From Longimicrobiales bacterium (GTDB lineage: Bacteria > Gemmatimonadota > Gemmatimonadetes > Longimicrobiales > Gaopeijiaceae): a stretch of 56,314 nucleotides of DNA. The stretch spans positions 1 through 56,314 of the forward strand of contig JANQDZ010000003.1 of NCBI GenBank assembly GCA_028278645.1. Reading direction: 5' to 3'. Both the position numbers and the translations under genes were made by a program. Within the stretch, counting starts at the first letter, position 1, and every line of letters starts with the position of its first letter. Below are positions 1 to 56,314 of this stretch, piece by piece. The notes beneath the pieces were generated by a model. The model was not told the origin of the DNA. It did not search any database and saw nothing but the letters and a program-made list of their open reading frames with translations.

Positions 1-549
1 GGGCGAAATCGGGGCCCCGTTCTCGGGAAGCATCGGGTCGAACGGGATCCCATTGTGGATTACCCGGCAGTTGGCCTCGTCCAGCCGGAGCACAGACTCG
101 AGTTGCTCTTTCAAGTGTTTGGCCACGAACACAAACCGATTCCGAGATCTTCCGAGAATCCTCGATTTGAGGTAGAGGAGCCGATCGCCGACGTCCACGT
201 CCGGCAGGCCATGAAATGTCGCCACAAGTGGAAGGTCGCCGGAGGCGGCACAGGCCAAGGAACCGTAAACCGAGGAGGTTAGCAAATGAGAGTGGAGGAG
301 GTGGGGTCGGAACTTCCTCACGATCCTCAGCAGCCCACCCAGAAGCGGAAAGTCGGGTGATCCACGCCCCTCGATGACAAATACGTCCTTCCCCCTCTCC
401 CTGAGGCATTCGAAGAGCCACCCCCGCCGGGGCACGACCGTCAGGGTGGTGAAGTGCTCCTCGGGGAGGCCGTCACTCAGGTTCAGGAGGACGTTCTCGG
501 CACCCCCCGGACCCCCCGTATCAATGAGGTTGAGGACGCGAATCGGCAC
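1..549 (-). CDS. GT4-type glycosyltransferase, N-terminal part (runs off window)
   Basis: The minus-strand frame opens with GTG at 549, two bases after the stop of the upstream gene, and stays open to base 1, giving 183 codons. The product begins PIRVLNLIDTGGPGGAE. A glycine-rich GGxGGAE loop near the N-terminus is typical of the donor/acceptor face of GT-B enzymes of family GT4. Later segments LLHSHLLTSS and FVFVAKHLKEQL fit the N-terminal Rossmann domain. The C-terminal sugar-nucleotide-binding half lies outside the window, so the transferred sugar cannot be guessed. It is the last visible gene of a translationally coupled glycan operon. It most likely acts at the cytoplasmic face in glycan assembly. 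Confidence 0.8.
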   Translation of the reverse strand, partial: MPIRVLNLIDTGGPGGAENVLLNLSDGLPEEHFTTLTVVPRRGWLFECLRERGKDVFVIEGRGSPDFPLLGGLLRIVRKFRPHLLHSHLLTSSVYGSLACAASGDLPLVATFHGLPDVDVGDRLLYLKSRILGRSRNRFVFVAKHLKEQLESVLRLDEANCRVIHNGIPFDPMLPENGAPISP

Positions 550-551
550 GC

Positions 552-1880
552 TTAAACCAACTCAGGTGTTTTTTGCGCCACCGGCCGACGCACCGGTACC
601 CTTCTCCGCTTCGTTTTGGGCAGCGCCACAGCCTGGTTCCTCAGGGCGGCGGTGAGAGCGAAGGCCAGCCAGAACATGGGGTAGTACAGCACCGACATGA
701 AGAAGCCCGCGATGAAGATCCCCACCAGACTGAGGTTCAAACCGAAGGCCATGCCGGCCATGGATTCCCCTCCAGGCCCGGCCCTCGCAAACCTCCGGAA
801 GGTCTGATGGTTCGTGAAAAGAGCCGTGATGAAGAGGGTCAAGAAAACCACCCCACCCGGAAAACCCAGCTCGACGAAGGCCTGGAGGACGGAATTATGG
901 ACCTCCTCACCCCTCGGATTGTAGTTCGCCCTGTAATAGGGGACCCAGTTCCAGTATCCGATGCCAAAGGTCAGGTTGTCCTTGGCAATCTCCCGCGCAT
1001 GCCCCCAATACTCGAGCCGAAGAACCGAAGTCCGGTCCTCTCCCATCTCGGAGAACCGTTGTCTCTGTTCTTGCGGCAGGAGGAAAAAGGCGAGGGCAAA
1101 ACCGGCCAGGACCAACAGAAGTGTTCTCGCCTTCATCCCCATCCACACCAGGAGGATCAGACCCACGGCCAAAAACGCCAGCTGACTGCCGCGAGAAGAA
1201 GAGGCGATCACCGTGACCAACGCGGTCCCGGGAATCAAAACGACCAGGATCCGCCACCAGGTTTGAGACACGAACCTCCGATGGGCGAGTAGGAGAGCGG
1301 CTGACATGCTGAACAAGACCACCATTTCCAGGGACAACTCCCCGGAATTGTGGAACCACCCTGGCGCTCCGGCCACGCCCCAGTGCGCGAAGGAAAAACC
1401 CCTCGTGATAAATGTCCGGGTTCCGAACTGGGACATCTTGAAGTTGATCAGAAAAAAGAACAGCCAGAATAGGAGCGCCCGCTTGGGGGTCGTGATCAGA
1501 GATACGACGGCGAAATAGAGGATGATCCAACTCAAAAAGGTGTTTCGGTTAGCCCAAGAGTAGTCCGGATTCCAGGCCTGAAACCCGGAGAGGATCAAGA
1601 TCGAGGTAAAAGCGATGAACAGGCCGTCGATGGGCCCAAACCGCAGAGGTTTCGAGCCACTCAGAATTACACCGCCGAAGCAGAGAAGGATGCTGATCTC
1701 ACCCAACGGGCCAACATTCAGTTGGTAATACATGTCCTGAGGCCGGAGGTACTCGATCAGCAGGTACGCACAGAGAAACCAGAAAGGGAGCGCCTCTTTC
1801 CTCACCGCCTGGTAGAGCGGTTTGAAACGAAGGCTCAAAAGGGGAATGAGCGAATCCGGATGCCTGCGGGAAGCATTCAT
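552..1880 (-). CDS. O-antigen ligase / O-glycosylation ligase-like membrane protein (exosortase-associated type)
   Basis: The 442-residue polytopic membrane protein has roughly ten hydrophobic segments. The motif HNSVLQAFVELGFPGG near the C-terminal third and SSRGSQLAFLAVGL in the middle resemble the Wzy/WaaL ligase family. The N-terminal stretch YLLIEYLRPQDMY resembles the exosortase-system-associated putative O-glycosylation ligase family (TIGR03097). Members are thought to polymerise glycans or transfer them to acceptors on the periplasmic side. The ATG at 1880 overlaps the stop of the preceding ATP-grasp gene by four bases, so the two are translationally coupled. The last ~15 residues are basic and probably cytoplasmic. 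Polymerase versus ligase cannot be decided from sequence. Confidence 0.8.
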   Translation of the reverse strand: MNASRRHPDSLIPLLSLRFKPLYQAVRKEALPFWFLCAYLLIEYLRPQDMYYQLNVGPLGEISILLCFGGVILSGSKPLRFGPIDGLFIAFTSILILSGFQAWNPDYSWANRNTFLSWIILYFAVVSLITTPKRALLFWLFFFLINFKMSQFGTRTFITRGFSFAHWGVAGAPGWFHNSGELSLEMVVLFSMSAALLLAHRRFVSQTWWRILVVLIPGTALVTVIASSSRGSQLAFLAVGLILLVWMGMKARTLLLVLAGFALAFFLLPQEQRQRFSEMGEDRTSVLRLEYWGHAREIAKDNLTFGIGYWNWVPYYRANYNPRGEEVHNSVLQAFVELGFPGGVVFLTLFITALFTNHQTFRRFARAGPGGESMAGMAFGLNLSLVGIFIAGFFMSVLYYPMFWLAFALTAALRNQAVALPKTKRRRVPVRRPVAQKTPELV

Positions 1881-2914
1881 TCGGAGCCCAACCTCGAGCC
1901 GAGTTTCCGAAGGAGTCCCCTAAGGGAGGGGAGCTGTTTCGACGGCGGTTCTTCTGCTACCGAGCCCCCGGACAAAAATGAGGCAAGGCCAGGAAAGTAG
2001 GTCTGAAGATTGAACCAAGGGGTCACGTTCACATCCACGACAAAGGGAACACCATCATCATCCAACACGACATCCATCGATCCAAAGTCCATTCCCAGGG
2101 CTGAGCTGGTCCGTCGTACCTCGGCCAACACTCTCTTCGCGTGGGGATCGTCAGTCTCCAATTCCGATCGGAAATCGGCTCCCCAGGTCCCAACGACCCG
2201 GCTCTTCCCCACCTTCTTGATCGATGCTGGGTTCGCCAGCTTCACCAGGTGGCACCGGGGGCCCGCTATGGAGACCCGGAAATAATACCCCTCACCGTTC
2301 CCAATGAACTTCTCGATGGCAACCGAGGGGTCCTCCCACCACCGGGCGCTCACCTCGGCCCTGGGAGTGGCTCTGTAGCTTTTCTGGTCCAGGTCCTCGG
2401 GCGGTATCTCATCGATGCCCAAGCGCTCCCTGAGGTCTTTGGGGAACTCCCTCTCCTTCACACCACCCCAATTATAGTTTGATTTGATCACCACCAACTC
2501 TTCCCCCGGCCCTTCCCTATCTACAGCCACGGAATTGCAGCCCCGGCTCCGAAAGTGGTTTTGGAGCCATCTCTTGGAGATGTTTACCAGCTCCTGATTA
2601 CAGAGGATCCATCCACCCTCCGTTAAAGCCTCGCTTAATTCTTCTCGGCAGAAAGGAAACTTCCGCGTTATGGAGCAGTTGATCTGAAAAAGGAACGCTC
2701 CAGGCCGCGATGGGAGTTGGCCCAGGACATCTTCGACCGAATCGAAGGGACTCGCTTCCAGCACCCTGGCATTGGGGGCTATCCGCTGGATCAGGAATCC
2801 GTCCCACCCCCGCCAATGGTACACAACCAATGGCACCTCCCCCCCGATTCCGGCCGCGAGGGCTTCTCTCGAACTCACCTGGGAACCTCCTGGCCCTGGG
2901 TTAACTGATATCAT
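1877..2914 (-). CDS. ATP-grasp superfamily protein
   Basis: The 345-residue protein has features of an ATP-grasp carboxylate-amine/thiol ligase. VVIKSNYNWGG near residue 150 looks like the central-domain strand carrying an ATP-contacting lysine. FGSMDVVLDDDGVPFVVDVN near residue 300 matches the metal-binding D...D/N strand pair of the C-terminal lobe. The N-terminal preATP-grasp part is divergent. It overlaps both neighbours by four bases and lies between a hydrolase and an O-ligase, so a role in modifying the surface glycan, such as attaching an amino acid by an amide bond, is possible. The substrate is unknown. Confidence 0.7.
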   Translation of the reverse strand: MISVNPGPGGSQVSSREALAAGIGGEVPLVVYHWRGWDGFLIQRIAPNARVLEASPFDSVEDVLGQLPSRPGAFLFQINCSITRKFPFCREELSEALTEGGWILCNQELVNISKRWLQNHFRSRGCNSVAVDREGPGEELVVIKSNYNWGGVKEREFPKDLRERLGIDEIPPEDLDQKSYRATPRAEVSARWWEDPSVAIEKFIGNGEGYYFRVSIAGPRCHLVKLANPASIKKVGKSRVVGTWGADFRSELETDDPHAKRVLAEVRRTSSALGMDFGSMDVVLDDDGVPFVVDVNVTPWFNLQTYFPGLASFLSGGSVAEEPPSKQLPSLRGLLRKLGSRLGSE

Positions 2915-5340
2915 CGTCTCGACTTCACCCGGAGCCAGTCGATGACCCGGTGCGCCCTCTCCGGCTCCCTCTCGAAGCCGTTGAACCCCTCCGGGGTTTC
3001 CAGCTCCAGTGCTGTTTCGTCGCCACCGATCTGATATGCAAAACGCGCTCTTTCCACTACACCGCGCACCGACTCCACCGGATGATACCGATCCTGCAGG
3101 GGGGCCATGACGAAAGTGGGGCGGGGCGCAATCAGCGAGAGGACATCGTCATAGTCGACTGGGGCGTCCTGAGGCCGATCCGCGAACTGACCCAGCCTCG
3201 GGAGAATCCCGTGAAGCTGAGCATAGTGGTAAAGGCCCTCGGTTGTTCCGCCGCAGGATCCGTCCCGGAGGGATGCAAAGCCGCTCACGGCGGCTGTCCC
3301 CCTGACCCTCTCATCCATGGCTGCGTGGAAGAGTGCAACTTTTGCGCCGAGACCCGACCCGACGGTGTATATATGGTCACTGTTCACCTGCGGTAGGCCA
3401 CGGATGGCCGTCACGAGGGCTTCCGTATCCAGGACCATCCGACCAAGAACTGAATGAGTGGGATATCTATGGTAAAACTCCTTCATCTCCTCCACTCGAA
3501 GGCCACAACCCAAAAGGTCCACCCCAATCGCCAAGAAACCGTAACGCGTCAGCGTCCTGAATGCCCTCCAGGGGTATCGGGAGTAACCGTTGGCATATGC
3601 GTATGGGTGGAGCCAAATCACCGCGGCCAGGTTCTCTTCCCACCGCGGTTCCGGGTCGTTCTTTCGCGTGGCGTAGTAGATGTCCGCTTGCAGGTTGTCG
3701 CCGTATCCGATCGTCGACACGCCAAGGTCCTCACTACGCAAAGGTCGGTTGAAGAGGGTACTGGGGTAAATCAGCGGGCGTTCTCGCTCAACGCTCGCTG
3801 AATAGCCCATGGACCGCCTTTCAGGCCGCTGAAGGAAAGACGGCCCCTCACCCAGGACCCATTGGATGCGTCTTCGCGTTCTTGCCCGAACGGTGGCCCA
3901 AGGCATCCCTCTTTCAAAATCCGACCTCCAGTCTTTGCCCTGGACCGGGGGCTCGGGTATGCTGCCCGGGAGGTCCCCTTGGGTCGCCTCCCACATGTCG
4001 AAAGTGTACCCGTTCACGAAGTTCACCGGGGTTTCGAACGGTCCCCTTCCGAGGACGCCGTCGCAGAAGTCCACATACTGCTCGAGCACGTCAACGACCA
4101 CGGTGTGTTCCCCAGGCCTCTGGAGCAGGCCGAGGTTCTCTTCGGCACCGAGGAATTCGTACACCATTCTTGCCGATCGATAGGTTTGTTCGATCGCCCA
4201 CGGGTTTCCCTGGTGCTCCGTGTAAGCATGGGAGAGGAGGAGCCCCCTGGGGGCCACGAGGGACACGAGCAGGTTCTGGTCCACCGGCAACTTGTCTTCC
4301 CGCCCGGTGAAGTACCGAAGTCGCGGGTGAAACCAATGCCGGAGGGTGCGGGTGATCTCCTCGAGCGTTTCGTTTGTGAACATGCCGGTGGCGTTCCGCC
4401 ATGAGATCCCACAGCCGCAGTTTCCCCGGGAGGGGAGACAAACCTTGAATCGTTCATCAAAAGCCGCCGCAATCAACGCGGCCTTTGCGTACCTGGAGTT
4501 CCCGCCGACAACGATCTGTTCGGGATCGATGAAGGGAAGGGTGAGGAGGTAGTCCAGGCCCCTCATTTTCGCCCAGGCCCACCGTCCCATGCAGGAAAAA
4601 TCATAGTCCGGAAAGAGCTCGATCCAGGGGTCGCTGTCGTCAGCCCCGTGGGCCCATGGATCGGCCGTTTTCACGACGCAGACCACATAACCACGGCGGA
4701 GGGGCACCCGCACCCAGGTTTCTCCCACGGGATGGACCGTGACAAAGCCTGGGAAAGGTCCTTTGCCCTGAGGGACGAATATGTCCAGGCGGAGGCTCGC
4801 CTCCCGGTTCGGCCCAAAGTTCAGCATGACCCGATGAAGGGTCGCGTCGCCGTGGGACAGGACCTCGGTGACCTTGGCCGTCAGGTTCTCCGGCGGCGGA
4901 GGGAAAGTCCCGATAATCCAGTGGTGGAACTGGGACTTGATCCACTCCCGTTGGCAGTCCCATTGCTCCCTGGTCCGAATCCGACCGATCCTCGAACCGG
5001 TAAGATCCTGTAAGGGATCCGGAGGGATGGGGCAGGAAGGCATTTCTTGAAAGTCGGGAGGGAGCTCCCCGGACAACCTGACCCAGTCTTCCCACGACTC
5101 ACCGAGGGGGGGGTTGATACGGCCACGGCGATCCATGATCACTTCCGGAACCGTCTCCCTGAGAACCCGCTGCAGCAAGGCCAGGTATTCCTTCCTTCTC
5201 TCCAGACTAGGGTCTGATTGGACCCAGGAGGACACCGCCTGAAGGGCAGAATCGTCCAGCCAGGGGAGCTGGGCCAATTCGGCACCCACCAAAGCCTTGA
5301 AGCCATTGTCCAGGAACTGTCGGCGATTAAGGGCCATCAT
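2911..5340 (-). CDS. tandem alpha/beta hydrolase, CE15-like first domain, probably inactive second domain
   Basis: The 809-residue protein starts with NRRQFL, a twin-arginine-like signal followed by a weakly hydrophobic stretch, so Tat export is possible. Two alpha/beta-hydrolase domains follow. In domain 1 (about residues 110-435) GGNSRYAKAA carries candidate nucleophile Ser282 in the spacing of glucuronoyl esterase (CE15) GCSRxGKxA motifs, and GEH at 410-412 supplies a plausible catalytic His. In domain 2 (about 540-809) the matching segment is GSGLGAKVAL at 661-670, where the residue aligned with the nucleophile is Gly663; Asp750 and His753 remain nearby. It is the first gene of the minus-strand glycan operon, which suggests trimming or deacylation of a uronic-acid-containing glycan. 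CE15 assignment is by motif only. Confidence 0.7.
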   Translation of the reverse strand: MMALNRRQFLDNGFKALVGAELAQLPWLDDSALQAVSSWVQSDPSLERRKEYLALLQRVLRETVPEVIMDRRGRINPPLGESWEDWVRLSGELPPDFQEMPSCPIPPDPLQDLTGSRIGRIRTREQWDCQREWIKSQFHHWIIGTFPPPPENLTAKVTEVLSHGDATLHRVMLNFGPNREASLRLDIFVPQGKGPFPGFVTVHPVGETWVRVPLRRGYVVCVVKTADPWAHGADDSDPWIELFPDYDFSCMGRWAWAKMRGLDYLLTLPFIDPEQIVVGGNSRYAKAALIAAAFDERFKVCLPSRGNCGCGISWRNATGMFTNETLEEITRTLRHWFHPRLRYFTGREDKLPVDQNLLVSLVAPRGLLLSHAYTEHQGNPWAIEQTYRSARMVYEFLGAEENLGLLQRPGEHTVVVDVLEQYVDFCDGVLGRGPFETPVNFVNGYTFDMWEATQGDLPGSIPEPPVQGKDWRSDFERGMPWATVRARTRRRIQWVLGEGPSFLQRPERRSMGYSASVERERPLIYPSTLFNRPLRSEDLGVSTIGYGDNLQADIYYATRKNDPEPRWEENLAAVIWLHPYAYANGYSRYPWRAFRTLTRYGFLAIGVDLLGCGLRVEEMKEFYHRYPTHSVLGRMVLDTEALVTAIRGLPQVNSDHIYTVGSGLGAKVALFHAAMDERVRGTAAVSGFASLRDGSCGGTTEGLYHYAQLHGILPRLGQFADRPQDAPVDYDDVLSLIAPRPTFVMAPLQDRYHPVESVRGVVERARFAYQIGGDETALELETPEGFNGFEREPERAHRVIDWLRVKSRR

Positions 5341-5346
5341 CCACCG

Positions 5347-5366
5347 CTGGATCTTTGTGGATCCAG
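5347..5366. promoter_or_regulatory. inverted repeat just upstream of the hydrolase start
   Basis: Two perfect 7-base arms, CTGGATC and GATCCAG, are separated by six bases. The repeat ends about six bases upstream of the hydrolase start codon. In the transcript it would form a hairpin beside the GGTGG ribosome-binding region. It could be a translational control hairpin or a protein operator. I see no T-run that would make it a terminator. Confidence 0.35.
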
Positions 5367-5572
5367 GTCAACGGGTAACATTTCGCCAGCGATGCACCAG
5401 CCCAACACATGAGGTGAGGTTGGCACATTTTCCTTTCAAATCAGGGGTCCGCACCGTCGGCGGAGGTTTTTTTGACGACCATGAGAGCCGGCAAAACCAA
5501 TCGACCTCTGCCAAAAAGACGTAGACCGTGCCATTTCCATGCCATGGTGAGTGGAACGCAGTAGTAAATTCA

Positions 5573-6553
5573 TCACACCGACTCGTCCGCTCTTACCTCC
5601 GGGGCTCGGCTTGAAGTATCCCGGAGCAACTGGACCTCCTTGGCGATGCCCCAACCATGAAGGTAGCCGCGGATCAGAGCCAGCTCCGCTCTGGGCCGAA
5701 ACCTCTTCGCCGGGTCTCGTAGGAACGAGGCCGGGATTACCTTCAAACGTTCTAAAACCAGCTTCTTTACTGCCCATCCGGGCTTTCCAAAGACGCTCGC
5801 ACCGACGTTCCCTCTCTCCGACAGGGCGTTGGCGATCCCGCTGCGGTATCTGCGTCGTAGACACCAAGACGGGTCGGCTTGGACCGCCCGCACGTAGTGC
5901 CACACCCGGGCCCCCGGGAGAAATCGGGCCCTCGCCCCCTTTGCCAGGAGCCGTAGTTGCATGTCGGTCTCCTGCCCGGTGCTCCCGATGGGCGAGCCGG
6001 GGCCAAAATTCGGGTCAAAGCCGCCTGCAGACTTCAAGTCGTTTGTGAATGCGGCCCAGTTAAAACCAAGAAATAAAGGATCTTGGATCTCCTTCTCCTC
6101 CGACCCCAGGGTCCATCCGGTCACGCTGCCCGGCAAGAATTCCTGCAGCCATTCGGGCACCGCTTTCTCATAATCACAATCTACCGGCCCGCCGAAAAAA
6201 GTACCCGGACCGTGTACAGCCGACCGGCGGGCGTATTCCTGGAACAGGTCGGGGCCAAACCGGACATCGTCGTCGAGGAAAACCACGAGCTCGTCGGTGA
6301 GCTCTTCCAGGGCTTTGTTCAGGGCATTGCTCTTGTTTCCCCACTCGACGTACCTGTATTCAACCGGGAGGGAGTCCTGGCGAGCCTCGACCACCTCCCG
6401 TGCCCCATTCTCTCCCCCATTCTCCACCACGATTACCCTGGCCGGATCGGGGAGCACGCCTTTTGCAACTGCACCAAGGGTCCGATCGAGGAGCTGGTTG
6501 TTGTTGCAGGTTGGAATGAGCACGGCCATGCCGGGGCCGGGTGTCTGGTCCAT
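5573..6553 (-). CDS. GT2 family glycosyltransferase
   Basis: A GT-A fold family 2 glycosyltransferase of about 326 residues. Soon after the start is AVLIPTCNNNQLLDRTL, the nucleotide-binding strand. VVFLDDDVRF holds the DxD-like metal-binding motif. GQETDMQLRLLAKGAR is the ED-type acceptor/catalytic segment, and KSNALNKALEEL is the usual helix before the DxD. The frame extends upstream to GTG at 6604, but the extra 17 residues do not resemble the family, so ATG at 6553 is chosen; ATG at 6529 is also possible. It is separated from the downstream hydrolase gene by 232 bases and diverges from the deacetylase operon. It probably adds one sugar to the surface glycan. Confidence 0.85.
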   Translation of the reverse strand: MDQTPGPGMAVLIPTCNNNQLLDRTLGAVAKGVLPDPARVIVVENGGENGAREVVEARQDSLPVEYRYVEWGNKSNALNKALEELTDELVVFLDDDVRFGPDLFQEYARRSAVHGPGTFFGGPVDCDYEKAVPEWLQEFLPGSVTGWTLGSEEKEIQDPLFLGFNWAAFTNDLKSAGGFDPNFGPGSPIGSTGQETDMQLRLLAKGARARFLPGARVWHYVRAVQADPSWCLRRRYRSGIANALSERGNVGASVFGKPGWAVKKLVLERLKVIPASFLRDPAKRFRPRAELALIRGYLHGWGIAKEVQLLRDTSSRAPEVRADESV

Positions 6554-6745
6554 ACGTGTTTGGGAAGTAGTTTGAAGGCACGAGCTGACGGTGAAAGGTA
6601 GCACGGATCGATCCGACGTTGCCAGGACGGCGGGGAACTGCCCGGATCGGCTTGGATTTGATCCTTCCCTTCAATCCGGTCCGGCTTTTAACATTCGAGT
6701 GAATTAGGGTTTCCTGATATTTCAGAATCCAAGAAACGTCCTCAC

Positions 6746-7660
6746 GTGAGACGATCTCTCAAAAGAGCTGGTGAAGCCGCTTTATTCAGGAGCGGCTTAA
6801 CCCGATTCCCTCAACGGCTCCTTGGGAAAACCACGGCCGTGCTCGGTTACCACAACATCGTGGCCAACGACGCCAAGGGTTCGGGGGACGCGAGCCTCCA
6901 CCTCTCCGTGGAGGAATTCAAGAGGCAGTTGGACTGGCTTCAAGACGAGTTCGAGATCGTTTCCCTCGGTCAGCTCGCAAGGCAACCCCGAGACGGGCAT
7001 CCCAGGGCCGCCATTACGTTCGACGACGCCTATCGGGGAGCACTGGAACTTGGGGTCCCTGAACTCCTCGAGAGGGGACTCCCCTCCACCATCTTTGTTT
7101 GCCCAGGGTTCCTGGACAAAGGTCCCTTCTGGTGGGACCTACTGGCCGACCCCTCCACCGGCCAGGTCCCCGGGCCCCTTCGGCAGCGTGCTCTTTTCGA
7201 GCTCGGGGGCCGCCACCATCTGATTATGCGCTGGGCGCAAGATCGGGGTCTGACCTTCCATCCCACCCCGGATTCCCATCTCCCGGCAACGGAAAAAGAG
7301 CTCCTTCAGGCCGCTGATTCCCCCTTGGTGACCCTCGGGTCCCATACCTGGAGCCACGTTCATCTCCCTGCGGTACCGGTCGCGGAAGCCCAGGAAGAAC
7401 TGAAGAGTGCCGGGGAGTGGATTGTAGAGAAGACAGGGGAATTCCCCTCCGCCGTTTCTTTCCCCTACGGAGGGACCTCAACCGACGCCGAACGATCCGT
7501 GGCGGAAGCCGGCCATGATTGGGCCTTCCTGATCGAGGGCGGCCCTTTCAACCCGAAGAAGGGACATGGCTTCCCCCATCGGTTGCCGCGCATCTGCGTT
7601 CCCAGGAACTTAACGCTGCAGGGTTTCATGCTCAGGGTTAGGGGTGCCTGGCCTTCATGA
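6746..7660 (+). CDS. polysaccharide deacetylase (NodB-type)
   Basis: The 304-residue protein has a NodB homology domain. AAITFDDAY at 89-96 gives the catalytic base/metal Asp93-Asp94, and SHTWSH at 199-204 gives the metal-binding His200 and His204. FPYGGTS later in the chain corresponds to the PxG motif 3. Family members remove N- or O-acetyl groups from polysaccharides, and deacetylases are regular members of exosortase-linked exopolysaccharide loci. No signal peptide is evident. Translation starts at GTG 6746, preceded by an AT-richer 140-base divergent spacer. Its stop overlaps the next gene by four bases, making it the first gene of a long plus-strand operon. Confidence 0.88.
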   Translation: MRRSLKRAGEAALFRSGLTRFPQRLLGKTTAVLGYHNIVANDAKGSGDASLHLSVEEFKRQLDWLQDEFEIVSLGQLARQPRDGHPRAAITFDDAYRGALELGVPELLERGLPSTIFVCPGFLDKGPFWWDLLADPSTGQVPGPLRQRALFELGGRHHLIMRWAQDRGLTFHPTPDSHLPATEKELLQAADSPLVTLGSHTWSHVHLPAVPVAEAQEELKSAGEWIVEKTGEFPSAVSFPYGGTSTDAERSVAEAGHDWAFLIEGGPFNPKKGHGFPHRLPRICVPRNLTLQGFMLRVRGAWPS

Positions 7661-8862
7661 ACCAACGTGTTCTAGTAACCGACGGCTCCGAACGTTCGGC
7701 TCTGGCCTGTGTAAGGGCTTTGGGGAGGAGAGGTTGCTCCTGCTATTCCCTGGGGCCTGACAAGGGCAATCTCGCCGGAGCGAGCAGGTATTGTCGGGAA
7801 TCCCTGCCTGCGCCCGACCCTCTCTCTCATCCTCGGGAGTTCCTCCAAGCGACGGAAGAGGCCATTCGAAGGTGGGACATCGACACTCTCTTCCCGATCA
7901 CGGAGAAAAGCCTTCGAGTTATCCTTCCCCATAGAGACAGAATGGGAGGGGTTTCGGTCCCCTTTCCCACCGCTGAGGTATTCTCAACGGTGTCGGACAA
8001 GGAGGCGGTTCTCGAGGCGGCTGAGGAGGTTGGGCTGAGGGTGCCCCGGCAGGTGGCTTGGGGATCCAGAGAGTCCGCATTGGAAGGGCTGGAGTCCCAT
8101 TCCTGGTTCCCGGTTGCCACCAAGGCCTCCCGGTCGGTGGCTCCAGGGACAGCCCTGAAAGCACCTCCGGTGGCCTATCTGAGCGACCGGGGTGGCCTCA
8201 GAAACTGGGTGGAAGGGGTCCACGACGACGTGTTCCCGGTCCTGCTCCAAGAACGGATCTCCGGCCCGGGGGTAGGTGTGTTTCTTCTCCTTTGGAACGG
8301 CCAGATTGTGGCGGCCTCCGGCCATACCCGCCTTCGCGAGAAACCTCCCTCGGGGGGCGTGAGCGTCCTCCGGGAAAGCGCCGTTCCCGACCCTACCCTC
8401 CTGGACCTTTCCACCCGTCTGCTAAAGAGGCTGGGCTGGGAGCGGGGAGTGGCTATGGTGGAGTTCAAAGAGGACGAATCCTCCGGGGAACCGGTCCTCA
8501 TGGAAATCAATGGGCGCTTTTGGGGATCGCTTCAGCTAGCCATCGACTGTGGCGTGGATTTCCCCGCCCTTCTTCTCCAATGTGAAGCGGGCGCTGTTCC
8601 GGAGAAGCCCCTTTTCGGGGAGGCCGGGGTCAGAACTCGGTGGCTGCTCGGGGATCTCGACCACCTGTTACTGAGGCTTTTCCGCTCCAAATCCGACCTC
8701 GACCTCCCTGATAACGCTGTCGGAAAGATTGGGGCAACCATGGCTTTCCTGAGTTCCTTCGGCCCAAGAACGAAGGCCGAGGTGTTCAAGTTCACCGATC
8801 CCCGTCCCTTCTTCATGGAAGCCGGGATGTGGGTCCGACAGCTGTTGGCCGGGGGCCGTTAG
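7657..8862 (+). CDS. ATP-grasp carboxylate-amine ligase-like protein
   Basis: This 401-residue enzyme begins with a Rossmann-like preATP-grasp domain (RVLVTDGSERSALACVRALG) and continues into an ATP-grasp fold. FPVATKASRS near 145 supplies the ATP-binding lysine. VFPVLLQERISGPGVGVF near 195 is the hinge/second ATP strand. VLMEINGRFWGS near 280 is the metal-binding ExN strand. It belongs to the carbamoyl-phosphate-synthase-like predicted ATP-grasp proteins that recur in exosortase and exopolysaccharide loci. ATGA overlap with the deacetylase couples them. The product may be an amidated sugar or lipid. Its layout is similar to the ATP-grasp protein at 37.5 kb, suggesting distant paralogy. Confidence 0.8.
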   Translation: MNQRVLVTDGSERSALACVRALGRRGCSCYSLGPDKGNLAGASRYCRESLPAPDPLSHPREFLQATEEAIRRWDIDTLFPITEKSLRVILPHRDRMGGVSVPFPTAEVFSTVSDKEAVLEAAEEVGLRVPRQVAWGSRESALEGLESHSWFPVATKASRSVAPGTALKAPPVAYLSDRGGLRNWVEGVHDDVFPVLLQERISGPGVGVFLLLWNGQIVAASGHTRLREKPPSGGVSVLRESAVPDPTLLDLSTRLLKRLGWERGVAMVEFKEDESSGEPVLMEINGRFWGSLQLAIDCGVDFPALLLQCEAGAVPEKPLFGEAGVRTRWLLGDLDHLLLRLFRSKSDLDLPDNAVGKIGATMAFLSSFGPRTKAEVFKFTDPRPFFMEAGMWVRQLLAGGR

Positions 8863-8867
8863 CCCTC

Positions 8868-9965
8868 ATGAAGGTCGTTCACCTGTTGGCGCCCGGTTCA
8901 TTCGGCGGGGTCGAGACGGTCGTGAGGACCCTGACCGTGGGGCTGGCTCGAGAAGGAACCGACGTATCGGTGATTCTCATCCTCGATGAGGGGTCCCCTC
9001 CGCCCCCTTTAGCCGAGGCCCTGGCCGAAGCGGGGGCCGCTACCCGGGAGATCTACATCGGTCACCGGAAGTACCGGGCGGAACGTGCCGCCGTCCGGGA
9101 AGCGCTCCGGGAGGACCGGCCCGATGTGGTGCACACCCATGGATATCGGGCCGACGTGGTGGATTCTCCAGTAGCCAGGGACATGGGCATTCCCACCGTA
9201 GTTACGGTCCATGGATTCACCGGAGAGGGCTGGAGGGGGCGGCTCTACGAGTGGATCCAGCGGAGAGCGCTGGCGCGCTTCGATGCGGTGGTGGCGGTGT
9301 CGAGGCCCATCGCGGACCGCTTGACGCGCTCCGGAGTCAAGACCGAGAGGACCGTTGTCATCCCGAATGCCTGGGAGGCTCCATCGGAATTTCTGGATCG
9401 AGGGGCTGCCCGGCGGGAGCTGGGATTACCGGATTCTGTTCCGGTCATTGGATGGGTAGGCCGGTTCACGCAGGAAAAAGAACCGGGCCTGGCTTTGAAA
9501 TGCCTGCAGGCGACCACAGTGCCGGAGCTGAGGCTCGCCATGTTTGGCGCTGGCCCCCTCCAGGCCGAAACCAGAACGCTGGCCGAGAAACTCGGGCTAA
9601 TCGACAGGGTAACCTGGCACGGCGTCGTTCCGGATGCACATCGACTCCTCAGAGCTTTTGATGCGCTTCTGCTCACCTCGTCCACCGAAGGGAGCCCCAT
9701 GGTGATTCTGGAAGCAATGGCAGGGTCGGTCCCGGTTGTCGCCACCGCCGTGGGGGGAGTACCCGACCTCATTTCCAAAAACGAGGGGTTTTTGGATTCG
9801 AGCGGGGACGTGGATGGCTTGGCGAAGAGTTTAGAGACGGTGTTGAACGACGGGACCCTGGCCCTCGAGAAGGCCGGAAGGGCCCGGAGCAGGCACCAAC
9901 GGGAATTCTCCGTCGGCCCGTGGGTCCAGGCTTATATCAGAACCTACCAGTCGGTGGTCTCATGA
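8868..9965 (+). CDS. GT4 family glycosyltransferase
   Basis: A complete GT-B enzyme of 365 residues. The N-terminus MKVVHLLAPGSFGGVETV carries the glycine loop. VVHTHGYRADV and AVVAVSRPIADRL are typical of the acceptor domain. VIGWVGRFTQEKEPGLAL opens the donor domain, and TSSTEGSPMVILEAMA is the Ex7E nucleotide-sugar motif. The frame is open upstream to 8829, inside the previous gene, but ATG at 8868, five bases after that gene's stop, matches the family N-terminus and is chosen. Acting in the cytoplasm, it probably extends the lipid-linked glycan. Its stop overlaps the next start by four bases. Confidence 0.88.
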   Translation: MKVVHLLAPGSFGGVETVVRTLTVGLAREGTDVSVILILDEGSPPPPLAEALAEAGAATREIYIGHRKYRAERAAVREALREDRPDVVHTHGYRADVVDSPVARDMGIPTVVTVHGFTGEGWRGRLYEWIQRRALARFDAVVAVSRPIADRLTRSGVKTERTVVIPNAWEAPSEFLDRGAARRELGLPDSVPVIGWVGRFTQEKEPGLALKCLQATTVPELRLAMFGAGPLQAETRTLAEKLGLIDRVTWHGVVPDAHRLLRAFDALLLTSSTEGSPMVILEAMAGSVPVVATAVGGVPDLISKNEGFLDSSGDVDGLAKSLETVLNDGTLALEKAGRARSRHQREFSVGPWVQAYIRTYQSVVS

Positions 9966-11143
9966 CCGTCCTGACGAGCATCGCCTGGGCTGGATTGGCG
10001 GTAAGTATTTCGGTCGCCCTTTACGCTTACGTCTTATACCCCGCGGCCCTCTGGGCCCTGGCCGTTTTCAGAAAACCCCGGCCGCTCTTGGAAGGTGATC
10101 TCGATCACTGGCCGACCGTGAGCATCTCGGTCCCGGTCTTCAACGAGGAAAAAAAGATCGAGGGGTTGATCAAGAGCTTGCTGGCCCTGGACTATCCGAA
10201 GGACCGCCTCCAGATCTTGATCGTTTCCGACGCTTCCACGGATCGGACCGAGGGAATCGTGGAGAGCTACGAGGATCAGGGTGTCGAGCTCCTGAAGCTG
10301 ACCGAACGGTGCGGAAAGACCTACGCGGAGGGCGCGGCGGCTCCCCATCTCCGTGGCGATATTGTGGTCAACACCGACGCAACGATCCGAATCGCCCCCG
10401 GGGCACTCAAGCCCCTCATCTCCGCGCTGGCAGACCCCTCAGTGGGCCTCGCCTCGGGCAGGGATGTGAGCGTAGGTGCCGCCGACGAGGAGGGGAATAT
10501 CGGAGAGAAGGGCTACGTCGGGTATGAGATGGCCATCAGGGGCCTGGAAACAAGGGTGTTCGGGATCGTCGGCGCGTCCGGGTGTCTCTACGCGATTCGG
10601 ACCTCCCTCCATTCTCAGGAGTTGCCGGCCTCGCTGAGCCGGGACTTTGCCGCGGCGCTGAACACCCGGGAAAACGGTTTCCGAGCGGTCTCCGTGCCGG
10701 ACGCGGTTTGCTCCGTCCCCAGGGCTGGTTCGTTGAAGAGAGAGTACCGGCGAAAGGTCCGAACCATCACGAGGGGGATGGGAACTCTCGCACACAAGCG
10801 TGCACTCCTGAATCCCTTCCGGTACGGCCTTTTTTCCTGGATGCTCTTCAGTCACAAGGTCTGCAGGTGGGCTCTACCCTGGTTCGCGGTCCTGGGGGCT
10901 CTGTCGCTTTTCCTGCTTGCATTCCAGCACTCCTGGGCCCTGGGCCCCTCGGCGGGCTTGCTCCTGCTCCTGGCGCTGGCGGCTTTGGGGTGGGTAACGG
11001 ACGGAGGAAAAAGATCGAGGAAGGTGTTCTCTCTACCGGGTTTCATCTTGCTGGGGAACCTTGCGGCCATGCACGCATTCCTGCGGCACCTGAAGGGAGT
11101 GCAACAAGCCGTCTGGGAACCGACTCGAAGAACGACGCCATGA
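9962..11143 (+). CDS. membrane-anchored GT2 family glycosyltransferase
   Basis: The 393-residue protein has an N-terminal transmembrane helix (about residues 8-32), a GT-A domain and two to three C-terminal helices. The GT-A landmarks are VSISVPVFNEEKKIEGL, ILIVSDASTDRTEGIV and IVVNTDATIRIAPGAL (DxD region). This architecture is that of processive-type or membrane-bound polyprenyl glycosyltransferases. GTG/ATG candidates exist upstream, but ATG 9962 forms the same ATGA overlap used throughout the operon and gives the natural hydrophobic start. The cytoplasmic catalytic domain would use a nucleotide sugar, and the product may be passed to the exosortase-linked export machinery. Confidence 0.85.
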   Translation: MTVLTSIAWAGLAVSISVALYAYVLYPAALWALAVFRKPRPLLEGDLDHWPTVSISVPVFNEEKKIEGLIKSLLALDYPKDRLQILIVSDASTDRTEGIVESYEDQGVELLKLTERCGKTYAEGAAAPHLRGDIVVNTDATIRIAPGALKPLISALADPSVGLASGRDVSVGAADEEGNIGEKGYVGYEMAIRGLETRVFGIVGASGCLYAIRTSLHSQELPASLSRDFAAALNTRENGFRAVSVPDAVCSVPRAGSLKREYRRKVRTITRGMGTLAHKRALLNPFRYGLFSWMLFSHKVCRWALPWFAVLGALSLFLLAFQHSWALGPSAGLLLLLALAALGWVTDGGKRSRKVFSLPGFILLGNLAAMHAFLRHLKGVQQAVWEPTRRTTP

Positions 11144-12606
11144 ACTTTCCCATACCGGACAAGAGGGACCGGTTTCTCTGGATTTGCGTGGCCGTCGCAT
11201 CGTTCCTGGCTCTGATTGGCCTTTGGACCACGATCCGAGGCTTCCACAGGACATGGATCGGCGGCACCTATTCCCACGGGTATTTTGTCGCGGTGTTCTG
11301 CGGGTGGATGGTCTGGAAGAGGCGAGACCGGATCTTCTCGGGCGGGGAGAAACTGGCCGTCGCGTGGCTCCCGCTCCTGGGGGTTTCCTTTTTGTGGCTC
11401 CTCGCCGCCATCATGAACATCCAAGCCGCCCAGCAAGGGCTCCTGGTCCTGATCGGGCTCGGATGGGTGGCCGCCGGACTAGGGGGCGCGCCCCTACGGG
11501 TCCTGGTCCCGATAGCCGCCATGTTCCTCCTGGCGTTGCCGGTCTGGGATCCACTGGTTCCGTTCCTACAGTGGCTCACAGTCGTGGTCTCGACCGTCGC
11601 GGTCACGATCCTTCAAATCCCCGCAACGGTCGACGGCGAGTTCATCACCCTACCCGACGGGGTGATCCAGGTGGCCGCGACCTGCGCCGGCCTGAACTCG
11701 TTCCTGGTAGGCCTCACTCTGGGTGCAGCCTTCTGTCACCTCTTTCTGAGAAGGTGGTCCACCGTGCTGGCCGCCATGGGGTGCGCGGCCGGAATCAGCA
11801 TGGTGGCGAACTGGATACGAGTGGCAAGCCTTACCGTCATCGGCCACGTTTCCCGGATGCAGTCGGGGCTCCTCGACGACCACATCACGTACGGGTGGAT
11901 AATCTTCACGGTCGGCCTGGTTCCGATGTTCTTCCTGTTCCTCCGGATACGAAGGTGGGACTCCGGATCCCGAGGGAAGATGAAAGGCCCGTCGGGCACC
12001 GGGCGACCCGACCTCGCCCGTTTACTGATGGCGACCGCCGCTGCCCTGGTCGGCCCAATGGTTTTCATGGGGTTCGGAGCGATCCCGGCCAAAGAAACGG
12101 CCGAAACCGATCCCTTCCCAGCCGCCGGGATTTCCTGGGCTCGAACGGAGCTGCCCCTCGAAAGGCCCTTTTCTTGGAGACCGACCTTCGCCGGTGAGGA
12201 CTACATTCTCGCGTCCACCTACTCGGCCGATGGCAAGGTCGTCTTCCTGAACAGATTCGTGTATCTGGACCAGGAACAGGGCGCAGAGCTCATCGGATCA
12301 ACGAATCGGATTTCCGATCCGTCGACCGTCCTGCGGGAACGGGTTTTTATACCCCCCGATCCCGCTGGAAGATGGGTACGCGAGGCCATCGTTCAGACCG
12401 AGGGAGGGGCACTGCTGGTCTGGTACTGGTATCGGGTAGGGACGAAGGAAACGGCTTTTTCTTACCGTGCGAAGCTCCATGAGATCGAGGCCTTTTTCCG
12501 AAGAAGACCGGACGCGGAGCTCATCGTCCTCACCTCCACCTGCTCCGAGACGGACTGCGACGCCGCGTTCAGGGCCTTCCTCTCCCTCTTCAGGGGAGGT
12601 CCATGA
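11140..12606 (+). CDS. xrtA: exosortase fused to an EpsI domain
   Basis: The 488-residue protein combines a polytopic exosortase (about residues 1-275, around eight helices) with a C-terminal EpsI-like domain (about 330-485). The transpeptidase triad of the family is present: Cys182 in TCAGLN, Arg227 in NWIRVASL and His248 in DHITYGWIIF. TYSHGYFV near residue 43 is the conserved SHG loop. Exosortases cleave PEP-CTERM C-termini at the membrane and are thought to transfer the protein to a cell-surface acceptor. The common CSGLR context is CAGLN here. ATG 11140 overlaps the preceding stop by four bases; the longer upstream open frame is ignored because it only reads out of frame through the GT2 gene. 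The XrtA subtype is inferred from the fusion and neighbours. Confidence 0.88.
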   Translation: MNFPIPDKRDRFLWICVAVASFLALIGLWTTIRGFHRTWIGGTYSHGYFVAVFCGWMVWKRRDRIFSGGEKLAVAWLPLLGVSFLWLLAAIMNIQAAQQGLLVLIGLGWVAAGLGGAPLRVLVPIAAMFLLALPVWDPLVPFLQWLTVVVSTVAVTILQIPATVDGEFITLPDGVIQVAATCAGLNSFLVGLTLGAAFCHLFLRRWSTVLAAMGCAAGISMVANWIRVASLTVIGHVSRMQSGLLDDHITYGWIIFTVGLVPMFFLFLRIRRWDSGSRGKMKGPSGTGRPDLARLLMATAAALVGPMVFMGFGAIPAKETAETDPFPAAGISWARTELPLERPFSWRPTFAGEDYILASTYSADGKVVFLNRFVYLDQEQGAELIGSTNRISDPSTVLRERVFIPPDPAGRWVREAIVQTEGGALLVWYWYRVGTKETAFSYRAKLHEIEAFFRRRPDAELIVLTSTCSETDCDAAFRAFLSLFRGGP

Positions 12607-13799
12607 GGACCCGGACGGGGCTCCTCTTCTCAGGGATCGGCGCCATAGCGGTATTGGGCTTGACGCTCTGGCCGTGGACGAAGCCCGTGGCGCCGGGGGC
12701 TCAGGAGTGGTGTTTCCTGTGCGGGGAAAAGGCCATCGCCGACGCGATCCTGAACCTGTTTCTCTTCGGGCCATTCGGGTTTGGCATCGGGCTGCTTCGG
12801 GGAACGGCCTCGGCCCTGGTCGGATCGTTCTCACTTTCGGCGTTGGTGGAGATTACCCAAACGGGGCTTTCAGGCAGGTACCCCTCTCTGAGTGATCTGG
12901 TGATTAATACTCTCGGAGGGGGGCTGGGGGGGATCCTGGCGGTTCGCTGGCGAGCGCTATCCCGGGGCTTGGCCGAACAATCATGGCCGGTCAAAACCTT
13001 CCTGGTGCTCTCCACAGCGATCCCATTGTTTTCGCCCGCTGTACTTTCGGTGCCGGATTATCCGAACACGGCCTACTGGGGCCAATGGACCCACGAGCTC
13101 GGGAACCTCATCGCGTACGAGGGGAGTGTGTTGGGAGCCGCGGTTGGCGGGATGGAAATCCCCGACGGACGGATCCCTGACCAGGGCGGAGTGCGGTCCG
13201 CTTTCCGGGACGGCGAGGTGGTGGAGATCCTCATCCGCCTGGGTCAGGAACCCAACCAGCCGGCCCATTTGTTCGCCGTTTTTGACCGGCGCCAACAAGA
13301 AATCATACTGATCACGGTTGATGGCCCCGACTTGGACGTACATCGGGGCACCGTCGCCACCCGGCTACGCCTCGATCAACCATCGCTGATATGGGAAGGT
13401 GCCCTCGGTGGTGTGGAAAGAGACACCGTCCGGATCGCGATTTCCCAAGAAGGTTCTTCTCAGTGCCTGAGGCTGGGAGAGGAATCACGTTGTGATCTCG
13501 GAGTTGGTCTTGAGGGCGGGTGGCGCTTACTTCATCGCCTCGGTGACCCCCCTCCGCTGCTGGGTGCTCTGATCAGCGGGATCTGGCTTTTTTTCCTGGG
13601 GTTACCGGCAGGATTGATGACGTCAACTCGGAGAACGGGCCTCTTCCTTGGGCTTGCCCTGGGAGGAGCGGCGTCCCTGGTTTCCTGGAGAAGCCCGTGG
13701 CTGACCGCCCACGGATGGATAGTCTTACCTCTGATGGTTGGGACCGCGGCCGGCTATCACCTTCGGAAGACCTTGGGAGCGCACGGATCTAAGGCCTGA
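12603..13799 (+). CDS. VanZ-like membrane protein with LamG/concanavalin-like domain
   Basis: The first ~115 residues are a VanZ-type membrane domain: an N-terminal helix, then NLFLFGPFGFGIGLL and ALVEITQTGLSGRYPSLSDLVINTLGG, the signature of VanZ-like proteins. A middle section of about 160 residues (roughly 150-310) has the beta-rich look of a LamG/concanavalin A-like jelly-roll, with FDRRQQEIILITVDGPDLDV. The chain ends with two or three more helices. VanZ-LamG proteins commonly accompany exosortase loci, but their biochemical role is unknown; carbohydrate recognition on the outer face of the membrane is plausible. ATG overlap with the exosortase gene stop implies coupled translation. Confidence 0.75.
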   Translation: MRTRTGLLFSGIGAIAVLGLTLWPWTKPVAPGAQEWCFLCGEKAIADAILNLFLFGPFGFGIGLLRGTASALVGSFSLSALVEITQTGLSGRYPSLSDLVINTLGGGLGGILAVRWRALSRGLAEQSWPVKTFLVLSTAIPLFSPAVLSVPDYPNTAYWGQWTHELGNLIAYEGSVLGAAVGGMEIPDGRIPDQGGVRSAFRDGEVVEILIRLGQEPNQPAHLFAVFDRRQQEIILITVDGPDLDVHRGTVATRLRLDQPSLIWEGALGGVERDTVRIAISQEGSSQCLRLGEESRCDLGVGLEGGWRLLHRLGDPPPLLGALISGIWLFFLGLPAGLMTSTRRTGLFLGLALGGAASLVSWRSPWLTAHGWIVLPLMVGTAAGYHLRKTLGAHGSKA

Positions 13800-13807
13800 G
13801 GAGCACC

Positions 13808-15367
13808 ATGCGTCTGGCGCCTGAGAAACCACCCGAAACCCGCCCACCAACCGGGGGCGACTCCGCCCGTCCTGAACGTTTCTCCGCGTATTCCAACCGC
13901 CTTTCCTGGACCGGTGTGATTGTTGGGATCGTGTTGAGAACCGTCCAATACCTATCCAACCGCTCACTCTGGCTGGACGAGGCTTATCTGGCCCAGAACC
14001 TCCTTGCGAGAAACGCGGCCCAGCTTCTCCAACAGTTGGATGATTCCCAGGTAGCCCCCATCGGCTTCTTGTGGCCCGTGAAAGGGTGCATCAGCCTCCT
14101 CGGCGGAACCGAGTATGCGCTCAGGCTCGTCCCCTTCCTCGCAGCTATTGCCTCCCTGCTCCTCTTCCATAGGCTGGCCCGGCGAATCCTGTCACGGGAA
14201 GCGGTCCCGATCGCAGTGGGCATATTTGCCATCTCTGAGCCGCTCCTTTTCTACGCTGCCGAGCTCAAGCAATACTCAACCGACGTTTTCTGGGCCGTCG
14301 CCCTCATATCCCTCATGGTGTCTTGGTGGGAGCGGCCGAGGAGGGGGCGGGTAGGGCTGTTGCTGTTGGCAACCGGTGCTCTAGCGATCTTCTCCTCCCA
14401 TCCCGCCATATTCGTCCTGGCTGGGTTCGCCGTGTATTGCCTGGCGGTCGGGTTCAGGCGGAAGGACGGGTACCTTATCCGATCTGCCCTCCTGGTTGGC
14501 TCGGTCTGGGCTACCCTCTTCTTAGCCCAGTTCGTCCTCCTTCTCCGTGTCGACCATTCCAGCGGATTTTTTCAGGAATTCTGGTCCGGACGTTTGATGC
14601 CCTTTCCCCCGACCTCCGTGGACGACGTCGAATGGTTCCTGAGGACATTCCTCGAGGTCTTTGTCGATCCGGTTGGGCTCTCGCACGGAGCCCTTTCGGG
14701 GTTGGTGTTCTTAGCCGGTTGCATCGCATTCGGGGCACGAAAGCACCAGTTGGCCCTTCTGCTGGCGCCTATCCCCGTGGCCCTTCTGGCTTCCGGCCTG
14801 GAAAGCTACCCTTTTGCCACCAGGTTTCTCCTGTTCCTGGCCCCAACCTTTATCCTGGTCCTCGCGGAAGGGACACTCCTCTTTGCGGGGCTCCTCGGCG
14901 CCCGCTCTCGCATTTTGGCCGTCGTCTTCGGGCTCCTCATGTTCCTGCAACCGACCGTGAACATCGTGGCCCGTATCCCCTTAGAAAGAGAGGAGATTCG
15001 GCCCGTCATCGAGCACCTCGCAGAAAACCTGAATCCCGATGATAGGATTTACGCGTATTGGGGAGCCGGGCCCGCGCTCACCTACTATGCCGATCGGTTC
15101 GGAATCGAAATGGATGAGGTGACTGTGGGGAGGTACGAGGTCCGCCCACAGCGGGGGGAATTCTCGAAAGACCTCGCCCAATACAGAAAAGGCGATCGCG
15201 TCTGGGTTGTCTTTTCCCATTTTGGCCCCGAGGGACCGGGGGATCATAGGTTCGTGTTACTCAACCTTGTCCGTGACCGTGGGGAAGAGCTGAGCCGATT
15301 CGAGGCCACTGGGGCTTCGGCTCACTACTTCGAGTTTTCTAGCGATCCGGCCGGGCAAGGGAGGTAA
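13808..15367 (+). CDS. GT39/ArnT-like polyprenyl-phosphate-sugar-dependent membrane glycosyltransferase
   Basis: The 519-residue protein has about ten membrane helices after a polar ~38-residue N-terminus. NRSLWLDEAYLAQNLL in the first periplasmic loop carries the Asp-Glu pair typical of GT-C enzymes of the GT39/GT83 (dolichyl-/undecaprenyl-phosphate sugar) clan. A soluble C-terminal tail of about 120 residues begins near residue 395 (DDRIYAYWGAGPALTYY) and resembles that of other GT39-like proteins. It should glycosylate a protein or glycan on the periplasmic side. It starts eight bases after the VanZ-LamG gene and ends the tight operon; a 139-base gap follows. Confidence 0.78.
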   Translation: MRLAPEKPPETRPPTGGDSARPERFSAYSNRLSWTGVIVGIVLRTVQYLSNRSLWLDEAYLAQNLLARNAAQLLQQLDDSQVAPIGFLWPVKGCISLLGGTEYALRLVPFLAAIASLLLFHRLARRILSREAVPIAVGIFAISEPLLFYAAELKQYSTDVFWAVALISLMVSWWERPRRGRVGLLLLATGALAIFSSHPAIFVLAGFAVYCLAVGFRRKDGYLIRSALLVGSVWATLFLAQFVLLLRVDHSSGFFQEFWSGRLMPFPPTSVDDVEWFLRTFLEVFVDPVGLSHGALSGLVFLAGCIAFGARKHQLALLLAPIPVALLASGLESYPFATRFLLFLAPTFILVLAEGTLLFAGLLGARSRILAVVFGLLMFLQPTVNIVARIPLEREEIRPVIEHLAENLNPDDRIYAYWGAGPALTYYADRFGIEMDEVTVGRYEVRPQRGEFSKDLAQYRKGDRVWVVFSHFGPEGPGDHRFVLLNLVRDRGEELSRFEATGASAHYFEFSSDPAGQGR

Positions 15368-15506
15368 CTTTTGAATCTCTGGTCTTTTTTCCCGCCCCTA
15401 GACAATATTTGAAGTAGGGTGGAACGCGCGTGACACTCGATCAAAGCTGGGGTTTCGCCCCTTTCCGCGATCCTTCCGACTCCCGGTCAAAGGACAATCA
15501 ACAACC

Positions 15507-16826
15507 GTGAAGAAAAGAATAGACCGCGCCAAGGTATCTTTCTTCTTTTCAAGCGCACTGCTCCTATTCGGCTACGGCGTGGCCGTAGGCGTGTACGAGA
15601 TATTTCCCTATGGCATCCTCGATTTTGGGTTCAATTCGGTTCAGGAGGCCTGGAACGATCGCTTCCACGTCACTCGTCTCCGTCCCGATAAACACCTGGA
15701 GGTAGCCCGTCATCCCGGCAGTGGGGTCACCCAAGCCTCCGAAGAAGAAATGGCCCAGGGGTACACCCTCATCTCGGCATTCGTCGAAGACCGGAACCAG
15801 TTGACCCTGATCAGGCCAAACGGGGAGGAGGTGGCCCGGTGGCCGGTTAGGTACACCCGCCTGTTCCCCGATGGCAGGCACCTCGAGGACCACGGGTACG
15901 CAAATCCAAGAGACTGGGGCACCGACATCCACGGGGCTCTCATACTTCCCGACGGGTCGGTCGTGTTCAACTTCGAGTACCGGGGAATGGTGAAACTGGA
16001 CCGCTGCGGGGAGGTCCAGTGGACTCTTCCGGAGATGACCCATCACTCCATCGACCTCGCGTCCGACGGGAGCTTCTGGGTAGGTGGACGGCGCAGAGTG
16101 AGGGAACCGAATCCATACCCTCCCATCGTTACGCCATACCTCGACGACGCGGTCATGAGGGTATCCCCGGAGGGAGAACTCTTGTCGGAGTTCTCGGTGG
16201 TAGGTCTGTTCTTTAAAAACGATCTTCAGTCCCTGCTTCTGGCCACCGGCCGGCAGCGAGTTTCGGACAGGGATCATAGGGAAGCCGTCCACCTCAACGA
16301 CATCGAAGAGTTGAGCCCGGAGTTCGCAGAGGCCTTTCCCATGTTCGAAGAAGGCGATCTGCTCCTCTCCCTCCGCCAACTGAACCTAATCATGGTGGTG
16401 GATCCCGAGACCGAGGTCATCAAGTGGCATCGGACCGGACCCTACATTCGTCAACATGACCCCGACTACCGTGCCGACGGCACCATATCGGTGTTCGACA
16501 ACAACGTGGATGATCAGAATGGCGCGGTGTTCGGCGGAAGCAGGATCGTGTTGGTCGATCCGGCAGAAGAAACGGCGGGTTTCCTTTATGGGACCGAGGA
16601 AGGCAAGAAGATGTACACGCGGGTGCGTGGCAAACACCAAAACCTCTGGAACGGTAACATGCTGATCGTAGAGAGCCTGGCGGGCCGAATCTTCGAGGTC
16701 GACCCGGACGGTGACCTCGTCTGGGAGTTCATCAACCGATACGACGAGGATGAAGTGGCCCGGATCAACGATGCGCTACGTTATCCGGAGGAGTATTTCA
16801 CTGTAACCAACTGGGACTGCGGGTAG
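15507..16826 (+). CDS. arylsulfotransferase (ASST)-like beta-propeller protein
   Basis: The 439-residue protein has one N-terminal membrane anchor (about residues 9-33) and then a long domain of repeated beta-propeller-like blades such as HGALILPDGSVVF and THHSIDLASDGSFWVGG. These resemble the arylsulfotransferase family (ASST/ASST_2), with His142, His179 and His180 as candidate active-site histidines. True ASST moves sulfate between phenolic donors and acceptors in the periplasm. Whether this homologue has that activity is open. It starts at GTG 15507 with AAGGA about 12 bases upstream. Two small membrane proteins and a sulfotransferase follow closely, suggesting a common function. Confidence 0.7.
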   Translation: MKKRIDRAKVSFFFSSALLLFGYGVAVGVYEIFPYGILDFGFNSVQEAWNDRFHVTRLRPDKHLEVARHPGSGVTQASEEEMAQGYTLISAFVEDRNQLTLIRPNGEEVARWPVRYTRLFPDGRHLEDHGYANPRDWGTDIHGALILPDGSVVFNFEYRGMVKLDRCGEVQWTLPEMTHHSIDLASDGSFWVGGRRRVREPNPYPPIVTPYLDDAVMRVSPEGELLSEFSVVGLFFKNDLQSLLLATGRQRVSDRDHREAVHLNDIEELSPEFAEAFPMFEEGDLLLSLRQLNLIMVVDPETEVIKWHRTGPYIRQHDPDYRADGTISVFDNNVDDQNGAVFGGSRIVLVDPAEETAGFLYGTEEGKKMYTRVRGKHQNLWNGNMLIVESLAGRIFEVDPDGDLVWEFINRYDEDEVARINDALRYPEEYFTVTNWDCG

Positions 16827-16853
16827 TCAACTCCGGCCAGGAGGAAGGCCTGA

Positions 16854-17090
16854 ATGAAAAAGATGAACCTTTTGGCGTTTATTCCGTTGCTCCTTCTTTT
16901 CTTTGGGGCTCCTGAACCCCTCTCAGCCTATATCGGGCCGGGAACCGGTCTGGCTATACTGGGGGCAGCGATCGCTTTCATCCTCAGTCTTTTCCTAGGC
17001 GTCCTGGGGTTTGTGTGGTACCCGTTCAAGAAAGCCTACCGGGCTATCTTCGGGGGGGATGAAGACACGTCTGATCAAACCTCCGCGTGA
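16854..17090 (+). CDS. small membrane protein, 78 residues
   Basis: A short protein with a signal-like first helix (about 5-25), the polar hinge AYIGPGTGLA, a second helix (about 30-55) and an acidic tail (GGDEDTSDQ). A strong ribosome-binding site, AGGAGGAAGG, precedes the ATG by a few bases, so it is very likely expressed. I do not recognise a named family with confidence. The helix-GPGTG-helix layout suggests a small membrane partner rather than an enzyme. It lies between the ASST-like gene and another small membrane gene, with which it overlaps by four bases (GTGA). It is not a PEP-CTERM protein: there is no PEP motif near the C-terminus. Confidence 0.75.
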   Translation: MKKMNLLAFIPLLLLFFGAPEPLSAYIGPGTGLAILGAAIAFILSLFLGVLGFVWYPFKKAYRAIFGGDEDTSDQTSA

Positions 17091-17461
17091 TCTACGTCGC
17101 CGGGATCGTCGCCGCTTTGGTGTTCGCGGTGGCCTTGGATCGGTCAGGCCTCGCTGAGATCGGCGCTGACGCCCTCAAAACCAGCCGCCGCTCCGCTGCC
17201 CTGCTCAGGGATTCCACCCTTTCGGACGATGAAAAGGAGAAGGCAATGCGGGCCGCCTCCTCTTCCCTTTTTCGATCCTTCTATTCCATCGGAATAAGGA
17301 GCGTGGGTGCCCTGGGGTTCTCCCTGGTGGCACTCCTTCTTTTTCATCTCACAGGCCTTGCTCCCGTCGGCTCAGTCACGAGCTGGTTGGCCCAGTGGGA
17401 CGCAATCATTCTGGTGTCGGTCATCGTGGTGGCCTGGTTCGTGGTTCGGCGGTGGTTGTGA
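17087..17461 (+). CDS. small membrane protein, 124 residues
   Basis: The protein has an N-terminal helix (about 2-18), a polar and probably cytoplasmic or periplasmic middle (about 25-65, RRSAALLRDSTLSDDEKEKA) and two C-terminal helices (about 72-92 and 103-122). The GTG start at 17087 overlaps the previous stop, and the last codons overlap the sulfotransferase start, so three genes are translationally chained. I do not recognise the family. The SDDEKEKAMRAAS segment reads as an amphipathic helix that could bind a partner. The context suggests an accessory subunit for the adjacent sulfur-transfer proteins. Confidence 0.75.
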   Translation: MIYVAGIVAALVFAVALDRSGLAEIGADALKTSRRSAALLRDSTLSDDEKEKAMRAASSSLFRSFYSIGIRSVGALGFSLVALLLFHLTGLAPVGSVTSWLAQWDAIILVSVIVVAWFVVRRWL

Positions 17462-18537
17462 TCGAGGAATCGGACTACTCCGGCATCGATCGCCTCACGC
17501 ACCGGATCGCCTTTTCCAACCGAGCCATCCAGCTCACCGCCGCCGACATCGAGAGCGTTCTCTTTAGAAGCCGCTTCCACCACCTCCCGGTGGAAAAGCC
17601 CATCTTCATCTGTTCCCTTCCCCGGGCAGGAACCACCCTCCTCCTGGAGTTGCTGACAAAGAGCCCGGAGCTAGCGAGCCACACCTATCGGGACATGCCC
17701 TTCGTCATGGCGCCGGTTCTCTGGGCATCGTTTTCGGGCAGGTTCCGGGTCCGCTCCGATCCCAAGGAGCGTGCTCACGGCGACGGGATGCAGATCGACT
17801 TCGACAGCCCTGAAGCTTTCGAGGAAGTGCTGTGGCGGGCCTTTTGGCCGAAGAAGTTCAAGGGATCCACCATCCAGCCATGGAGTGAGGGGGAGTCGGT
17901 GCGGGGTTTTAAGGAGTTCTTCAAGACCCACATAAAAAAAGTCATTCATGTGAGGTCTCATGGGGAGACAAACCCAACCCGATATGTGTCCAAGAACAAC
18001 GCCAATATCGCGCGGGTCGGGTTCCTGAAGCGCCTCTTCCCCAACTGTCACGTGGTTGTGCCGGTGCGAAGACCCGTCGACCAGGCACTATCCCTCCACA
18101 GGCAACACCTGAGGTTCCTGGAAAGGCATAACCTTGATGCCTTTTCGCTGACATACATGCGCGACCTGGGTCATTTGGAGTTCGGGAAGCTACATCAACC
18201 CATCGGGTTCCCCGGCATGGATGGTATCATGGATCGGTTCTCCCCCGATGGGCTGGACTACTGGGTCGGATACTGGCGAATCGCTTTTCAGGATCTCCTG
18301 GATCGAGCCGGTGAGGTGACCTTCGTCTCATACGAGGATCTGTGCCGCGGAGGTCCCGCCGGCCTCGGGGTTTTGGCCGAGGCCCTCGGGCTGGATCCGG
18401 TGCCGCTGGCGGAGGAGGCGGGAGACCGGCTGCGGGCACCAAAGGAATACGATGTGGAGGCGGAGGCCCTGGACTCTGAGAACCTGAACGAGGCCCTGGA
18501 GATGTATGACCGCCTGGCGGCCCTGAGCGTGGTTTGA
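17458..18537 (+). CDS. PAPS-dependent sulfotransferase family protein
   Basis: The 359-residue protein carries the 5'-phosphosulfate-binding loop at about 50-62 (FICSLPRAGTTLLLELL) and the 3'-phosphate-binding region NCHVVVPVRRPVDQALSLHRQH near 195-215. These are the two hallmarks of sulfotransferases that use PAPS in the cytoplasm. GTG at 17458 forms a GTGA overlap with the small membrane gene and is chosen over an ATG at 17395, which would add 21 residues translated from inside that gene. The substrate may be a glycan lipid intermediate of the locus. It ends 20 bases before a convergent second sulfotransferase gene. Confidence 0.82.
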   Translation: MIEESDYSGIDRLTHRIAFSNRAIQLTAADIESVLFRSRFHHLPVEKPIFICSLPRAGTTLLLELLTKSPELASHTYRDMPFVMAPVLWASFSGRFRVRSDPKERAHGDGMQIDFDSPEAFEEVLWRAFWPKKFKGSTIQPWSEGESVRGFKEFFKTHIKKVIHVRSHGETNPTRYVSKNNANIARVGFLKRLFPNCHVVVPVRRPVDQALSLHRQHLRFLERHNLDAFSLTYMRDLGHLEFGKLHQPIGFPGMDGIMDRFSPDGLDYWVGYWRIAFQDLLDRAGEVTFVSYEDLCRGGPAGLGVLAEALGLDPVPLAEEAGDRLRAPKEYDVEAEALDSENLNEALEMYDRLAALSVV

Positions 18538-18557
18538 GGGCGCTCCCCGGACCCTTC

Positions 18558-19382
18558 CTACCCCTTCCCCACCCCCCTCAAGGATTCCCAGAGGTCTTCG
18601 CACGCCCGTTGGATGCTTTCATCCAGCTCCGGCGGTGGGTGCTTCCCCTTGGACTTTTTTGAAACGCCTTTGGCCATGGATTTCCGGAAGCTGATTCCGA
18701 GGAAGGAACAAATGCCTCGGAACGCGCCTTCCGGGTCCCCCGTAAGGACATCGTAGTCGGTGACCCTCACCCTTTCGGATTCGGAGAGCCCCAGCTCGAA
18801 GAAGAGGGAGTTTCGCACCCACCACTGAAGCGCCGCACACTCGTGAACGGTCAGATCGGGGCGGTAGTGTTCCAAGAACGAGTCTCTCAAATAGGAAGTC
18901 GCATTCAGAGCAAAGGAGTCGTTCGGGCCAGATTGGCTCCACTCCGAAGCCCAATCCTTCACCTGGTCTCCGAAGAACCGAATGATGGAGTTGACGGTGT
19001 CGGCGGGGTTTCGGATGGCGAAAAGGATCTTGGTCCGGCCGTCAAACTCCAGCATTTCCCGAGCTCGATGGGTTTCCACGATGGGCTTGAAGAGAACCCA
19101 ACGGGCCCGGCTCTTTTCCACCAACCCGCGGAGGGCGCCAAAATCCCTCAAGCGCCAATTCTCGAAAGCCGCAGGGTGGGTTTCGTTGTAGACGTCCAAT
19201 TCCGGGCTTCGGGAGAGGTTCTCGACCACCAGGTCCGTTCCGGAGCGGCCCGACCCGATCAGGAACAGGGGCGACGGGTTTTTGACAGGCCGGAAGAGCC
19301 GCCAGATTCTCCGCTCCAAACCGCGGGACTTCCGTTCCAGCCACCGTCGCCCGGGATGTGATTCGAACGGGACATAGGTCAT
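18558..19382 (-). CDS. sulfotransferase family protein (second, convergent)
   Basis: A 274-residue protein with the phosphosulfate-binding loop PLFLIGSGRSGTDLVVENL at about 38-56 and the 3'-phosphate-binding segment KILFAIRNPADTVNSIIRFF near 128-147. A conserved basic N-terminus (about 1-33) precedes the loop. Similarity to the neighbouring sulfotransferase is limited to the cofactor motifs, so they probably act on different acceptors rather than being a recent duplication. It is transcribed alone, toward the other sulfotransferase gene. An 870-base stretch without a convincing gene lies upstream of it. Confidence 0.82.
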   Translation of the reverse strand: MTYVPFESHPGRRWLERKSRGLERRIWRLFRPVKNPSPLFLIGSGRSGTDLVVENLSRSPELDVYNETHPAAFENWRLRDFGALRGLVEKSRARWVLFKPIVETHRAREMLEFDGRTKILFAIRNPADTVNSIIRFFGDQVKDWASEWSQSGPNDSFALNATSYLRDSFLEHYRPDLTVHECAALQWWVRNSLFFELGLSESERVRVTDYDVLTGDPEGAFRGICSFLGISFRKSMAKGVSKKSKGKHPPPELDESIQRACEDLWESLRGVGKG

Positions 19383-20253
19383 AGATCTCTCGAGTTTTCC
19401 GGAGGGGCCAAAGGATTCAGGGAACCGCTAAAAAACCGACCCACCATGTTCACCACATTGGACGCCAGCCGCAACCGTTGCCGGGAGCTGATCCAGGAGT
19501 CCCAGGCCCGTGATCACCCAGAGCGTACAACTCAGGGCCTTCGAGGAGCTTCAGGGGGGCAACTAGCCTTCCCGCGATTTCCGCGCGCGCCCCTCACCGC
19601 TGCAAACCCGCAACAGACCTGTTGGTCCCACCACACGGCCCTTTAGCAGTTCTTACCCTTCGGTATCCATAAAAACCAGAGTATGCAGAAGATCTTCGGC
19701 TTTGGAGGGCACCAAACCTCCGGGAATGAAGCTTGCAGCTTGAACAAACACCCAATAGAAACTCCCGCCAATCGACGATCCAAGGGGCTTCCGTGGCCGG
19801 CCAGACCGATTCTCAGACCGTTCTCCCACGCATCGTACCCACACCCGATCACATCAAAGCTCTGGTGGGGACCTGGGCATTTGATGGGAGGCTGATCCAA
19901 CTGCACCGAGAGCCTCAGTCAGGCGTACTCCTGGCCAAGAGCCATGAAGGCCAACAGGTGAATCCGTTAAAAGTGATTTCCAGGGGAAAGAAGCTGTCGG
20001 ACGCCGATTATTCCTAGGCCGAGATCCCCTGGCTTGGGCCATGGCGAAGAAACGTCCCTGAATTCTCATCAACTCCGACCAACTCCCGGACGAGGGCGAA
20101 GCCTCGCCGGTTAGGATCGGCTTCCGAGGACCAAACCCGCATCATCGCCTCGTGGCGCGCTCCGGGGGTGCCCCGAAGTCTTCGACGGCAGTAAAATGTC
20201 CTTAACCTGCTGGTCCGGAAACCAAATTACTCGCCCCGGGCAAGGTCTACTGC
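19383..20253. other. gene-poor interval, possible decayed sequence
   Basis: This 870-base interval lies between a minus-strand sulfotransferase gene and the MBOAT gene. It holds only short overlapping frames on both strands and none has a recognisable motif. The plus frame 19733-20017 (94 codons) contains a protein-like stretch (DHIKALVGTWAFDGRLIQ), perhaps the remnant of a longer gene, but it has no clear ribosome-binding site. Promoters for the two flanking genes must lie here, but I could not identify one convincingly. Confidence 0.4.
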
Positions 20254-21678
20254 GTGCTCTTCAACTCGTTCGCTTTCGCAGCGTTCCTCCCTGTCGCCTT
20301 TTCCCTCTACTGGCTCCTCCAAGGCCGCGTTCGAGCTCAGAACGGCTTCCTCCTCGTAGCGAGTTACGTGTTCTATGGTTGGTGGGACTGGCGTTTCCTG
20401 ATTCTCATCGCCTTCAGTTCGCTGGTCGACTATTCCGTGGGCCGGGGTTTGGCCACCGTCACCGGAGTCTGGGGCCGACGCCTTCTTCTTTCCACCAGTT
20501 TGACGGCTAACCTCGGTCTCCTGGGGTTCTTCAAATACTTCAACTTCTTCGCGGAGTCCTTTGCCGACCTCCTCTCATCCATCGGCATCCAGGCCTCATG
20601 GGTCACCCTGGAGATCATTCTCCCGGTAGGGATCTCCTTTTACACGTTCCAAACCCTTAGCTACACGCTGGATGTCTACCATGGGAAGATCGAGGCCACG
20701 AAGCATCCCGTGGCCTTCTTCGCCTATGTGAGCTTCTTCCCCCAGTTGGTTGCCGGGCCAATCGAACGAGCAAGAAACCTGCTTCCTCAGTTTCTCGAGC
20801 CCCGTGCGTTCTCACAGGAGCTAGCGGTAGACGGGCTTCGCCAGGTCCTTTGGGGGTTATTCAAGAAGATGGTCGTGGCCGACACCTGCGGCGTGGTGGT
20901 GGATGACATTTTCATCAACTACGGGGAGTATTCCTCCGTTAGTCTCTTTCTTGGCGGGTTCTTCTTCGCCGTGCAGATCTACGGAGATTTCTCAGGCTAT
21001 TCGGACGTAGCGATCGGCACGGCACGGCTCTTCGGGTTCCGCATAATGCGGAACTTCGCATTCCCCTATTTTTCGCGGGACATCGCAGAGTTCTGGCGGC
21101 GTTGGCACATCTCCCTCTCGAGCTGGTTCCGAGACTACCTCTATATCCCCCTTGGAGGGAGCCGGGCCGGAAAATGGCGGTCCCTGAGGAACATCGTTGT
21201 CATCTTCGTGGTTAGCGGATTCTGGCACGGCGCGAACTGGACGTTCATCGCGTGGGGAGCCCTGAATGCTGCCTATTTCATCCCCCTATTTTTATGGGGC
21301 GGCCACCGATCTCATCTCGACATCGTAGCTCGGGGACGGTGGTTCCCGACCGTCCGGGAAACTGCCCAGATGGCTGTCACCTTCTGTGTTACCGTCCTGG
21401 CCTGGATCTTTTTCAGAGCACAGTCGGTGCCAGAGGCGGTGGATTACATAAGGGCGATGCTCACCTCGAGCCCCATCACCCCACTCCGAGTCGCCACCGA
21501 CGCCATGGTTTTCTCCATCCTGATGCTCGCTTGGGAGTGGATCCAACGGGAGAAAGAACATGGCCTCGAACTCTCCCGGTTTCCCCGTTGGGCTCGGTGG
21601 GTTTTATATGCCGGCATCATTCTAATCATCATCGAATTCAGCAGCGGCCAACGTGAGTTCATCTATTTCCAGTTCTGA
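20254..21678 (+). CDS. MBOAT family O-acyltransferase (AlgI-like)
   Basis: This 474-residue polytopic protein is a membrane-bound O-acyltransferase. It begins MLFNSFAFAAFLPVAF from GTG 20254, the usual AlgI-type N-terminus. It contains VSFFPQLVAGPIERA, FWRRWHISLSSWFRDYLYIP and the region SGFWHGANW, whose His near residue 325 is the conserved MBOAT active-site residue. AlgI/PatA-type proteins pass acyl groups, usually acetyl, across the membrane to an SGNH-type partner that esterifies polysaccharide. The next gene encodes such a partner and overlaps or abuts it. A second MBOAT gene lies at 31.4 kb. Confidence 0.9.
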   Translation: MLFNSFAFAAFLPVAFSLYWLLQGRVRAQNGFLLVASYVFYGWWDWRFLILIAFSSLVDYSVGRGLATVTGVWGRRLLLSTSLTANLGLLGFFKYFNFFAESFADLLSSIGIQASWVTLEIILPVGISFYTFQTLSYTLDVYHGKIEATKHPVAFFAYVSFFPQLVAGPIERARNLLPQFLEPRAFSQELAVDGLRQVLWGLFKKMVVADTCGVVVDDIFINYGEYSSVSLFLGGFFFAVQIYGDFSGYSDVAIGTARLFGFRIMRNFAFPYFSRDIAEFWRRWHISLSSWFRDYLYIPLGGSRAGKWRSLRNIVVIFVVSGFWHGANWTFIAWGALNAAYFIPLFLWGGHRSHLDIVARGRWFPTVRETAQMAVTFCVTVLAWIFFRAQSVPEAVDYIRAMLTSSPITPLRVATDAMVFSILMLAWEWIQREKEHGLELSRFPRWARWVLYAGIILIIIEFSSGQREFIYFQF

Positions 21679-21682
21679 CGAG

Positions 21683-22603
21683 ATGCTGGCCTTCTTGGCT
21701 CGGGCCGCGAGGGTTTCCTTATTCCTCTTGGTCCTGGGAGGAACGTGCCGAGTTTCGAATCACTGGATGAGCCGCCTCAGCCAGCCTACGCTTGCAGATG
21801 GGGTGCGGATTCTGATCATCGGCGATTCCCATATTCAGACGACCCTCGATCCATCTCTCATCCCTGGCAGCCAGAGCGTGGCCATGAGTGCCGAACCTTT
21901 CATGGCCAGCTATTTCAAGATGATCCGGATCCTAAAAGCCAACCCGGGTGTCTCTTCCATGGTCCTGGGTTTCGGCCCTCACAACGTTGCTTTTTTCAAC
22001 GACGAGAAGTTTTCCTCCCCACAGTTCGCCGCTGAGATGTTCAGCAGGTATAACTCGCTGGTTCCATGGTGGACGTTGGGAGAGGTGCCCGTCTCAGTCA
22101 GCGAGGGGATCGTGGGGGAGGCGAGGTTGCGCTGGACCCCGAACCGGCTGCTGTTACGAAACTTCTTCCACTCCTTTGCTGGTCGCCCAACTCGGGCACC
22201 GCCGTACTTGGGTGCCTATCGGCCGCAACCTGAAGCTGAGCTCACCGAGGAGGATTTTTCTGGGGTGCTCCAGCGTCAGTTCACTCACCCCCCGTCAGAG
22301 TCGGCCTGTTCCGATGTCCAAGGCCGGTACCTGAGGAAGATGGTCGACGAGGCTTTGAACCGCGGAATCAGAGTCCTGTTGGTGGCAACACCCACCCATC
22401 GGCGGTACCGGCAATCGATCCCACCCGAGTTGACCGCCTACTATGCCGGACTCTGGGACGAACTTGTCCAAAAGCCCGGAGTGAAGGGGCTGGACCTTTC
22501 AGCCATGGATCTGCCGGATTCTGCATTCCGGAATTATGACCACGTCGCGGAACCTTTCGCGAAGCCAATCTCGGAGGAGGTCGCGAGACATATCCAGTGG
22601 TAG
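21683..22603 (+). CDS. SGNH-type acyltransferase/hydrolase-like protein with N-terminal anchor
   Basis: The 306-residue protein has an N-terminal signal-anchor (about residues 5-22) and then an SGNH-like fold. ILIIGDSHIQTTLDP holds block-I Ser49, and YDHVAEPFAKPISEEV near the C-terminus supplies an Asp-His pair for block V. Such proteins (AlgJ/AlgX-like, PatB-like) receive an acyl group from the MBOAT protein and place it on polysaccharide. ATG 21683 lies four bases after the MBOAT stop. GTG at 21653 would also be in frame with a 26-base overlap and ten more residues. The catalytic assignment is by motif only. Confidence 0.72.
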   Translation: MLAFLARAARVSLFLLVLGGTCRVSNHWMSRLSQPTLADGVRILIIGDSHIQTTLDPSLIPGSQSVAMSAEPFMASYFKMIRILKANPGVSSMVLGFGPHNVAFFNDEKFSSPQFAAEMFSRYNSLVPWWTLGEVPVSVSEGIVGEARLRWTPNRLLLRNFFHSFAGRPTRAPPYLGAYRPQPEAELTEEDFSGVLQRQFTHPPSESACSDVQGRYLRKMVDEALNRGIRVLLVATPTHRRYRQSIPPELTAYYAGLWDELVQKPGVKGLDLSAMDLPDSAFRNYDHVAEPFAKPISEEVARHIQW

Positions 22604-22711
22604 AGCCTCGCCAAAGGCGAACCCGCCCTGGAACACCCGGGGGTTCAAAACCCTTGTGCTCTTTCGGTGGGCCCTCCAGGACCTGAGCCTGCGGTCTCGG
22701 ATTTGCCCTGG

Positions 22712-23011
22712 TCAGCCGCCTGCCGCGGCGGTCACCGCTTTGGCAACTTCAGCGGATTCATCGTCGTCGACGACCGGCGCGACCTCGAGGTACATATGGG
22801 GATTCCACTGCCCGAGGTAGGTAGCCAGGGCCGAGGCGTCCGAAGCCTCGATGATCGCTACTCCCCGACGGGCGACCATGTCGTGCCACCGGCCGAGAAT
22901 GGTTGCTCCGGGCCCCGCGTCAGCCCTTTGCTCTGGCGTCATGGAAACCCACAACTCAAGGATCGGTATCCATTTGTCTTCGTCGATACTCCAGCTCACC
23001 ATGAACTTCAC
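22712..23011 (-). CDS. DUF3303-like small protein
   Basis: A 99-residue soluble protein, MKFMVSWSIDEDKW... with GRWHDMVARRGVAIIEASDA in the centre and HMYLEVAPVVDDDE near the end. This is the layout of the DUF3303 family, small ferredoxin-like dimeric alpha/beta-barrel proteins of unknown function. A purine-rich GGAGG ribosome-binding sequence sits upstream of the ATG on the minus strand. It is a single gene between the convergently oriented MBOAT/SGNH pair and the serine-hydrolase region. No catalytic residue can be named. Confidence 0.75.
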   Translation of the reverse strand: MKFMVSWSIDEDKWIPILELWVSMTPEQRADAGPGATILGRWHDMVARRGVAIIEASDASALATYLGQWNPHMYLEVAPVVDDDESAEVAKAVTAAAGG

Positions 23012-23383
23012 GCTAATACCTCCTGCTGGGGGGGGTCGGTCCGGAAAATCTCATTTGTGGGGAACGCCCCAATACGCATCGAACGGGGCTGAGATGTCAA
23101 GAATGATCTCCGGGAAGGAACCTCTTGGGGGGCAGAGAATCGGCACCTTTCAGATCATGGGCAAAGACTTGGTCCGGAAGGAAACCGGCCGGAGCCGTGA
23201 CCGGCTAGATGCGGTGGTGATTGGGTTGTTCGCCAGCATGGAGGGAATGCGTACGCCCCAGATTCGGTTTGGGCAGGCGCGGAGCTGACAAAGGAAGATC
23301 TCCAAAGGGGGACCGAGAAGTAGCGGCCAACGGAAGATCCCAGGGATAGAAGCCGCTGGAGGCAGCCCAGAGACCTTCAGGAT
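23012..23383. other. 372-base interval without a recognisable gene
   Basis: Short open frames occur on the plus strand (for example the stretch reading MISGKEPLGGQRIGTFQIMG around 23100-23160) but none shows family motifs or a convincing start. The interval should contain the promoter of the small DUF3303-like gene and the 3' end of the serine-hydrolase transcript. I found no clear hairpin-plus-T terminator. Confidence 0.4.
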
Positions 23384-25048
23384 TCAAGGACGCACCTTCT
23401 CCGACCTCCGCCGACCAATCCGCCGCGCCAACACCGCCAGGCCGAACACCCCTACCAACCCCATGGGGATCCAGAACCCCGCCCCCCACTGCCTGACTGC
23501 GGAATAGATTCGGTTCTGAATCCGGTTGAACGTGACTGCGGACCCTGCATTCCCGGCAACCACCCCTGGAGGCGGGCTGCCGTCTTTCACTCTTCGCGCA
23601 TTCAGCTCCGTTAGCTCCTCTCCCATCTTTCCACGGAGAAGCAGGTTGACGGCATCCCCCGCCCCACCCCTTTGGAAGGTGAAAGTCAAGCCCAATCTCT
23701 TTTGGGCAAATGACGTATCCGACACAGCGTACAGTGGCGTTCGGACCAGCCCAGTTTGCTGGAAAGTGAGGTGGCCCCCTTCTTCAAGCCGTACATGAAT
23801 GGACCGGCCTGGAGCGACCTCGTACTCCCCTACAAGAGCAGCGAGTGCTGAAGGAGCTACCGGTACTTCCGGAACGGCGGATTCGGAATCGTACAAGAGG
23901 AGCTCTAAAGCAAGGTTCCCTCCAAGAGCTCGGCCCGTCGAGTTCGTTAAGACCACGATCCCCTGACGTGTTTCTGGATCGAATGCGATTGAGGTGCTGA
24001 ACCCACGAGTGCTCCCGCCGTGAAGCAGGATCGGTCGGCCGGTAGGGGCGAAGCTCTGCCATGCAAGGCTTCGGCCCAGCACATGGACCTCCCGAGCCGT
24101 TTCCATCGCCTTCTCCAGCTCGATGGGGGCCTGCCCGATGTTTGCCTCAAGGAATGTGAGGAGGTCCTCCACGTTCGATCGTAACCCGACTGACCCTTCG
24201 AAAGCCTCCGAAGCTGTGATGAATGAAACAACACTGCCGTCCCGATGCCCCTTGGTCATCCAAGCACCAATGTCCCCGTCGAGGGCATACCCGGTCATTC
24301 GCATCCCCAGCGGTTCCATAACCCGTTCGTGCAGGAGGCTCGGCAAAGGGGTCCGGGCGGCTCGGGACAATACGTGACCGAGCAGTCCCGCTCCGAGGTT
24401 CGAGTACTCGACCTCTCCCCCTGGGTCACGGCGGAGTTCGTGGGAGGAAAGGAAAGCATAGAGATTCTCCACCGTGTATTCTGCAAACGGGTCCTCTCCG
24501 TCAGGGGACCAGCTGGGGAAGTCGTCTGGCAGTCGTGGGAGCCCAGATGTGTGCGTCGCAAGGTCTAAGAGGGTGATTTCCCTTCCGTTTCTCGAGGGAA
24601 CGGTGACCTCCGGCGGCAGGTGAGTCGAAACCGGGTCGTCCAGAGCCACCTCGTTCCGGGCCACCATTTCGGCGAGTAGTGTACCCGTAAAAACTTTGCT
24701 GATGGAGCCGATCTCAAATACGGAGAGTGGTCCCAATGGTCGCGCGTCGGGACCGGAACTGCCGTAGGTGAGAACGCGCCTGGTTCCGTCGGCTTCCAAC
24801 ATCCCAAGGACGATTCCAGGAGTCTCCCCGTCCTCGACGAGGTATCGAAGCATCAGTTCTGGGTGTTCGTCAGCCGGGAAGCCCTGCGCTCCTGCAGGCG
24901 CTGGAATCTGCAGGAATAGGAGGAGAAGCACGCCGAGCTTCCTGAGGATCCCTCCGGGTCGTCGTGAGGCTCCCCCCTCCCATCGGGCACGTCGTGGTAA
25001 CGGCTCCTGGAACAGCAGGCCAAATGAGGTGATTGCAGGCAGGGACAT
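23384..25048 (-). CDS. class C beta-lactamase/penicillin-binding-protein-like serine hydrolase
   Basis: A 554-residue secreted or membrane-anchored serine hydrolase. An N-terminal hydrophobic segment ending APAGAQG (about residues 35-56) looks like a signal peptide. The catalytic motifs are present: SISK with nucleophile Ser and Lys in FEIGSISKVFTGTL, YSNLGAG as the YxN element, and HGGSTRGFST as the third motif. A beta-rich C-terminal domain of about 130 residues follows, and a final helix (GFWIPMGLVGVFGLAVLA) with a basic tail anchors the protein. Members include D-aminopeptidases, esterases and true beta-lactamases; substrate cannot be deduced. It stands alone in its transcription unit. 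Confidence 0.85.
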   Translation of the reverse strand: MSLPAITSFGLLFQEPLPRRARWEGGASRRPGGILRKLGVLLLLFLQIPAPAGAQGFPADEHPELMLRYLVEDGETPGIVLGMLEADGTRRVLTYGSSGPDARPLGPLSVFEIGSISKVFTGTLLAEMVARNEVALDDPVSTHLPPEVTVPSRNGREITLLDLATHTSGLPRLPDDFPSWSPDGEDPFAEYTVENLYAFLSSHELRRDPGGEVEYSNLGAGLLGHVLSRAARTPLPSLLHERVMEPLGMRMTGYALDGDIGAWMTKGHRDGSVVSFITASEAFEGSVGLRSNVEDLLTFLEANIGQAPIELEKAMETAREVHVLGRSLAWQSFAPTGRPILLHGGSTRGFSTSIAFDPETRQGIVVLTNSTGRALGGNLALELLLYDSESAVPEVPVAPSALAALVGEYEVAPGRSIHVRLEEGGHLTFQQTGLVRTPLYAVSDTSFAQKRLGLTFTFQRGGAGDAVNLLLRGKMGEELTELNARRVKDGSPPPGVVAGNAGSAVTFNRIQNRIYSAVRQWGAGFWIPMGLVGVFGLAVLARRIGRRRSEKVRP

Positions 25049-25368
25049 GGTGGAATCGGCTGTCAGGGGGGAAAGAGGAGGAGCATTATGAGTAGGCCCA
25101 TGGACGCGTCACGGTCAAGGGACGAGCCGGGATCAAGAGGTTCGATAAGCATCCGGCGGTCGGCCCGATGGCTTCGCCCTGAACTACGACGGCCAAATCC
25201 GGATCGACTCAGTGTTGTCCGTAGAGGCTGAGATTCCGACCAGCTGTCTCGACACGAAGTGGGCGCTGCCCGGCCGGAGGCCGACATACATGCCCCGCCA
25301 GGGATCGCCCGAGAACCAAAGTTTCTCCGTTCCCTACCCTCCGGCACCAAATCGGCAACATTTCCCAC
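25049..25368. other. 320-base interval, nothing recognised
   Basis: Between the serine-hydrolase start and the tRNA terminator there is no frame with recognisable motifs. The minus frame 25063-25368 is arginine/serine-rich and looks like chance coding in GC-rich DNA. The hydrolase promoter is expected here but no clear -35/-10 pair was found. Confidence 0.4.
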
Positions 25369-25404
25369 AAAAATCGGCCCCCCGAGTCACACCCGGGAGG
25401 CCGA
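25369..25404 (-). terminator. Rho-independent terminator downstream of the tRNA gene
   Basis: On the minus strand a hairpin with arms TCGGCC...GGCCGA (25374-25404), extended by a CCCG/CGGG block with a one-base mismatch, is followed directly by TTTTT. It begins about 20 bases after the tRNA 3' end and so would end the tRNA transcript. Confidence 0.75.
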
Positions 25405-25424
25405 AAACCCCTGTAAACGTTGAG

Positions 25425-25498
25425 TGGGCCCAGCAGGACTTGAACCTGCGACCGTCGGATTATGAGTCCGCTGCTCTGACCAACTGAGCTATGGGCCC
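25425..25498 (-). tRNA. tRNA with CAU anticodon (probably Ile2, alternatively elongator Met)
   Basis: A 74-base cloverleaf on the minus strand: acceptor GGGCCCA pairing with TGGGCCC, D-arm GCTC...GAGC, anticodon loop CTCATAA (anticodon CAU), five-base variable loop CGGTC, and T-arm GCAGG-TTCAAGT-CCTGC. The 3' CCA is not encoded. The first anticodon-stem pair (27-43) reads G against A. CAU serves elongator Met, initiator Met and Ile2 after lysidine modification. Elongator-type D-arm and normal pairing at position 1-72 exclude an initiator. Ile2 is my preference by resemblance of the anticodon arm, not proven. It lies 52 bases downstream of the BaeRF-like gene, so it may share its transcript. 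Confidence 0.9.
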
Positions 25499-25550
25499 GG
25501 ACAAAGCGGGACGGAGACTCCGGTCCTCCGCCCCGCCCAGATGGAAACTA

Positions 25551-26678
25551 TCAAATGGCTGCAGCGGAGGCCATCTCCCCGAACGCGGTCGGCCTGAAAC
25601 GAAGCCTGGCTCCGATTCCACCACCCACCTCGTCCAGCTTCTCAGACGGAACGCTGCCGAACACCCGCACATCTCCGCCTTGTTCGAAGGCTTTCGCCAC
25701 GCAAAGGTCGGCGTAGTCCGGGTTTGCTTCCACGAACCCTCTCGAGAGGATGAGGGTGTCGACGCACCCGTTGTCCAGAGCTTCCACCGTCTCTGTCCCA
25801 CCGAGACACCCATTCCCTCTCGAGTAGGCTCTTTCCATTACCTGATGGAGGAGATCGGTTTGTCGGCGCTTCGAGAGGGCCGACGCACCTTCCCGGGTCG
25901 CTTTTTTCACCTCTGCCGGGGACATATCAACCCAGAGGGAGGAGTTCTCGAGAATCCGGGAGGGCTTCACCCCCCTCAGGCTACCACGAAGAGCCGAGAC
26001 CGTCTCCTTCTCTCCACCCAGGAGAACGAAGCCGTTCCAGTTGGCTTGGTTGGTGACCAGCTCTTTGACCTCTTTCAGCATACGCTCGGTACCGACTTCC
26101 AGGATCCGACTCGCAGTATCGGTACCCGTTTCACCCCGGCTCCCAGAGGTCTTCCCCGCCCTGGGCGAGGTAGCCGACTCGGAAATGTCCCCCATGAATG
26201 TGTCGGCCTGGAGATCGGCGACTTCGGTGATCTCCCCCTCCAGGTACCGGAATACCCGAGCCCTCCGGCCGTCCACCAAAGCGGTGACCATGGGTCGGAG
26301 TTGTTTCAGTCCCCGGATGTACGGGGAAACTCTGGCGCCGAGTTCCCACCGGGCCAGTGTCGGCACCTGCACCGGCAGGCTCTCCGCGTGGACGAGCTCG
26401 GCCGATGTGGCGAAGGCTACGTATCCCTTCCCCGGCAGGAAGGATTCATAGGCGTCGAACTCCTTCAACACGCGATCCCGTGCAGTGTAGAAGGCTTCTT
26501 TTTCTTTGGAATCTTTCCGCCTGATCCGGTGGGCTTCCCGCTCCAGCTCTTGGTCCAGCTTCCGCTTCCAAACCCGACGCGATGCCGGGTCCTGTCCTAC
26601 CCCATCTACATAAACTGTGAGTACTCTCTCCTGTTGAAGTCCACGATAAAGCTCCGCCAATTGATCCTTAGTCAGCAT
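25551..26678 (-). CDS. bacterial eRF1-like protein (BaeRF family, type 10-like)
   Basis: A 375-residue soluble protein resembling the bacterial archaeo-eukaryotic release factor (BaeRF) families, most like BaeRF10. It has an N-terminal segment with LTVYVDGVGQDPASR, a central domain with MVTALVDGRRARVFRYLEGE and a C-terminal eRF1-domain-3-like end with DTLILSRGF and GGDVRVFGSV...GGIGARLRF. The GGQ tripeptide of true release factors is absent. These proteins are proposed to act on ribosomes or tRNA under stress, but no function is established for this family. It is divergent from trkA and directly upstream of a tRNA gene. Confidence 0.7.
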   Translation of the reverse strand: MLTKDQLAELYRGLQQERVLTVYVDGVGQDPASRRVWKRKLDQELEREAHRIRRKDSKEKEAFYTARDRVLKEFDAYESFLPGKGYVAFATSAELVHAESLPVQVPTLARWELGARVSPYIRGLKQLRPMVTALVDGRRARVFRYLEGEITEVADLQADTFMGDISESATSPRAGKTSGSRGETGTDTASRILEVGTERMLKEVKELVTNQANWNGFVLLGGEKETVSALRGSLRGVKPSRILENSSLWVDMSPAEVKKATREGASALSKRRQTDLLHQVMERAYSRGNGCLGGTETVEALDNGCVDTLILSRGFVEANPDYADLCVAKAFEQGGDVRVFGSVPSEKLDEVGGGIGARLRFRPTAFGEMASAAAI

Positions 26679-26729
26679 AGGCTGCGCTCCGATCTGGCGT
26701 TGTTTGGGACTACTGTGTGGAATACCCCA

Positions 26730-26759
26730 TTATAATGCCCGAGTCCTTCAAGTGGGCAT
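26730..26759. promoter_or_regulatory. TATAAT-containing palindrome in the divergent trkA/BaeRF spacer
   Basis: CATTATAATG is a perfect ten-base palindrome that offers a consensus -10 (TATAAT) on both strands in the 144-base divergent spacer. It is followed by an inverted repeat, ATGCCC...GGGCAT, ending at 26759. No good -35 is found 16-18 bases from the -10 on either strand, so promoter activity is uncertain; the repeat could be an operator. Confidence 0.3.
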
Positions 26760-26822
26760 GTTTTCTTTTGACCACCCATTTCCCTTTGGCTAGCTTTTGG
26801 GCTTCTCTCAGGGAGAGCAAAA

Positions 26823-28166
26823 ATGAGGGTGATTATTGTGGGCGCCGGGGAGGTGGGATTCCATCTAGCCGAGCGCCTTTCTCAGGAGAACCAGGACGTC
26901 GTCGTCATCGAGACCGATCCGGAACGCGCAGAGCGGGCGACGGAGCTCCTCGATGTTTTGACTGTAGTGGGAAACGGAGCTTCCATCCCCGTCCTCGAGC
27001 AGGCCGGCATCCGCGGGGCCCGCATCCTACTCGCTGTGACGAGCAAGGACGAGGTGAACCTCATCTCGTGCCTGGCTGCCAATCGCATGCGGGTGGACTA
27101 CACCATCGCCCGGATCTCCAACCCCGACTACTACGCACGGGGCAGTGTACTCTCCCGGGAGCGCATGGGGATCGATCTCATGATCAACCCCGAGCGGGAG
27201 GCGGCGAAGGAGACCTTCCAGCTCCTCCAGAGTGCCGCTGCCACGGACGTGGCCAACTTCGCCCACGGGCAGGTCCAGCTGGTGGGGCTGGTGGTTAAGG
27301 AAGGGGCTCACGTAGCCGGAAAATCGGTGGCCCGGCTGGCCGCGGAACTGAAGGATTACCACTTCGTCCTGGCCGCTATCGTCCGCGACGGGGAGACGAC
27401 CATCCCGGACGGCTCCTCCAAGATCCGAGCCGGCGACCACATTTACGTCCTATCCCCTACCAAAGAGGTCCCGTTCATTCCGCCTTTGGCGGGTTACGAA
27501 CCTTTCGACCTGAAGAGGGTCATGATAGCTGGCGGGAGCGCGGAAGGGGCGTTCCTGGCCGAACTCCTGGAGCAGGCCGGCGTAGACTGCACCATTCTCG
27601 ACAAGGATCGGAAGAGGTGCGTGGAGTTGGCAGAGGCCCTGCCGAAGTCTCTGGTGCTCCACGGTGACGCCACCGATACCGAGCTCCTGGAGATGGAAGG
27701 AGTCAGCGGGCTGGACGGTTATGTGGCCGCTACAAGTCACGACGAGACCAACATGTTGTCGGGTTTGGTGGCGAAATCGGTCGGCGCCCGGAAGGTCGTG
27801 AGCCTCATCGAAAAATTCGAGTACCTCCCGCTGGTTCCGAAGGTGGGGCTGGACGCCGCGGTGTCGCCGAGAATGTCGGCGGTCAACGCGATTCTCCGGT
27901 ATGTCCGGAAAGGGCGCGTCATGACCGTGGCCACCCTGAAGGGCATCGACGCCGAAGCCATCGAGTTCAAGGTCTCAAAAAACGCCGTGATCGCCCACAA
28001 GACGTTAGCCGAGCTCCCCTTCCCACCCGGCGGAATCATCGGCACGATCATCCGCGGGGACCAGATCCTTATCCCGCGGGGTGAGGACATGGTTTTCCCC
28101 GGTGACGAGGTCATCGTCTTCGCTCTGCCCGAAGCTCTCCCCGAGATCGAGAAGTTCTTCAACTGA
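26823..28166 (+). CDS. trkA: Trk potassium uptake regulatory subunit TrkA
   Basis: The 447-residue protein has the duplicated RCK layout: Rossmann NAD-binding domain (VIIVGAGEVGFHLAERL at 3-19), RCK_C domain, then a second pair starting near residue 230 (RVMIAGGSAEGAFLAELL). TrkA is the peripheral cytoplasmic subunit that gates TrkH according to bound NAD(H)/nucleotide. The GGGAGAG ribosome-binding site lies just upstream of ATG 26823. Its stop codon TGA shares one base with the ATG of trkH, so the pair forms a complete potassium uptake system. The second GxGxxG is degenerate (GGSAEG), as is common in TrkA second domains. Confidence 0.93.
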   Translation: MRVIIVGAGEVGFHLAERLSQENQDVVVIETDPERAERATELLDVLTVVGNGASIPVLEQAGIRGARILLAVTSKDEVNLISCLAANRMRVDYTIARISNPDYYARGSVLSRERMGIDLMINPEREAAKETFQLLQSAAATDVANFAHGQVQLVGLVVKEGAHVAGKSVARLAAELKDYHFVLAAIVRDGETTIPDGSSKIRAGDHIYVLSPTKEVPFIPPLAGYEPFDLKRVMIAGGSAEGAFLAELLEQAGVDCTILDKDRKRCVELAEALPKSLVLHGDATDTELLEMEGVSGLDGYVAATSHDETNMLSGLVAKSVGARKVVSLIEKFEYLPLVPKVGLDAAVSPRMSAVNAILRYVRKGRVMTVATLKGIDAEAIEFKVSKNAVIAHKTLAELPFPPGGIIGTIIRGDQILIPRGEDMVFPGDEVIVFALPEALPEIEKFFN

Positions 28167-29623
28167 TGTCCCTTCGACGGGTCCTGAACGTGGTCGGCCT
28201 GCTTCAGGTGTTCGTGGGCCTGTCCATGCTGGTAGCCGGGGGCGTCTCTCTGTTCTACATGGAGGGGGATTCACTGGGGATCTTCCTGGCAGCGGCGGTC
28301 ACGATTGTGTTCGGAATCCTGGCCTTTCGCCTCACCAAGTTCAAAGGGGAGATTCGATCCAGGGAAGGGTTCGCCATGGTGACCTTCGCCTGGGCCGGAG
28401 CGGCTCTTTTCGGGGCCCTTCCCTACCTCTTCACCGGTACGGTCCAGGAGGTGATCCCGGCGTTCTTCGAATCCATGTCGGGGTTCACCACCACTGGGGC
28501 CACTATCTTCTCCGAGATCGAAGACCTGCCCCACGGGATCCTGTTCTGGCGTTCCTTCACCCACTGGCTGGGTGGCATGGGGATCATCGTCCTGGCCATC
28601 GCCATCCTCCCCTACCTGGGTGTGGGCGGGATGCAGCTGTTCAAAGCCGAGGTCCCGGGGCCGACCCCGGAACGCTTGAGACCCCGGATCACGCAGACCG
28701 CGAAGCTGCTCTGGTACGTCTACCTGGGGATGACAGTCCTCCAGACGGCGCTCTTGATGTTCGGGGGGATGGATCTCTTCGACGCTTCCACCCACACCTT
28801 CGCCACGTTGGCCACGGGTGGGTTCTCCACAAAGAACAACTCCATCGCTGGCTTCGATTCGGCATACATCCACTACGTCATCATCATCTTCATGTACCTG
28901 GCGGGCATCAACTTTGCCCTCCATTTCCGGGCGGTGACCGGTCACCTGGATTACTTCAAAGACCACGAGTGGCGGTTCTTCACCACGCTTCTCCTGGCCG
29001 CAAGCGCCACTCTAATGGTCCTGAACCTGGCCGGGGGCTCCTATGAGCTCACCGGCGCAGGCGTGGAGGAGGCATTCCGGGAGGGACTTTTCCAATCGGT
29101 GGCCATCGGCACCACGACGGGCTTCGTCACGGCCGACTACGAGCTCTGGGTCCCGGCCGCCCAGATGGTGATCTTCCTCCTTTTTTTCACCGGGGGAATG
29201 GCCGGGTCTACGGGAGGGAGTATGAAGTCGGTGCGTGTGTTGCTCCTCCTGAAGCAGACCGCCATGGAGCTCAGGAAGCATCTGCATCCTCGGGCGGTGT
29301 TGCTGGCCCGAGTGGGACGCCGACCGGTAAAGGGAGACGTTCTGGCCAACGTCATCGGGTTCGTGTTGCTCTACGGTCTCCTCTGGGTGGCCGGGGCCAT
29401 GATCCTTTCTCTCCTTGGGATCGACTTCCTAACCTCCTTGGGGGCCAGCGCCGCCACGGTGGGGAACATCGGCCCGGGTCTGGGCGGTGTCGGGCCCACG
29501 GACAACTATGGATGGATGTCCGAGCCCGCCCTGGGCATCATGAGTTTTCTCATGCTCGTGGGCCGGCTGGAGATCTACACCGTGTTGCTCCTCTTTCACC
29601 CCGAGACCTGGAAGGGCCGGTAA
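28166..29623 (+). CDS. trkH: Trk potassium channel subunit TrkH/TrkG
   Basis: The 485-residue membrane protein shows the four pore-loop repeats of the Trk/Ktr/HKT superfamily. Filter-region segments are MSGFTTTGAT (first repeat), LATGGFSTKNN (second), IGTTTGFVTADY (third) and VGNIGPGLGG (fourth), each with the conserved glycine that lines the K+ selectivity filter. HWLGGMGIIVL is typical between the first and second repeats. It forms the inner-membrane channel and depends on TrkA. The start overlaps the trkA stop by one base. pcm follows four bases after the stop, probably in the same transcript. Confidence 0.93.
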   Translation: MSLRRVLNVVGLLQVFVGLSMLVAGGVSLFYMEGDSLGIFLAAAVTIVFGILAFRLTKFKGEIRSREGFAMVTFAWAGAALFGALPYLFTGTVQEVIPAFFESMSGFTTTGATIFSEIEDLPHGILFWRSFTHWLGGMGIIVLAIAILPYLGVGGMQLFKAEVPGPTPERLRPRITQTAKLLWYVYLGMTVLQTALLMFGGMDLFDASTHTFATLATGGFSTKNNSIAGFDSAYIHYVIIIFMYLAGINFALHFRAVTGHLDYFKDHEWRFFTTLLLAASATLMVLNLAGGSYELTGAGVEEAFREGLFQSVAIGTTTGFVTADYELWVPAAQMVIFLLFFTGGMAGSTGGSMKSVRVLLLLKQTAMELRKHLHPRAVLLARVGRRPVKGDVLANVIGFVLLYGLLWVAGAMILSLLGIDFLTSLGASAATVGNIGPGLGGVGPTDNYGWMSEPALGIMSFLMLVGRLEIYTVLLLFHPETWKGR

Positions 29624-29627
29624 AGGT

Positions 29628-30284
29628 ATGCCCCGGTTCCAGCACCTCCGGTCCCTGATGGTGGAAGAGCAGCTTCGTGGCAGGGGAATCCGCTCCGAAG
29701 CTGTGTTGGAGGTCATGGGCTCGGTTCCCCGGGAGCGGTTCTTGCCCCCCAGCCAAGAACACCGGGCCTATCACGACCAGGCCCTCCCTCTCTCACAGGG
29801 GCAGACCGTTTCGCAGCCATATATGGTAGCCATCATGACAGAGGCTCTCCGGCTCCGACCCTCCGATCGCGTGCTCGAAATCGGAACTGGAAGCGGTTAT
29901 CAGACTGCGGTGCTTTCGCCCTTGGCCGCTGCCGTCTTTTCGGTGGAACGCCTCCCGGATTTGGCCCGCGAGGCAGAGGAGGTTCTGGCGGATTTGGGGC
30001 GTCAGAACGTCCGTGTAAAGGTTGGGGACGGGACCTTGGGTTGGCCGGAGGAGGCCCCCTTCGACGCCATCCTGGTGACGGCAGGGGCACCCGAGGTGCC
30101 TGAAGCGTTAAGAGCACAGTTGTCGGAAGACGGAGGCCGCCTGGTGATCCCTGTTGGAGATCGCATGGTCCAGGAGCTGGTTCGGGTCACCCGAACGGGG
30201 GACGAATGCGAGACGGAAGAGATCCTGGCCTGCCGGTTCGTGCCTCTGTTGGGAAAAGAAGGCTGGGAAAGTTCAGGACCTTAG
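29628..30284 (+). CDS. pcm: protein-L-isoaspartate O-methyltransferase
   Basis: A 218-residue class I SAM-dependent methyltransferase. GQTVSQPYMVAIMTEAL near 57-73 is the substrate/active-site segment characteristic of Pcm. VLEIGTGSGYQTAVLS near 84-99 is SAM motif I, and FDAILVTAGAPEVP near 145 is the post-II region. It methylates isoaspartyl residues in damaged proteins to allow repair, in the cytoplasm. Length matches the family. ATG 29628 is preceded by AAAGG. It sits directly after trkH with a four-base gap and upstream of an SGNH-MBOAT pair. Confidence 0.93.
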   Translation: MPRFQHLRSLMVEEQLRGRGIRSEAVLEVMGSVPRERFLPPSQEHRAYHDQALPLSQGQTVSQPYMVAIMTEALRLRPSDRVLEIGTGSGYQTAVLSPLAAAVFSVERLPDLAREAEEVLADLGRQNVRVKVGDGTLGWPEEAPFDAILVTAGAPEVPEALRAQLSEDGGRLVIPVGDRMVQELVRVTRTGDECETEEILACRFVPLLGKEGWESSGP

Positions 30285-30318
30285 GATCCCTTTTCATCAA
30301 CGTCGGAAAAGAGAAGGC

Positions 30319-31410
30319 ATGCGCCTAAAATACCTCACCGTCCTTGGCTTCACAGCGCTTTTTCTACTGGTCCTCGAAGGGGGGCTGGAGTACAGGGCCC
30401 ATCGACGCGGATTCGGTTCCATCCTTTTCGGGGCTGCCGGGGTCCGGTTCGAAGGCGGAACTCAGGCTGGGGAAAAGATACCGACCGCATTCGGCCCGAC
30501 AGAGGAATTCCCATTCCGGAGTCCAATCATCCCCCCGGGACGGTCCAGCGAGACGACCCGAATCTGGTTCGCGTCCGCCTCACATGCTGAAGACATTGCG
30601 GTGCCTGTGCCTGGGGTATTCCCGAATCGAATGGGAGACATCCTTGAAGAACAGGGCATACCGGTCGAGATCCTGAACGCGTCCAGAGCCGGCCTCTCCA
30701 TCGTAGGGAACCGGCGGGAGCTCCTGGAACATGGCGAGTTTTGGGCTCCCGATTACGTGGTCTTCTATGGCCTCTCCATGGACCTCGGCGACCTCTCGTC
30801 GCTTTTTTTGGGATCGAATGGGGGAGAGGAGGACGAGGAAGAAGCAGAGGATGGAGCGGAGGAAGGGGCCACCCAGGAAGACGGCTCGGTTTCCGGTCCC
30901 TTCCTGAGACTCAACAAGCTTTATGAGCGAACAACGGTCTACGCCCAGCTCAAGTCCAATGTCACTTCTCTGGTAACTCGAGAGCGGATCCTGGCGGACA
31001 CCCTTCCGACCGTGGCGAAGGACCGGTTCAAGGAGCGGGTTGTAGAGTTTTTGGACACATCCGAGGAACTCGGCTCTACTCCGGTCTTGATCACGTTCAC
31101 GACTAGCCATTCGTTGGCGGGATCGACCCCCGCACCCCGCAGCGTCGACATGTTCATTCTGAGATTCAACCCCTATCTCACTCCACGGGGGTGGCTCCAA
31201 AGCATCGATGAGCTGAACCAGGTGATCAAGGACGTGGCCGACGAGAGGGACGTCCTGCTTTTTGACCTGGCGACTGAGATGGTCGACCGACCGGGCCGAT
31301 TCAGGGATCCCGTGCATTTCACTCCGGAAGGCCACCGAATCGTGGCTGAGTTCTTGGCTGGCGAGTTCGCAAGGATCCTCCTCCCGTTAAACGACGGAGG
31401 TCCCCGGTGA
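30319..31410 (+). CDS. membrane-anchored SGNH-like protein paired with MBOAT
   Basis: A 363-residue protein with an N-terminal signal-anchor (about 4-20). Block I of the SGNH fold is altered to WFASASHAED, retaining Ser86 and Ser88 as candidate nucleophiles but lacking the usual GDS. Block V is clear in FRDPVHFTPEGHRIVAEFLA. An acidic insertion (GGEEDEEEAEDG, about residues 170-190) interrupts the middle. The ATG is 30319; the longer upstream frame reads through the pcm end and is not used. Its stop overlaps the MBOAT start by four bases. The role is probably O-acylation of a surface glycan with the MBOAT partner. Confidence 0.65.
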   Translation: MRLKYLTVLGFTALFLLVLEGGLEYRAHRRGFGSILFGAAGVRFEGGTQAGEKIPTAFGPTEEFPFRSPIIPPGRSSETTRIWFASASHAEDIAVPVPGVFPNRMGDILEEQGIPVEILNASRAGLSIVGNRRELLEHGEFWAPDYVVFYGLSMDLGDLSSLFLGSNGGEEDEEEAEDGAEEGATQEDGSVSGPFLRLNKLYERTTVYAQLKSNVTSLVTRERILADTLPTVAKDRFKERVVEFLDTSEELGSTPVLITFTTSHSLAGSTPAPRSVDMFILRFNPYLTPRGWLQSIDELNQVIKDVADERDVLLFDLATEMVDRPGRFRDPVHFTPEGHRIVAEFLAGEFARILLPLNDGGPR

Positions 31411-32813
31411 ATTTTAACTCCGTCCAGTTTCTGGTCTTTTTCCCGGCCGTTGTTTTCCTCTACTCGTTAGTCTTCCGGAGGGACAAGGCGCGGATGGGCC
31501 TTCTCCTGGCCGCAAGCTACGTCTTCTACATGTCCTGGAACTGGCGATACGCCGGTTTGATTCTCTTCTCCACCTCCGTCGATTACCTGGTGGGGAGAGT
31601 CCTGGGCAAAGAGGAAAAGGAGGGGCGAAGACGGGCCCTCCTCGTAGTCAGCCTGGTCATGAACCTCGGTCTTCTCGCTTTTTTCAAATACAATAACTTC
31701 TTCGTTGATTCCACTGGGGACCTCCTGAGGGTCCTGGGGCTCCAGGTGGACTTCAGCAGCCTCAGACACAGCTTCCTCCTTCCGGTCGGAATTTCCTTCT
31801 ACACGTTCCAATCGCTCAGCTACACGATCGACCTGTTCCGACGGAAGATCCCGGTCGAGAAAAACTTCGTCCGGTTTGCGCTTTATGTGGCTTTCTTCCC
31901 GCAGCTGGTGGCGGGCCCCATTGTCCGGGCTGCCGACTTCCTTCCTCAGCTCCGGGACAAGCCGAAGGTCTCACAGGAAAGGGTCCACACCGGGCTCGCC
32001 CTCATGTTCAGGGGTCTGTTCAAGAAGGTGGTCCTGGCGGACCTCCTGGCGGGTCTAGGCGTCGACGCGGTTTTTGCCAACCCCGGCGGATTCTCTTCCC
32101 TGACACTTCTCCTGGCTATCTACGGGTATTCGTTTCAGATCTACAACGACTTCTCCGGGTACAGCGACATCGCCATCGGCGCGGCACGGGTTCTGGGCTT
32201 CTCGATTCCCGACAACTTCAACCGTCCGTACCTATCCAGAAACGTCCGGGAGTTCTGGACCCGCTGGCACATATCCCTATCGTCTTGGCTACGGGATTAT
32301 CTCTACATACCGCTGGGTGGGAGTCGACGGGCCCCCTCCCGGGTCCGGTTCAACCTCATGGCTACGATGGTCCTCGGCGGACTCTGGCATGGAGCTGCCG
32401 TGAACTTTGTCCTCTGGGGCTTTTGGCACGGGATCCTCCTGGTGCTCGCCAGGGGCACCAGCAAAACTCCTGAGGGGACTTCACTCAGGCGCTTGTTTTG
32501 GGAGAGGTTTGCCTGCTTCCACCTGGTAGGGTTCAGCTGGCTGCTCTTCAGGATCTCCGACTTCCCGAGCCTGGTCGCTTACATCGGGGGGCTTTTACGG
32601 TTCTCCGTAGGGGCAGAGCTGAGTTGGGCCTTCCTGGCGGTTTTGGCCATCGCCGCTTCGGTCCACTTTGTGCCCAAGGATCTCTTTGATCGGACGATGG
32701 AACGGTTCGCTCAGATCCCGGCCCCGGCCCAGGCCATGGTTTATGCCGGCCTGATCCTGGTGTTTTCCGGGCTGAGCTTCGGGGCCCCGGCTTTTATCTA
32801 TTTCCAGTTTTAG
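31407..32813 (+). CDS. MBOAT family O-acyltransferase (AlgI-like), second copy
   Basis: A 468-residue polytopic acyltransferase starting at GTG 31407 in a GTGA overlap. It has VAFFPQLVAGPIVRAADF, FWTRWHISLSSWLRDYLYIP and GGLWHGAAVNF, with the conserved His near residue 327. It is clearly homologous to the MBOAT protein at 20.3 kb, with the same motifs and length, but the SGNH partner gene comes before it rather than after. It probably moves acyl groups over the membrane for a second acylation site or a second polymer. It ends with AFIYFQF, as does the other copy (EFIYFQF). Confidence 0.9.
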   Translation: MNFNSVQFLVFFPAVVFLYSLVFRRDKARMGLLLAASYVFYMSWNWRYAGLILFSTSVDYLVGRVLGKEEKEGRRRALLVVSLVMNLGLLAFFKYNNFFVDSTGDLLRVLGLQVDFSSLRHSFLLPVGISFYTFQSLSYTIDLFRRKIPVEKNFVRFALYVAFFPQLVAGPIVRAADFLPQLRDKPKVSQERVHTGLALMFRGLFKKVVLADLLAGLGVDAVFANPGGFSSLTLLLAIYGYSFQIYNDFSGYSDIAIGAARVLGFSIPDNFNRPYLSRNVREFWTRWHISLSSWLRDYLYIPLGGSRRAPSRVRFNLMATMVLGGLWHGAAVNFVLWGFWHGILLVLARGTSKTPEGTSLRRLFWERFACFHLVGFSWLLFRISDFPSLVAYIGGLLRFSVGAELSWAFLAVLAIAASVHFVPKDLFDRTMERFAQIPAPAQAMVYAGLILVFSGLSFGAPAFIYFQF

Positions 32814-32828
32814 GGGCTCGAACCTACT

Positions 32829-34505
32829 CTACCACTTGATCCGGTCGCCTTCGTCCTCGATTCGGAACACCCACGCCGCAAGCCGCCCCGGCCTCAGCGC
32901 GTCGTCGGAGTCCCCGTAATCGTGGTCGGACCTGGATCCCGCGTCCACTCCGGGTTCGTCGCGCTGTTCCCTGAGCACGGCGGCCACACGTTCCTTCCAC
33001 TTCTCCCAGTTCTGCGGCCGCAGGTCCACCCAGCCGGCGTCGACCACGTTGTCCTGAAGCGGACGGTCGTTGGGAGGCAGGACTTTCACCACAGGACCTC
33101 TCAGGACCGTGGCCCCGTCCTGCACCAGGATGGGAACGCCCGTCGACACGATTCGCTGACGGAAGTCGTCGTCGGTGTCCACCATGGCCTGGGCCTCTGT
33201 GGCGGTCTCCACCGGATCCAGCTCCATAGCCGCGTCGTAGGTTCCGTACAGGCGCTTTAAAATGGCGCCTTCGAAGAGGAGCTTGGTCAGACGAGGCGGC
33301 CCCAACATCTCGTAGGCCACAGACTCGACGCCCAGCTCCGCCTCCATCTCCTCCATCCGGTCGATGGCCGCACTGCGGAGGACCCCTGCCCGGTAGGTCG
33401 GCCCCATGGTGGCGGCGTCCAGGGAGGCTATGACGTCCCGTCCGGTGGGATGGGCCAGGACTTCCTGGAGGACGTTGGAAGCGATCTCCTCGGGCGTCAC
33501 AAACTCCATGAGGCCCAGGGCCGTCAGGGTTTCAAACTCGCCCAGGGAAAACAGGCCGTTTTCGCCCGAATGCAGGTACACGCCCTCGATGGGGTCGTCC
33601 AGGCACTTGTAGGCCCGGGAGGCTTCGGGCAAGAACGCTTCGTCCAGAGGAAGGGGCACGACGGCGTCGCAGCGATTCAGCGTGTGGTACCGGAATTTGA
33701 TGGGTCCGTGGCCCAGCCCTTTCCAGCTGATGGCGGCCGTGGGTTTGATCTCCTTCACGGCCGGGCCGCCGGGCGTCCGGGCCATGAGGTACAGGAGGAG
33801 TGTGTGGGCCCCCGCTAAGCTCGACTTGGCCATGAGCATACGAGAGGGCCGCTCCTCGGAGTGGGTAAACGGGATGTTCATGCCCATTCCACCGGTCCCC
33901 ACGGTCCCGATCTTCAGGTAGACCTTGGTCCTCACCTCCGTCATGCCCCTGAGGGCAATCTGGGTGTGTCGGATCAGCTGGGGCAGGTAGGAGGATGCCA
34001 GGTGTTGCTCCACCTCTTTTTGATCCGCGCCCCCGTCCCTGGCACTGTCCAGAAGGTCCATGGCCGAGCTGAAAAAGTTCTGGTAGGCCAGGGCCCCAGC
34101 CGTGTTGATGGAGTCGATGACGATGTCCGGTCTCACCTCCAGGAGGAGGGCCCCCAGAGCCGACCGATGGAACACTTGGTCGGTGAGCTCGCCGTAGAGG
34201 TCGTGGATGAGGACGTCCAGGGCCGCCCTGTCTTCCAGAAGCTCGGACCGTGGCCGATCTTTCATCTCCGCCGGAACGAACAAATTCCCCCAATAAGGAT
34301 CGATAGCAGACGCAGAATCTTTGAACTCTGCCCGCAACTCGGCCACCGACTCCTCCGCCTCTTCCTTCATGAGGCCGGCCACTACCACCCTCTTCGGATT
34401 GTGATGTAACAGAGCCCTGGCCACAGCTTCTCCCACCAGTCCCGCACCACCAAGGATCAAGACCGTGCTTCCGGTCAGTTCCGCTCCACCCACCTGTCGG
34501 GTCAT
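32829..34505 (-). CDS. Rossmann-fold NAD(P)-binding protein of unknown function
   Basis: The 558-residue soluble protein starts with a dinucleotide-binding fold (TVLILGGAGLVGEAVARALL, about 14-33). Further landmarks are PDIVIDSINTAGALAYQNF near 130 and TKVYLKIGTVGTGGMGMNIP near 195-215, as in sugar- or polyketide-type short-chain dehydrogenase relatives. After about residue 330 I do not recognise any domain. No YxxxK catalytic pair stands out with confidence. It overlaps the pseudouridine synthase stop by four bases and ends the scpA-scpB operon, so it is co-expressed with chromosome-segregation and rRNA-modification genes. The substrate is unknown. Confidence 0.6.
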   Translation of the reverse strand: MTRQVGGAELTGSTVLILGGAGLVGEAVARALLHHNPKRVVVAGLMKEEAEESVAELRAEFKDSASAIDPYWGNLFVPAEMKDRPRSELLEDRAALDVLIHDLYGELTDQVFHRSALGALLLEVRPDIVIDSINTAGALAYQNFFSSAMDLLDSARDGGADQKEVEQHLASSYLPQLIRHTQIALRGMTEVRTKVYLKIGTVGTGGMGMNIPFTHSEERPSRMLMAKSSLAGAHTLLLYLMARTPGGPAVKEIKPTAAISWKGLGHGPIKFRYHTLNRCDAVVPLPLDEAFLPEASRAYKCLDDPIEGVYLHSGENGLFSLGEFETLTALGLMEFVTPEEIASNVLQEVLAHPTGRDVIASLDAATMGPTYRAGVLRSAAIDRMEEMEAELGVESVAYEMLGPPRLTKLLFEGAILKRLYGTYDAAMELDPVETATEAQAMVDTDDDFRQRIVSTGVPILVQDGATVLRGPVVKVLPPNDRPLQDNVVDAGWVDLRPQNWEKWKERVAAVLREQRDEPGVDAGSRSDHDYGDSDDALRPGRLAAWVFRIEDEGDRIKW

Positions 34506-35266
34506 CGTTTCGTCTCCGAACCAACGGACGCGTATAACGCCCGGATTTCAGTATCTTGCAACACTCTCCATTGGCCGGGCGGGAGGCCTCCCAGCCGAAC
34601 GGGTCCGAAGCGGACCCTCAAGAGGCGCGTAACTGGATGGCCGATGGCCTCCAGGAGTCGCCTGACTTCACGCTTGCGGCCCTCCTGCAATACCAGGGCC
34701 AAAAGTGCGCCATACTTCACCGGGCGCAAGATCTTTACCCTGGTTACCTGTGCCGGCCCGTCTTCCAGTACCACACCATCCCGAAGCCTCTGAAGCGTGT
34801 CCCGTTTTGGGACCCCCTTCACCCACGCGTGATACTCCCTTTCCACCTCGAAGCTGGGGTGAGTGAGGCGGTGAATCAGGTCCCCTTCGTTCGTGAGGAT
34901 CAGGAGGCCCTCCGTGGGCTGATCCAGACGCCCCACGTACCGCAGGCCTGTCATCTCCTCGGGGAGCATCTCGAATACCGTAGGCCGGCCCTGAGGGTCG
35001 GTCCGGGTGGTCACCACCCCTGGCGGTTTATGGAAGAGGACCCATTTCGTTTCGGCCCCCACCACCGGCTTCCCGTCGAGCTCCACCCGGTCCACGCCGA
35101 TCCGGACCTTCGATCCCAGGGTCGTCACCACCTCCCCGTTCAGCCTCACTCGGCCCTGGAGAACGAGCTTCTCCGCCTCCCGCCTCGACGCCACGCCGGC
35201 CCGGGATAGGAACTTCTGAATCCGGACCTGGGCTTCGTCAGGGATCGGGGGTGTCCTCGGGGTCAG
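34502..35266 (-). CDS. rRNA pseudouridine synthase, RsuA/RluB family (probable CTG start)
   Basis: An S4 RNA-binding domain (VRIQKFLSRAGVASRREAEK) is followed by the pseudouridine synthase catalytic domain: VGRLDQPTEGLLILTNEGD holds the catalytic Asp, and EGRKREVRRLLEAIGHPV is the C-terminal RsuA/RluB signature. In-frame sequence upstream contains no ATG, GTG or TTG until GTG 35560, deep inside scpB in another frame. CTG at 35266 has GAGGAA seven bases upstream and gives 254 residues, close to family length, so I choose it. ATT at 35221 is the other near candidate. It overlaps the scpB end and couples to the Rossmann gene. Confidence 0.85.
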   Translation of the reverse strand: MTPRTPPIPDEAQVRIQKFLSRAGVASRREAEKLVLQGRVRLNGEVVTTLGSKVRIGVDRVELDGKPVVGAETKWVLFHKPPGVVTTRTDPQGRPTVFEMLPEEMTGLRYVGRLDQPTEGLLILTNEGDLIHRLTHPSFEVEREYHAWVKGVPKRDTLQRLRDGVVLEDGPAQVTRVKILRPVKYGALLALVLQEGRKREVRRLLEAIGHPVTRLLRVRFGPVRLGGLPPGQWRVLQDTEIRALYASVGSETKR

Positions 35267-35963
35267 AGTCGACTTCCTCGGCGGCGTGGGGCTCAGTGGC
35301 TTCTTCGGGCTCGGCGTCGCCCTCGGGAGGCTCGGCCCCTCCGCCGGCCTCCACCTCGGGCTCCTCCTCGGGCTCCACCTCCCCGTTCTCGTCCAGGAGC
35401 CCAGCCTCTTGCTGTTCGATGAGCTCTTCCAGGGGAGCGCGCTCGCGGAGGAGAACGGGTAGCTCGTCCGACCGAGGGAGGTCGTCCAGGGAGGAGAAGC
35501 CGAAGTGCTCGAGGAAGTGGCGGGTGGTGCCGTAAAGGAGCGGCCTCCCGAGGCCCTCACCCCTTCCCACCACCTCCACCAGGTCCCGGTCCTGGAGCGT
35601 TCGGATCACCCCGGCTGCCTGCACCCCCCGGATGTATTCGATCTCGATGCGGCCGATGGGCTGCCGGTAGGCGATGATGGCCAGCGTCTCCAGGGCCGGA
35701 CCGGAAAGGCGAGAAGGCCGGGGCACCGTGTCGAACCGTTCCAGATAAGGGGCAAACTCGGAGCGGGTGAGAATCTGATATCCTTCCCCCAACTCGAGGA
35801 TCTGGAAGGACCGTTCGGACTCGTCGTAGAGGGTTCGGAGGTCCTGGATGGATTCCTGGACCTTGTCCTCGTCCAGGGATTCGTCGGCCCGGGCGATCTC
35901 CTCGGCTTTGAGGGGAGCATCGCTTGCGAACAACACCGCCTCAACGATCTGCGACGCCTTCAC
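35238..35963 (-). CDS. scpB: segregation and condensation protein B
   Basis: A 241-residue ScpB with two winged-helix domains: MKASQIVEAVLFASDAPLKA at the start and LSGPALETLAIIAYRQPIGRIEIEYIRGV near 85-113, the most conserved ScpB signature. A YGTTRHFLEHFGFSSLDDLP stretch closes the core near residue 165. The last ~60 residues are extremely acidic and Glu/Pro-rich, probably a disordered tail; homologues often have a shorter one. ScpB dimers bind ScpA and the SMC ATPase for chromosome condensation. The ATG overlaps the scpA stop by four bases. Confidence 0.93.
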   Translation of the reverse strand: MKASQIVEAVLFASDAPLKAEEIARADESLDEDKVQESIQDLRTLYDESERSFQILELGEGYQILTRSEFAPYLERFDTVPRPSRLSGPALETLAIIAYRQPIGRIEIEYIRGVQAAGVIRTLQDRDLVEVVGRGEGLGRPLLYGTTRHFLEHFGFSSLDDLPRSDELPVLLRERAPLEELIEQQEAGLLDENGEVEPEEEPEVEAGGGAEPPEGDAEPEEATEPHAAEEVDSDPEDTPDP

Positions 35964-36793
35964 GCCTCCTCCTCCGTTATGGTGTCCTCATCCGGCACGT
36001 CGCCGGCCGCTGCTGGTGTCACCCCGTTCTCCTCCGGCAGCTCCCCTGTCCAGGCCTCCAGATCCCGCCGCAGCAACCAGAGCTCCGAAAAGAGCCTGGA
36101 CTGTCGGAGCGTGACCGCCCGCTGCCGCGACAGCTCGAGGCCGGCCAGAAAGGTCATCACCCCGTGCATCTTCTCTTTCCAAGGCGCCAAGAGCTCCTTG
36201 AATTCCACCTTGGACATGTCTTTCAGCGTGGCCAGGATGAGCTCGATCTTCTCCTCCATGGCCACCAGCCCGGTCCGGACTCGGTGGGCACGGTTCATGG
36301 GATGGGGCAGCTCGACCCAGATGGCGGCCTCTTTGACCTCGTCCCAGGTAGTCTCCAGAGGGGTGTCCTCCAGGTACCGCTGGGGCCGGGGTTCCACATA
36401 CCCTTTCCCATACTTCCTGGCTCGTTCGGCTTCCGAGTTGGAAAGCCGAATGGCGATCTCCCGGATCTGCTCGTACTCCAGTAGCCGCCTGACCAACTCC
36501 GCCCTGGGATCTTCGTCCTCATCGTCCATGGGACGAGGCAGCAACATCTGGGCTTTGATCCTGATGAGGGTCGCCGCCATCTCCAGGAACTCCCCGGCGC
36601 CGTCCAGGTCCTCCGCGCCGATCCCCTCCACTGCCGCCAGGAACTGGTCGGTGATGGTGGAGATGGGGATATGGAAGATGTCGATGTCCTGCTGTCGGAT
36701 GAGGTGCAGGAGGAGGTCGAGCGGGCCCTGGAAGCGTTCGAGCTCGATCTGGAGGAACCCTTCTTTCACCGGGACCCCCTGAGCCCCGTTCAT
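35960..36793 (-). CDS. scpA: segregation and condensation protein A
   Basis: A 277-residue kleisin. The N-terminal signature LERFQGPLDLLLHLIRQQDIDI (from about residue 17, as in FQGPLDLLLHLI) binds the SMC neck, and the C-terminal part contains the winged-helix region that contacts the SMC head. A central linker is acidic and proline-containing (LLPRPMDDEDEDPRAEL). ScpA joins SMC and ScpB. ATG 36793 overlaps the stop of the membrane protease gene by four bases; a GTG at 36799 would add two residues. ScpB overlap on the other side confirms the scpAB operon. Confidence 0.92.
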   Translation of the reverse strand: MNGAQGVPVKEGFLQIELERFQGPLDLLLHLIRQQDIDIFHIPISTITDQFLAAVEGIGAEDLDGAGEFLEMAATLIRIKAQMLLPRPMDDEDEDPRAELVRRLLEYEQIREIAIRLSNSEAERARKYGKGYVEPRPQRYLEDTPLETTWDEVKEAAIWVELPHPMNRAHRVRTGLVAMEEKIELILATLKDMSKVEFKELLAPWKEKMHGVMTFLAGLELSRQRAVTLRQSRLFSELWLLRRDLEAWTGELPEENGVTPAAAGDVPDEDTITEEEA

Positions 36794-37449
36794 ACCCACA
36801 TCCCCACGAAGGCAAGCGCCAGATCCGTCAGGAAGTACACGGGCGACAGAAGAATCCGGAACCCGTCGGGGACGACAAACACCAGTAGCATGATGACGCC
36901 GATGCCGTACCGGCCGAACTCACGATATTTGAGTTTCAGGCTTTGGGGCAGCAGGTGGTAGACCACGTGTGACCCGTCCAGGGGCGGGATCGGGATCAGG
37001 TTGAAGAACGCCAGGATCAGGTTGATGAAGATCCCGAAATATGCTGCCTGGGAGATGACCGAGAGAGCGGTCCCGTAGCCGATCTTCGTGCCCAGCCACT
37101 GGAGGAAGGCCAGCAACAGAGTGAACAGGACCGCCAGAATCAGGTTGGAAACGATCCCCGCGAGGCTCACCCGGATGTCACCCATCACCGGGTCCCGATA
37201 GTTCCGGGGATTCACCGGCACGGGCTTGGCCCACCCGAAGATGAAATCACCAGGGAGGGCAGCCAGGAGCAGGGGAACCACGATGGACCCCATCGTGTCG
37301 AGATGGGGAATGGGGTTCAGCGTGATACGGCCCAGGCGGTGGGCCGTATCATCCCCTTCCCATTTCGCCACGAGGGCGTGGGCCACCTCATGAACCACGA
37401 CGGACATGAGGAGGACGGGGAGAAGTGTGAACAGCAGGGTGAGATCCAT
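36790..37449 (-). CDS. site-2-protease-type zinc metalloprotease (M50, rhomboid-adjacent type)
   Basis: A 219-residue membrane protease with about six hydrophobic segments. HEVAHALVAKW at about 20-30 is the HExxH zinc motif, and FFNLIPIPPLDGSHVV near 152-168 carries the third ligand Asp (NLIPIPPLDG). No PDZ domain is present, so this is the compact group of S2P homologues often found next to scpA and tryptophanyl-tRNA synthetase genes. Substrates are usually unknown. It opens the minus-strand scpA-scpB-pseudouridine-synthase operon. A divergent ATP-grasp gene starts about 96 bases away. Confidence 0.9.
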   Translation of the reverse strand: MDLTLLFTLLPVLLMSVVVHEVAHALVAKWEGDDTAHRLGRITLNPIPHLDTMGSIVVPLLLAALPGDFIFGWAKPVPVNPRNYRDPVMGDIRVSLAGIVSNLILAVLFTLLLAFLQWLGTKIGYGTALSVISQAAYFGIFINLILAFFNLIPIPPLDGSHVVYHLLPQSLKLKYREFGRYGIGVIMLLVFVVPDGFRILLSPVYFLTDLALAFVGMWV

Positions 37450-37545
37450 GGCCCAGAAATTTACCTCCCGGTGGCGGTCCTTAGGAAGGGGGAAAACCTG
37501 CCATCGTAGGAGCGAAGGCCAACGGGCCAGGGTATATTGGAGGCC

Positions 37546-38724
37546 ATGAGGACGGAAAACCGACTGCCAGCCCTGGTTCTGGGATCGGGGATTACGGCCC
37601 TGGGGGTTGTTCGAGCCTTGGGCCGGAAAGGGGTCCAGACCTTTTCCGCTTCGGCCACACCCGGAGTGGAGAAAAGAAGCCGGTGGTACCAGGAGGCCCC
37701 AGGCCTACATTCCGGCGAGCTCCGAGTCTCTCTAGCCGAATACCTGGGAGGAAGCCCACTGGACCGTGCCGTGCTGGTCCCGTGCTCGGACGAGCTCGTG
37801 CTGGAAACGGCCGGTCTGCAAGGGGACCTGGCCGACGGGTTTCCCACCTGTGTGCCGCCTTCCGACGCGTTGGAGATCCTGATCGATAAGGGCAAGTTCC
37901 ATGAGGCTCTGGTATCAGCAGGAGTACCTCATCCGACCACATACCTACCGGAGGATCCCCTCTCCCTGGCCGGCCTCTTTGAACCCGGCGACATCTCGGT
38001 TTTTGTAAAACCGAGACTCTCCCATCGTTTCTTTGACCGGTACGGAGTAAAAGGGAAACGACCTGGGAGTCCGGGAGAATACCGTGCTCTGGCCCAAGAG
38101 CTCGGAGACCAGGGGATCGAGTTTATCGTCCAGGAATACGTGCCCGGGCCAGCCTCGAACCATTATTTCCTCGATGGGTTCGTGGCTCCCGACGGGCAGG
38201 TGAAGGCCCGGTTCGCCAGGAACCGACTCCGGATGTATCCCCCGGACTACGGCAACAGCAGTCTGATGATCAGTGTCTCGTTGGAAGAGGTCGGAGACGC
38301 CCTCGGCCCTTTCGATAAGCTGCTCCGCTCGGTGGGGTACAAAGGGGTTTTTAGCGCGGAATTCAAGAGGGACGAACGTGACGGCGTCCTCCGGCTCCTG
38401 GAGGTCAATGCCAGGCCTTGGTGGTTTATCGAGTTCGCCGCGCGGTGTGGGGTGGACGTGGCTTACATGGCGTACGTATCCGCATCCGGGGAGGAGGTCG
38501 GTCCTGTAGCCTCATATCGTACGGGACAGGTCCTAACCCATCCGTACTACGACTACCATGCCTGCAAAGTCGGATCCCCTTCTTTCCCGGGTGCCATGGC
38601 CAAATTCATTGGACCTCTGTTCAGGGGACAACAGCCGGTCTTCTGCTGGGATGACCCTATGCCAGGCCTCGCCGCCAGTGTTCAACTGACAGCGGACTTC
38701 TTCGGCGGGAGGAGTCGCTCGTGA
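37546..38724 (+). CDS. ATP-grasp enzyme paired with a TPP-dependent enzyme
   Basis: A 392-residue ATP-grasp protein: preATP-grasp Rossmann part (ALVLGSGITALGVVRALG), ATP-grasp lysine in SVFVKPRLSHRFF, and the metal-binding strand LRLLEVNARPWWFIEF. The pattern is that of carboxylate-amine ligases, with layout similar to the ATP-grasp gene at 7.7 kb. ATG 37546 has GGAGG only two bases upstream, so TTG 37537 is an alternative that adds three residues. Its stop is directly followed by the ATG of the TPP enzyme gene, so the two gene products are likely to work in one pathway. Substrate unknown. Confidence 0.78.
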   Translation: MRTENRLPALVLGSGITALGVVRALGRKGVQTFSASATPGVEKRSRWYQEAPGLHSGELRVSLAEYLGGSPLDRAVLVPCSDELVLETAGLQGDLADGFPTCVPPSDALEILIDKGKFHEALVSAGVPHPTTYLPEDPLSLAGLFEPGDISVFVKPRLSHRFFDRYGVKGKRPGSPGEYRALAQELGDQGIEFIVQEYVPGPASNHYFLDGFVAPDGQVKARFARNRLRMYPPDYGNSSLMISVSLEEVGDALGPFDKLLRSVGYKGVFSAEFKRDERDGVLRLLEVNARPWWFIEFAARCGVDVAYMAYVSASGEEVGPVASYRTGQVLTHPYYDYHACKVGSPSFPGAMAKFIGPLFRGQQPVFCWDDPMPGLAASVQLTADFFGGRSRS

Positions 38725-40473
38725 ATGGTGAAAGGAGTCGGACCCATGGGTGGCGGTGACCTACTTTGTAGGGTCCTGGAGGCGAAGGGCGCGACCACGG
38801 TCTTCGGGGTCCCAGGGACCCAGAACGTGGGTCTGTTCGATTCCCTCCGTCGTTCCAAGCTCCGCACCGTTCTTGCCAGCAGCGAACTCGGCGCCGCCTT
38901 CATGGCAAACGGATTCTTCCGTGCCTCCGGAGAGCCGGGGGTTCTCACCACCATCCCGGGGCCGGGTTTCACCTTCGCATTGACTGGCCTCGCGGAGGCC
39001 CGGCACGATTCGGCGGCGGTTGTGATGGTGGTGCCAAAGAGAGCCCCGGCGGCCAACCGACCTTTCCAGTTGCAAGACATCGATCAGAGGGCGATCGCAG
39101 AGCCTATCGTTAAGCGGTTTTTCCGGGTCGACTCATCGGAGTTGCTCGCCTCGACCGTCGACGAAGCCTGGTCCCTCTCCCTCCAGGGAGAACCCGGGCC
39201 CGTGATCATAGAGGTGGACAACGCGGTCCTCGAGGAACGCGGAGGAAAAACGGACCTTCCCGTCGGGACAGGGCTCCCTTTGCCGGGACCAGAACAACGA
39301 CAGGTAGACCGGGCGATAGAATCCCTCCTGGAAGCGGAACGTATTCTGGTGTTCATCGGTCAAGGCGCATCCGGCGCTTCGGAAGCAGTACGAGAATTGG
39401 TCGAAGCCCTGGGAGCCTGCGCCATCTCCACGAGCTCCGGACGAGGTGTTATCCCGGACCCGAGCGCCCGAATGCTCAGCGGGGACTTCAGCGGCTGGGG
39501 AACCGGCCTCGCAAACAAGCTCATTGGCGCCTCCGATCTCGTTCTGGTACTCGGATGCAAGCTCTCCCACAACGGCTCTTCGGGGTTCAGACTTCGGTTA
39601 CCATCGGAGAAGATGATCCGAGTGGACTCTTCTCTCGAGTCTTTTGGAGGGGAATACCCGGCTTCACTGGAAATCCACTCCGACATCGGCGAGTTCCTGG
39701 ACTCTTTGAAAACCGGTGCTCTCCACGGCAACCGGGAATCCCGGGGTTGGGCACTCCAGGAGCTGGAGGAGCTCAAAGGCGGATTCGAGCGTGAACGGAA
39801 ACGTAGCTCGGAGGCCCTACCGCGACTGTCCAAAGGTGACGAAGAGGGGCTTTCAGGGTTCTTCGGCACTCTCCGGGAGGCGCTACCCGACGACTGCATA
39901 CTGGTCACCGACTCGGGCATCCATCAGACGGCGGTGCGCCGTGGTTTCGAGGTTCGGGACACCAGAGGTTTGATCATGCCCGCCGATTTTCAGTCCATGG
40001 GTTTTGGGTTACCCGCAGCCATCGGTGCTCGGATGGCGGCCCCTGAACGGCAGGTCGTGGCCGTGGTTGGCGACGGCGGCATGGCCATGGCCGGTCTGGA
40101 GCTGACCACGGCGGTCCGAGAGGGGATGGATCTGACGGTAATCGTTTTTAATGACGGGCATCTCGGACAGATTCGGCTCCAGCAGATCAGCGATACGGGG
40201 GTACCGTTTTCCACCGAGCTCGGCGGAGTCAGTTTTCAGCCCTTTGCGGAGGCGATTGGAGCGTCCTACCTGGCCGTGGACGGGACGAACGTTCAGACCC
40301 TCCACGAAGCGGTATCGAACCCTGGCGTAACCCTTGTAGACGTGCTCCTCTCCGAGTCACCACACGCCAGCAGGCTCCGGACCACCGGCTTGATAAAGGC
40401 AGGAGTACGGAAGGCCATTGGGGCAGGTGGGATTCGGGTCCTTAAGAACGTCCTCCGGCGGCGATACTCCTAG
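38725..40473 (+). CDS. thiamine-pyrophosphate-dependent enzyme, acetolactate synthase-like
   Basis: A 582-residue protein with the three-domain layout of the acetolactate synthase/pyruvate oxidase/decarboxylase family. The PYR domain holds TVFGVPGTQNVGLFD and the TPP-activating Glu54 in SSELGAAFMANGFFRASG. The central domain is around residues 190-330. The PP domain has VVGDGGMAMAGLELTTAV (GDG metal/diphosphate motif) and IVFNDGHLG near 475. Product could be a 2-hydroxy-3-ketoacid, aldehyde or other carboligation product. ATG 38725 abuts the ATP-grasp stop; ATG 38746 with AAGGAG upstream is an equally good start and fits the family better. Convergent with the kinase pair. Confidence 0.82.
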   Translation: MVKGVGPMGGGDLLCRVLEAKGATTVFGVPGTQNVGLFDSLRRSKLRTVLASSELGAAFMANGFFRASGEPGVLTTIPGPGFTFALTGLAEARHDSAAVVMVVPKRAPAANRPFQLQDIDQRAIAEPIVKRFFRVDSSELLASTVDEAWSLSLQGEPGPVIIEVDNAVLEERGGKTDLPVGTGLPLPGPEQRQVDRAIESLLEAERILVFIGQGASGASEAVRELVEALGACAISTSSGRGVIPDPSARMLSGDFSGWGTGLANKLIGASDLVLVLGCKLSHNGSSGFRLRLPSEKMIRVDSSLESFGGEYPASLEIHSDIGEFLDSLKTGALHGNRESRGWALQELEELKGGFERERKRSSEALPRLSKGDEEGLSGFFGTLREALPDDCILVTDSGIHQTAVRRGFEVRDTRGLIMPADFQSMGFGLPAAIGARMAAPERQVVAVVGDGGMAMAGLELTTAVREGMDLTVIVFNDGHLGQIRLQQISDTGVPFSTELGGVSFQPFAEAIGASYLAVDGTNVQTLHEAVSNPGVTLVDVLLSESPHASRLRTTGLIKAGVRKAIGAGGIRVLKNVLRRRYS

Positions 40474-40554
40474 GCTCGCTCGACCTTCGTCCCAAGCTCG
40501 ATCGGCCTTCGTTCTCGGCTCGCTCGGCCTTCCCCGGAGCTCGGCCTTCGTCCC
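40473..40554. repeat. short imperfect tandem repeats, about four copies
   Basis: The convergent gap between the TPP-enzyme gene and the kinase gene is filled by about four imperfect copies of a 17-22 base unit resembling GGCTCGCTCGGCCTTCGTCC, changing by one or a few bases. The period is too short and the spacers absent for a CRISPR array. It may have arisen by slippage. Confidence 0.6.
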
Positions 40555-40557
40555 TTC

Positions 40558-41163
40558 TCAATCCCGTTCGAACCGGTCGATAACGAACCAGTCCTCTTCG
40601 AAGTCCGAGTTGGTATCAACGATGACGTGGACGATGTGGAGATGGGGGAACTCGGCTTTGATCTCGTCCAGGTCCACGGGTTGGAATTCCTTCTTGATAT
40701 TGAAGTAGGCCTCGTCCGACAGCGCGTTGGACTCGTAGTTCTCGGCGGATCGCTTCGAGATCTTGGTCAGGGCGTATTCCTGAGTGCAGTCCGTCTGTTG
40801 GATGATCAAGATCTTCCCCTTCTCGGCGGCTACCTGGGCAGCCCTCATCCGAGCAGAGTGCTTGGCGAAAGTGGCGTCCAGGATCACCCCCGTGCCCGAG
40901 GCCACCGTCTCTCCTGCGCGCCTGAACATCTCGTCGTACACGCGCTGCCGCTTCTCCACCGAAGCGGCCTGCTTGACGTCGAAGATCTCTTCATGGGTTA
41001 GGAGGTCTTTCCGGATGATATCCGTTCGGAGGATCGGATACCCCTTCACCCGCGACACGACCTCCATCGTTTCGGTCTTATTGCTGGCTGGAAGCCCGCA
41101 GGCGATGAGGACAGGGTCTTTTCCATAGTTCTCCGCAACGTACTCGGCCAACAGCTCTCTCAT
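40558..41163 (-). CDS. P-loop kinase-like protein (COG0645-type)
   Basis: A 201-residue nucleotide-binding protein. ACGLPASNKTETMEVVSR (about 21-38) is a Walker A loop with unusual ASNKT in place of GSGKS. VILDATFAKHSARMRAAQVA near 94-113 is a Walker B/kinase lid pattern. It is of the predicted-kinase type often fused to an aminoglycoside phosphotransferase-like domain; here the two are separate genes overlapping by four bases. The substrate is unknown. A basic/acidic C-terminus (EEDWFVIDRFERD) is polar. The protein probably acts with the adjacent phosphotransferase. Confidence 0.7.
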   Translation of the reverse strand: MRELLAEYVAENYGKDPVLIACGLPASNKTETMEVVSRVKGYPILRTDIIRKDLLTHEEIFDVKQAASVEKRQRVYDEMFRRAGETVASGTGVILDATFAKHSARMRAAQVAAEKGKILIIQQTDCTQEYALTKISKRSAENYESNALSDEAYFNIKKEFQPVDLDEIKAEFPHLHIVHVIVDTNSDFEEDWFVIDRFERD

Positions 41164-42188
41164 TGGGTCCTTCGTCCGTGGCCACCTTCGGTGGCGTAGT
41201 GGTGTGAAAGTTCGAAGTATCGGGCAGCGAGCTTGACTTGCTCCCTCTGGCCCTGGGCCCCGATGGCCGGGTCACCGGAAGTCAGACAGGCGATCTTCCC
41301 CCGAACGTAGGCCCGGTAGCACGAGTAGAAATCTACAAGCTCCAGGAACCCGGTGTCGCCGGATTGATCCACGTACCTAGCCACCACGAGGCCGGCCAGG
41401 TCTCCCCTCCCCCGGAAGTCCAAGTCCATGACCAAAAATGCCAGGTCCACCGCCACGTCTCCGCAGCCCAGGCGGGGATTAAACTCGATGCAGTCGAAGA
41501 TCACCGGCGGATCTTCGAAGAAGATGTTCCCCAGGTGGAGATCCCCGTGGCTTTCTCTGACCCAGCCGTCATCGACCCGTTGTCGGAAGAGGTCGGCTCG
41601 TTCCCGGAAAAATCCGTTCGTATACGACTTAATGGCCTCGTACCGCTCGTGCGCCAGGGCCGTCCCCACGAACCCGGCGGTCTGCTCGAAGTTCTCGTCG
41701 GTATTAAACTTCACGGTGTCCAGGCTCCCCTGCTCGTCCACCCCCGGCCCGGTTCTAGCCGCCCTGTAAAACGGGACCAAACGGTCCACGACCGCCGCGA
41801 TTTTGTCGGAAGTGAGCTCCCCCCGGTCCAACACCTTCAGACCCAGGAGCTCCTGATCCAGCTGCCGCATGACCACGACCCAGTCCAGGGCAGAGCCGCG
41901 ACCTCCCAGTCGGGGCCGACCGCCGGACATGATGACCGGTTCGACCCGGAGGTATACGTCAGGCGCCAGACGCCGGTTGAGCTCCAGCTCCCGGTGGCAG
42001 TTCTCCCGCCTCAATTCCACCGTACTAAAGTCCAGGAAGCCGAAGTCGGCCGGCTTCTTGAGCTTGTAGACGACCTTTCCCGTGAGAAACACACAGGAAA
42101 TGTGGGTTTGGATGAACTCGAGTTCGGCCACCGGATGGGGATAAAAACCCGGGTCTTTCATGGCTTCCACCAACGCCAGGTGATTCAT
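41160..42188 (-). CDS. aminoglycoside-phosphotransferase-like kinase (COG2187-type)
   Basis: A 342-residue protein with a protein-kinase-like phosphotransferase fold. [19 protein letters not shown] near the start has the ATP-binding lysine region. [19 protein letters not shown] holds the catalytic loop HGDxHxxN, and [20 protein letters not shown] the metal-binding D. It resembles the COG2187 domain often joined to a P-loop kinase, here split into the following gene. ATG 42188 is used; an open frame extends further upstream but reads antisense to ahcY and is not coding. The substrate is unknown and antibiotic resistance should not be assumed. Confidence 0.75.
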
Positions 42189-42303
42189 TCCGTTTTCTCG
42201 GCCTCCTCGAGGGTGGAAACCGGTCTCCTTCGGACCGGTATTACCAACTATCTTTAATAACCTGGACGCTGACCACAACGACCAAAGCCGAGGATCCAGA
42301 TAC

Positions 42304-43749
42304 ATGTCGACGCTCGCTTCCGCACCTCCCACCACCGAACGCCCTCCGTTCCGGGTCGCCGACCTGAGCTTGGCGGCTTGGGGACGAAAAGAGATCGTCC
42401 TGGCCGAGGCGGAGATGCCCGGGCTCATGGCCGTCAGGGAGGAATACGGCATCGAGAAGCCGTTGGCCGGTGCGAAGATCTCCGGTTCTCTACACATGAC
42501 CATCCAAACGGCCGTTCTGATCGAAACCCTGGTGGAGCTTGGAGCGGAGGTCCGGTGGGCGTCGTGCAACATCTTCTCTACGCAGGACCACGCCGCAGCG
42601 GCCATTGCCGAAAAGGGCATCCCGGTGTTCGCCTGGAAGGGTGAGACGCTGCAGGAATACTGGTGGTGCACGAAGGAGGCTCTGCACCACGAGGACGGTG
42701 GTCCGGATCTCATCGTAGATGACGGGGGTGACGCCACCCTTCTCATCCACCGTGGCGCAGAGCGGGAAGTGGAGTATGAAACCACCGGGGTGAAACCGGC
42801 TGTCTCGGGTGAGAACGAAGAGATCGAGACCGTGGACCGGCTTCTGAACGAAACGCTGGACGAAGATCCCCACTTCTGGCGTAGGATGGCCGACAAGTGT
42901 TTCGGCGTTAGCGAAGAAACCACCACCGGCGTCCATCGGCTCTACAAGATGGCCGAGGAAGGAACGTTGGCGTTCCCGGCCATCAACGTGAACGACTCGG
43001 TGACCAAGTCCAAGTTCGACAACCTCTATGGCTGCCGTGAGTCCCTGGTGGACGCGGTGAAGCGAGCCACCGACATCATGGTGGCCGGAAAGAAGTGTGT
43101 GGTACTGGGATACGGAGACGTGGGCAAGGGCTCCGTCCAATCGTTCAAGGGCTTGGGCGCCACCTGCTTCGTCACAGAAATCGATCCCATCAACGCACTC
43201 CAGGCGTCCATGGAAGGCTACCCGGTCGTGGACATGGAAGACGCCTGCGAGTGGGGCGACATCTTCGTCACGGCCACGGGAAACCTCTCGGTCATAACCC
43301 GAAAGCACATGGATCGGATGAAGGACGGGGCCATCGTCTGCAACATCGGCCACTTCGACTCCGAGATCGAAGTTTCCCGCTTGGTTGACCTGGAATGGGA
43401 CGAGATCAAGCCTCAGGTGGACAAGATCACCTGGCCCGATGGACACTCCATCATCCTTCTTGCGAAGGGCCGTTTGGTGAACCTGGGCTGCGCGACGGGG
43501 CACCCGAGCTTCGTCATGAGTGCCTCGTTCACCAACCAAACCATCGCCCAGATCGAGTTGTGGGAAAATCGAAAGACTGGAAAATACGGCACTCAGGTAT
43601 ATACACTTCCTAAGATCCTAGACGAAAAAGTGGCCCGGCTGCACCTGGACAAGCTGGGGACCGTCCTGACAGAGCTCACGCCTGAGCAGGCGGAATACAT
43701 TGGTGTACCCGTCCAAGGACCATACAAGCCGGACCATTACCGGTATTGA
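42304..43749 (+). CDS. ahcY: S-adenosylhomocysteine hydrolase
   Basis: A 481-residue enzyme that converts SAH to homocysteine and adenosine, removing the inhibitor of methyltransferases. Recognised segments are [15 protein letters not shown] (substrate cap), [20 protein letters not shown] near 220-240 with the catalytic Lys/Asp, [19 protein letters not shown] (NAD Rossmann loop, about 262-280) and KLHLDKLG-like [16 protein letters not shown] at the C-terminus, ending HYRY. Length and motif spacing are normal. It is divergent from the phosphotransferase gene with a 115-base spacer. I looked for a SAH riboswitch there and saw none, only a GC hairpin around ACCGGTC/GACCGGT. Confidence 0.96.
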
Positions 43750-43870
43750 TCTGGTATCCTCTATAGAGGGGCCGGATCCGGGTGGCTTTGCAGGAGGGGC
43801 CGTTTAGTCCCGCGGCCCCGATTGATCCGACAGGTTGGAGTCGGATCGTCTGATGGCGGTGGAGGCAGTC

Positions 43871-44989
43871 ATGACGGAAACCCAACTGGTCACGGGTGGA
43901 GCTGGATTCATCGGCTCGAATTACGTCCGCAGGGTACTCGCAACGACCGCTGACCGCATCGTCATCGTCGACAAGCTGACGTACGCCGGGAATCTAGCCA
44001 CGCTCCGCGACGTGATGAGCAATCCGTTGGTCGAGTTCATCGAGGCCGACATCGTGGACACCGAGAAGATGTCCCAGCTTTTCGAGACCTACGCGCCCCG
44101 GGTGGCCATCAACTTCGCCGCGGAAAGCCACGTGGACCGCTCCATCGATGGCCCCAGGAACTTCGTTCAGTCCAATACGGTGGGGGTGTTCGAGTTATTG
44201 GAGGCCGCCAGCCGGTATTGGTCCCGTTTGTCAGGGACCCAGAAAGACCGGTTTCGCTTCCTCCAGGTGTCCACGGACGAGGTGTACGGGAGCCTGGGCG
44301 ATGAAGGCGAGTTCTCGGAGGACTCACCCTATGATCCCCGATCACCGTACTCCGCCACAAAAGCCAGCGCCGACCATCTGGTGAGGGCGTACAACGAGAC
44401 CTACCAACTCCCGACCCTCATTACCAACTGCTCCAACAACTACGGACCCTACCAGTACCCGGAGAAGCTCATACCTCTGGCCACGCTGAACGGAGCAGCC
44501 GGGAAAAAGATCCCGGTCTACGGCGATGGAAAGCACGTTCGGGATTGGCTCCACGTCTTTGATCACTGCAGGGCAATCTCGGCTGTCCTGGAGTCCGGCC
44601 GGCCGGGATCTACCTACAACATCGGCGCCCGGAACGAGCGCACGAATCTGGAAATCACCGAGCTGGTTTGTGACGCCCTCGAGGAGCTCCTCCCGGCCGC
44701 AGAGAACCCGGAGCTCGCCGCCGTACCCTCCGACCAATCCCCAGCCAACGGGGCATCTCCGAGCTACAGAGACCTGATCACCTTCGTGGAAGATCGGCCC
44801 GGCCACGATTACCGCTATGCCATCAACCCCACCAAAATCGAACGGGAGACCGGATGGGCCCCCAGGGTGTCTTTCGAGAAAGGGTTGAAAGAGACCGTGA
44901 AGTGGTTCTTCGACCACCCACGGTGGTGTGACGAGGTAAAGGACGGCGCCTATGGAGGCGAACGTCTTGGTTTGGGCCTAACCCGTTGA
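43871..44989 (+). CDS. rmlB: dTDP-glucose 4,6-dehydratase
   Basis: A 372-residue extended short-chain dehydrogenase: VTGGAGFIGSNYVRRVL (GxxGxxG, about 7-23), FAAESHVDRSIDGPRNF, QVSTDEVYGSLGDEG (TDE catalytic Asp/Glu), SPYSATKASADHLV (YxxxK) and NCSNNYGPYQYPEKLIP. It makes dTDP-4-keto-6-deoxyglucose, the precursor of rhamnose and other 6-deoxysugars. ATG 43871 has GGAGG five bases upstream and is chosen over 43835. A polar insertion (PSDQSPANGASPSYRDLITF) before the C-terminal motif is longer than in most homologues. No rmlA, C or D genes are in the window. It probably supplies the glycan locus. Confidence 0.93.
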   Translation: MTETQLVTGGAGFIGSNYVRRVLATTADRIVIVDKLTYAGNLATLRDVMSNPLVEFIEADIVDTEKMSQLFETYAPRVAINFAAESHVDRSIDGPRNFVQSNTVGVFELLEAASRYWSRLSGTQKDRFRFLQVSTDEVYGSLGDEGEFSEDSPYDPRSPYSATKASADHLVRAYNETYQLPTLITNCSNNYGPYQYPEKLIPLATLNGAAGKKIPVYGDGKHVRDWLHVFDHCRAISAVLESGRPGSTYNIGARNERTNLEITELVCDALEELLPAAENPELAAVPSDQSPANGASPSYRDLITFVEDRPGHDYRYAINPTKIERETGWAPRVSFEKGLKETVKWFFDHPRWCDEVKDGAYGGERLGLGLTR

Positions 44990-45053
44990 TCCCGCCTGGT
45001 TTTTCGCTATTTTTCGAGGCTCGACAGTCCAAAGTCTTTTGTTTGAGGATACG

Positions 45054-45308
45054 ATGCCGAACATCAAGAGCGCCAAGAAGCGAATGGAGCTCAGCAGAGC
45101 CGCCAACACTCGGAACCGCGTGAGCCGGTCCCGGATCAAGACGGCTATCCGCAGGGTCCGTGAAGCCGAGACCGCTGAAACGGCTCAGGTGCATATGAAG
45201 GAAGCCATCGCCCTGCTGGATCGCGCGGCGACGAAGCGACTGCTGCATCCGAACCGGGTGGCTCGGATCAAGGGCCAGATCGCACGCCACGTCAACGGAA
45301 TGGCCTGA
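45054..45308 (+). CDS. rpsT: ribosomal protein S20
   Basis: An 84-residue basic protein, MPNIKSAKKRMELSRAANTRNRVSRSR, with the KSAKKR N-terminal signature and a helical C-terminus (KRLLHPNRVARIKGQIARHV). S20 binds 16S rRNA in the small subunit. ATG 45054 is used; a frame five codons longer lacks support from the family. It stands alone between rmlB and the convergent pyrC, followed by a strong terminator. Confidence 0.95.
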   Translation: MPNIKSAKKRMELSRAANTRNRVSRSRIKTAIRRVREAETAETAQVHMKEAIALLDRAATKRLLHPNRVARIKGQIARHVNGMA

Positions 45309-45338
45309 GCAGCCAAGTCCTGACGTAAAAAAGAAGAG

Positions 45339-45372
45339 AGGCCCGAGCGCTGCAGGCGCCCGGGCCTTTTCT
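45339..45372. terminator. bidirectional Rho-independent terminator between rpsT and pyrC
   Basis: Two long arms AGGCCCGaGCGC and GCGCcCGGGCCT pair with one mismatch around a five-base loop. The plus strand continues with TTTTCTCG and the minus strand continues CTCTTCTTTTTT. It can therefore end both rpsT and pyrC transcripts. Confidence 0.85.
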
Positions 45373-45432
45373 CGTGTCCGTCGGGGGGCATCTCCCGCAC
45401 CTCTCCGGGGCCGACGGCGCCCCAGCCCTTCC

Positions 45433-46719
45433 CTACCCTTCGAAAACCACCTCACCGCCCACGATCGTATACTTGGGCTTTCCTTTGAGCTTCCATCCGC
45501 CGAAGGGCGTGTTCTTGCTCTTCGATACGAAGGTACTGGGGTCCACTTCCCACTCGGCGTTGGGATCGAAGATGGTGACGTCGGCCGGGCTTCCCACCGC
45601 CAGGGTTCCACCCGGGAGGTTGAAGACCTTGGCTGGTGCCACACTCATCCGGTCTACCATGGTGGAGAGGTCGATGAGGCCCTCATCCACCAGATGCCCA
45701 AACACCAGCCCCAAGGAGGTCTCCAACCCTACGATTCCGTTGGGGGCGTCTGCAAACGCCGCCTCTTTCTCGTCGTAGTGATGAGGGGCGTGATCCGTGG
45801 CGATAATATCCAGGGTCCCGTCCTTCACCCCCGCCTGAACGGCGTCCCGATCTTCAGCCGACCGAAGGGGCGGGTTCATCTTGGCCTCGGTCCGGTATCC
45901 TTCCACCGCCCCGTCGGTGAGGAGCATGTGGTGGGGGCTGGCCTCGCCCGTTACTTGCACCCCGCGGGCTTTTGCGCTTCGGATGGCCTCTACCCCGCCC
46001 CGGGTCGAGACGTGTTGAATATGGATTCGCCCGCCGGTGAGCTCCGCCAAGAGGATGTCCCGAATGATGTGGATGTCCTCGGCCGCGTTGGGCTTTCCTT
46101 TGAGTCCCAGGCGGGAGGAGACCAACCCCTCGTTCATGGTCCCGTCACGCGAGAGCGTAAGGTCTTCCGGGTGATCCACCACCGGAACCCCAAAAGCCTG
46201 GGTGTATTCGAGAGCCAGCCGCATGAGCCCCGAGTCCATGACAGGGAGCCCGTCGTCGGTGACGGCCACGGCCCCGGCCTCGATGAGCTCCCCGATCTCT
46301 GAGAGGGCCTTCCCGTCCATGCCTTCGGAGATGGCACCCATGGGATAAACCCTTGCAGCACCGGCCTTCTTCCCTTCCGCAACAACAAAGCCGACGGCTG
46401 CCGGATCGTCGATGGGGGGATCGGTGTTGGGCATGGAGCAGACAGCGGTGAAACCGCCGGCTGCCGCAGCTTTGGCTCCGGTGGCGATGGTTTCCTTGTG
46501 CTCCTGCCCCGGTTCACGAAGGTGCACGTGCGGATCGATGAGCCCCGGTGTCACGATCATGCCGGTGGCGTCGATCTCCCGGGCGTCCACCGCTGGCCCG
46601 GCGTTCTCCACCAGGGAGAACACGGCTCCGTTCACCAGAAGGAGGTCCAGAACTCCGTCCAGGTCTTGGGACGGATCCACGACCCGCCCACCTCGAATCA
46701 ACAACGGTCTGGAAGTCAT
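45433..46719 (-). CDS. pyrC: dihydroorotase, class I
   Basis: A 428-residue amidohydrolase: the metal-binding [15 protein letters not shown] motif with His64 and His66, [12 protein letters not shown], then [16 protein letters not shown] and [19 protein letters not shown] with catalytic His/Asp. It closes carbamoyl-aspartate to dihydroorotate in pyrimidine synthesis. Length and HxHxR with DAPHH pattern are as in long, type I bacterial PyrC/PyrX-like enzymes. All the motif residues for activity appear present. It overlaps the pyrB stop by four bases in the operon pyrR-pyrB-pyrC and ends near the bidirectional terminator. Confidence 0.95.
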
Positions 46720-47687
46720 GCCTCGGCCACCTCGTTCACGGTATGGGCTTTCTCTGGGCTGCCTCCCGCTAGGAGGTAGAGGACCGCCATCCTGATGGCC
46801 ACCCCGTTGGTGACCTGCTTCAGAATCACCTGGTTGGGCCCGTCGGCCACATCGCTGTCGATCTCCACACCCCTGTTCATGGGACCCGGATGGAGGATCA
46901 GGATGTCCCGCCCTGCGGCATCCAACCGCTCCCGGGTGACACCGAAGAACCTGTTGTATTCCCTGAGGCTCGGAATGAACCCGCCCTTCATCCGCTCTAA
47001 CTGGAGCCTGAGGACATTAATGACGTCGGCCCACTCCAACGCTTCTTCCACCCGGGGGAAAACCTTCACGCCCATCTCTTCGATGCGCATGGGAATGAGG
47101 GTTTTGGGCCCACAGACCGCCACCTCGGCTCCAAGTTTCAGGAGGCCGAAGAAGTTCGACCGAGCCACCCGGGAGTGGAGCACATCACCCACCACACACA
47201 CCTTCAGCCCCTCGATTCGCCCCAGGTGGTCTCGCATGGTGAGCATGTCCAGGAGGCCCTGGGTGGGGTGCTCGTGCCGTCCGTCACCGGCGTTGATGAC
47301 GTTCGAGGGGATCCGATCGGCCAGGAACTTGGCGGCGCCCGAAGCCGGGTGGCGCATGACGACCATGTCGATGCGCATGGCTTCCAGATTTCGGGCGGTA
47401 TCGACCAGTGTTTCACCCTTCGCTACGGAGGAGCCGGCCGCGGCCACATTCACCGTGTCCGCCGACAGGCGCTTCTGGGCGAATTCGAACGATACCCGAG
47501 TGCGCGTGGACGCTTCGAAGAACAGGTTTACGATGGTTTTGCCCCGCAGGACAGGGACCTTCTTGATCCTCCTCTCCGAGACGTCCTTGAAGAGCTCGGC
47601 GGTGTCCATGACCGTGAGGATTTGCTCCTTACTGAGGGGTTCCAGACCGATGAGGTCCTTCCCCAAAGCGGAAGTCGATTCAGTCAC
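46716..47687 (-). CDS. pyrB: aspartate carbamoyltransferase catalytic subunit
   Basis: A 323-residue PyrB with the carbamoyl-phosphate-binding STRTR at 60-64 in [36 protein letters not shown] near 145-160, and [21 protein letters not shown] and [19 protein letters not shown] near the C-terminal third. It joins carbamoyl phosphate to aspartate, the first committed pyrimidine step. No regulatory pyrI gene is visible; instead pyrR lies upstream. It overlaps pyrR and pyrC by four bases each. Confidence 0.96.
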
Positions 47688-48277
47688 TGGGTACCCTCCC
47701 TCTCTGCCTGGCCGGCGCCTTCGGTCGCGTCAGGGTTCTTCAAGAGGTAAGCACCGAGCTCTCCGTCCAGATCCGGCACAAGAACTTCGACGTGAGCATC
47801 GGGGAGGTCTTCCTGGACCTTGCCCACCACGTCCGGTTGGATGGGCACCTCTCGGCCCCCTCGGTCCACCAGGACACAGAGGAGGATCCGGGCCGGACGG
47901 CCCCAGTCCATGAGCTCGTTCATGGCTGCACGAGCCGTGCGTCCGGTATGCAGGACGTCGTCCACGATGACCACCGAGGTGCCGTCGATATTCACGGGCG
48001 GCAGCTCCGACTCCCCGATCACGGGCCGGGGGCCGATGGTCATGAGGTCGTCGCGGTAGAAGGTGATGTCCAAGCTGCCCGACGGGATTTGGGTACCGGA
48101 GGCTTTCTCGATCTCGTCTTTGATAAGAGTGGAGAGCTGGACGCCCCTCCGGTGGATCCCCATAAGAACCAGGTTGGAGGGCCCGCCATTCTTTTCAACC
48201 AGCTCTCGGGCCATACGGGACAGGGCCCGCCCGACGGCCTCCTCGTCAAGGAGGCACACGCGTTGGGACTCGGTCAT
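47684..48277 (-). CDS. pyrR: PyrR, pyr operon regulator/uracil phosphoribosyltransferase
   Basis: A 197-residue phosphoribosyltransferase-fold protein. [22 protein letters not shown] near 100-119 is the PRPP-binding motif, and [15 protein letters not shown] near 38-52 is the flexible loop region of PyrR. In Gram-positive and some other bacteria it binds pyr mRNA leaders and senses UMP/UTP, and can act as uracil phosphoribosyltransferase. It heads the pyr genes, 98 bases after the GHL10 gene. I found no convincing anti-terminator or PyrR-binding-loop consensus in that gap, so regulation may differ. The last ~20 residues are a polar tail. Confidence 0.93.
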
Positions 48278-48375
48278 GAGTCTTCCTTGTTTGGTTTTTA
48301 GGCGCCCGCTGGGACCAGGTTTGGATCAGGAAGGCGCCTTCGGCGGCGGGAAAGTAGAGGAGGTTTTTGAGCCCG

Positions 48376-49791
48376 TCAACGGCGGCGGAAAGCGTCCTCC
48401 GCAATACGCTGGAGGAAGGTTCGGGCGCCCTGTCTTTCTCCCTCGGAAACCGCCCAGTCGTAGGAGAAGAGGATGACGCCGCGGGTCCCCAGACTGTTCG
48501 CGATGCGGATCTTGTCTACCGACCCCCGGTAGGTGTTCTGGTAGATCCCCACACCGGCCCACACGCGATCCCTGCCGGCCGCTTCGATGGCATCGCCGAT
48601 CTGGCCCTCGTAGATGTCGTTATCGGCGGTGTAGGCCATGGGGGCCACGGCATCCAGGATCCCCGACGCCAGCCAGTCCCGCCAGTCCTGGAACCGGTGC
48701 AGATAGGCGTCTTCCGCGTTCGGGATCACGGCGGCGGAAACCGTGAGGTCAGGCCTCCGTTTCTTCACGCCGTGGTAGATGCGTTCCACCAACCCGGTGA
48801 TCTGGGACCGACGGAATTCACCCCAGGCCCCGGCAAGGGAATCCGCGTAGGCCAAGGGGTCGGTTCGTATGGCTCGATCCAAGCTGGCCCGTCGGGCCGG
48901 GGAGATACGGGGGGTAACCCACTCCCTGAAACGGTCCAGGGCTTCCCTTGAATAGTCGAAATCCCCGTTCGGGTATCGGATGTAATCAAAGTGAAGGCCG
49001 TCCAACTCGTAGGACTCCACCAGGTCCATCCACACCGAGTAGAGATGTTCCTTCACCTCCGGGTGGGACGGGGCGGAGTAGAGACCCTCGATCCGATCCG
49101 TGTTCTGCTGCGAGTACCGAAGGATGGTCTCGGCGTACCTAGGCGCCCAGGGGTCCAAGTCGTAGAGGTCCCGAGCCAGGGTCCGTGGTACGGCAAGGAG
49201 GTCCGGCCGGGCTCGGATGAGGTGGGTAGGGTCGGTTGGCAGTCCGCCCATCCCACCCACCAGGTGGCCGTTCACCCATGCGTGAACGCCTATCCCTCTC
49301 TGGTGGGCCTCGTCGATGACCACCGCCAGAGGATCGAAGGTGGCGCTCACGTCCAGAACCGTGGCCGGCTTCGGCTCCCAGCGGCTCTCATAGTACGCGT
49401 CCCCCCTGCCCCTGACCTGAACCACCAGGGTGTTGAATCCCGAATCGGCCGCCCTTTCCACCATGACCCGAATGGAGTCGGGGTGGGTAAGGGTGGTCCT
49501 CACCACCCACAGGGCCCGCACAACAGCCGGCAGGGGAAGAGCCCGATAGCTGGACACCGCCCCGGCGGAAGTTTTCCAGGCGGTGTTCCTCGTGGCTCGG
49601 CCTGCCGGCTCCCGCACCCCGGCTGTGGAATCGGCCGTGGGCGGTTGAACCCTCGGGGTTTCCTCCCGGCCGGGCCGGGTGGTGTCCCCGGCCCGGGGGT
49701 TGGACGGGCCCGGCACCGGCGCGGATGGATCGACGACGGTGCAGCCGGGGAGGATGAGGGCTGCGGCGAGGAGGAGTGACGAGCACCTCAT
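48376..49791 (-). CDS. GHL10-family glycosyl hydrolase-like lipoprotein
   Basis: A 471-residue protein with a lipoprotein signal: hydrophobic helix then LPGC (Cys at about residue 16). A low-complexity Pro/Thr/Arg linker (about 17-75) precedes a TIM-barrel GHL10 domain (DUF187/YngK type). Its landmarks are VRALWVVRTTLTHPDSIRVM, FNTLVVQVRGRGDAYYES, AHQRGIGVHAWVNGHLVG, HFDYIRYPNGDFDYS and APMAYTADNDIYEGQIGDAI. Family members are presumed peptidoglycan or polysaccharide glycosidases, including an uncharacterised Glu/Asp site. The Cys and linker suggest attachment to a membrane in the periplasm. ATG 49791 overlaps the tadA stop by four bases. Confidence 0.85.
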   Translation of the reverse strand: MRCSSLLLAAALILPGCTVVDPSAPVPGPSNPRAGDTTRPGREETPRVQPPTADSTAGVREPAGRATRNTAWKTSAGAVSSYRALPLPAVVRALWVVRTTLTHPDSIRVMVERAADSGFNTLVVQVRGRGDAYYESRWEPKPATVLDVSATFDPLAVVIDEAHQRGIGVHAWVNGHLVGGMGGLPTDPTHLIRARPDLLAVPRTLARDLYDLDPWAPRYAETILRYSQQNTDRIEGLYSAPSHPEVKEHLYSVWMDLVESYELDGLHFDYIRYPNGDFDYSREALDRFREWVTPRISPARRASLDRAIRTDPLAYADSLAGAWGEFRRSQITGLVERIYHGVKKRRPDLTVSAAVIPNAEDAYLHRFQDWRDWLASGILDAVAPMAYTADNDIYEGQIGDAIEAAGRDRVWAGVGIYQNTYRGSVDKIRIANSLGTRGVILFSYDWAVSEGERQGARTFLQRIAEDAFRRR

Positions 49792-50366
49792 CGTTTCGCC
49801 CTGAAGAAGGTCTTCAGCAGGGCAGCGGACCTTTCAGCTGAAACGCCTCCGACTACCTCCGCCCGATGATTCAACCGGGAGTCCTGGAGGAGGTTTCCCA
49901 GACTCTCAGCCATGCCGGCTTTGGGATCCTTAGCGCCGTACACCACCCTTGGCACCCGGGCCAGGACGATGGCCCCACAGCAGTGGGCGCAGGGTTCCAG
50001 GGTGCAATACAGGGTGGTCTCCTCCAGGCGCCAGTCACCTTGAAGGGCGGCGGCCTTACGAATAGCCACGGCTTCGGCGTGGGCCGTGGGATCGGAGTTC
50101 GTCACTGTGAGGTTGTGGGCTTCCGCCAACAGCTCCCCGTCTTTCACCACCACCGCACCCACCGGAACCTCCCCCCGGAGAGCCGCCAGCTGGGCCTGCT
50201 CCAGCGCTCTCGCCATCCAGAGGCGGTCGGACGCAGGAAGGCTATCCGACGCACGCTGGCTCCCGGACGTACGCTGACTCCCGGACGCACCTGGGGATCC
50301 GGACGCTCTTCGCCCTGCGACGTTATCGGCTGAGAGACCGGGAGAGTAGTGTCCCGGGGCCTGCAC
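49788..50366 (-). CDS. tadA: tRNA-specific adenosine deaminase
   Basis: A 192-residue cytidine-deaminase-fold enzyme that makes inosine-34 in tRNA-Arg(ACG). The zinc site is TAHAEAVAI with His96 and Glu98, and TLEPCAHC with Cys126 and Cys129. The first ~45 residues (GTG start at 50366) are a Ser/Gly/Asp/Arg low-complexity extension encoded by an 18-base repeat, and the family-like part begins near residue 48. ATG 50216 (Met51) is an alternative that gives a protein close to family length, but neither start has a clear ribosome-binding site. It lies five bases after the lexA-like gene stop. Confidence 0.9.
   Translation of the reverse strand: MQAPGHYSPGLSADNVAGRRASGSPGASGSQRTSGSQRASDSLPASDRLWMARALEQAQLAALRGEVPVGAVVVKDGELLAEAHNLTVTNSDPTAHAEAVAIRKAAALQGDWRLEETTLYCTLEPCAHCCGAIVLARVPRVVYGAKDPKAGMAESLGNLLQDSRLNHRAEVVGGVSAERSAALLKTFFRAKR
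50229..50308. repeat. 18-base repeats in the tadA N-terminus
   Basis: About four imperfect 18-base copies of a unit like GGCTCCCGGACGCACGCT occur in frame in the start of tadA. They encode hexapeptide steps such as ASGSQR, TSGSQR and ASDSLP. They are likely recent slippage in a non-essential extension. Confidence 0.6.
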
Positions 50367-50371
50367 GCAGG

Positions 50372-51025
50372 TCAGTGGGCGATGGCGGTGACGGCAGCCG
50401 GGAGATGATCCATGCGCCGATACATGCCGGTGACTTTGCCCAACAGAACGAGAGGGGTGGAGTCGTCCACCACCGTGGGACTCCCCTTCCCTGCGAGAGG
50501 ATGCAGCTGTACGGCCTGGCCGTTTCTGGAGAACCGGTAGTACTCCGCGGGTCCCTCCACTTTGGCCGCCACGATGGCTCCGTCCTGGAGGTCCACCAAG
50601 CTGGCAGGCTCCATGAGGATGTAGTCACCCTCGATGCAACCCAGAGGGGCCAGGTCACCAGAGCTGGCTTGTACGAAGTAGGCGCCCTTTTCCCCTGCCC
50701 AGCGGCGATCCAGGGTCAGAAAGCTGTCCGCACGGTCTGCCCTGGGGCCTTTTCCGTCTTCCGGCAGGCGGGAGAAACACGGGACGGACACCCCGGGGGC
50801 GTCCAGGTCCATGCCGAGGATCTTCACGCCACGGGAGCGGGAAGGATCCCGCTCCAGAAAACCCTTGTCAGCTAGGGCTTGCAGGTGCTCGGAAACCGTT
50901 TTGGTACTCTTGATCCCGAACCGTTCCCCGATCTCACGGATGGAAGGCTGATAGGTGTTCGACCGAAGGTAGGACACCATGTAGTCGAGGATTTTTTCTT
51001 CGATTTCCGTCAGATTCGGGAGCAT
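50372..51025 (-). CDS. LexA-like repressor with a degenerate self-cleavage domain
   Basis: A 217-residue protein with an N-terminal winged helix of LexA type (SIREIGERFGIKSTKTVSEH, about 28-47) and a C-terminal S24-peptidase-like domain. The helix fits the SOS repressor family. In the C-terminal domain the canonical nucleophile position after SGD is Leu125 (SGDL at 122-125), the general-base Lys position in AxxKRF is Tyr163 (AEYYRF), and no Ala-Gly cleavage pair is present in the linker. It thus looks unable to cut itself. ATG 51025 has GGAG six bases upstream; a longer TTG start at 51070 is less likely. It is not safe to call it a SOS regulator. Confidence 0.85.
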   Translation of the reverse strand: MLPNLTEIEEKILDYMVSYLRSNTYQPSIREIGERFGIKSTKTVSEHLQALADKGFLERDPSRSRGVKILGMDLDAPGVSVPCFSRLPEDGKGPRADRADSFLTLDRRWAGEKGAYFVQASSGDLAPLGCIEGDYILMEPASLVDLQDGAIVAAKVEGPAEYYRFSRNGQAVQLHPLAGKGSPTVVDDSTPLVLLGKVTGMYRRMDHLPAAVTAIAH

Positions 51026-51100
51026 CCAGATCTCCAAGTGCCTGAATGTCTCGCCCAGAAAAAGGGCCAAGAAACACGATCAATTAAGGGACGGATCGCT

Positions 51101-51130
51101 ATCCTAATGTGCCTTATTCGCCGGTGTCAA
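51101..51130 (-). promoter_or_regulatory. sigma-70-like promoter of the lexA-like gene
   Basis: On the minus strand TTGACA (51130-51125) and TAGGAT (51106-51101) are 18 bases apart, matching the -35 and -10 consensus well; the start of the lexA-like gene is about 76 bases downstream of the -10. An imperfect inverted repeat TCAAGAAAG/CTTTTCTTCGA around 51128-51147 overlaps the -35 and could be the protein's own operator. Confidence 0.6.
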
Positions 51131-51159
51131 GAAAGTCTTTTCTTCGACCCGCCGTTTGT

Positions 51160-52623
51160 TTACTCGGACGGAAGCTCGCCCGAGCGCAATATGTTTACGG
51201 CCCGCCGGATACGATTTCGCGACCGTTCCTTCCCCAAAAGCACGAGGACGTCAAAGATGCCGGGGCTGGCGGACGATCCGGTCAAGGCCAAGCGCAGCGG
51301 TTGGAAGAGCTTTCCTGCCCCGATCTCCATCTCCTCGACCAAACCTCGCGAAAACTCCTCCAATCTCTCCTGATCCCAGTCGATATCGCCAATTTCTGCG
51401 TCAAGGCGAGCGAGCCGTTCGGCCGTGCCTTCGGGATCCTTCGCCCACTGCTTTTTGACCGCCTTGGGATCGTATTCCAACTCCTCGGAGAAATAGGGTT
51501 CGGCCTGGTCGAGCAAGTCTTCCACAGTTCGGGCCCGCACCTTCAGGAGGTCCACAAGGAGGTAGAGGTCGATAGCCTCATCGCCGCCGGTTGCAGGGCC
51601 CTCCGGAAGAAGACCTTTCTCCGTAAGCCGCCATTTCACCTGCTCGACCAGCTCCTTCACGGGCTTGGCAGCCAGGTGCTGGCCGTTCAGCCATTCGAGC
51701 TTCTTGAAGTCGAACACGGAGCTCTTTTTAAGGACCCTCTCCAGGGAGAAGACATCAACGAGCTCGTCCCGGCCGAATACCTCCCGGTCGTCCCCAGGAG
51801 ACCAACCCAACAGGGCCAGGAAGTTGAACATGGCCTCCGGGAGAATCCCGTCTTTTTCGTAATCTCCGACCGCGGTGGCTCCGTGGCGCTTGGACAATCT
51901 TTTCCCGTCCGGGCCCAGGATCAGTGGCACATGGGCAAAAGACGGTACCGGATTCCCCAGGGCATCGTGCAGGAGGACCTGCTTCGGAGTATTCGAGAGG
52001 TGGTCGTCCCCGCGCAGGACGAGGGTGATGCCCATCTCGGCGTCGTCGGACACCACGGCCAGGTTGTATGTCGGCGTCCCGTTGCTCCGCAGAATCACCA
52101 GGTCATCGATCTCTTCGTTCCTGAATCGTGACTGGCCATGGACCCCATCCTTCCAGACCGTCTCCCCATCCGGCACTCGGAAGCGGATGGCACAAGTCTC
52201 GCCCTTCTCGAGACGGGCCTCGACCTCCTCGGGAGTCATGGCGTCGGCCCGCTCACGGGCCCGGCGGTTCCTCTTCCCCGTGGCCACCTCCTCTTCCCGG
52301 TCCTTGGCGGCCTGATCTGGAGTTGAGAAGTCCCTATAGGCCTGACCCGACTCCAGGAGCGAGAGGGCCGCTTCCCTGTGGCGATCCAAACCCTGGCTCT
52401 GGAAATACGGCCCCTCGTCCCAGCTCACCCCCAACCACTCCATCCCATGAAGGATCGCCTGAGTGTGCTCTTCGCTCGAGCGCGCCTGGTCGGTATCCTC
52501 GATGCGGAGGACCAACACCCCGCCTTCCTTCCTGGCCAGGAGCCAGTTGAAGAGGGCCGTTCGGGCGCCTCCCACATGGAGATAGCCGGTGGGGGACGGA
52601 GCAAAACGAACACGAAGGGTCAT
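51160..52623 (-). CDS. gltX: glutamyl-tRNA synthetase
   Basis: A 487-residue class I synthetase. The HIGH motif is HVGG in RFAPSPTGYLHVGGARTAL, and the KMSKS motif is GKRLSKRHGATAVGDY. IRFRVPDGETVW and the alpha-helical anticodon-binding C-terminal half are present. The cysteine pairs of the zinc-binding GluRS forms are not present, as in many bacteria. Whether it is discriminating cannot be told, but the presence of a GlnRS next door suggests it needs to make only Glu-tRNA(Glu). Its ATG is one base from the glnS stop. It continues to a point about 90 bases before the lexA-like promoter. Confidence 0.95.
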   Translation of the reverse strand: MTLRVRFAPSPTGYLHVGGARTALFNWLLARKEGGVLVLRIEDTDQARSSEEHTQAILHGMEWLGVSWDEGPYFQSQGLDRHREAALSLLESGQAYRDFSTPDQAAKDREEEVATGKRNRRARERADAMTPEEVEARLEKGETCAIRFRVPDGETVWKDGVHGQSRFRNEEIDDLVILRSNGTPTYNLAVVSDDAEMGITLVLRGDDHLSNTPKQVLLHDALGNPVPSFAHVPLILGPDGKRLSKRHGATAVGDYEKDGILPEAMFNFLALLGWSPGDDREVFGRDELVDVFSLERVLKKSSVFDFKKLEWLNGQHLAAKPVKELVEQVKWRLTEKGLLPEGPATGGDEAIDLYLLVDLLKVRARTVEDLLDQAEPYFSEELEYDPKAVKKQWAKDPEGTAERLARLDAEIGDIDWDQERLEEFSRGLVEEMEIGAGKLFQPLRLALTGSSASPGIFDVLVLLGKERSRNRIRRAVNILRSGELPSE

Positions 52624-55235
52624 TAGACGCTGAGCTCTTGCTGGATCAGTTCCTGGACGACCTTGGGATCAGCCTTACCGCCCGTTTCTTTCATCACCTG
52701 GCCGGTGAAAAACCCCAGCAGGCCTTTTTTCCCGTCGCGGTACTCCTGGGCCTTTTCCGGGTTGGCCACTAAGACCTTTACTACTAACGGCTTAAGATCC
52801 CCGATATCATCGATTCTCTCAAGGCCCCTCTCCTTTACCAGGGCCCTTGGATCGGCTCCCTTGGATACCATCTCGGTGAAGATCTCCTTGGCCACCGGCT
52901 GGGAGATCACGCCCTCCTCCCGAAGGGCCACCAGGGAGGCCATGTGAGCCGGCTTGAGAGGCAGCTCGGCCAGGGGGCGCCCCTTCACCTCACGCATCAG
53001 CTCGTTCACGATCCAGTTTGCCACGGCCCGAGGGTGGTCAGAGGTTTCGGCCGTCAGCTCGAAGAACCCCGCCACCTCGGCTGACCCCGTCAAGATGTCG
53101 GCCTGCGCTTCCGGGATCTCCAACTTCTCTTGCAGGCGTACAAAATGGGCGGCCAGCGACGGGTTCTCTTCCCTGACCTTGTCCCGAGCGGCTCTGCCCG
53201 AATCCACGCCTGGGACCGTTGGGCCCCGGTCCTCGGCATCGGGCACGCCGCCGATCTCTGTGGGAGCATCGGGCGCGAGCCCGTCGGTGGCGCGCTCGCC
53301 GGGGCCGGGGTCGTCCGCCCGGGGGCCGTCCGCCCTCGAGCCCTCCACCGTGGTGTCTTCGATGCCTCCAATGGATGCGGGCCGGCCCTCGACCTCACCC
53401 GGGTCATCCGGCCCTCCGGTATCAGCCGGCTCCGCGAACCTCAGCTCCTGACCAACGCCGAGGACGGGCCCATCGACGGCCCCGATGCTGATGGACGAAG
53501 GGCTGATCTCCAGCTCGGCCCTGGGGGATGCAGTCTCGGCCCGTTTGGCCCAGGTATCCCTCAACGTCACGATCCGATTAAATACCAGGCCCCTGGCCTT
53601 GGAGTCGTCCAGATCGGTCATGAAATAGCCGAGACGCTCGAACTGGTAGCGGGTCCCAGGCGGGTCGTTGGCCACGCTGGGCTCGACGAAAGCTCCGTCC
53701 ACCACCTCCCTGGACTCGGGATTCAGGTGGGTAATGAAGTCCGTGTCGCTGTCCGATTCCGGGTTTGGAGCCGTGAACAAACGGTCGTAGAGGCGGGCTT
53801 CCATCCTATGGGCGTGGGCCGCCGAAACCCAGTGGATGGTCCCTTTGACCTTTCGGCCGTCGGGAGCGGTGCCACCCCTTGTTTCGGGATCGTAGGTGCA
53901 GTGGAGCTCCACCACCTCGCCGGTGAGAGGATCTTTGAGCACCTCCTCACAGCGGATGAGATAGGCATACCGGAGCCTAACCTCGCCTCCCGGGACCAGA
54001 CGGAAGAACCCGGGCGAAGGTTCCTCCATGAAGTCGCCGGCTTCGATGTAGAGCTCCCGGCCAAAAGGCACCTTCCGGGATCCTTCCAGGGGGACGTCGT
54101 GTGGGTACGACGGGGCCTCCAGCTCCTCCCCATCCCCTTCGGGATAGTTGGTGATGACGACCTTCAGCGGTCGAAGCACACCCATCACCCGGGGGACGGT
54201 CATGTTCAGCTCGTCCCGGACCGTGAACTCGAACTTGGCCAGGTCGACACGGTTGTTCACCTTCGCCAAACCCACGGACTCCGTGAAGCGTACAATGGCT
54301 TCCGGCGGAATCCCCCGCTTTCGCATACCGGCCAGAGTGGGCATCCGAGGATCGTCCCACCCATCCACGTGACCCTCGTCCACCAGCCGCATGAGCTTCC
54401 GCTTGCTCACGATGGTATACTCTAGGTTCGTGCGACCGAACTCGTACTGATGTGGCCGAGGCTCTACGAACCCAACCTCGTCAAGGAGCCAATCGTAGAT
54501 CTCCCGATTGTTCTCGAACTCCATGGAACAGAGGGAGTGGGTGATGTCCTCTACGGCGTCAGAAAGGCAGTGCGTGAAGTCGTAGAGGGGATAAATGCAC
54601 CACTCGTCACCCTTCCTATAGTGGGACGCGTGGCGAATGCGATAGAGCACCGGATCCCGCATGATCATGTTGTTATGGGCCATATCGATCTTGGCCCGCA
54701 GCACGTGCTCCCCGTCGGCGAACTCCCCTTCTTTCATCCTGAAGAAGAGGTCCAGGTTCTCCTCGATTGATCGGTCGCGGTACGGGCTTTCCCGCCCCGG
54801 CTCCGTAACCGTTCCGCGGTACTCACGAATCTCTTCTTCAGAGAGGGAGTCGACGTAGGCCTTCCCCTTCTGGATCAGTATCAGGGCGAAGTCGTGGAGC
54901 TTATGGAAGTAATCCGATGCGAAGTAGAGGTGCTCGCCCCAGTCGTATCCGAGCCACCGGATGTCTTCCTGAATGGCCTGAACGTATTTCATGTCCTCGG
55001 TGAGAGGGTTCGTGTCGTCAAAGCGTAGGTGGCAGACGCCGCCGTTCTCCTGAGCCAGGCCGAAGTTCAGGACGATGGGACGTGCGTGCCCGATATGCAT
55101 GTATCCGTTGGGTTCCGGGGGGAAACGGGTTTCCACCCGGCCACCGTAGGTGCCGTCCTCTTCGTGCTTCGCGACAATGGTCCGGATGAAGTCCTTACCC
55201 TCAGGCCGGCCCACGCCGCGGGAATCCCCGCTCAT
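52623..55235 (-). CDS. glnS: glutaminyl-tRNA synthetase with C-terminal GatB/YqeY-type tail
   Basis: An 870-residue protein. Residues 1 to about 565 are a class I GlnRS with PPEPNGYMHIGHARPIVLNF (HIGH), CHLRFDDTNPLTED, YEFGRTNLEYTIVSKRKL (KMSKS variant SKR) and PPGTRYQFERLGYF. A Pro/Gly/Asp/Glu-rich linker (about 590-680) follows. The last ~190 residues are a GatB/YqeY-type domain (ANWIVNELMREVKGRPLAEL, AKEIFTEMVSKGADPRALV, GFFTGQVMKETGGKADPKVV). In some bacteria such tails help bind tRNA(Gln). It is much longer than the ~550-residue Escherichia-type enzyme. The ATG follows an AT-poor gap of 100 bases from the RND gene. Confidence 0.95.
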   Translation of the reverse strand: MSGDSRGVGRPEGKDFIRTIVAKHEEDGTYGGRVETRFPPEPNGYMHIGHARPIVLNFGLAQENGGVCHLRFDDTNPLTEDMKYVQAIQEDIRWLGYDWGEHLYFASDYFHKLHDFALILIQKGKAYVDSLSEEEIREYRGTVTEPGRESPYRDRSIEENLDLFFRMKEGEFADGEHVLRAKIDMAHNNMIMRDPVLYRIRHASHYRKGDEWCIYPLYDFTHCLSDAVEDITHSLCSMEFENNREIYDWLLDEVGFVEPRPHQYEFGRTNLEYTIVSKRKLMRLVDEGHVDGWDDPRMPTLAGMRKRGIPPEAIVRFTESVGLAKVNNRVDLAKFEFTVRDELNMTVPRVMGVLRPLKVVITNYPEGDGEELEAPSYPHDVPLEGSRKVPFGRELYIEAGDFMEEPSPGFFRLVPGGEVRLRYAYLIRCEEVLKDPLTGEVVELHCTYDPETRGGTAPDGRKVKGTIHWVSAAHAHRMEARLYDRLFTAPNPESDSDTDFITHLNPESREVVDGAFVEPSVANDPPGTRYQFERLGYFMTDLDDSKARGLVFNRIVTLRDTWAKRAETASPRAELEISPSSISIGAVDGPVLGVGQELRFAEPADTGGPDDPGEVEGRPASIGGIEDTTVEGSRADGPRADDPGPGERATDGLAPDAPTEIGGVPDAEDRGPTVPGVDSGRAARDKVREENPSLAAHFVRLQEKLEIPEAQADILTGSAEVAGFFELTAETSDHPRAVANWIVNELMREVKGRPLAELPLKPAHMASLVALREEGVISQPVAKEIFTEMVSKGADPRALVKERGLERIDDIGDLKPLVVKVLVANPEKAQEYRDGKKGLLGFFTGQVMKETGGKADPKVVQELIQQELSV

Positions 55236-55255
55236 GGTTGGTCTCCGATGTCGTC

Positions 55256-55293
55256 CAAATAAATGAGAGCCCCACCCCGAATGGGGAGAGGCT
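55256..55293 (-). terminator. Rho-independent terminator-like hairpin after the RND gene
   Basis: On the minus strand AGCCTCTCCCC and GGGGTGGGGCT form a stem with an ATTC loop (55268-55293), with one T-T mismatch and a G-T pair. It is followed by TCATTTATTT. It would end the RND transcript before glnS. Confidence 0.6.
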
Positions 55294-55339
55294 CCTTACA
55301 AACTATCGCATGAACCGCCGTTTTGGAGGGGGCTGAACG

Positions 55340-56314
55340 TTATAACCTCCTCCAACCTCCTTCGAAGAGGTAATACAGGGCCGGCGTCGTGGTCAGCACG
55401 AAGAGCGTCGAAGAGAGAAGGCCACCGATGAGGGCGTAGGCCAGGGCGTTCCAGATCCTGGCGTCGGCGCCCTGGCTGAACAGCACCAGGGGAAGAAGTC
55501 CCAGGACCGTGGTGGTGGTCGTCATGAGGATCGGCCGGACTCGCTCCAGCGTGCCCTTCAGGATCGAGTCCCGGAGCGAGAGGCTGAACTTGCGCCTGGT
55601 CTGGTTGATATGGTCCACAAGGAGGATGGCGTTGTTCACCACTATGCCACCCATCATGATCACGCCGATGTACGCCTCCCTGGTGAAGGTAGCGTTGACG
55701 TAGAAGAAGATGAGAAACACCCCGATCAGGGCCATGGGCACCGTCAGGAGCACGCACAAGGGCTGGACCATGGACTCGAAGAGGGCCGCCGTCACCATGA
55801 AGATCAGCAGGATGGAGATGCCGAGGACGAAGTAGATCTGCTCCCGCTGTTCCTCGGACCAACGCCAGCGATCTTCTTCCTTGATGGTATAACCTGCGGG
55901 AAGGACGGTGGCTCCGATCACCGCGTCCCGGACCATGTCACCGAGCTTGGTGGGGCCTCGGAACTCGTAGGCCACCGTCCGCTCGTACTGCTGATTCTCA
56001 CGGCGGATCCTGGCCAGGATCTCCTTCGGAGCGATGCTGACCACATCCCCGATCCGGATCCCGGTTCCGGCGGAGCCGGTGATGATGGTCTCTTCCAGCT
56101 CCCTCAGGTCCACCGTGGTGAACCCTTCCATCTTCACGTCGAACCTGACTTCTTCCCCGCCGAGCTTCAGGAACGACTGGCCGGTTTGCCCTCGAATGAC
56201 GGCGTTCATACGACCGACGAAGTCCTGGATGGTCATGTCGTAGCGAGCCAGCGCGGCCCGGTCGATCTCCACGACGTACTCGGTGGCTTTGTCCCGATTG
56301 AAGTAGGAGCCGGA
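55340..56314 (-). CDS. RND efflux transporter permease, C-terminal part (5' end outside the window)
   Basis: The frame is open to the window's right end, giving 324 residues without its start. It contains the periplasmic subdomain TGIRIGDVVSIAPKEILARI and the C-terminal membrane half of an AcrB/HAE1-type pump: QIYFVLGISILLIFMVTAALF, GGIVVNNAILLVDHINQTRR (the conserved helix), ILMTTTTTVLGLLPL and a final helix ending LTTTPALYYLFEGGWRRL. Drug or metal specificity depends on the missing part. It is transcribed toward glnS, with a likely terminator between. Confidence 0.92.
   Translation of the reverse strand, partial: SGSYFNRDKATEYVVEIDRAALARYDMTIQDFVGRMNAVIRGQTGQSFLKLGGEEVRFDVKMEGFTTVDLRELEETIITGSAGTGIRIGDVVSIAPKEILARIRRENQQYERTVAYEFRGPTKLGDMVRDAVIGATVLPAGYTIKEEDRWRWSEEQREQIYFVLGISILLIFMVTAALFESMVQPLCVLLTVPMALIGVFLIFFYVNATFTREAYIGVIMMGGIVVNNAILLVDHINQTRRKFSLSLRDSILKGTLERVRPILMTTTTTVLGLLPLVLFSQGADARIWNALAYALIGGLLSSTLFVLTTTPALYYLFEGGWRRL

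What the first reader, a model, noticed from the sequence alone, without database searches (positions are those of the whole stretch)
15507..18537. Candidate four-gene sulfur-transfer module: ASST-like propeller, two small membrane proteins, sulfotransferase
A membrane-anchored arylsulfotransferase-like protein is followed by two unrecognised small membrane proteins and a PAPS-type sulfotransferase. The last three genes are chained by 4-base GTGA overlaps. PAPS chemistry is cytoplasmic and ASST chemistry is periplasmic, so the small membrane proteins might link the two sides. It directly follows an exosortase glycan operon. I know of no described system with this combination.
Basis: inference. 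Interest (0 to 1): 0.66.

Follow-up and report, generated by a model that had tools for sequence, protein, structure and literature searches.

The report
Four-gene cross-membrane sulfate-transfer module
Four neighbouring genes, found together in many unrelated bacteria, look like a small machine that takes activated sulfate inside the cell and hands it to something on the outside, and two of its four proteins belong to families without a name in the libraries searched.

Summary
At 15507-18537 lie an ASST-like propeller, a 78-aa and a 124-aa membrane protein and a PAPS-type sulfotransferase, the last three joined by GTGA overlaps. (1) The genes co-occur. All 14 genomes found by the ASST alone also hold the sulfotransferase and the 124-aa protein. 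All 6 genomes found by the 124-aa protein alone hold the ASST. All 7 plasmids found by the sulfotransferase hold ASST, 78-aa protein and a middle gene. In 337 Alphaproteobacteria, sulfotransferase and ASST coincide at p = 4e-13. (2) His252, His356, Asn358, Arg374 and catalytic His436 of ASST have counterparts. In 9 of 29 loci the 124-aa protein and sulfotransferase are one polypeptide. The best solved match is Cpz4 (Z 28.8), second enzyme of the known PAPS-to-aryl-sulfate-to-acceptor relay for caprazamycin. I read the module as a membrane-bound two-step sulfation relay, acceptor probably a surface glycan. Carrier, acceptor and activity are inferred. The two-enzyme logic is known; the membrane quartet appears undescribed.

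The parts
15507..16826 (+). ASST-like sulfotransferase: N-terminal membrane helix (about 7-30) plus beta-propeller; active-site candidates H179, H262, N264, R290, H317
   Evidence: Pfam PF14269; model pLDDT 86.5; best solved matches Cpz4 Z 28.8 and E. coli ASST Z 25.8; residue mapping
16854..17090 (+). 78-aa 'GPG' protein: signal-like hydrophobic N-terminus, then A-Y-I-G-P-G, one membrane helix, W-Y-P-x-K and a basic tail
   Evidence: Family alignment A7; A25, Y26, G28, G30 and P57 in 37 of 37 relatives; topology
17087..17461 (+). 124-aa protein ('m124'): membrane helix, cytoplasmic coil with D47, K50, E51, then two membrane helices, C-terminus predicted inside
   Evidence: Alignment A6; hydropathy and charge; fused to the sulfotransferase in relatives
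17458..18537 (+). PAPS-type sulfotransferase (Sulfotransfer_3): LPRAGTT at residue 54, VPVRRPVDQALSL at residue 201, invariant ERAH at residues 104-107
   Evidence: Pfam; alignment A4; motif positions; profile and fold matches to TPST, Stf9, Stf1; motif meanings recalled
17087..17090 (+). GTGA overlap, 78-aa gene stop / 124-aa gene start
17458..17461 (+). GTGA overlap, 124-aa gene stop / sulfotransferase start
10582..15367 (+). Upstream context, not part of the conserved module: exosortase/EpsI (10582-12606), VanZ-like (12603-13799), PMT_2-like (13808-15367)
   Evidence: Pfam and NCBIfam; not recurrent beside the module elsewhere

Best explanation
A membrane-bound two-step sulfation relay. Step 1 (inferred): the sulfotransferase, held at the inner face of the membrane by the 124-aa protein, moves the sulfuryl group of PAPS onto a phenolic or otherwise aromatic carrier that can stay in the membrane. 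Step 2 (inferred): the sulfated carrier is presented at the outer face, with the 124-aa and 78-aa proteins forming the membrane part of the complex. Step 3 (inferred from active-site conservation): the membrane-anchored ASST-like propeller takes the sulfuryl onto H317 (the counterpart of His436) and passes it to an acceptor outside, most likely a surface glycan. This avoids the need for PAPS in the periplasm. Shown here: the conserved gene set, the 124-aa/sulfotransferase fusions, the ASST fold and residues, and the sulfotransferase family. Not shown: activity, carrier, acceptor and direction.
For: Co-occurrence independent of linkage: the sulfotransferase and the 124-aa protein are in 14 of 14 genomes found by the ASST; 6 of those 14 supplied rows to the profiles, the other 8 are independent, and in those 8 the pair lies away from the ASST that found them. 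ASST in 6 of 6 genomes found by the 124-aa protein, all four families in one locus in 6 of 6. In 337 Alphaproteobacteria: ASST 23, sulfotransferase 14, both 12; without the seed 11 of 13 sulfotransferase genomes are ASST genomes, p = 4e-13. All 7 plasmids with the sulfotransferase also hold ASST, 78-aa protein and a middle gene. The 124-aa protein and sulfotransferase are one ORF in 7 of 23 genomic and 2 of 6 plasmid loci with that protein. Charge pattern puts the coil and C-terminus of the 124-aa protein inside. ASST signature in 48 rows: H179 45, H262 43, N264 43, R290 43, H317 47. Nearest solved relative is Cpz4, Z 28.8, above E. coli ASST 25.8 and the next propeller 23.6. Published: Cpz8 makes the sulfated phenol that Cpz4 uses (PMC4257720), and Cpz4 prefers a sugar hydroxyl (PMC13426309). 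Glycan genes beside the module in the window, the Tateyamaria and Sagittula plasmids, pSC52_6 and G579.
Against: No gene for making a carrier recurs beside the module. The residue at the Thr501 position is not Thr. 11 of 22 non-seed ASST genomes in the Alphaproteobacteria sample lack this sulfotransferase, among them G444 with a strong ASST match (4e-98), and sulfotransferase-positive G418 shows no ASST in the 12 kb read. In L128 no middle gene was seen. Other loci have non-glycan neighbours (Paracoccus saliphilus, Paroceanicella, Novosphingobium, Rhodobacter CZR27). PAPS synthesis in the window's own genome was not checked.
Confidence: 0.58

Rival explanations
1. Two independent sulfations of one surface polymer: the sulfotransferase sulfates a lipid-linked precursor inside, the ASST-like enzyme adds or moves sulfate outside using aryl sulfates from the environment. 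The enzymes share a product, not a carrier.
For: Glycan genes lie beside several copies; the ASST is unlinked from the pair in 8 of 14 genomes; no carrier-making gene recurs.
Against: It does not explain why sulfotransferase genomes nearly always carry an ASST (11 of 13), nor why the quartet persists where no glycan genes are near. Dependence on environmental aryl sulfate would leave the ASST without a reliable donor.
Confidence: 0.2
2. Reverse flow: the outer ASST strips sulfuryl groups from environmental aryl sulfates onto a membrane carrier and the inner sulfotransferase moves them to PAP, regenerating PAPS. This would be a sulfate-scavenging route.
For: PMC13426309 (passage) reports that bacterial enzymes from Haliangium ochraceum and Mycobacterium avium regenerate PAPS from PAP; the top fold match of the sulfotransferase is M. 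avium Stf9 (Z 19.1), though I did not check that it is the enzyme meant.
Against: Plasmid pSC52_6 carries the module together with a sulfate adenylyltransferase/adenylylsulfate kinase gene and glycan genes, which fits PAPS use better than PAPS supply.
Confidence: 0.1
3. The 78-aa protein itself is the sulfuryl acceptor or carrier: its invariant tyrosine, next to the predicted signal cleavage site, is sulfated by the TPST-like sulfotransferase and/or by the ASST.
For: Tyr26 is identical in 37 of 37 relatives and lies at the predicted outer face; the closest solved relatives of the sulfotransferase include tyrosylprotein sulfotransferases.
Against: One small protein per sulfate would be costly; the flanking G-P-G is about equally conserved (G28 and G30 37 of 37, P29 36 of 37), so a structural role explains it as well. 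Signal cleavage was not computed.
Confidence: 0.07
4. Not a sulfate system: the propeller has been recruited for another reaction, and the set handles a different group.
For: PF14269 is a broad family and most members are untested (recalled); the position matching Thr501 has changed.
Against: Five of six listed ASST residues are kept, while ASST-family proteins without the module can lack several of them (L135, L136, L137).
Confidence: 0.05

Closest known systems
Caprazamycin two-step sulfation (Cpz8 PAPS-dependent sulfotransferase, Cpz4 ASST; Streptomyces)
   Same: A PAPS-type sulfotransferase and an ASST-fold enzyme in one pathway; the ASST-like protein's best solved match is Cpz4.
   Different: No type III polyketide synthase recurs here. 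Cpz8 is only a distant match of the sulfotransferase (rank 35; Z 10.2). The two small membrane proteins, membrane anchoring and fusions are not part of what I read about that system.
Periplasmic arylsulfate sulfotransferase AssT of uropathogenic E. coli CFT073 (3ELQ, 3ETS)
   Same: Propeller fold (Z 25.8); catalytic His and four of five other listed active-site residues have counterparts.
   Different: Shorter (439 versus 571 residues); a predicted membrane helix at the N-terminus; paired with a PAPS-type sulfotransferase. The DsbL/DsbI partners of AssT are recalled and were not looked for.
Mycobacterial Stf sulfotransferases, incl. Stf3 and sulfated menaquinone S881
   Same: Same fold class: Stf9 Z 19.1, Stf1 Z 18.1. 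A sulfated quinone made in bacteria is precedent for a lipid-soluble sulfated molecule (S881 passage; that Stf3 makes it is from a cited reference title and recall).
   Different: No ASST partner and no fused membrane protein known to me for these (recalled).
Tyrosylprotein sulfotransferases TPST1/TPST2
   Same: Best profile matches of the sulfotransferase among solved sequences (5wrj E 8e-12; Z 16-17).
   Different: Eukaryotic Golgi enzymes acting on protein tyrosines (recalled); low identity (17-19 %).

Membership tests
ASST superfamily (PF14269/PF05935) | ASST beta-propeller fold | tested here: met
   PF14269 147 bits vs cut-off 27, PF05935 38.8 vs 24.2; Z 28.8 to Cpz4 (rmsd 3.2, 312 aligned) and 25.8 to AssT (rmsd 3.7, 329 aligned)
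ASST superfamily (PF14269/PF05935) | Catalytic His436 counterpart | tested here: met
   H317 aligns with H436 of 3ELQ; His in 47 of 48 rows
ASST superfamily (PF14269/PF05935) | Counterparts of His252, His356, Asn358, Arg374 | tested here: met
   H179 aligned to H252; H262, N264 and R290 placed by the motifs HxN and LLSxR, which the profile alignment did not cover. 45, 43, 43 and 43 of 48 rows
ASST superfamily (PF14269/PF05935) | Counterpart of Thr501 | tested here: not met
   R, M, G and others at that alignment position; the alignment is weak there
ASST superfamily (PF14269/PF05935) | Aryl-sulfate-dependent sulfuryl transfer activity | not testable with these tools
   needs an enzyme assay
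Caprazamycin-type two-step relay | PAPS-type sulfotransferase encoded with an ASST | tested here: met
Caprazamycin-type two-step relay | Type III PKS supplying the phenolic carrier in the same cluster | tested here: not met
   no recurrent neighbour beyond the module among 45 loci compared; so like it in logic, not a member
Caprazamycin-type two-step relay | Sulfated carrier is the donor for the ASST | not testable with these tools
   needs biochemistry
PAPS-dependent sulfotransferase (Sulfotransfer_3) | Family profile | tested here: met
   PF13469 62.1 bits vs cut-off 27
PAPS-dependent sulfotransferase (Sulfotransfer_3) | PAPS-binding loop and 3'-phosphate stretch | tested here: met
   LPRAGTT at 54 and VPVRRPVDQALSL at 201; R56, G58, T60 invariant in 8 rows. 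The meaning of the motifs is recalled
Oxa1/Get1/EMC3 (YidC-like) superfamily, for the 124-aa protein | Three membrane helices with a cytoplasmic coil between the first two | tested here: inconclusive
   same order of parts by hydropathy and model (the superfamily's layout is recalled), but no Pfam match and the fold search covered only the sulfotransferase part

The most novel reading that the evidence does not exclude
A previously undescribed, mobile, general-purpose trans-membrane sulfuryl relay: four proteins that convert cytoplasmic PAPS into a membrane-held aryl sulfate (probably a quinol-like or phenolic lipid, or the invariant tyrosine of the 78-aa subunit) and use it to sulfate surface polymers from the outside. 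That would give bacteria a Golgi-like way to sulfate finished glycans without exporting PAPS, kept even in a 1.2-Mb genome.
Probability: 0.4. Interest if true: 0.88.

Novelty: new variant of a known kind. Interest (0 to 1): 0.72.

Why it matters
How bacteria sulfate polymers outside the cytoplasm, where there should be no PAPS, and what ASST enzymes do in nature are open questions: a 2026 review says that for most ASTs natural acceptors are unidentified and their physiological roles poorly understood (PMC13426309, passage). A conserved gene set that pairs an ASST with its own PAPS enzyme and with membrane proteins fused to that enzyme gives both questions a genetic handle in culturable marine bacteria such as Tateyamaria omphalii, Roseivivax sediminis and Marinibactrum halimedae. 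It also points to two protein families that Pfam and NCBIfam lack.

Tried and rejected
Exosortase as a functional partner: rejected as a general rule, since the module's neighbours differ between lineages. Type III PKS or another carrier-making gene as a fixed fifth gene: none recurred. Chance adjacency: rejected.

The long middle gene (about 240 aa, with about 100-125 residues between the second and third membrane helices; L124-L127 and L130; also Paroceanicella L146) sits where the 124-aa gene sits and has the same order of helices, but profile comparison does not establish homology (11 %, 0.3 % and 1.8 %). I call it position-equivalent only. By contrast the ISDHWKER subgroup and the DDEKE subgroup of the 124-aa family are related (96.9 %). 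Sigma-70 promoters or terminators within 15200-18700: 0 promoter-like and 2 terminator-like sites, not above the shuffles. Literature: the searches listed no paper that I recognised as describing the quartet. Only passages were read, of PMC13426309, PMC11576661, PMC4257720 and PMC3141025. Tang 2013 and Kaysser 2010 are known to me only through those passages and recall.

Limits on the counts: include 6 genomes that supplied profile rows; the 124-aa profile matched 7 of the 8 independent genomes only weakly (9e-4 to 3e-7), and I accept those because the gene lies between the 78-aa gene and the sulfotransferase. The first look in the wide searches scored only part of the candidates, so absences are soft. 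Of the 18 ASST-positive, 124-aa-negative genomes I read DNA of 13, not of G505, G530, G589, G599 and G620; of G553 and G522 one ASST locus each was not read.
Full report
What is there. The window holds four plus-strand genes at 15507-18537: an ASST-like protein (439 aa), a 78-aa membrane protein, a 124-aa membrane protein and a Sulfotransfer_3 protein (359 aa). The last three are chained by two GTGA overlaps and the 78-aa gene starts 27 bases after the ASST stop. Upstream are exosortase/EpsI, VanZ-like and PMT_2-like genes, with glycosyltransferases, a polysaccharide deacetylase and an O-antigen-ligase-like protein further out. The two small proteins have no Pfam or NCBIfam family (scattered single weak hits only).

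The set is conserved. In the window's own phylum (unnamed) it is rare: the ASST query matched 2 of 39 near relatives including the genome itself, and the 124-aa profile matched 2 of 298 genomes, the window's own and G168. A scan of named genomes with an alignment of the window's and G168's ASST gave 14 loci, mostly Alphaproteobacteria plus Marinibactrum halimedae (Gammaproteobacteria) and Cerasicoccus frondis (Verrucomicrobiota). All 14 genomes also hold the sulfotransferase and the 124-aa protein; in 8 of 14 that pair lies elsewhere in the genome, and the 78-aa gene lies with it in all 8 (in L078 two ASST paralogues stand between the 78-aa gene and the pair). G168 has all four families, in divergent arrangement, with the sulfotransferase cut by the contig end. 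G101 has four tandem ASST genes with a 78-aa gene and a distant sulfotransferase but no 124-aa match; G283 has an ASST but neither of the other two.

Independent tests. The 124-aa profile found 5 of 337 Alphaproteobacteria and 3 of 229 Gammaproteobacteria, each count including one seed. All 6 new genomes hold the ASST and all four families within one locus, 5 of 6 in the window's order and strand without a large gap; in L098 the ASST is about 1 kb away. In the same 337 Alphaproteobacteria the ASST profile matched 23 (E <= 1e-5) and the sulfotransferase profile 14 (E <= 1e-10); 12 have both. Without the seed, 11 of 13 sulfotransferase genomes are among 22 ASST genomes, p = 4e-13. Of the two exceptions, G579 has an ASST next to the sulfotransferase in a glycan locus, missed by the wide search; G418 shows none in the 12 kb read. 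Against this, 11 of the 22 non-seed ASST genomes lack this sulfotransferase, so the ASST family is wider than the module. A tblastn search of 72,556 plasmids with the sulfotransferase gave 7 records. I inspected all 7: each holds ASST, 78-aa protein, sulfotransferase and a middle gene, the 124-aa type in 6 and the long type in Paroceanicella. In Rhodobacteraceae SC52 the 78-aa gene lies about 18 kb away.

Anatomy. Among 23 genomic loci with the 124-aa protein (window, L031, L035, L038, L041, L042, L044, L045, L078-L085, L098-L103, L138), the order ASST, 78-aa, 124-aa, sulfotransferase on one strand without a large gap is seen in 10; others are permuted, divergent or convergent, and in 5 no ASST lies beside the trio (L045 and L088 are the same locus and counted once). 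In 7 of these 23 (L041, L042, L044, L079, L084, L099, L102) and in 2 of 6 plasmid loci (L142, L144) the 124-aa protein and the sulfotransferase are one open frame. Hydropathy and charge give the 124-aa protein three membrane helices with a lysine/arginine-rich coil between the first and second and a basic C-terminus, so coil and C-terminus are predicted inside, where PAPS is. The 78-aa protein has a hydrophobic signal-like start, A-Y-x-G-P-G, one membrane helix and a basic tail; A25, Y26, G28, G30 and P57 are the same in 37 of 37 relatives and P29 in 36. In six loci (L124-L127, L130, L146) a protein of about 240 residues stands in the place of the 124-aa one; the extra residues fall between the second and third helices, which by the same reasoning is outside. 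Its homology to the 124-aa protein is not shown.

The propeller. The model (pLDDT 86.5) is closest to Cpz4 (9kf6, Z 28.8, rmsd 3.2, 312 aligned), then E. coli AssT (3ets, Z 25.8, rmsd 3.7, 329 aligned), then a propeller of unknown function (23.6). In the profile alignment H317 falls on catalytic His436 and H179 on His252 of AssT; H262, N264 and R290 match His356, Asn358 and Arg374 by motif. The six residues are named as active-site residues in a review passage (PMC13426309). Over 48 ASST-family rows from the loci read, the counts are H179 45, H180 43, H262 43, N264 43, R290 43, H317 47, N332 45. Three proteins without the module (L135-L137) lack several of them. The Thr501 position is not kept.

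The sulfotransferase. Its profile matches tyrosylprotein sulfotransferases best among solved sequences; the fused model matches M. avium Stf9 (Z 19.1), M. tuberculosis Stf1 (18.1) and TPSTs (16-17), and Cpz8 only distantly (10.2).

Mechanism. The simplest account of a close pairing between a PAPS enzyme inside and an aryl-sulfate enzyme outside is that the first makes the donor for the second. This logic is published for caprazamycin: Cpz8 sulfates a triketide pyrone and Cpz4 uses the product as donor (PMC4257720, passage), and Cpz4 prefers a sugar hydroxyl (PMC13426309, passage). That the window's propeller is nearest to Cpz4 fits, but shared fold does not prove shared function. Here no carrier-making gene recurs, and the donor side is tied to the membrane, so I infer a common membrane-soluble aromatic carrier; sulfated menaquinone in M. 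tuberculosis (passage) shows that sulfated quinones exist. The acceptor is inferred from neighbours: glycan genes in the window, the Tateyamaria and Sagittula plasmids, pSC52_6, which also carries a sulfate adenylyltransferase/adenylylsulfate kinase gene, and G579. Paracoccus saliphilus, Paroceanicella, Novosphingobium and Rhodobacter CZR27 have mainly other neighbours, so the acceptor is not encoded with the module as a rule. A 1.2-Mb alphaproteobacterium, G527 (28 % GC in the 10 kb read), keeps the quartet in the same order.

Verdict. What it does remains inferred. The enzyme logic is known from one antibiotic pathway; the membrane quartet and its two unnamed families were not described in the papers my searches listed. 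I file it as a new variant of a known kind.

Noticed in passing
window 18558-19382 (-): A second, different sulfotransferase (274 aa; PF13469 42 bits, PF00685 38 bits) ends 20 bases from the module's last gene and faces it; it matched the module's sulfotransferase profile only at E 0.0013.
   Followed up: partly
window 20254-22603 (+): MBOAT protein followed, with overlap, by a 316-aa protein without a Pfam family: looks like a surface-polymer O-acetylation pair.
   Followed up: partly
window 552-9965: O-antigen-ligase-like, glucuronyl-esterase-like, glycosyltransferase, polysaccharide deacetylase and ATP-grasp genes upstream of the exosortase.
   Followed up: partly
window 10582-12606 (+): Exosortase/EpsI protein scores below the cut-offs of the named exosortase subtypes listed (XrtA 172 bits vs 208; XrtW 136 vs 425), so its type is unclear.
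   Followed up: no
L087 6773-13307 (genome G101): Four tandem ASST genes followed by a 78-aa-type gene; the sulfotransferase is about 75 kb away and no 124-aa protein was matched.
   Followed up: partly
L143 (plasmid pSC52_6): Plasmid with two ASSTs, three genes annotated as sulfotransferases, a PAPS-synthesis gene, O-antigen ligase and glycosyltransferases: looks like a sulfated-polysaccharide plasmid.
   Followed up: partly
L138, L140, L141 (genomes G527, G418, G579; 1.2-1.4 Mb): Small low-GC alphaproteobacterial genomes (24-28 % GC in the stretches read) keep all or part of the module; in G579 the ASST has extra membrane helices and the 78-aa relative reads AYLGLG.
   Followed up: partly
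L128 (genome G553): The 78-aa gene is followed directly by the sulfotransferase with no middle gene seen; two ASST genes are elsewhere in that genome.
   Followed up: partly
L085 8186-8356 (Cerasicoccus frondis): The 78-aa relative starts almost at AYIGPG (MEHLAYIGPG), with no signal-like region in front.
   Followed up: no

Follow-up and report, generated by a model that had tools for sequence, protein, structure and literature searches.

The lexA2 locus

The window analyzed here, a stretch of 56,314 nucleotides, carries on its reverse strand a gene of the LexA family that we term ‘lexA2’ (50372..51025, (-)). LexA is the textbook repressor switched by self-cleavage. Judged by its open reading frame (ORF), by profile matches and by an AlphaFold model, lexA2 encodes a LexA paralogue that is predicted to be non-cleavable. 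The ORF starts with the ATG at 51025, ends with the TGA at 50372-50374, and specifies 217 residues, beginning MLPNLTEIEEK. It is preceded by gltX (51160..52623, (-)), its constant upstream neighbor, and followed by the gene for a tadA-like deaminase (49788..50366, (-)), the true start of which probably lies inside the ORF; both were identified by Pfam and by synteny. Beyond these lies a gene, also assigned by Pfam, for a GHL10 glycosidase-like lipoprotein (48376..49791, (-)). Its ORF overlaps that of tadA by 4 bp, and it is a frequent, not constant, neighbor in part of family f1, to which the window belongs. The original prediction placed lexA2 at the head of a tadA operon. The deaminase gene does lie downstream in f1–f3, but none was found next to lexA2 in f5, and the gene that is conserved beside it is gltX, upstream. 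Order is nearly constant as gltX-lexA2-tadA in f1–f3, and as gltX-lexA2 in f5. Three f2 genomes (L052, L053 and L054) have a tRNA-Gln (CTG) directly upstream of lexA2; in L053, only a few bases separate its end from the start codon.

The lexA2 promoter, TTGACACCGGCGAATAAGGCACATTAGGATA (51100..51130, (-)), comprises a -35 hexamer, TTGACA, an 18-bp spacer and a -10 hexamer, TAGGAT. The TTGACA-N18-TAGGAT arrangement is conserved in many f1 genomes, together with the flanks TTTC, GCACAT and AGC, and it bears out the strong promoter originally predicted.

The lexA2 protein and its missing cleavage apparatus

The protein is, as predicted, a LexA homologue. It matches the TIGR00498 model at 118.7 bits (cut-off 110.95), and contains a winged-helix DNA-binding domain (LexA_DNA_bind, PF01726, 70.7 bits; residues 4-66; 50828..51016, (-)), near-invariant among lexA2 paralogues, and an S24/LexA C-terminal domain devoid of the peptidase residues (Peptidase_S24, PF00717, 26.1 bits; residues 78-206; 50408..50794, (-)). 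Its closest relatives in the PDB are LexA from Thermotoga and E. coli. The AlphaFold model (mean pLDDT 85) adopts the LexA fold over both domains. Its top structural match, which covers both, is 3jsp, a LexA-DNA complex (Z 14.0, VIA-align), and model residues 80-204 superimpose on LexA C-domains with Z of about 11-13 and rmsd of about 3. Both marks of the family, an N-terminal wHTH and a C-terminal S24/LexA fold, are present.

Cleavage of LexA requires Ser119, Lys156 and the Ala84-Gly85 bond, as cited in two papers (PMC7567884, PMC3091678). The lexA2 protein has neither the Ser nucleophile nor the Lys base, and neither an Ala-Gly nor a Cys-Gly bond. In an alignment with LexA proteins of the same phylum, Glu89-Asp90 (50756..50761, (-)) occupies the scissile Ala84-Gly85 position, Asp124 (50654..50656, (-)) that of the nucleophile and Tyr163 (50537..50539, (-)) that of the general base. 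The original prediction had named all three losses, correctly for the cut site and for Tyr163, but it placed the lost nucleophile at Leu125, one residue off. Asp124 belongs to the Ser119 column because it runs ungapped to the downstream G-D motif (S119-x9-D129 in E. coli; D124-x9-D134 in the window protein), and because relatives of lexA2 read RGDEL where canonical LexA has xGDSM; Leu125 falls in the Met120 column. The Ser-Lys dyad occurs in none of 86 distinct f1 copies, one of which has a lone Ser, and the Lys156 column is aromatic or His in most of them. With dyad and Ala-Gly bond absent, and by analogy with the biochemistry of LexA, the protein would be incapable of self-cleavage upon RecA filament formation, and these losses favor the LexA-derived, non-cleaving repressor that had been proposed.

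Distribution and repeated loss

Almost all named relatives of lexA2 carry the label Gemmatimonadota, a phylum whose members live in soil and water; several are Longimicrobiales. Among 150 genomes drawn from the phylum, strong matches to lexA2 occur in most f1 genomes, in all those drawn from f2 and f3, and in most from f5; f4 and f6–f9 have, as a rule, canonical LexA only. By inference, f3 corresponds to Longimicrobiaceae and f5 to Gemmatimonadaceae. Some genomes do without the gene (G010, G016 and genus g62 of f5 among them), and it is therefore not essential to the lineage. One assembly titled ‘Gammaproteobacteria bacterium’ (L150) carries the Gemmatimonadota gltX-lexA2-tadA block, and is probably mislabelled. 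No paper on the LexA of Longimicrobiales, or on a LexA linked to gltX and tadA, was found in an open-access library of papers, which is weak evidence of absence.

With the catalytic columns left out of the tree, lexA2 is monophyletic with respect to canonical LexA (SH-aLRT 100), and f1, f2 and f5 each form one clade. A common clade and shared gltX synteny mark lexA2 as an orthologous group, an old paralogous lineage of Gemmatimonadota. Ser and Lys are kept in all f3 copies and in 8 of 20 f5 copies, and f3 and part of f5 carry the complete apparatus; f2 copies are mixed, none with the complete set, and f1 has no dyad at all. Of 67 aligned rows, 18 retain both dyad and Ala-Gly, 47 have neither, and 2 are discordant. 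The best tree requires no fewer than five changes in the state of the dyad; several of its inner branches are weakly supported, making five a rough count of the losses, and branches that are well supported yield only three independent pairs. Because the apparatus is intact in canonical LexA, in f3 and on several branches of f5, these changes are much more probably losses than gains. The cleavage apparatus, then, has been lost in f1 and in several other lineages, with cut site, Ser and Lys going together. The cleavage-less state is not unique to the window protein; it is common to the whole of f1, and has arisen repeatedly.

Selection and DNA recognition

Both domains of lexA2 are under purifying selection. 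Identity between DNA-binding domains averages 0.82 for pairs within f1 and 0.75 between f1 and f3, and that between C-terminal domains averages 0.40 within f1. In 19 close f1 pairs, dN/dS is 0-0.15 for the DNA-binding domain and about 0.05-0.34 for the C-terminal domain, which keeps the fold residues D106, G133, D134, P140, G196 and R203. All aligned copies keep a full-length frame. Pseudogenization and chance are ruled out by these C-terminal values and by absence of the dyad from 86/86 f1 copies: lexA2 is a real, conserved and non-trivial case.

The recognition helix of lexA2 is unlike that of canonical LexA, reading STKTVSEHL in place of SLATVHEHL. The distinctive residues, Lys42-Ser45 (50891..50902, (-)), include K42 and V44, which are invariant among 47 aligned lexA2 orthologues. 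DNA-binding domains of lexA2 and canonical LexA are, on average, 37% identical. The canonical LexA encoded alongside it carries a different recognition helix, so that, to judge from sequence, the lexA2 protein probably reads another operator.

Searches at lexA2 itself brought no such operator to light. Spaced-dyad counts upstream of the gene in f1, f2, f3 and f5 revealed no recognizable dyad or repeat, and in an alignment of f3 upstream regions and an information profile of 56 f1 promoters only the -35 and -10 hexamers stood out. The promoter motif CATTAGGATAG, searched for exactly in 29 genomes, occurs once in each of seven, always at lexA2, and disclosed no target gene; an exact-match search is a narrow test, and a degenerate operator is compatible with this result. 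Where the -35 block, TTTCTTGACAC, occurs away from lexA2, the second block is absent and the site looks unrelated.

A canonical LexA alongside lexA2

The genome (G000; 4.9 Mb in 103 contigs) encodes one RecA and, in addition to lexA2, a canonical LexA (C60:14560-15165; L001) in which VAAG, GDSM and TVKRL, every element of cleavage, are present. Bin contamination as the source of a second lexA is ruled out, for both genes occur on one single contig in the relatives G006, G024 and G027. Promoters of canonical lexA (L001; L055-L074) contain paired TTCGG-N6-TTCGG direct repeats with an 11-bp period, a layout that resembles the GTTC-N7-GTTC of Alphaproteobacteria. TTCGG-N6-TTCGG occurs 41 times genome-wide, compared with 14 occurrences of the reversed control. 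A near match read by eye, TTCGCTTTCTCTTCGG, precedes recA, and repeats are found near frames that resemble, by eye, MraZ and SbcD (L190, L207 and L214); the MraZ-like, SbcD-like and recA sites form a candidate SOS regulon. Given its intact cleavage elements, the repeats at its own gene and the near match at recA, canonical LexA most likely keeps the SOS function in this genome. The region upstream of lexA2 has no TTCGG-N6-TTCGG box.

Gained residues

Two residues have been gained. Cys83 (50777..50779, (-)) occurs in 85/86 f1 copies, and is Leu in 21/21 canonical LexAs. His217 (50375..50377, (-)), the last residue before the stop, is likewise present in 85/86; either His codon may encode it (CAC in 75, CAT in 10), and the copies between them use each of the three stop codons. 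The tail that follows Arg203 is 13-14 residues long in 82/86 copies. The sole f1 copy without the C-terminal His, L038 (G013), has a long basic C-terminal extension. Both structure models give the tail low confidence, and they therefore offer no basis for proposing a site. One f3 protein, L145, combines both residues with an intact dyad, for which reason Cys83 and the C-terminal His may have preceded the loss of cleavage. No phylogenetic association between dyad loss and either residue could be demonstrated with only three independent pairs.

Interpretation

We think it likely that the lexA2 product is a dimeric transcription factor of the LexA type, no longer part of the RecA/SOS circuit. The gene is an ancient, gltX-linked paralogue standing beside canonical LexA, and its cleavage apparatus was lost in the window's family. 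Fold and conservation suggest that the protein still dimerizes and binds DNA, at a site unlike that of canonical LexA, with the C-terminal domain acting as a plain dimerization module and perhaps as a sensor. Repression might then be set by the level of the protein, by another signal, or by none. The product, in short, is probably a repressor that has departed from the SOS damage response.

The original prediction allowed that Ser121 or Ser122, both present in the window protein, might pair with another Lys to form an alternative active site. Neither serine is conserved among the 86 f1 relatives, where position 121 is mostly Arg, Pro or Gly and position 122 mostly Gly, Ala or Arg; they are not kept even within the genus (L009 reads RAEEL), the domain has no conserved Lys, and a cut site is absent. 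The alignment excludes such a site as a property of the family, and we find it scarcely credible for the window protein. The domain might, instead, be merely decaying, if DNA binding alone matters, as its low identity and the diverse residues at the former Ser position could imply. Constraint on its substitutions, retention of its fold residues, the full-length frame of all aligned copies and the appearance of near-invariant Cys83 and His217 all speak against decay, which we regard as very improbable.

It is also conceivable that lexA2 remains in the SOS response indirectly, by occupying canonical operators or by heterodimerizing with canonical LexA, and so blunts or postpones SOS gene expression in the role of a non-inducible co-repressor. 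Two LexA proteins do occur together, and the fold of the C-terminal domain is still that of LexA; but the recognition helices differ at contact-type positions, the DNA-binding domains have diverged widely, and lexA2 lacks the TTCGG box, and we judge this unlikely. More deserving of attention, although doubtful, is that inactivation proceeds through Cys83 and the His217 tail, either as a redox or metal switch or with the His-ended tail as a signal for a protease. The original prediction had allowed for another inducer, and these two residues are candidates for its point of action. The near-invariance of both residues in f1, their absence from canonical LexA and the fixed length of the tail are suggestive, since these are the outstanding conserved gains of an otherwise fast-evolving domain. 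Against this, the tail is poorly modelled, association with dyad loss could not be shown, and both residues are also seen in certain f3 proteins that retain the dyad, L145 having the two together, which means that they do not strictly stand in for cleavage. Departure from the SOS circuit remains the reading that we prefer; that this escape recurred with the DNA-binding half frozen, and in one family brought in a new Cys83 and C-terminal His switch (redox, metal or regulated proteolysis), we offer tentatively, as a proposal that could well be wrong.

Within the lexA2 group, the cleavage machinery ranges from intact through partly degraded to wholly lost, and canonical LexA, still present, serves as an internal control. 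The series allows tests of how a LexA becomes detached from the SOS response, of whether a new signal comes before or after the loss, and of how operator specificity shifts after duplication. It carries a warning for annotation, too: because the NCBIfam lexA equivalog model accepts the lexA2 protein, what appears to be a non-cleavable protein will be named ‘LexA repressor’ in annotated genomes.

Comparison with known systems

In domain order, wHTH and S24 fold, length, and G-D/beta-strand framework, lexA2 is like canonical LexA, both that of E. coli and that of its own genome (G000 C60). It differs in lacking Ala-Gly, Ser and Lys, in its recognition helix, in having gained Cys83 and a C-terminal His, and in its gltX neighborhood. 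The f3 orthologues, from the same taxonomic order (e.g. L037 and L145), share the gltX-lexA2-tadA arrangement and the recognition helix with the window gene; they differ in possessing the full cleavage apparatus (AAG, GDSM and TVKRY). The LexA2 of Leptospira interrogans is also the product of a second lexA gene with a diverged sequence, and has an operator of its own (PMC3789691). Unlike lexA2, it retains Ser130/Lys166 and a Cys-Gly cut site, is depleted after UV, and is encoded in a prophage-like region (PMC3789691).

A non-cleavable LexA, as such, is already known, and lexA2 is a further form of it. Excerpts of two papers describe the LexA of Synechocystis sp. PCC 6803 as having Gly-Gly rather than Ala-Gly, and Asp for Ser119, and yet repressing genes; it is a regulator outside SOS, for which control by phosphorylation has been suggested (PMC3091678, PMC7567884). 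The two proteins are alike in having no Ala-Gly site and an Asp in place of the catalytic Ser. They differ in that the Synechocystis protein is the LexA studied as a regulator in that strain, with no loss of Lys described in the excerpts, whereas lexA2 is a paralogue beside a canonical LexA, has lost Lys as well, and belongs to a group in which the loss is repeated across many genera.
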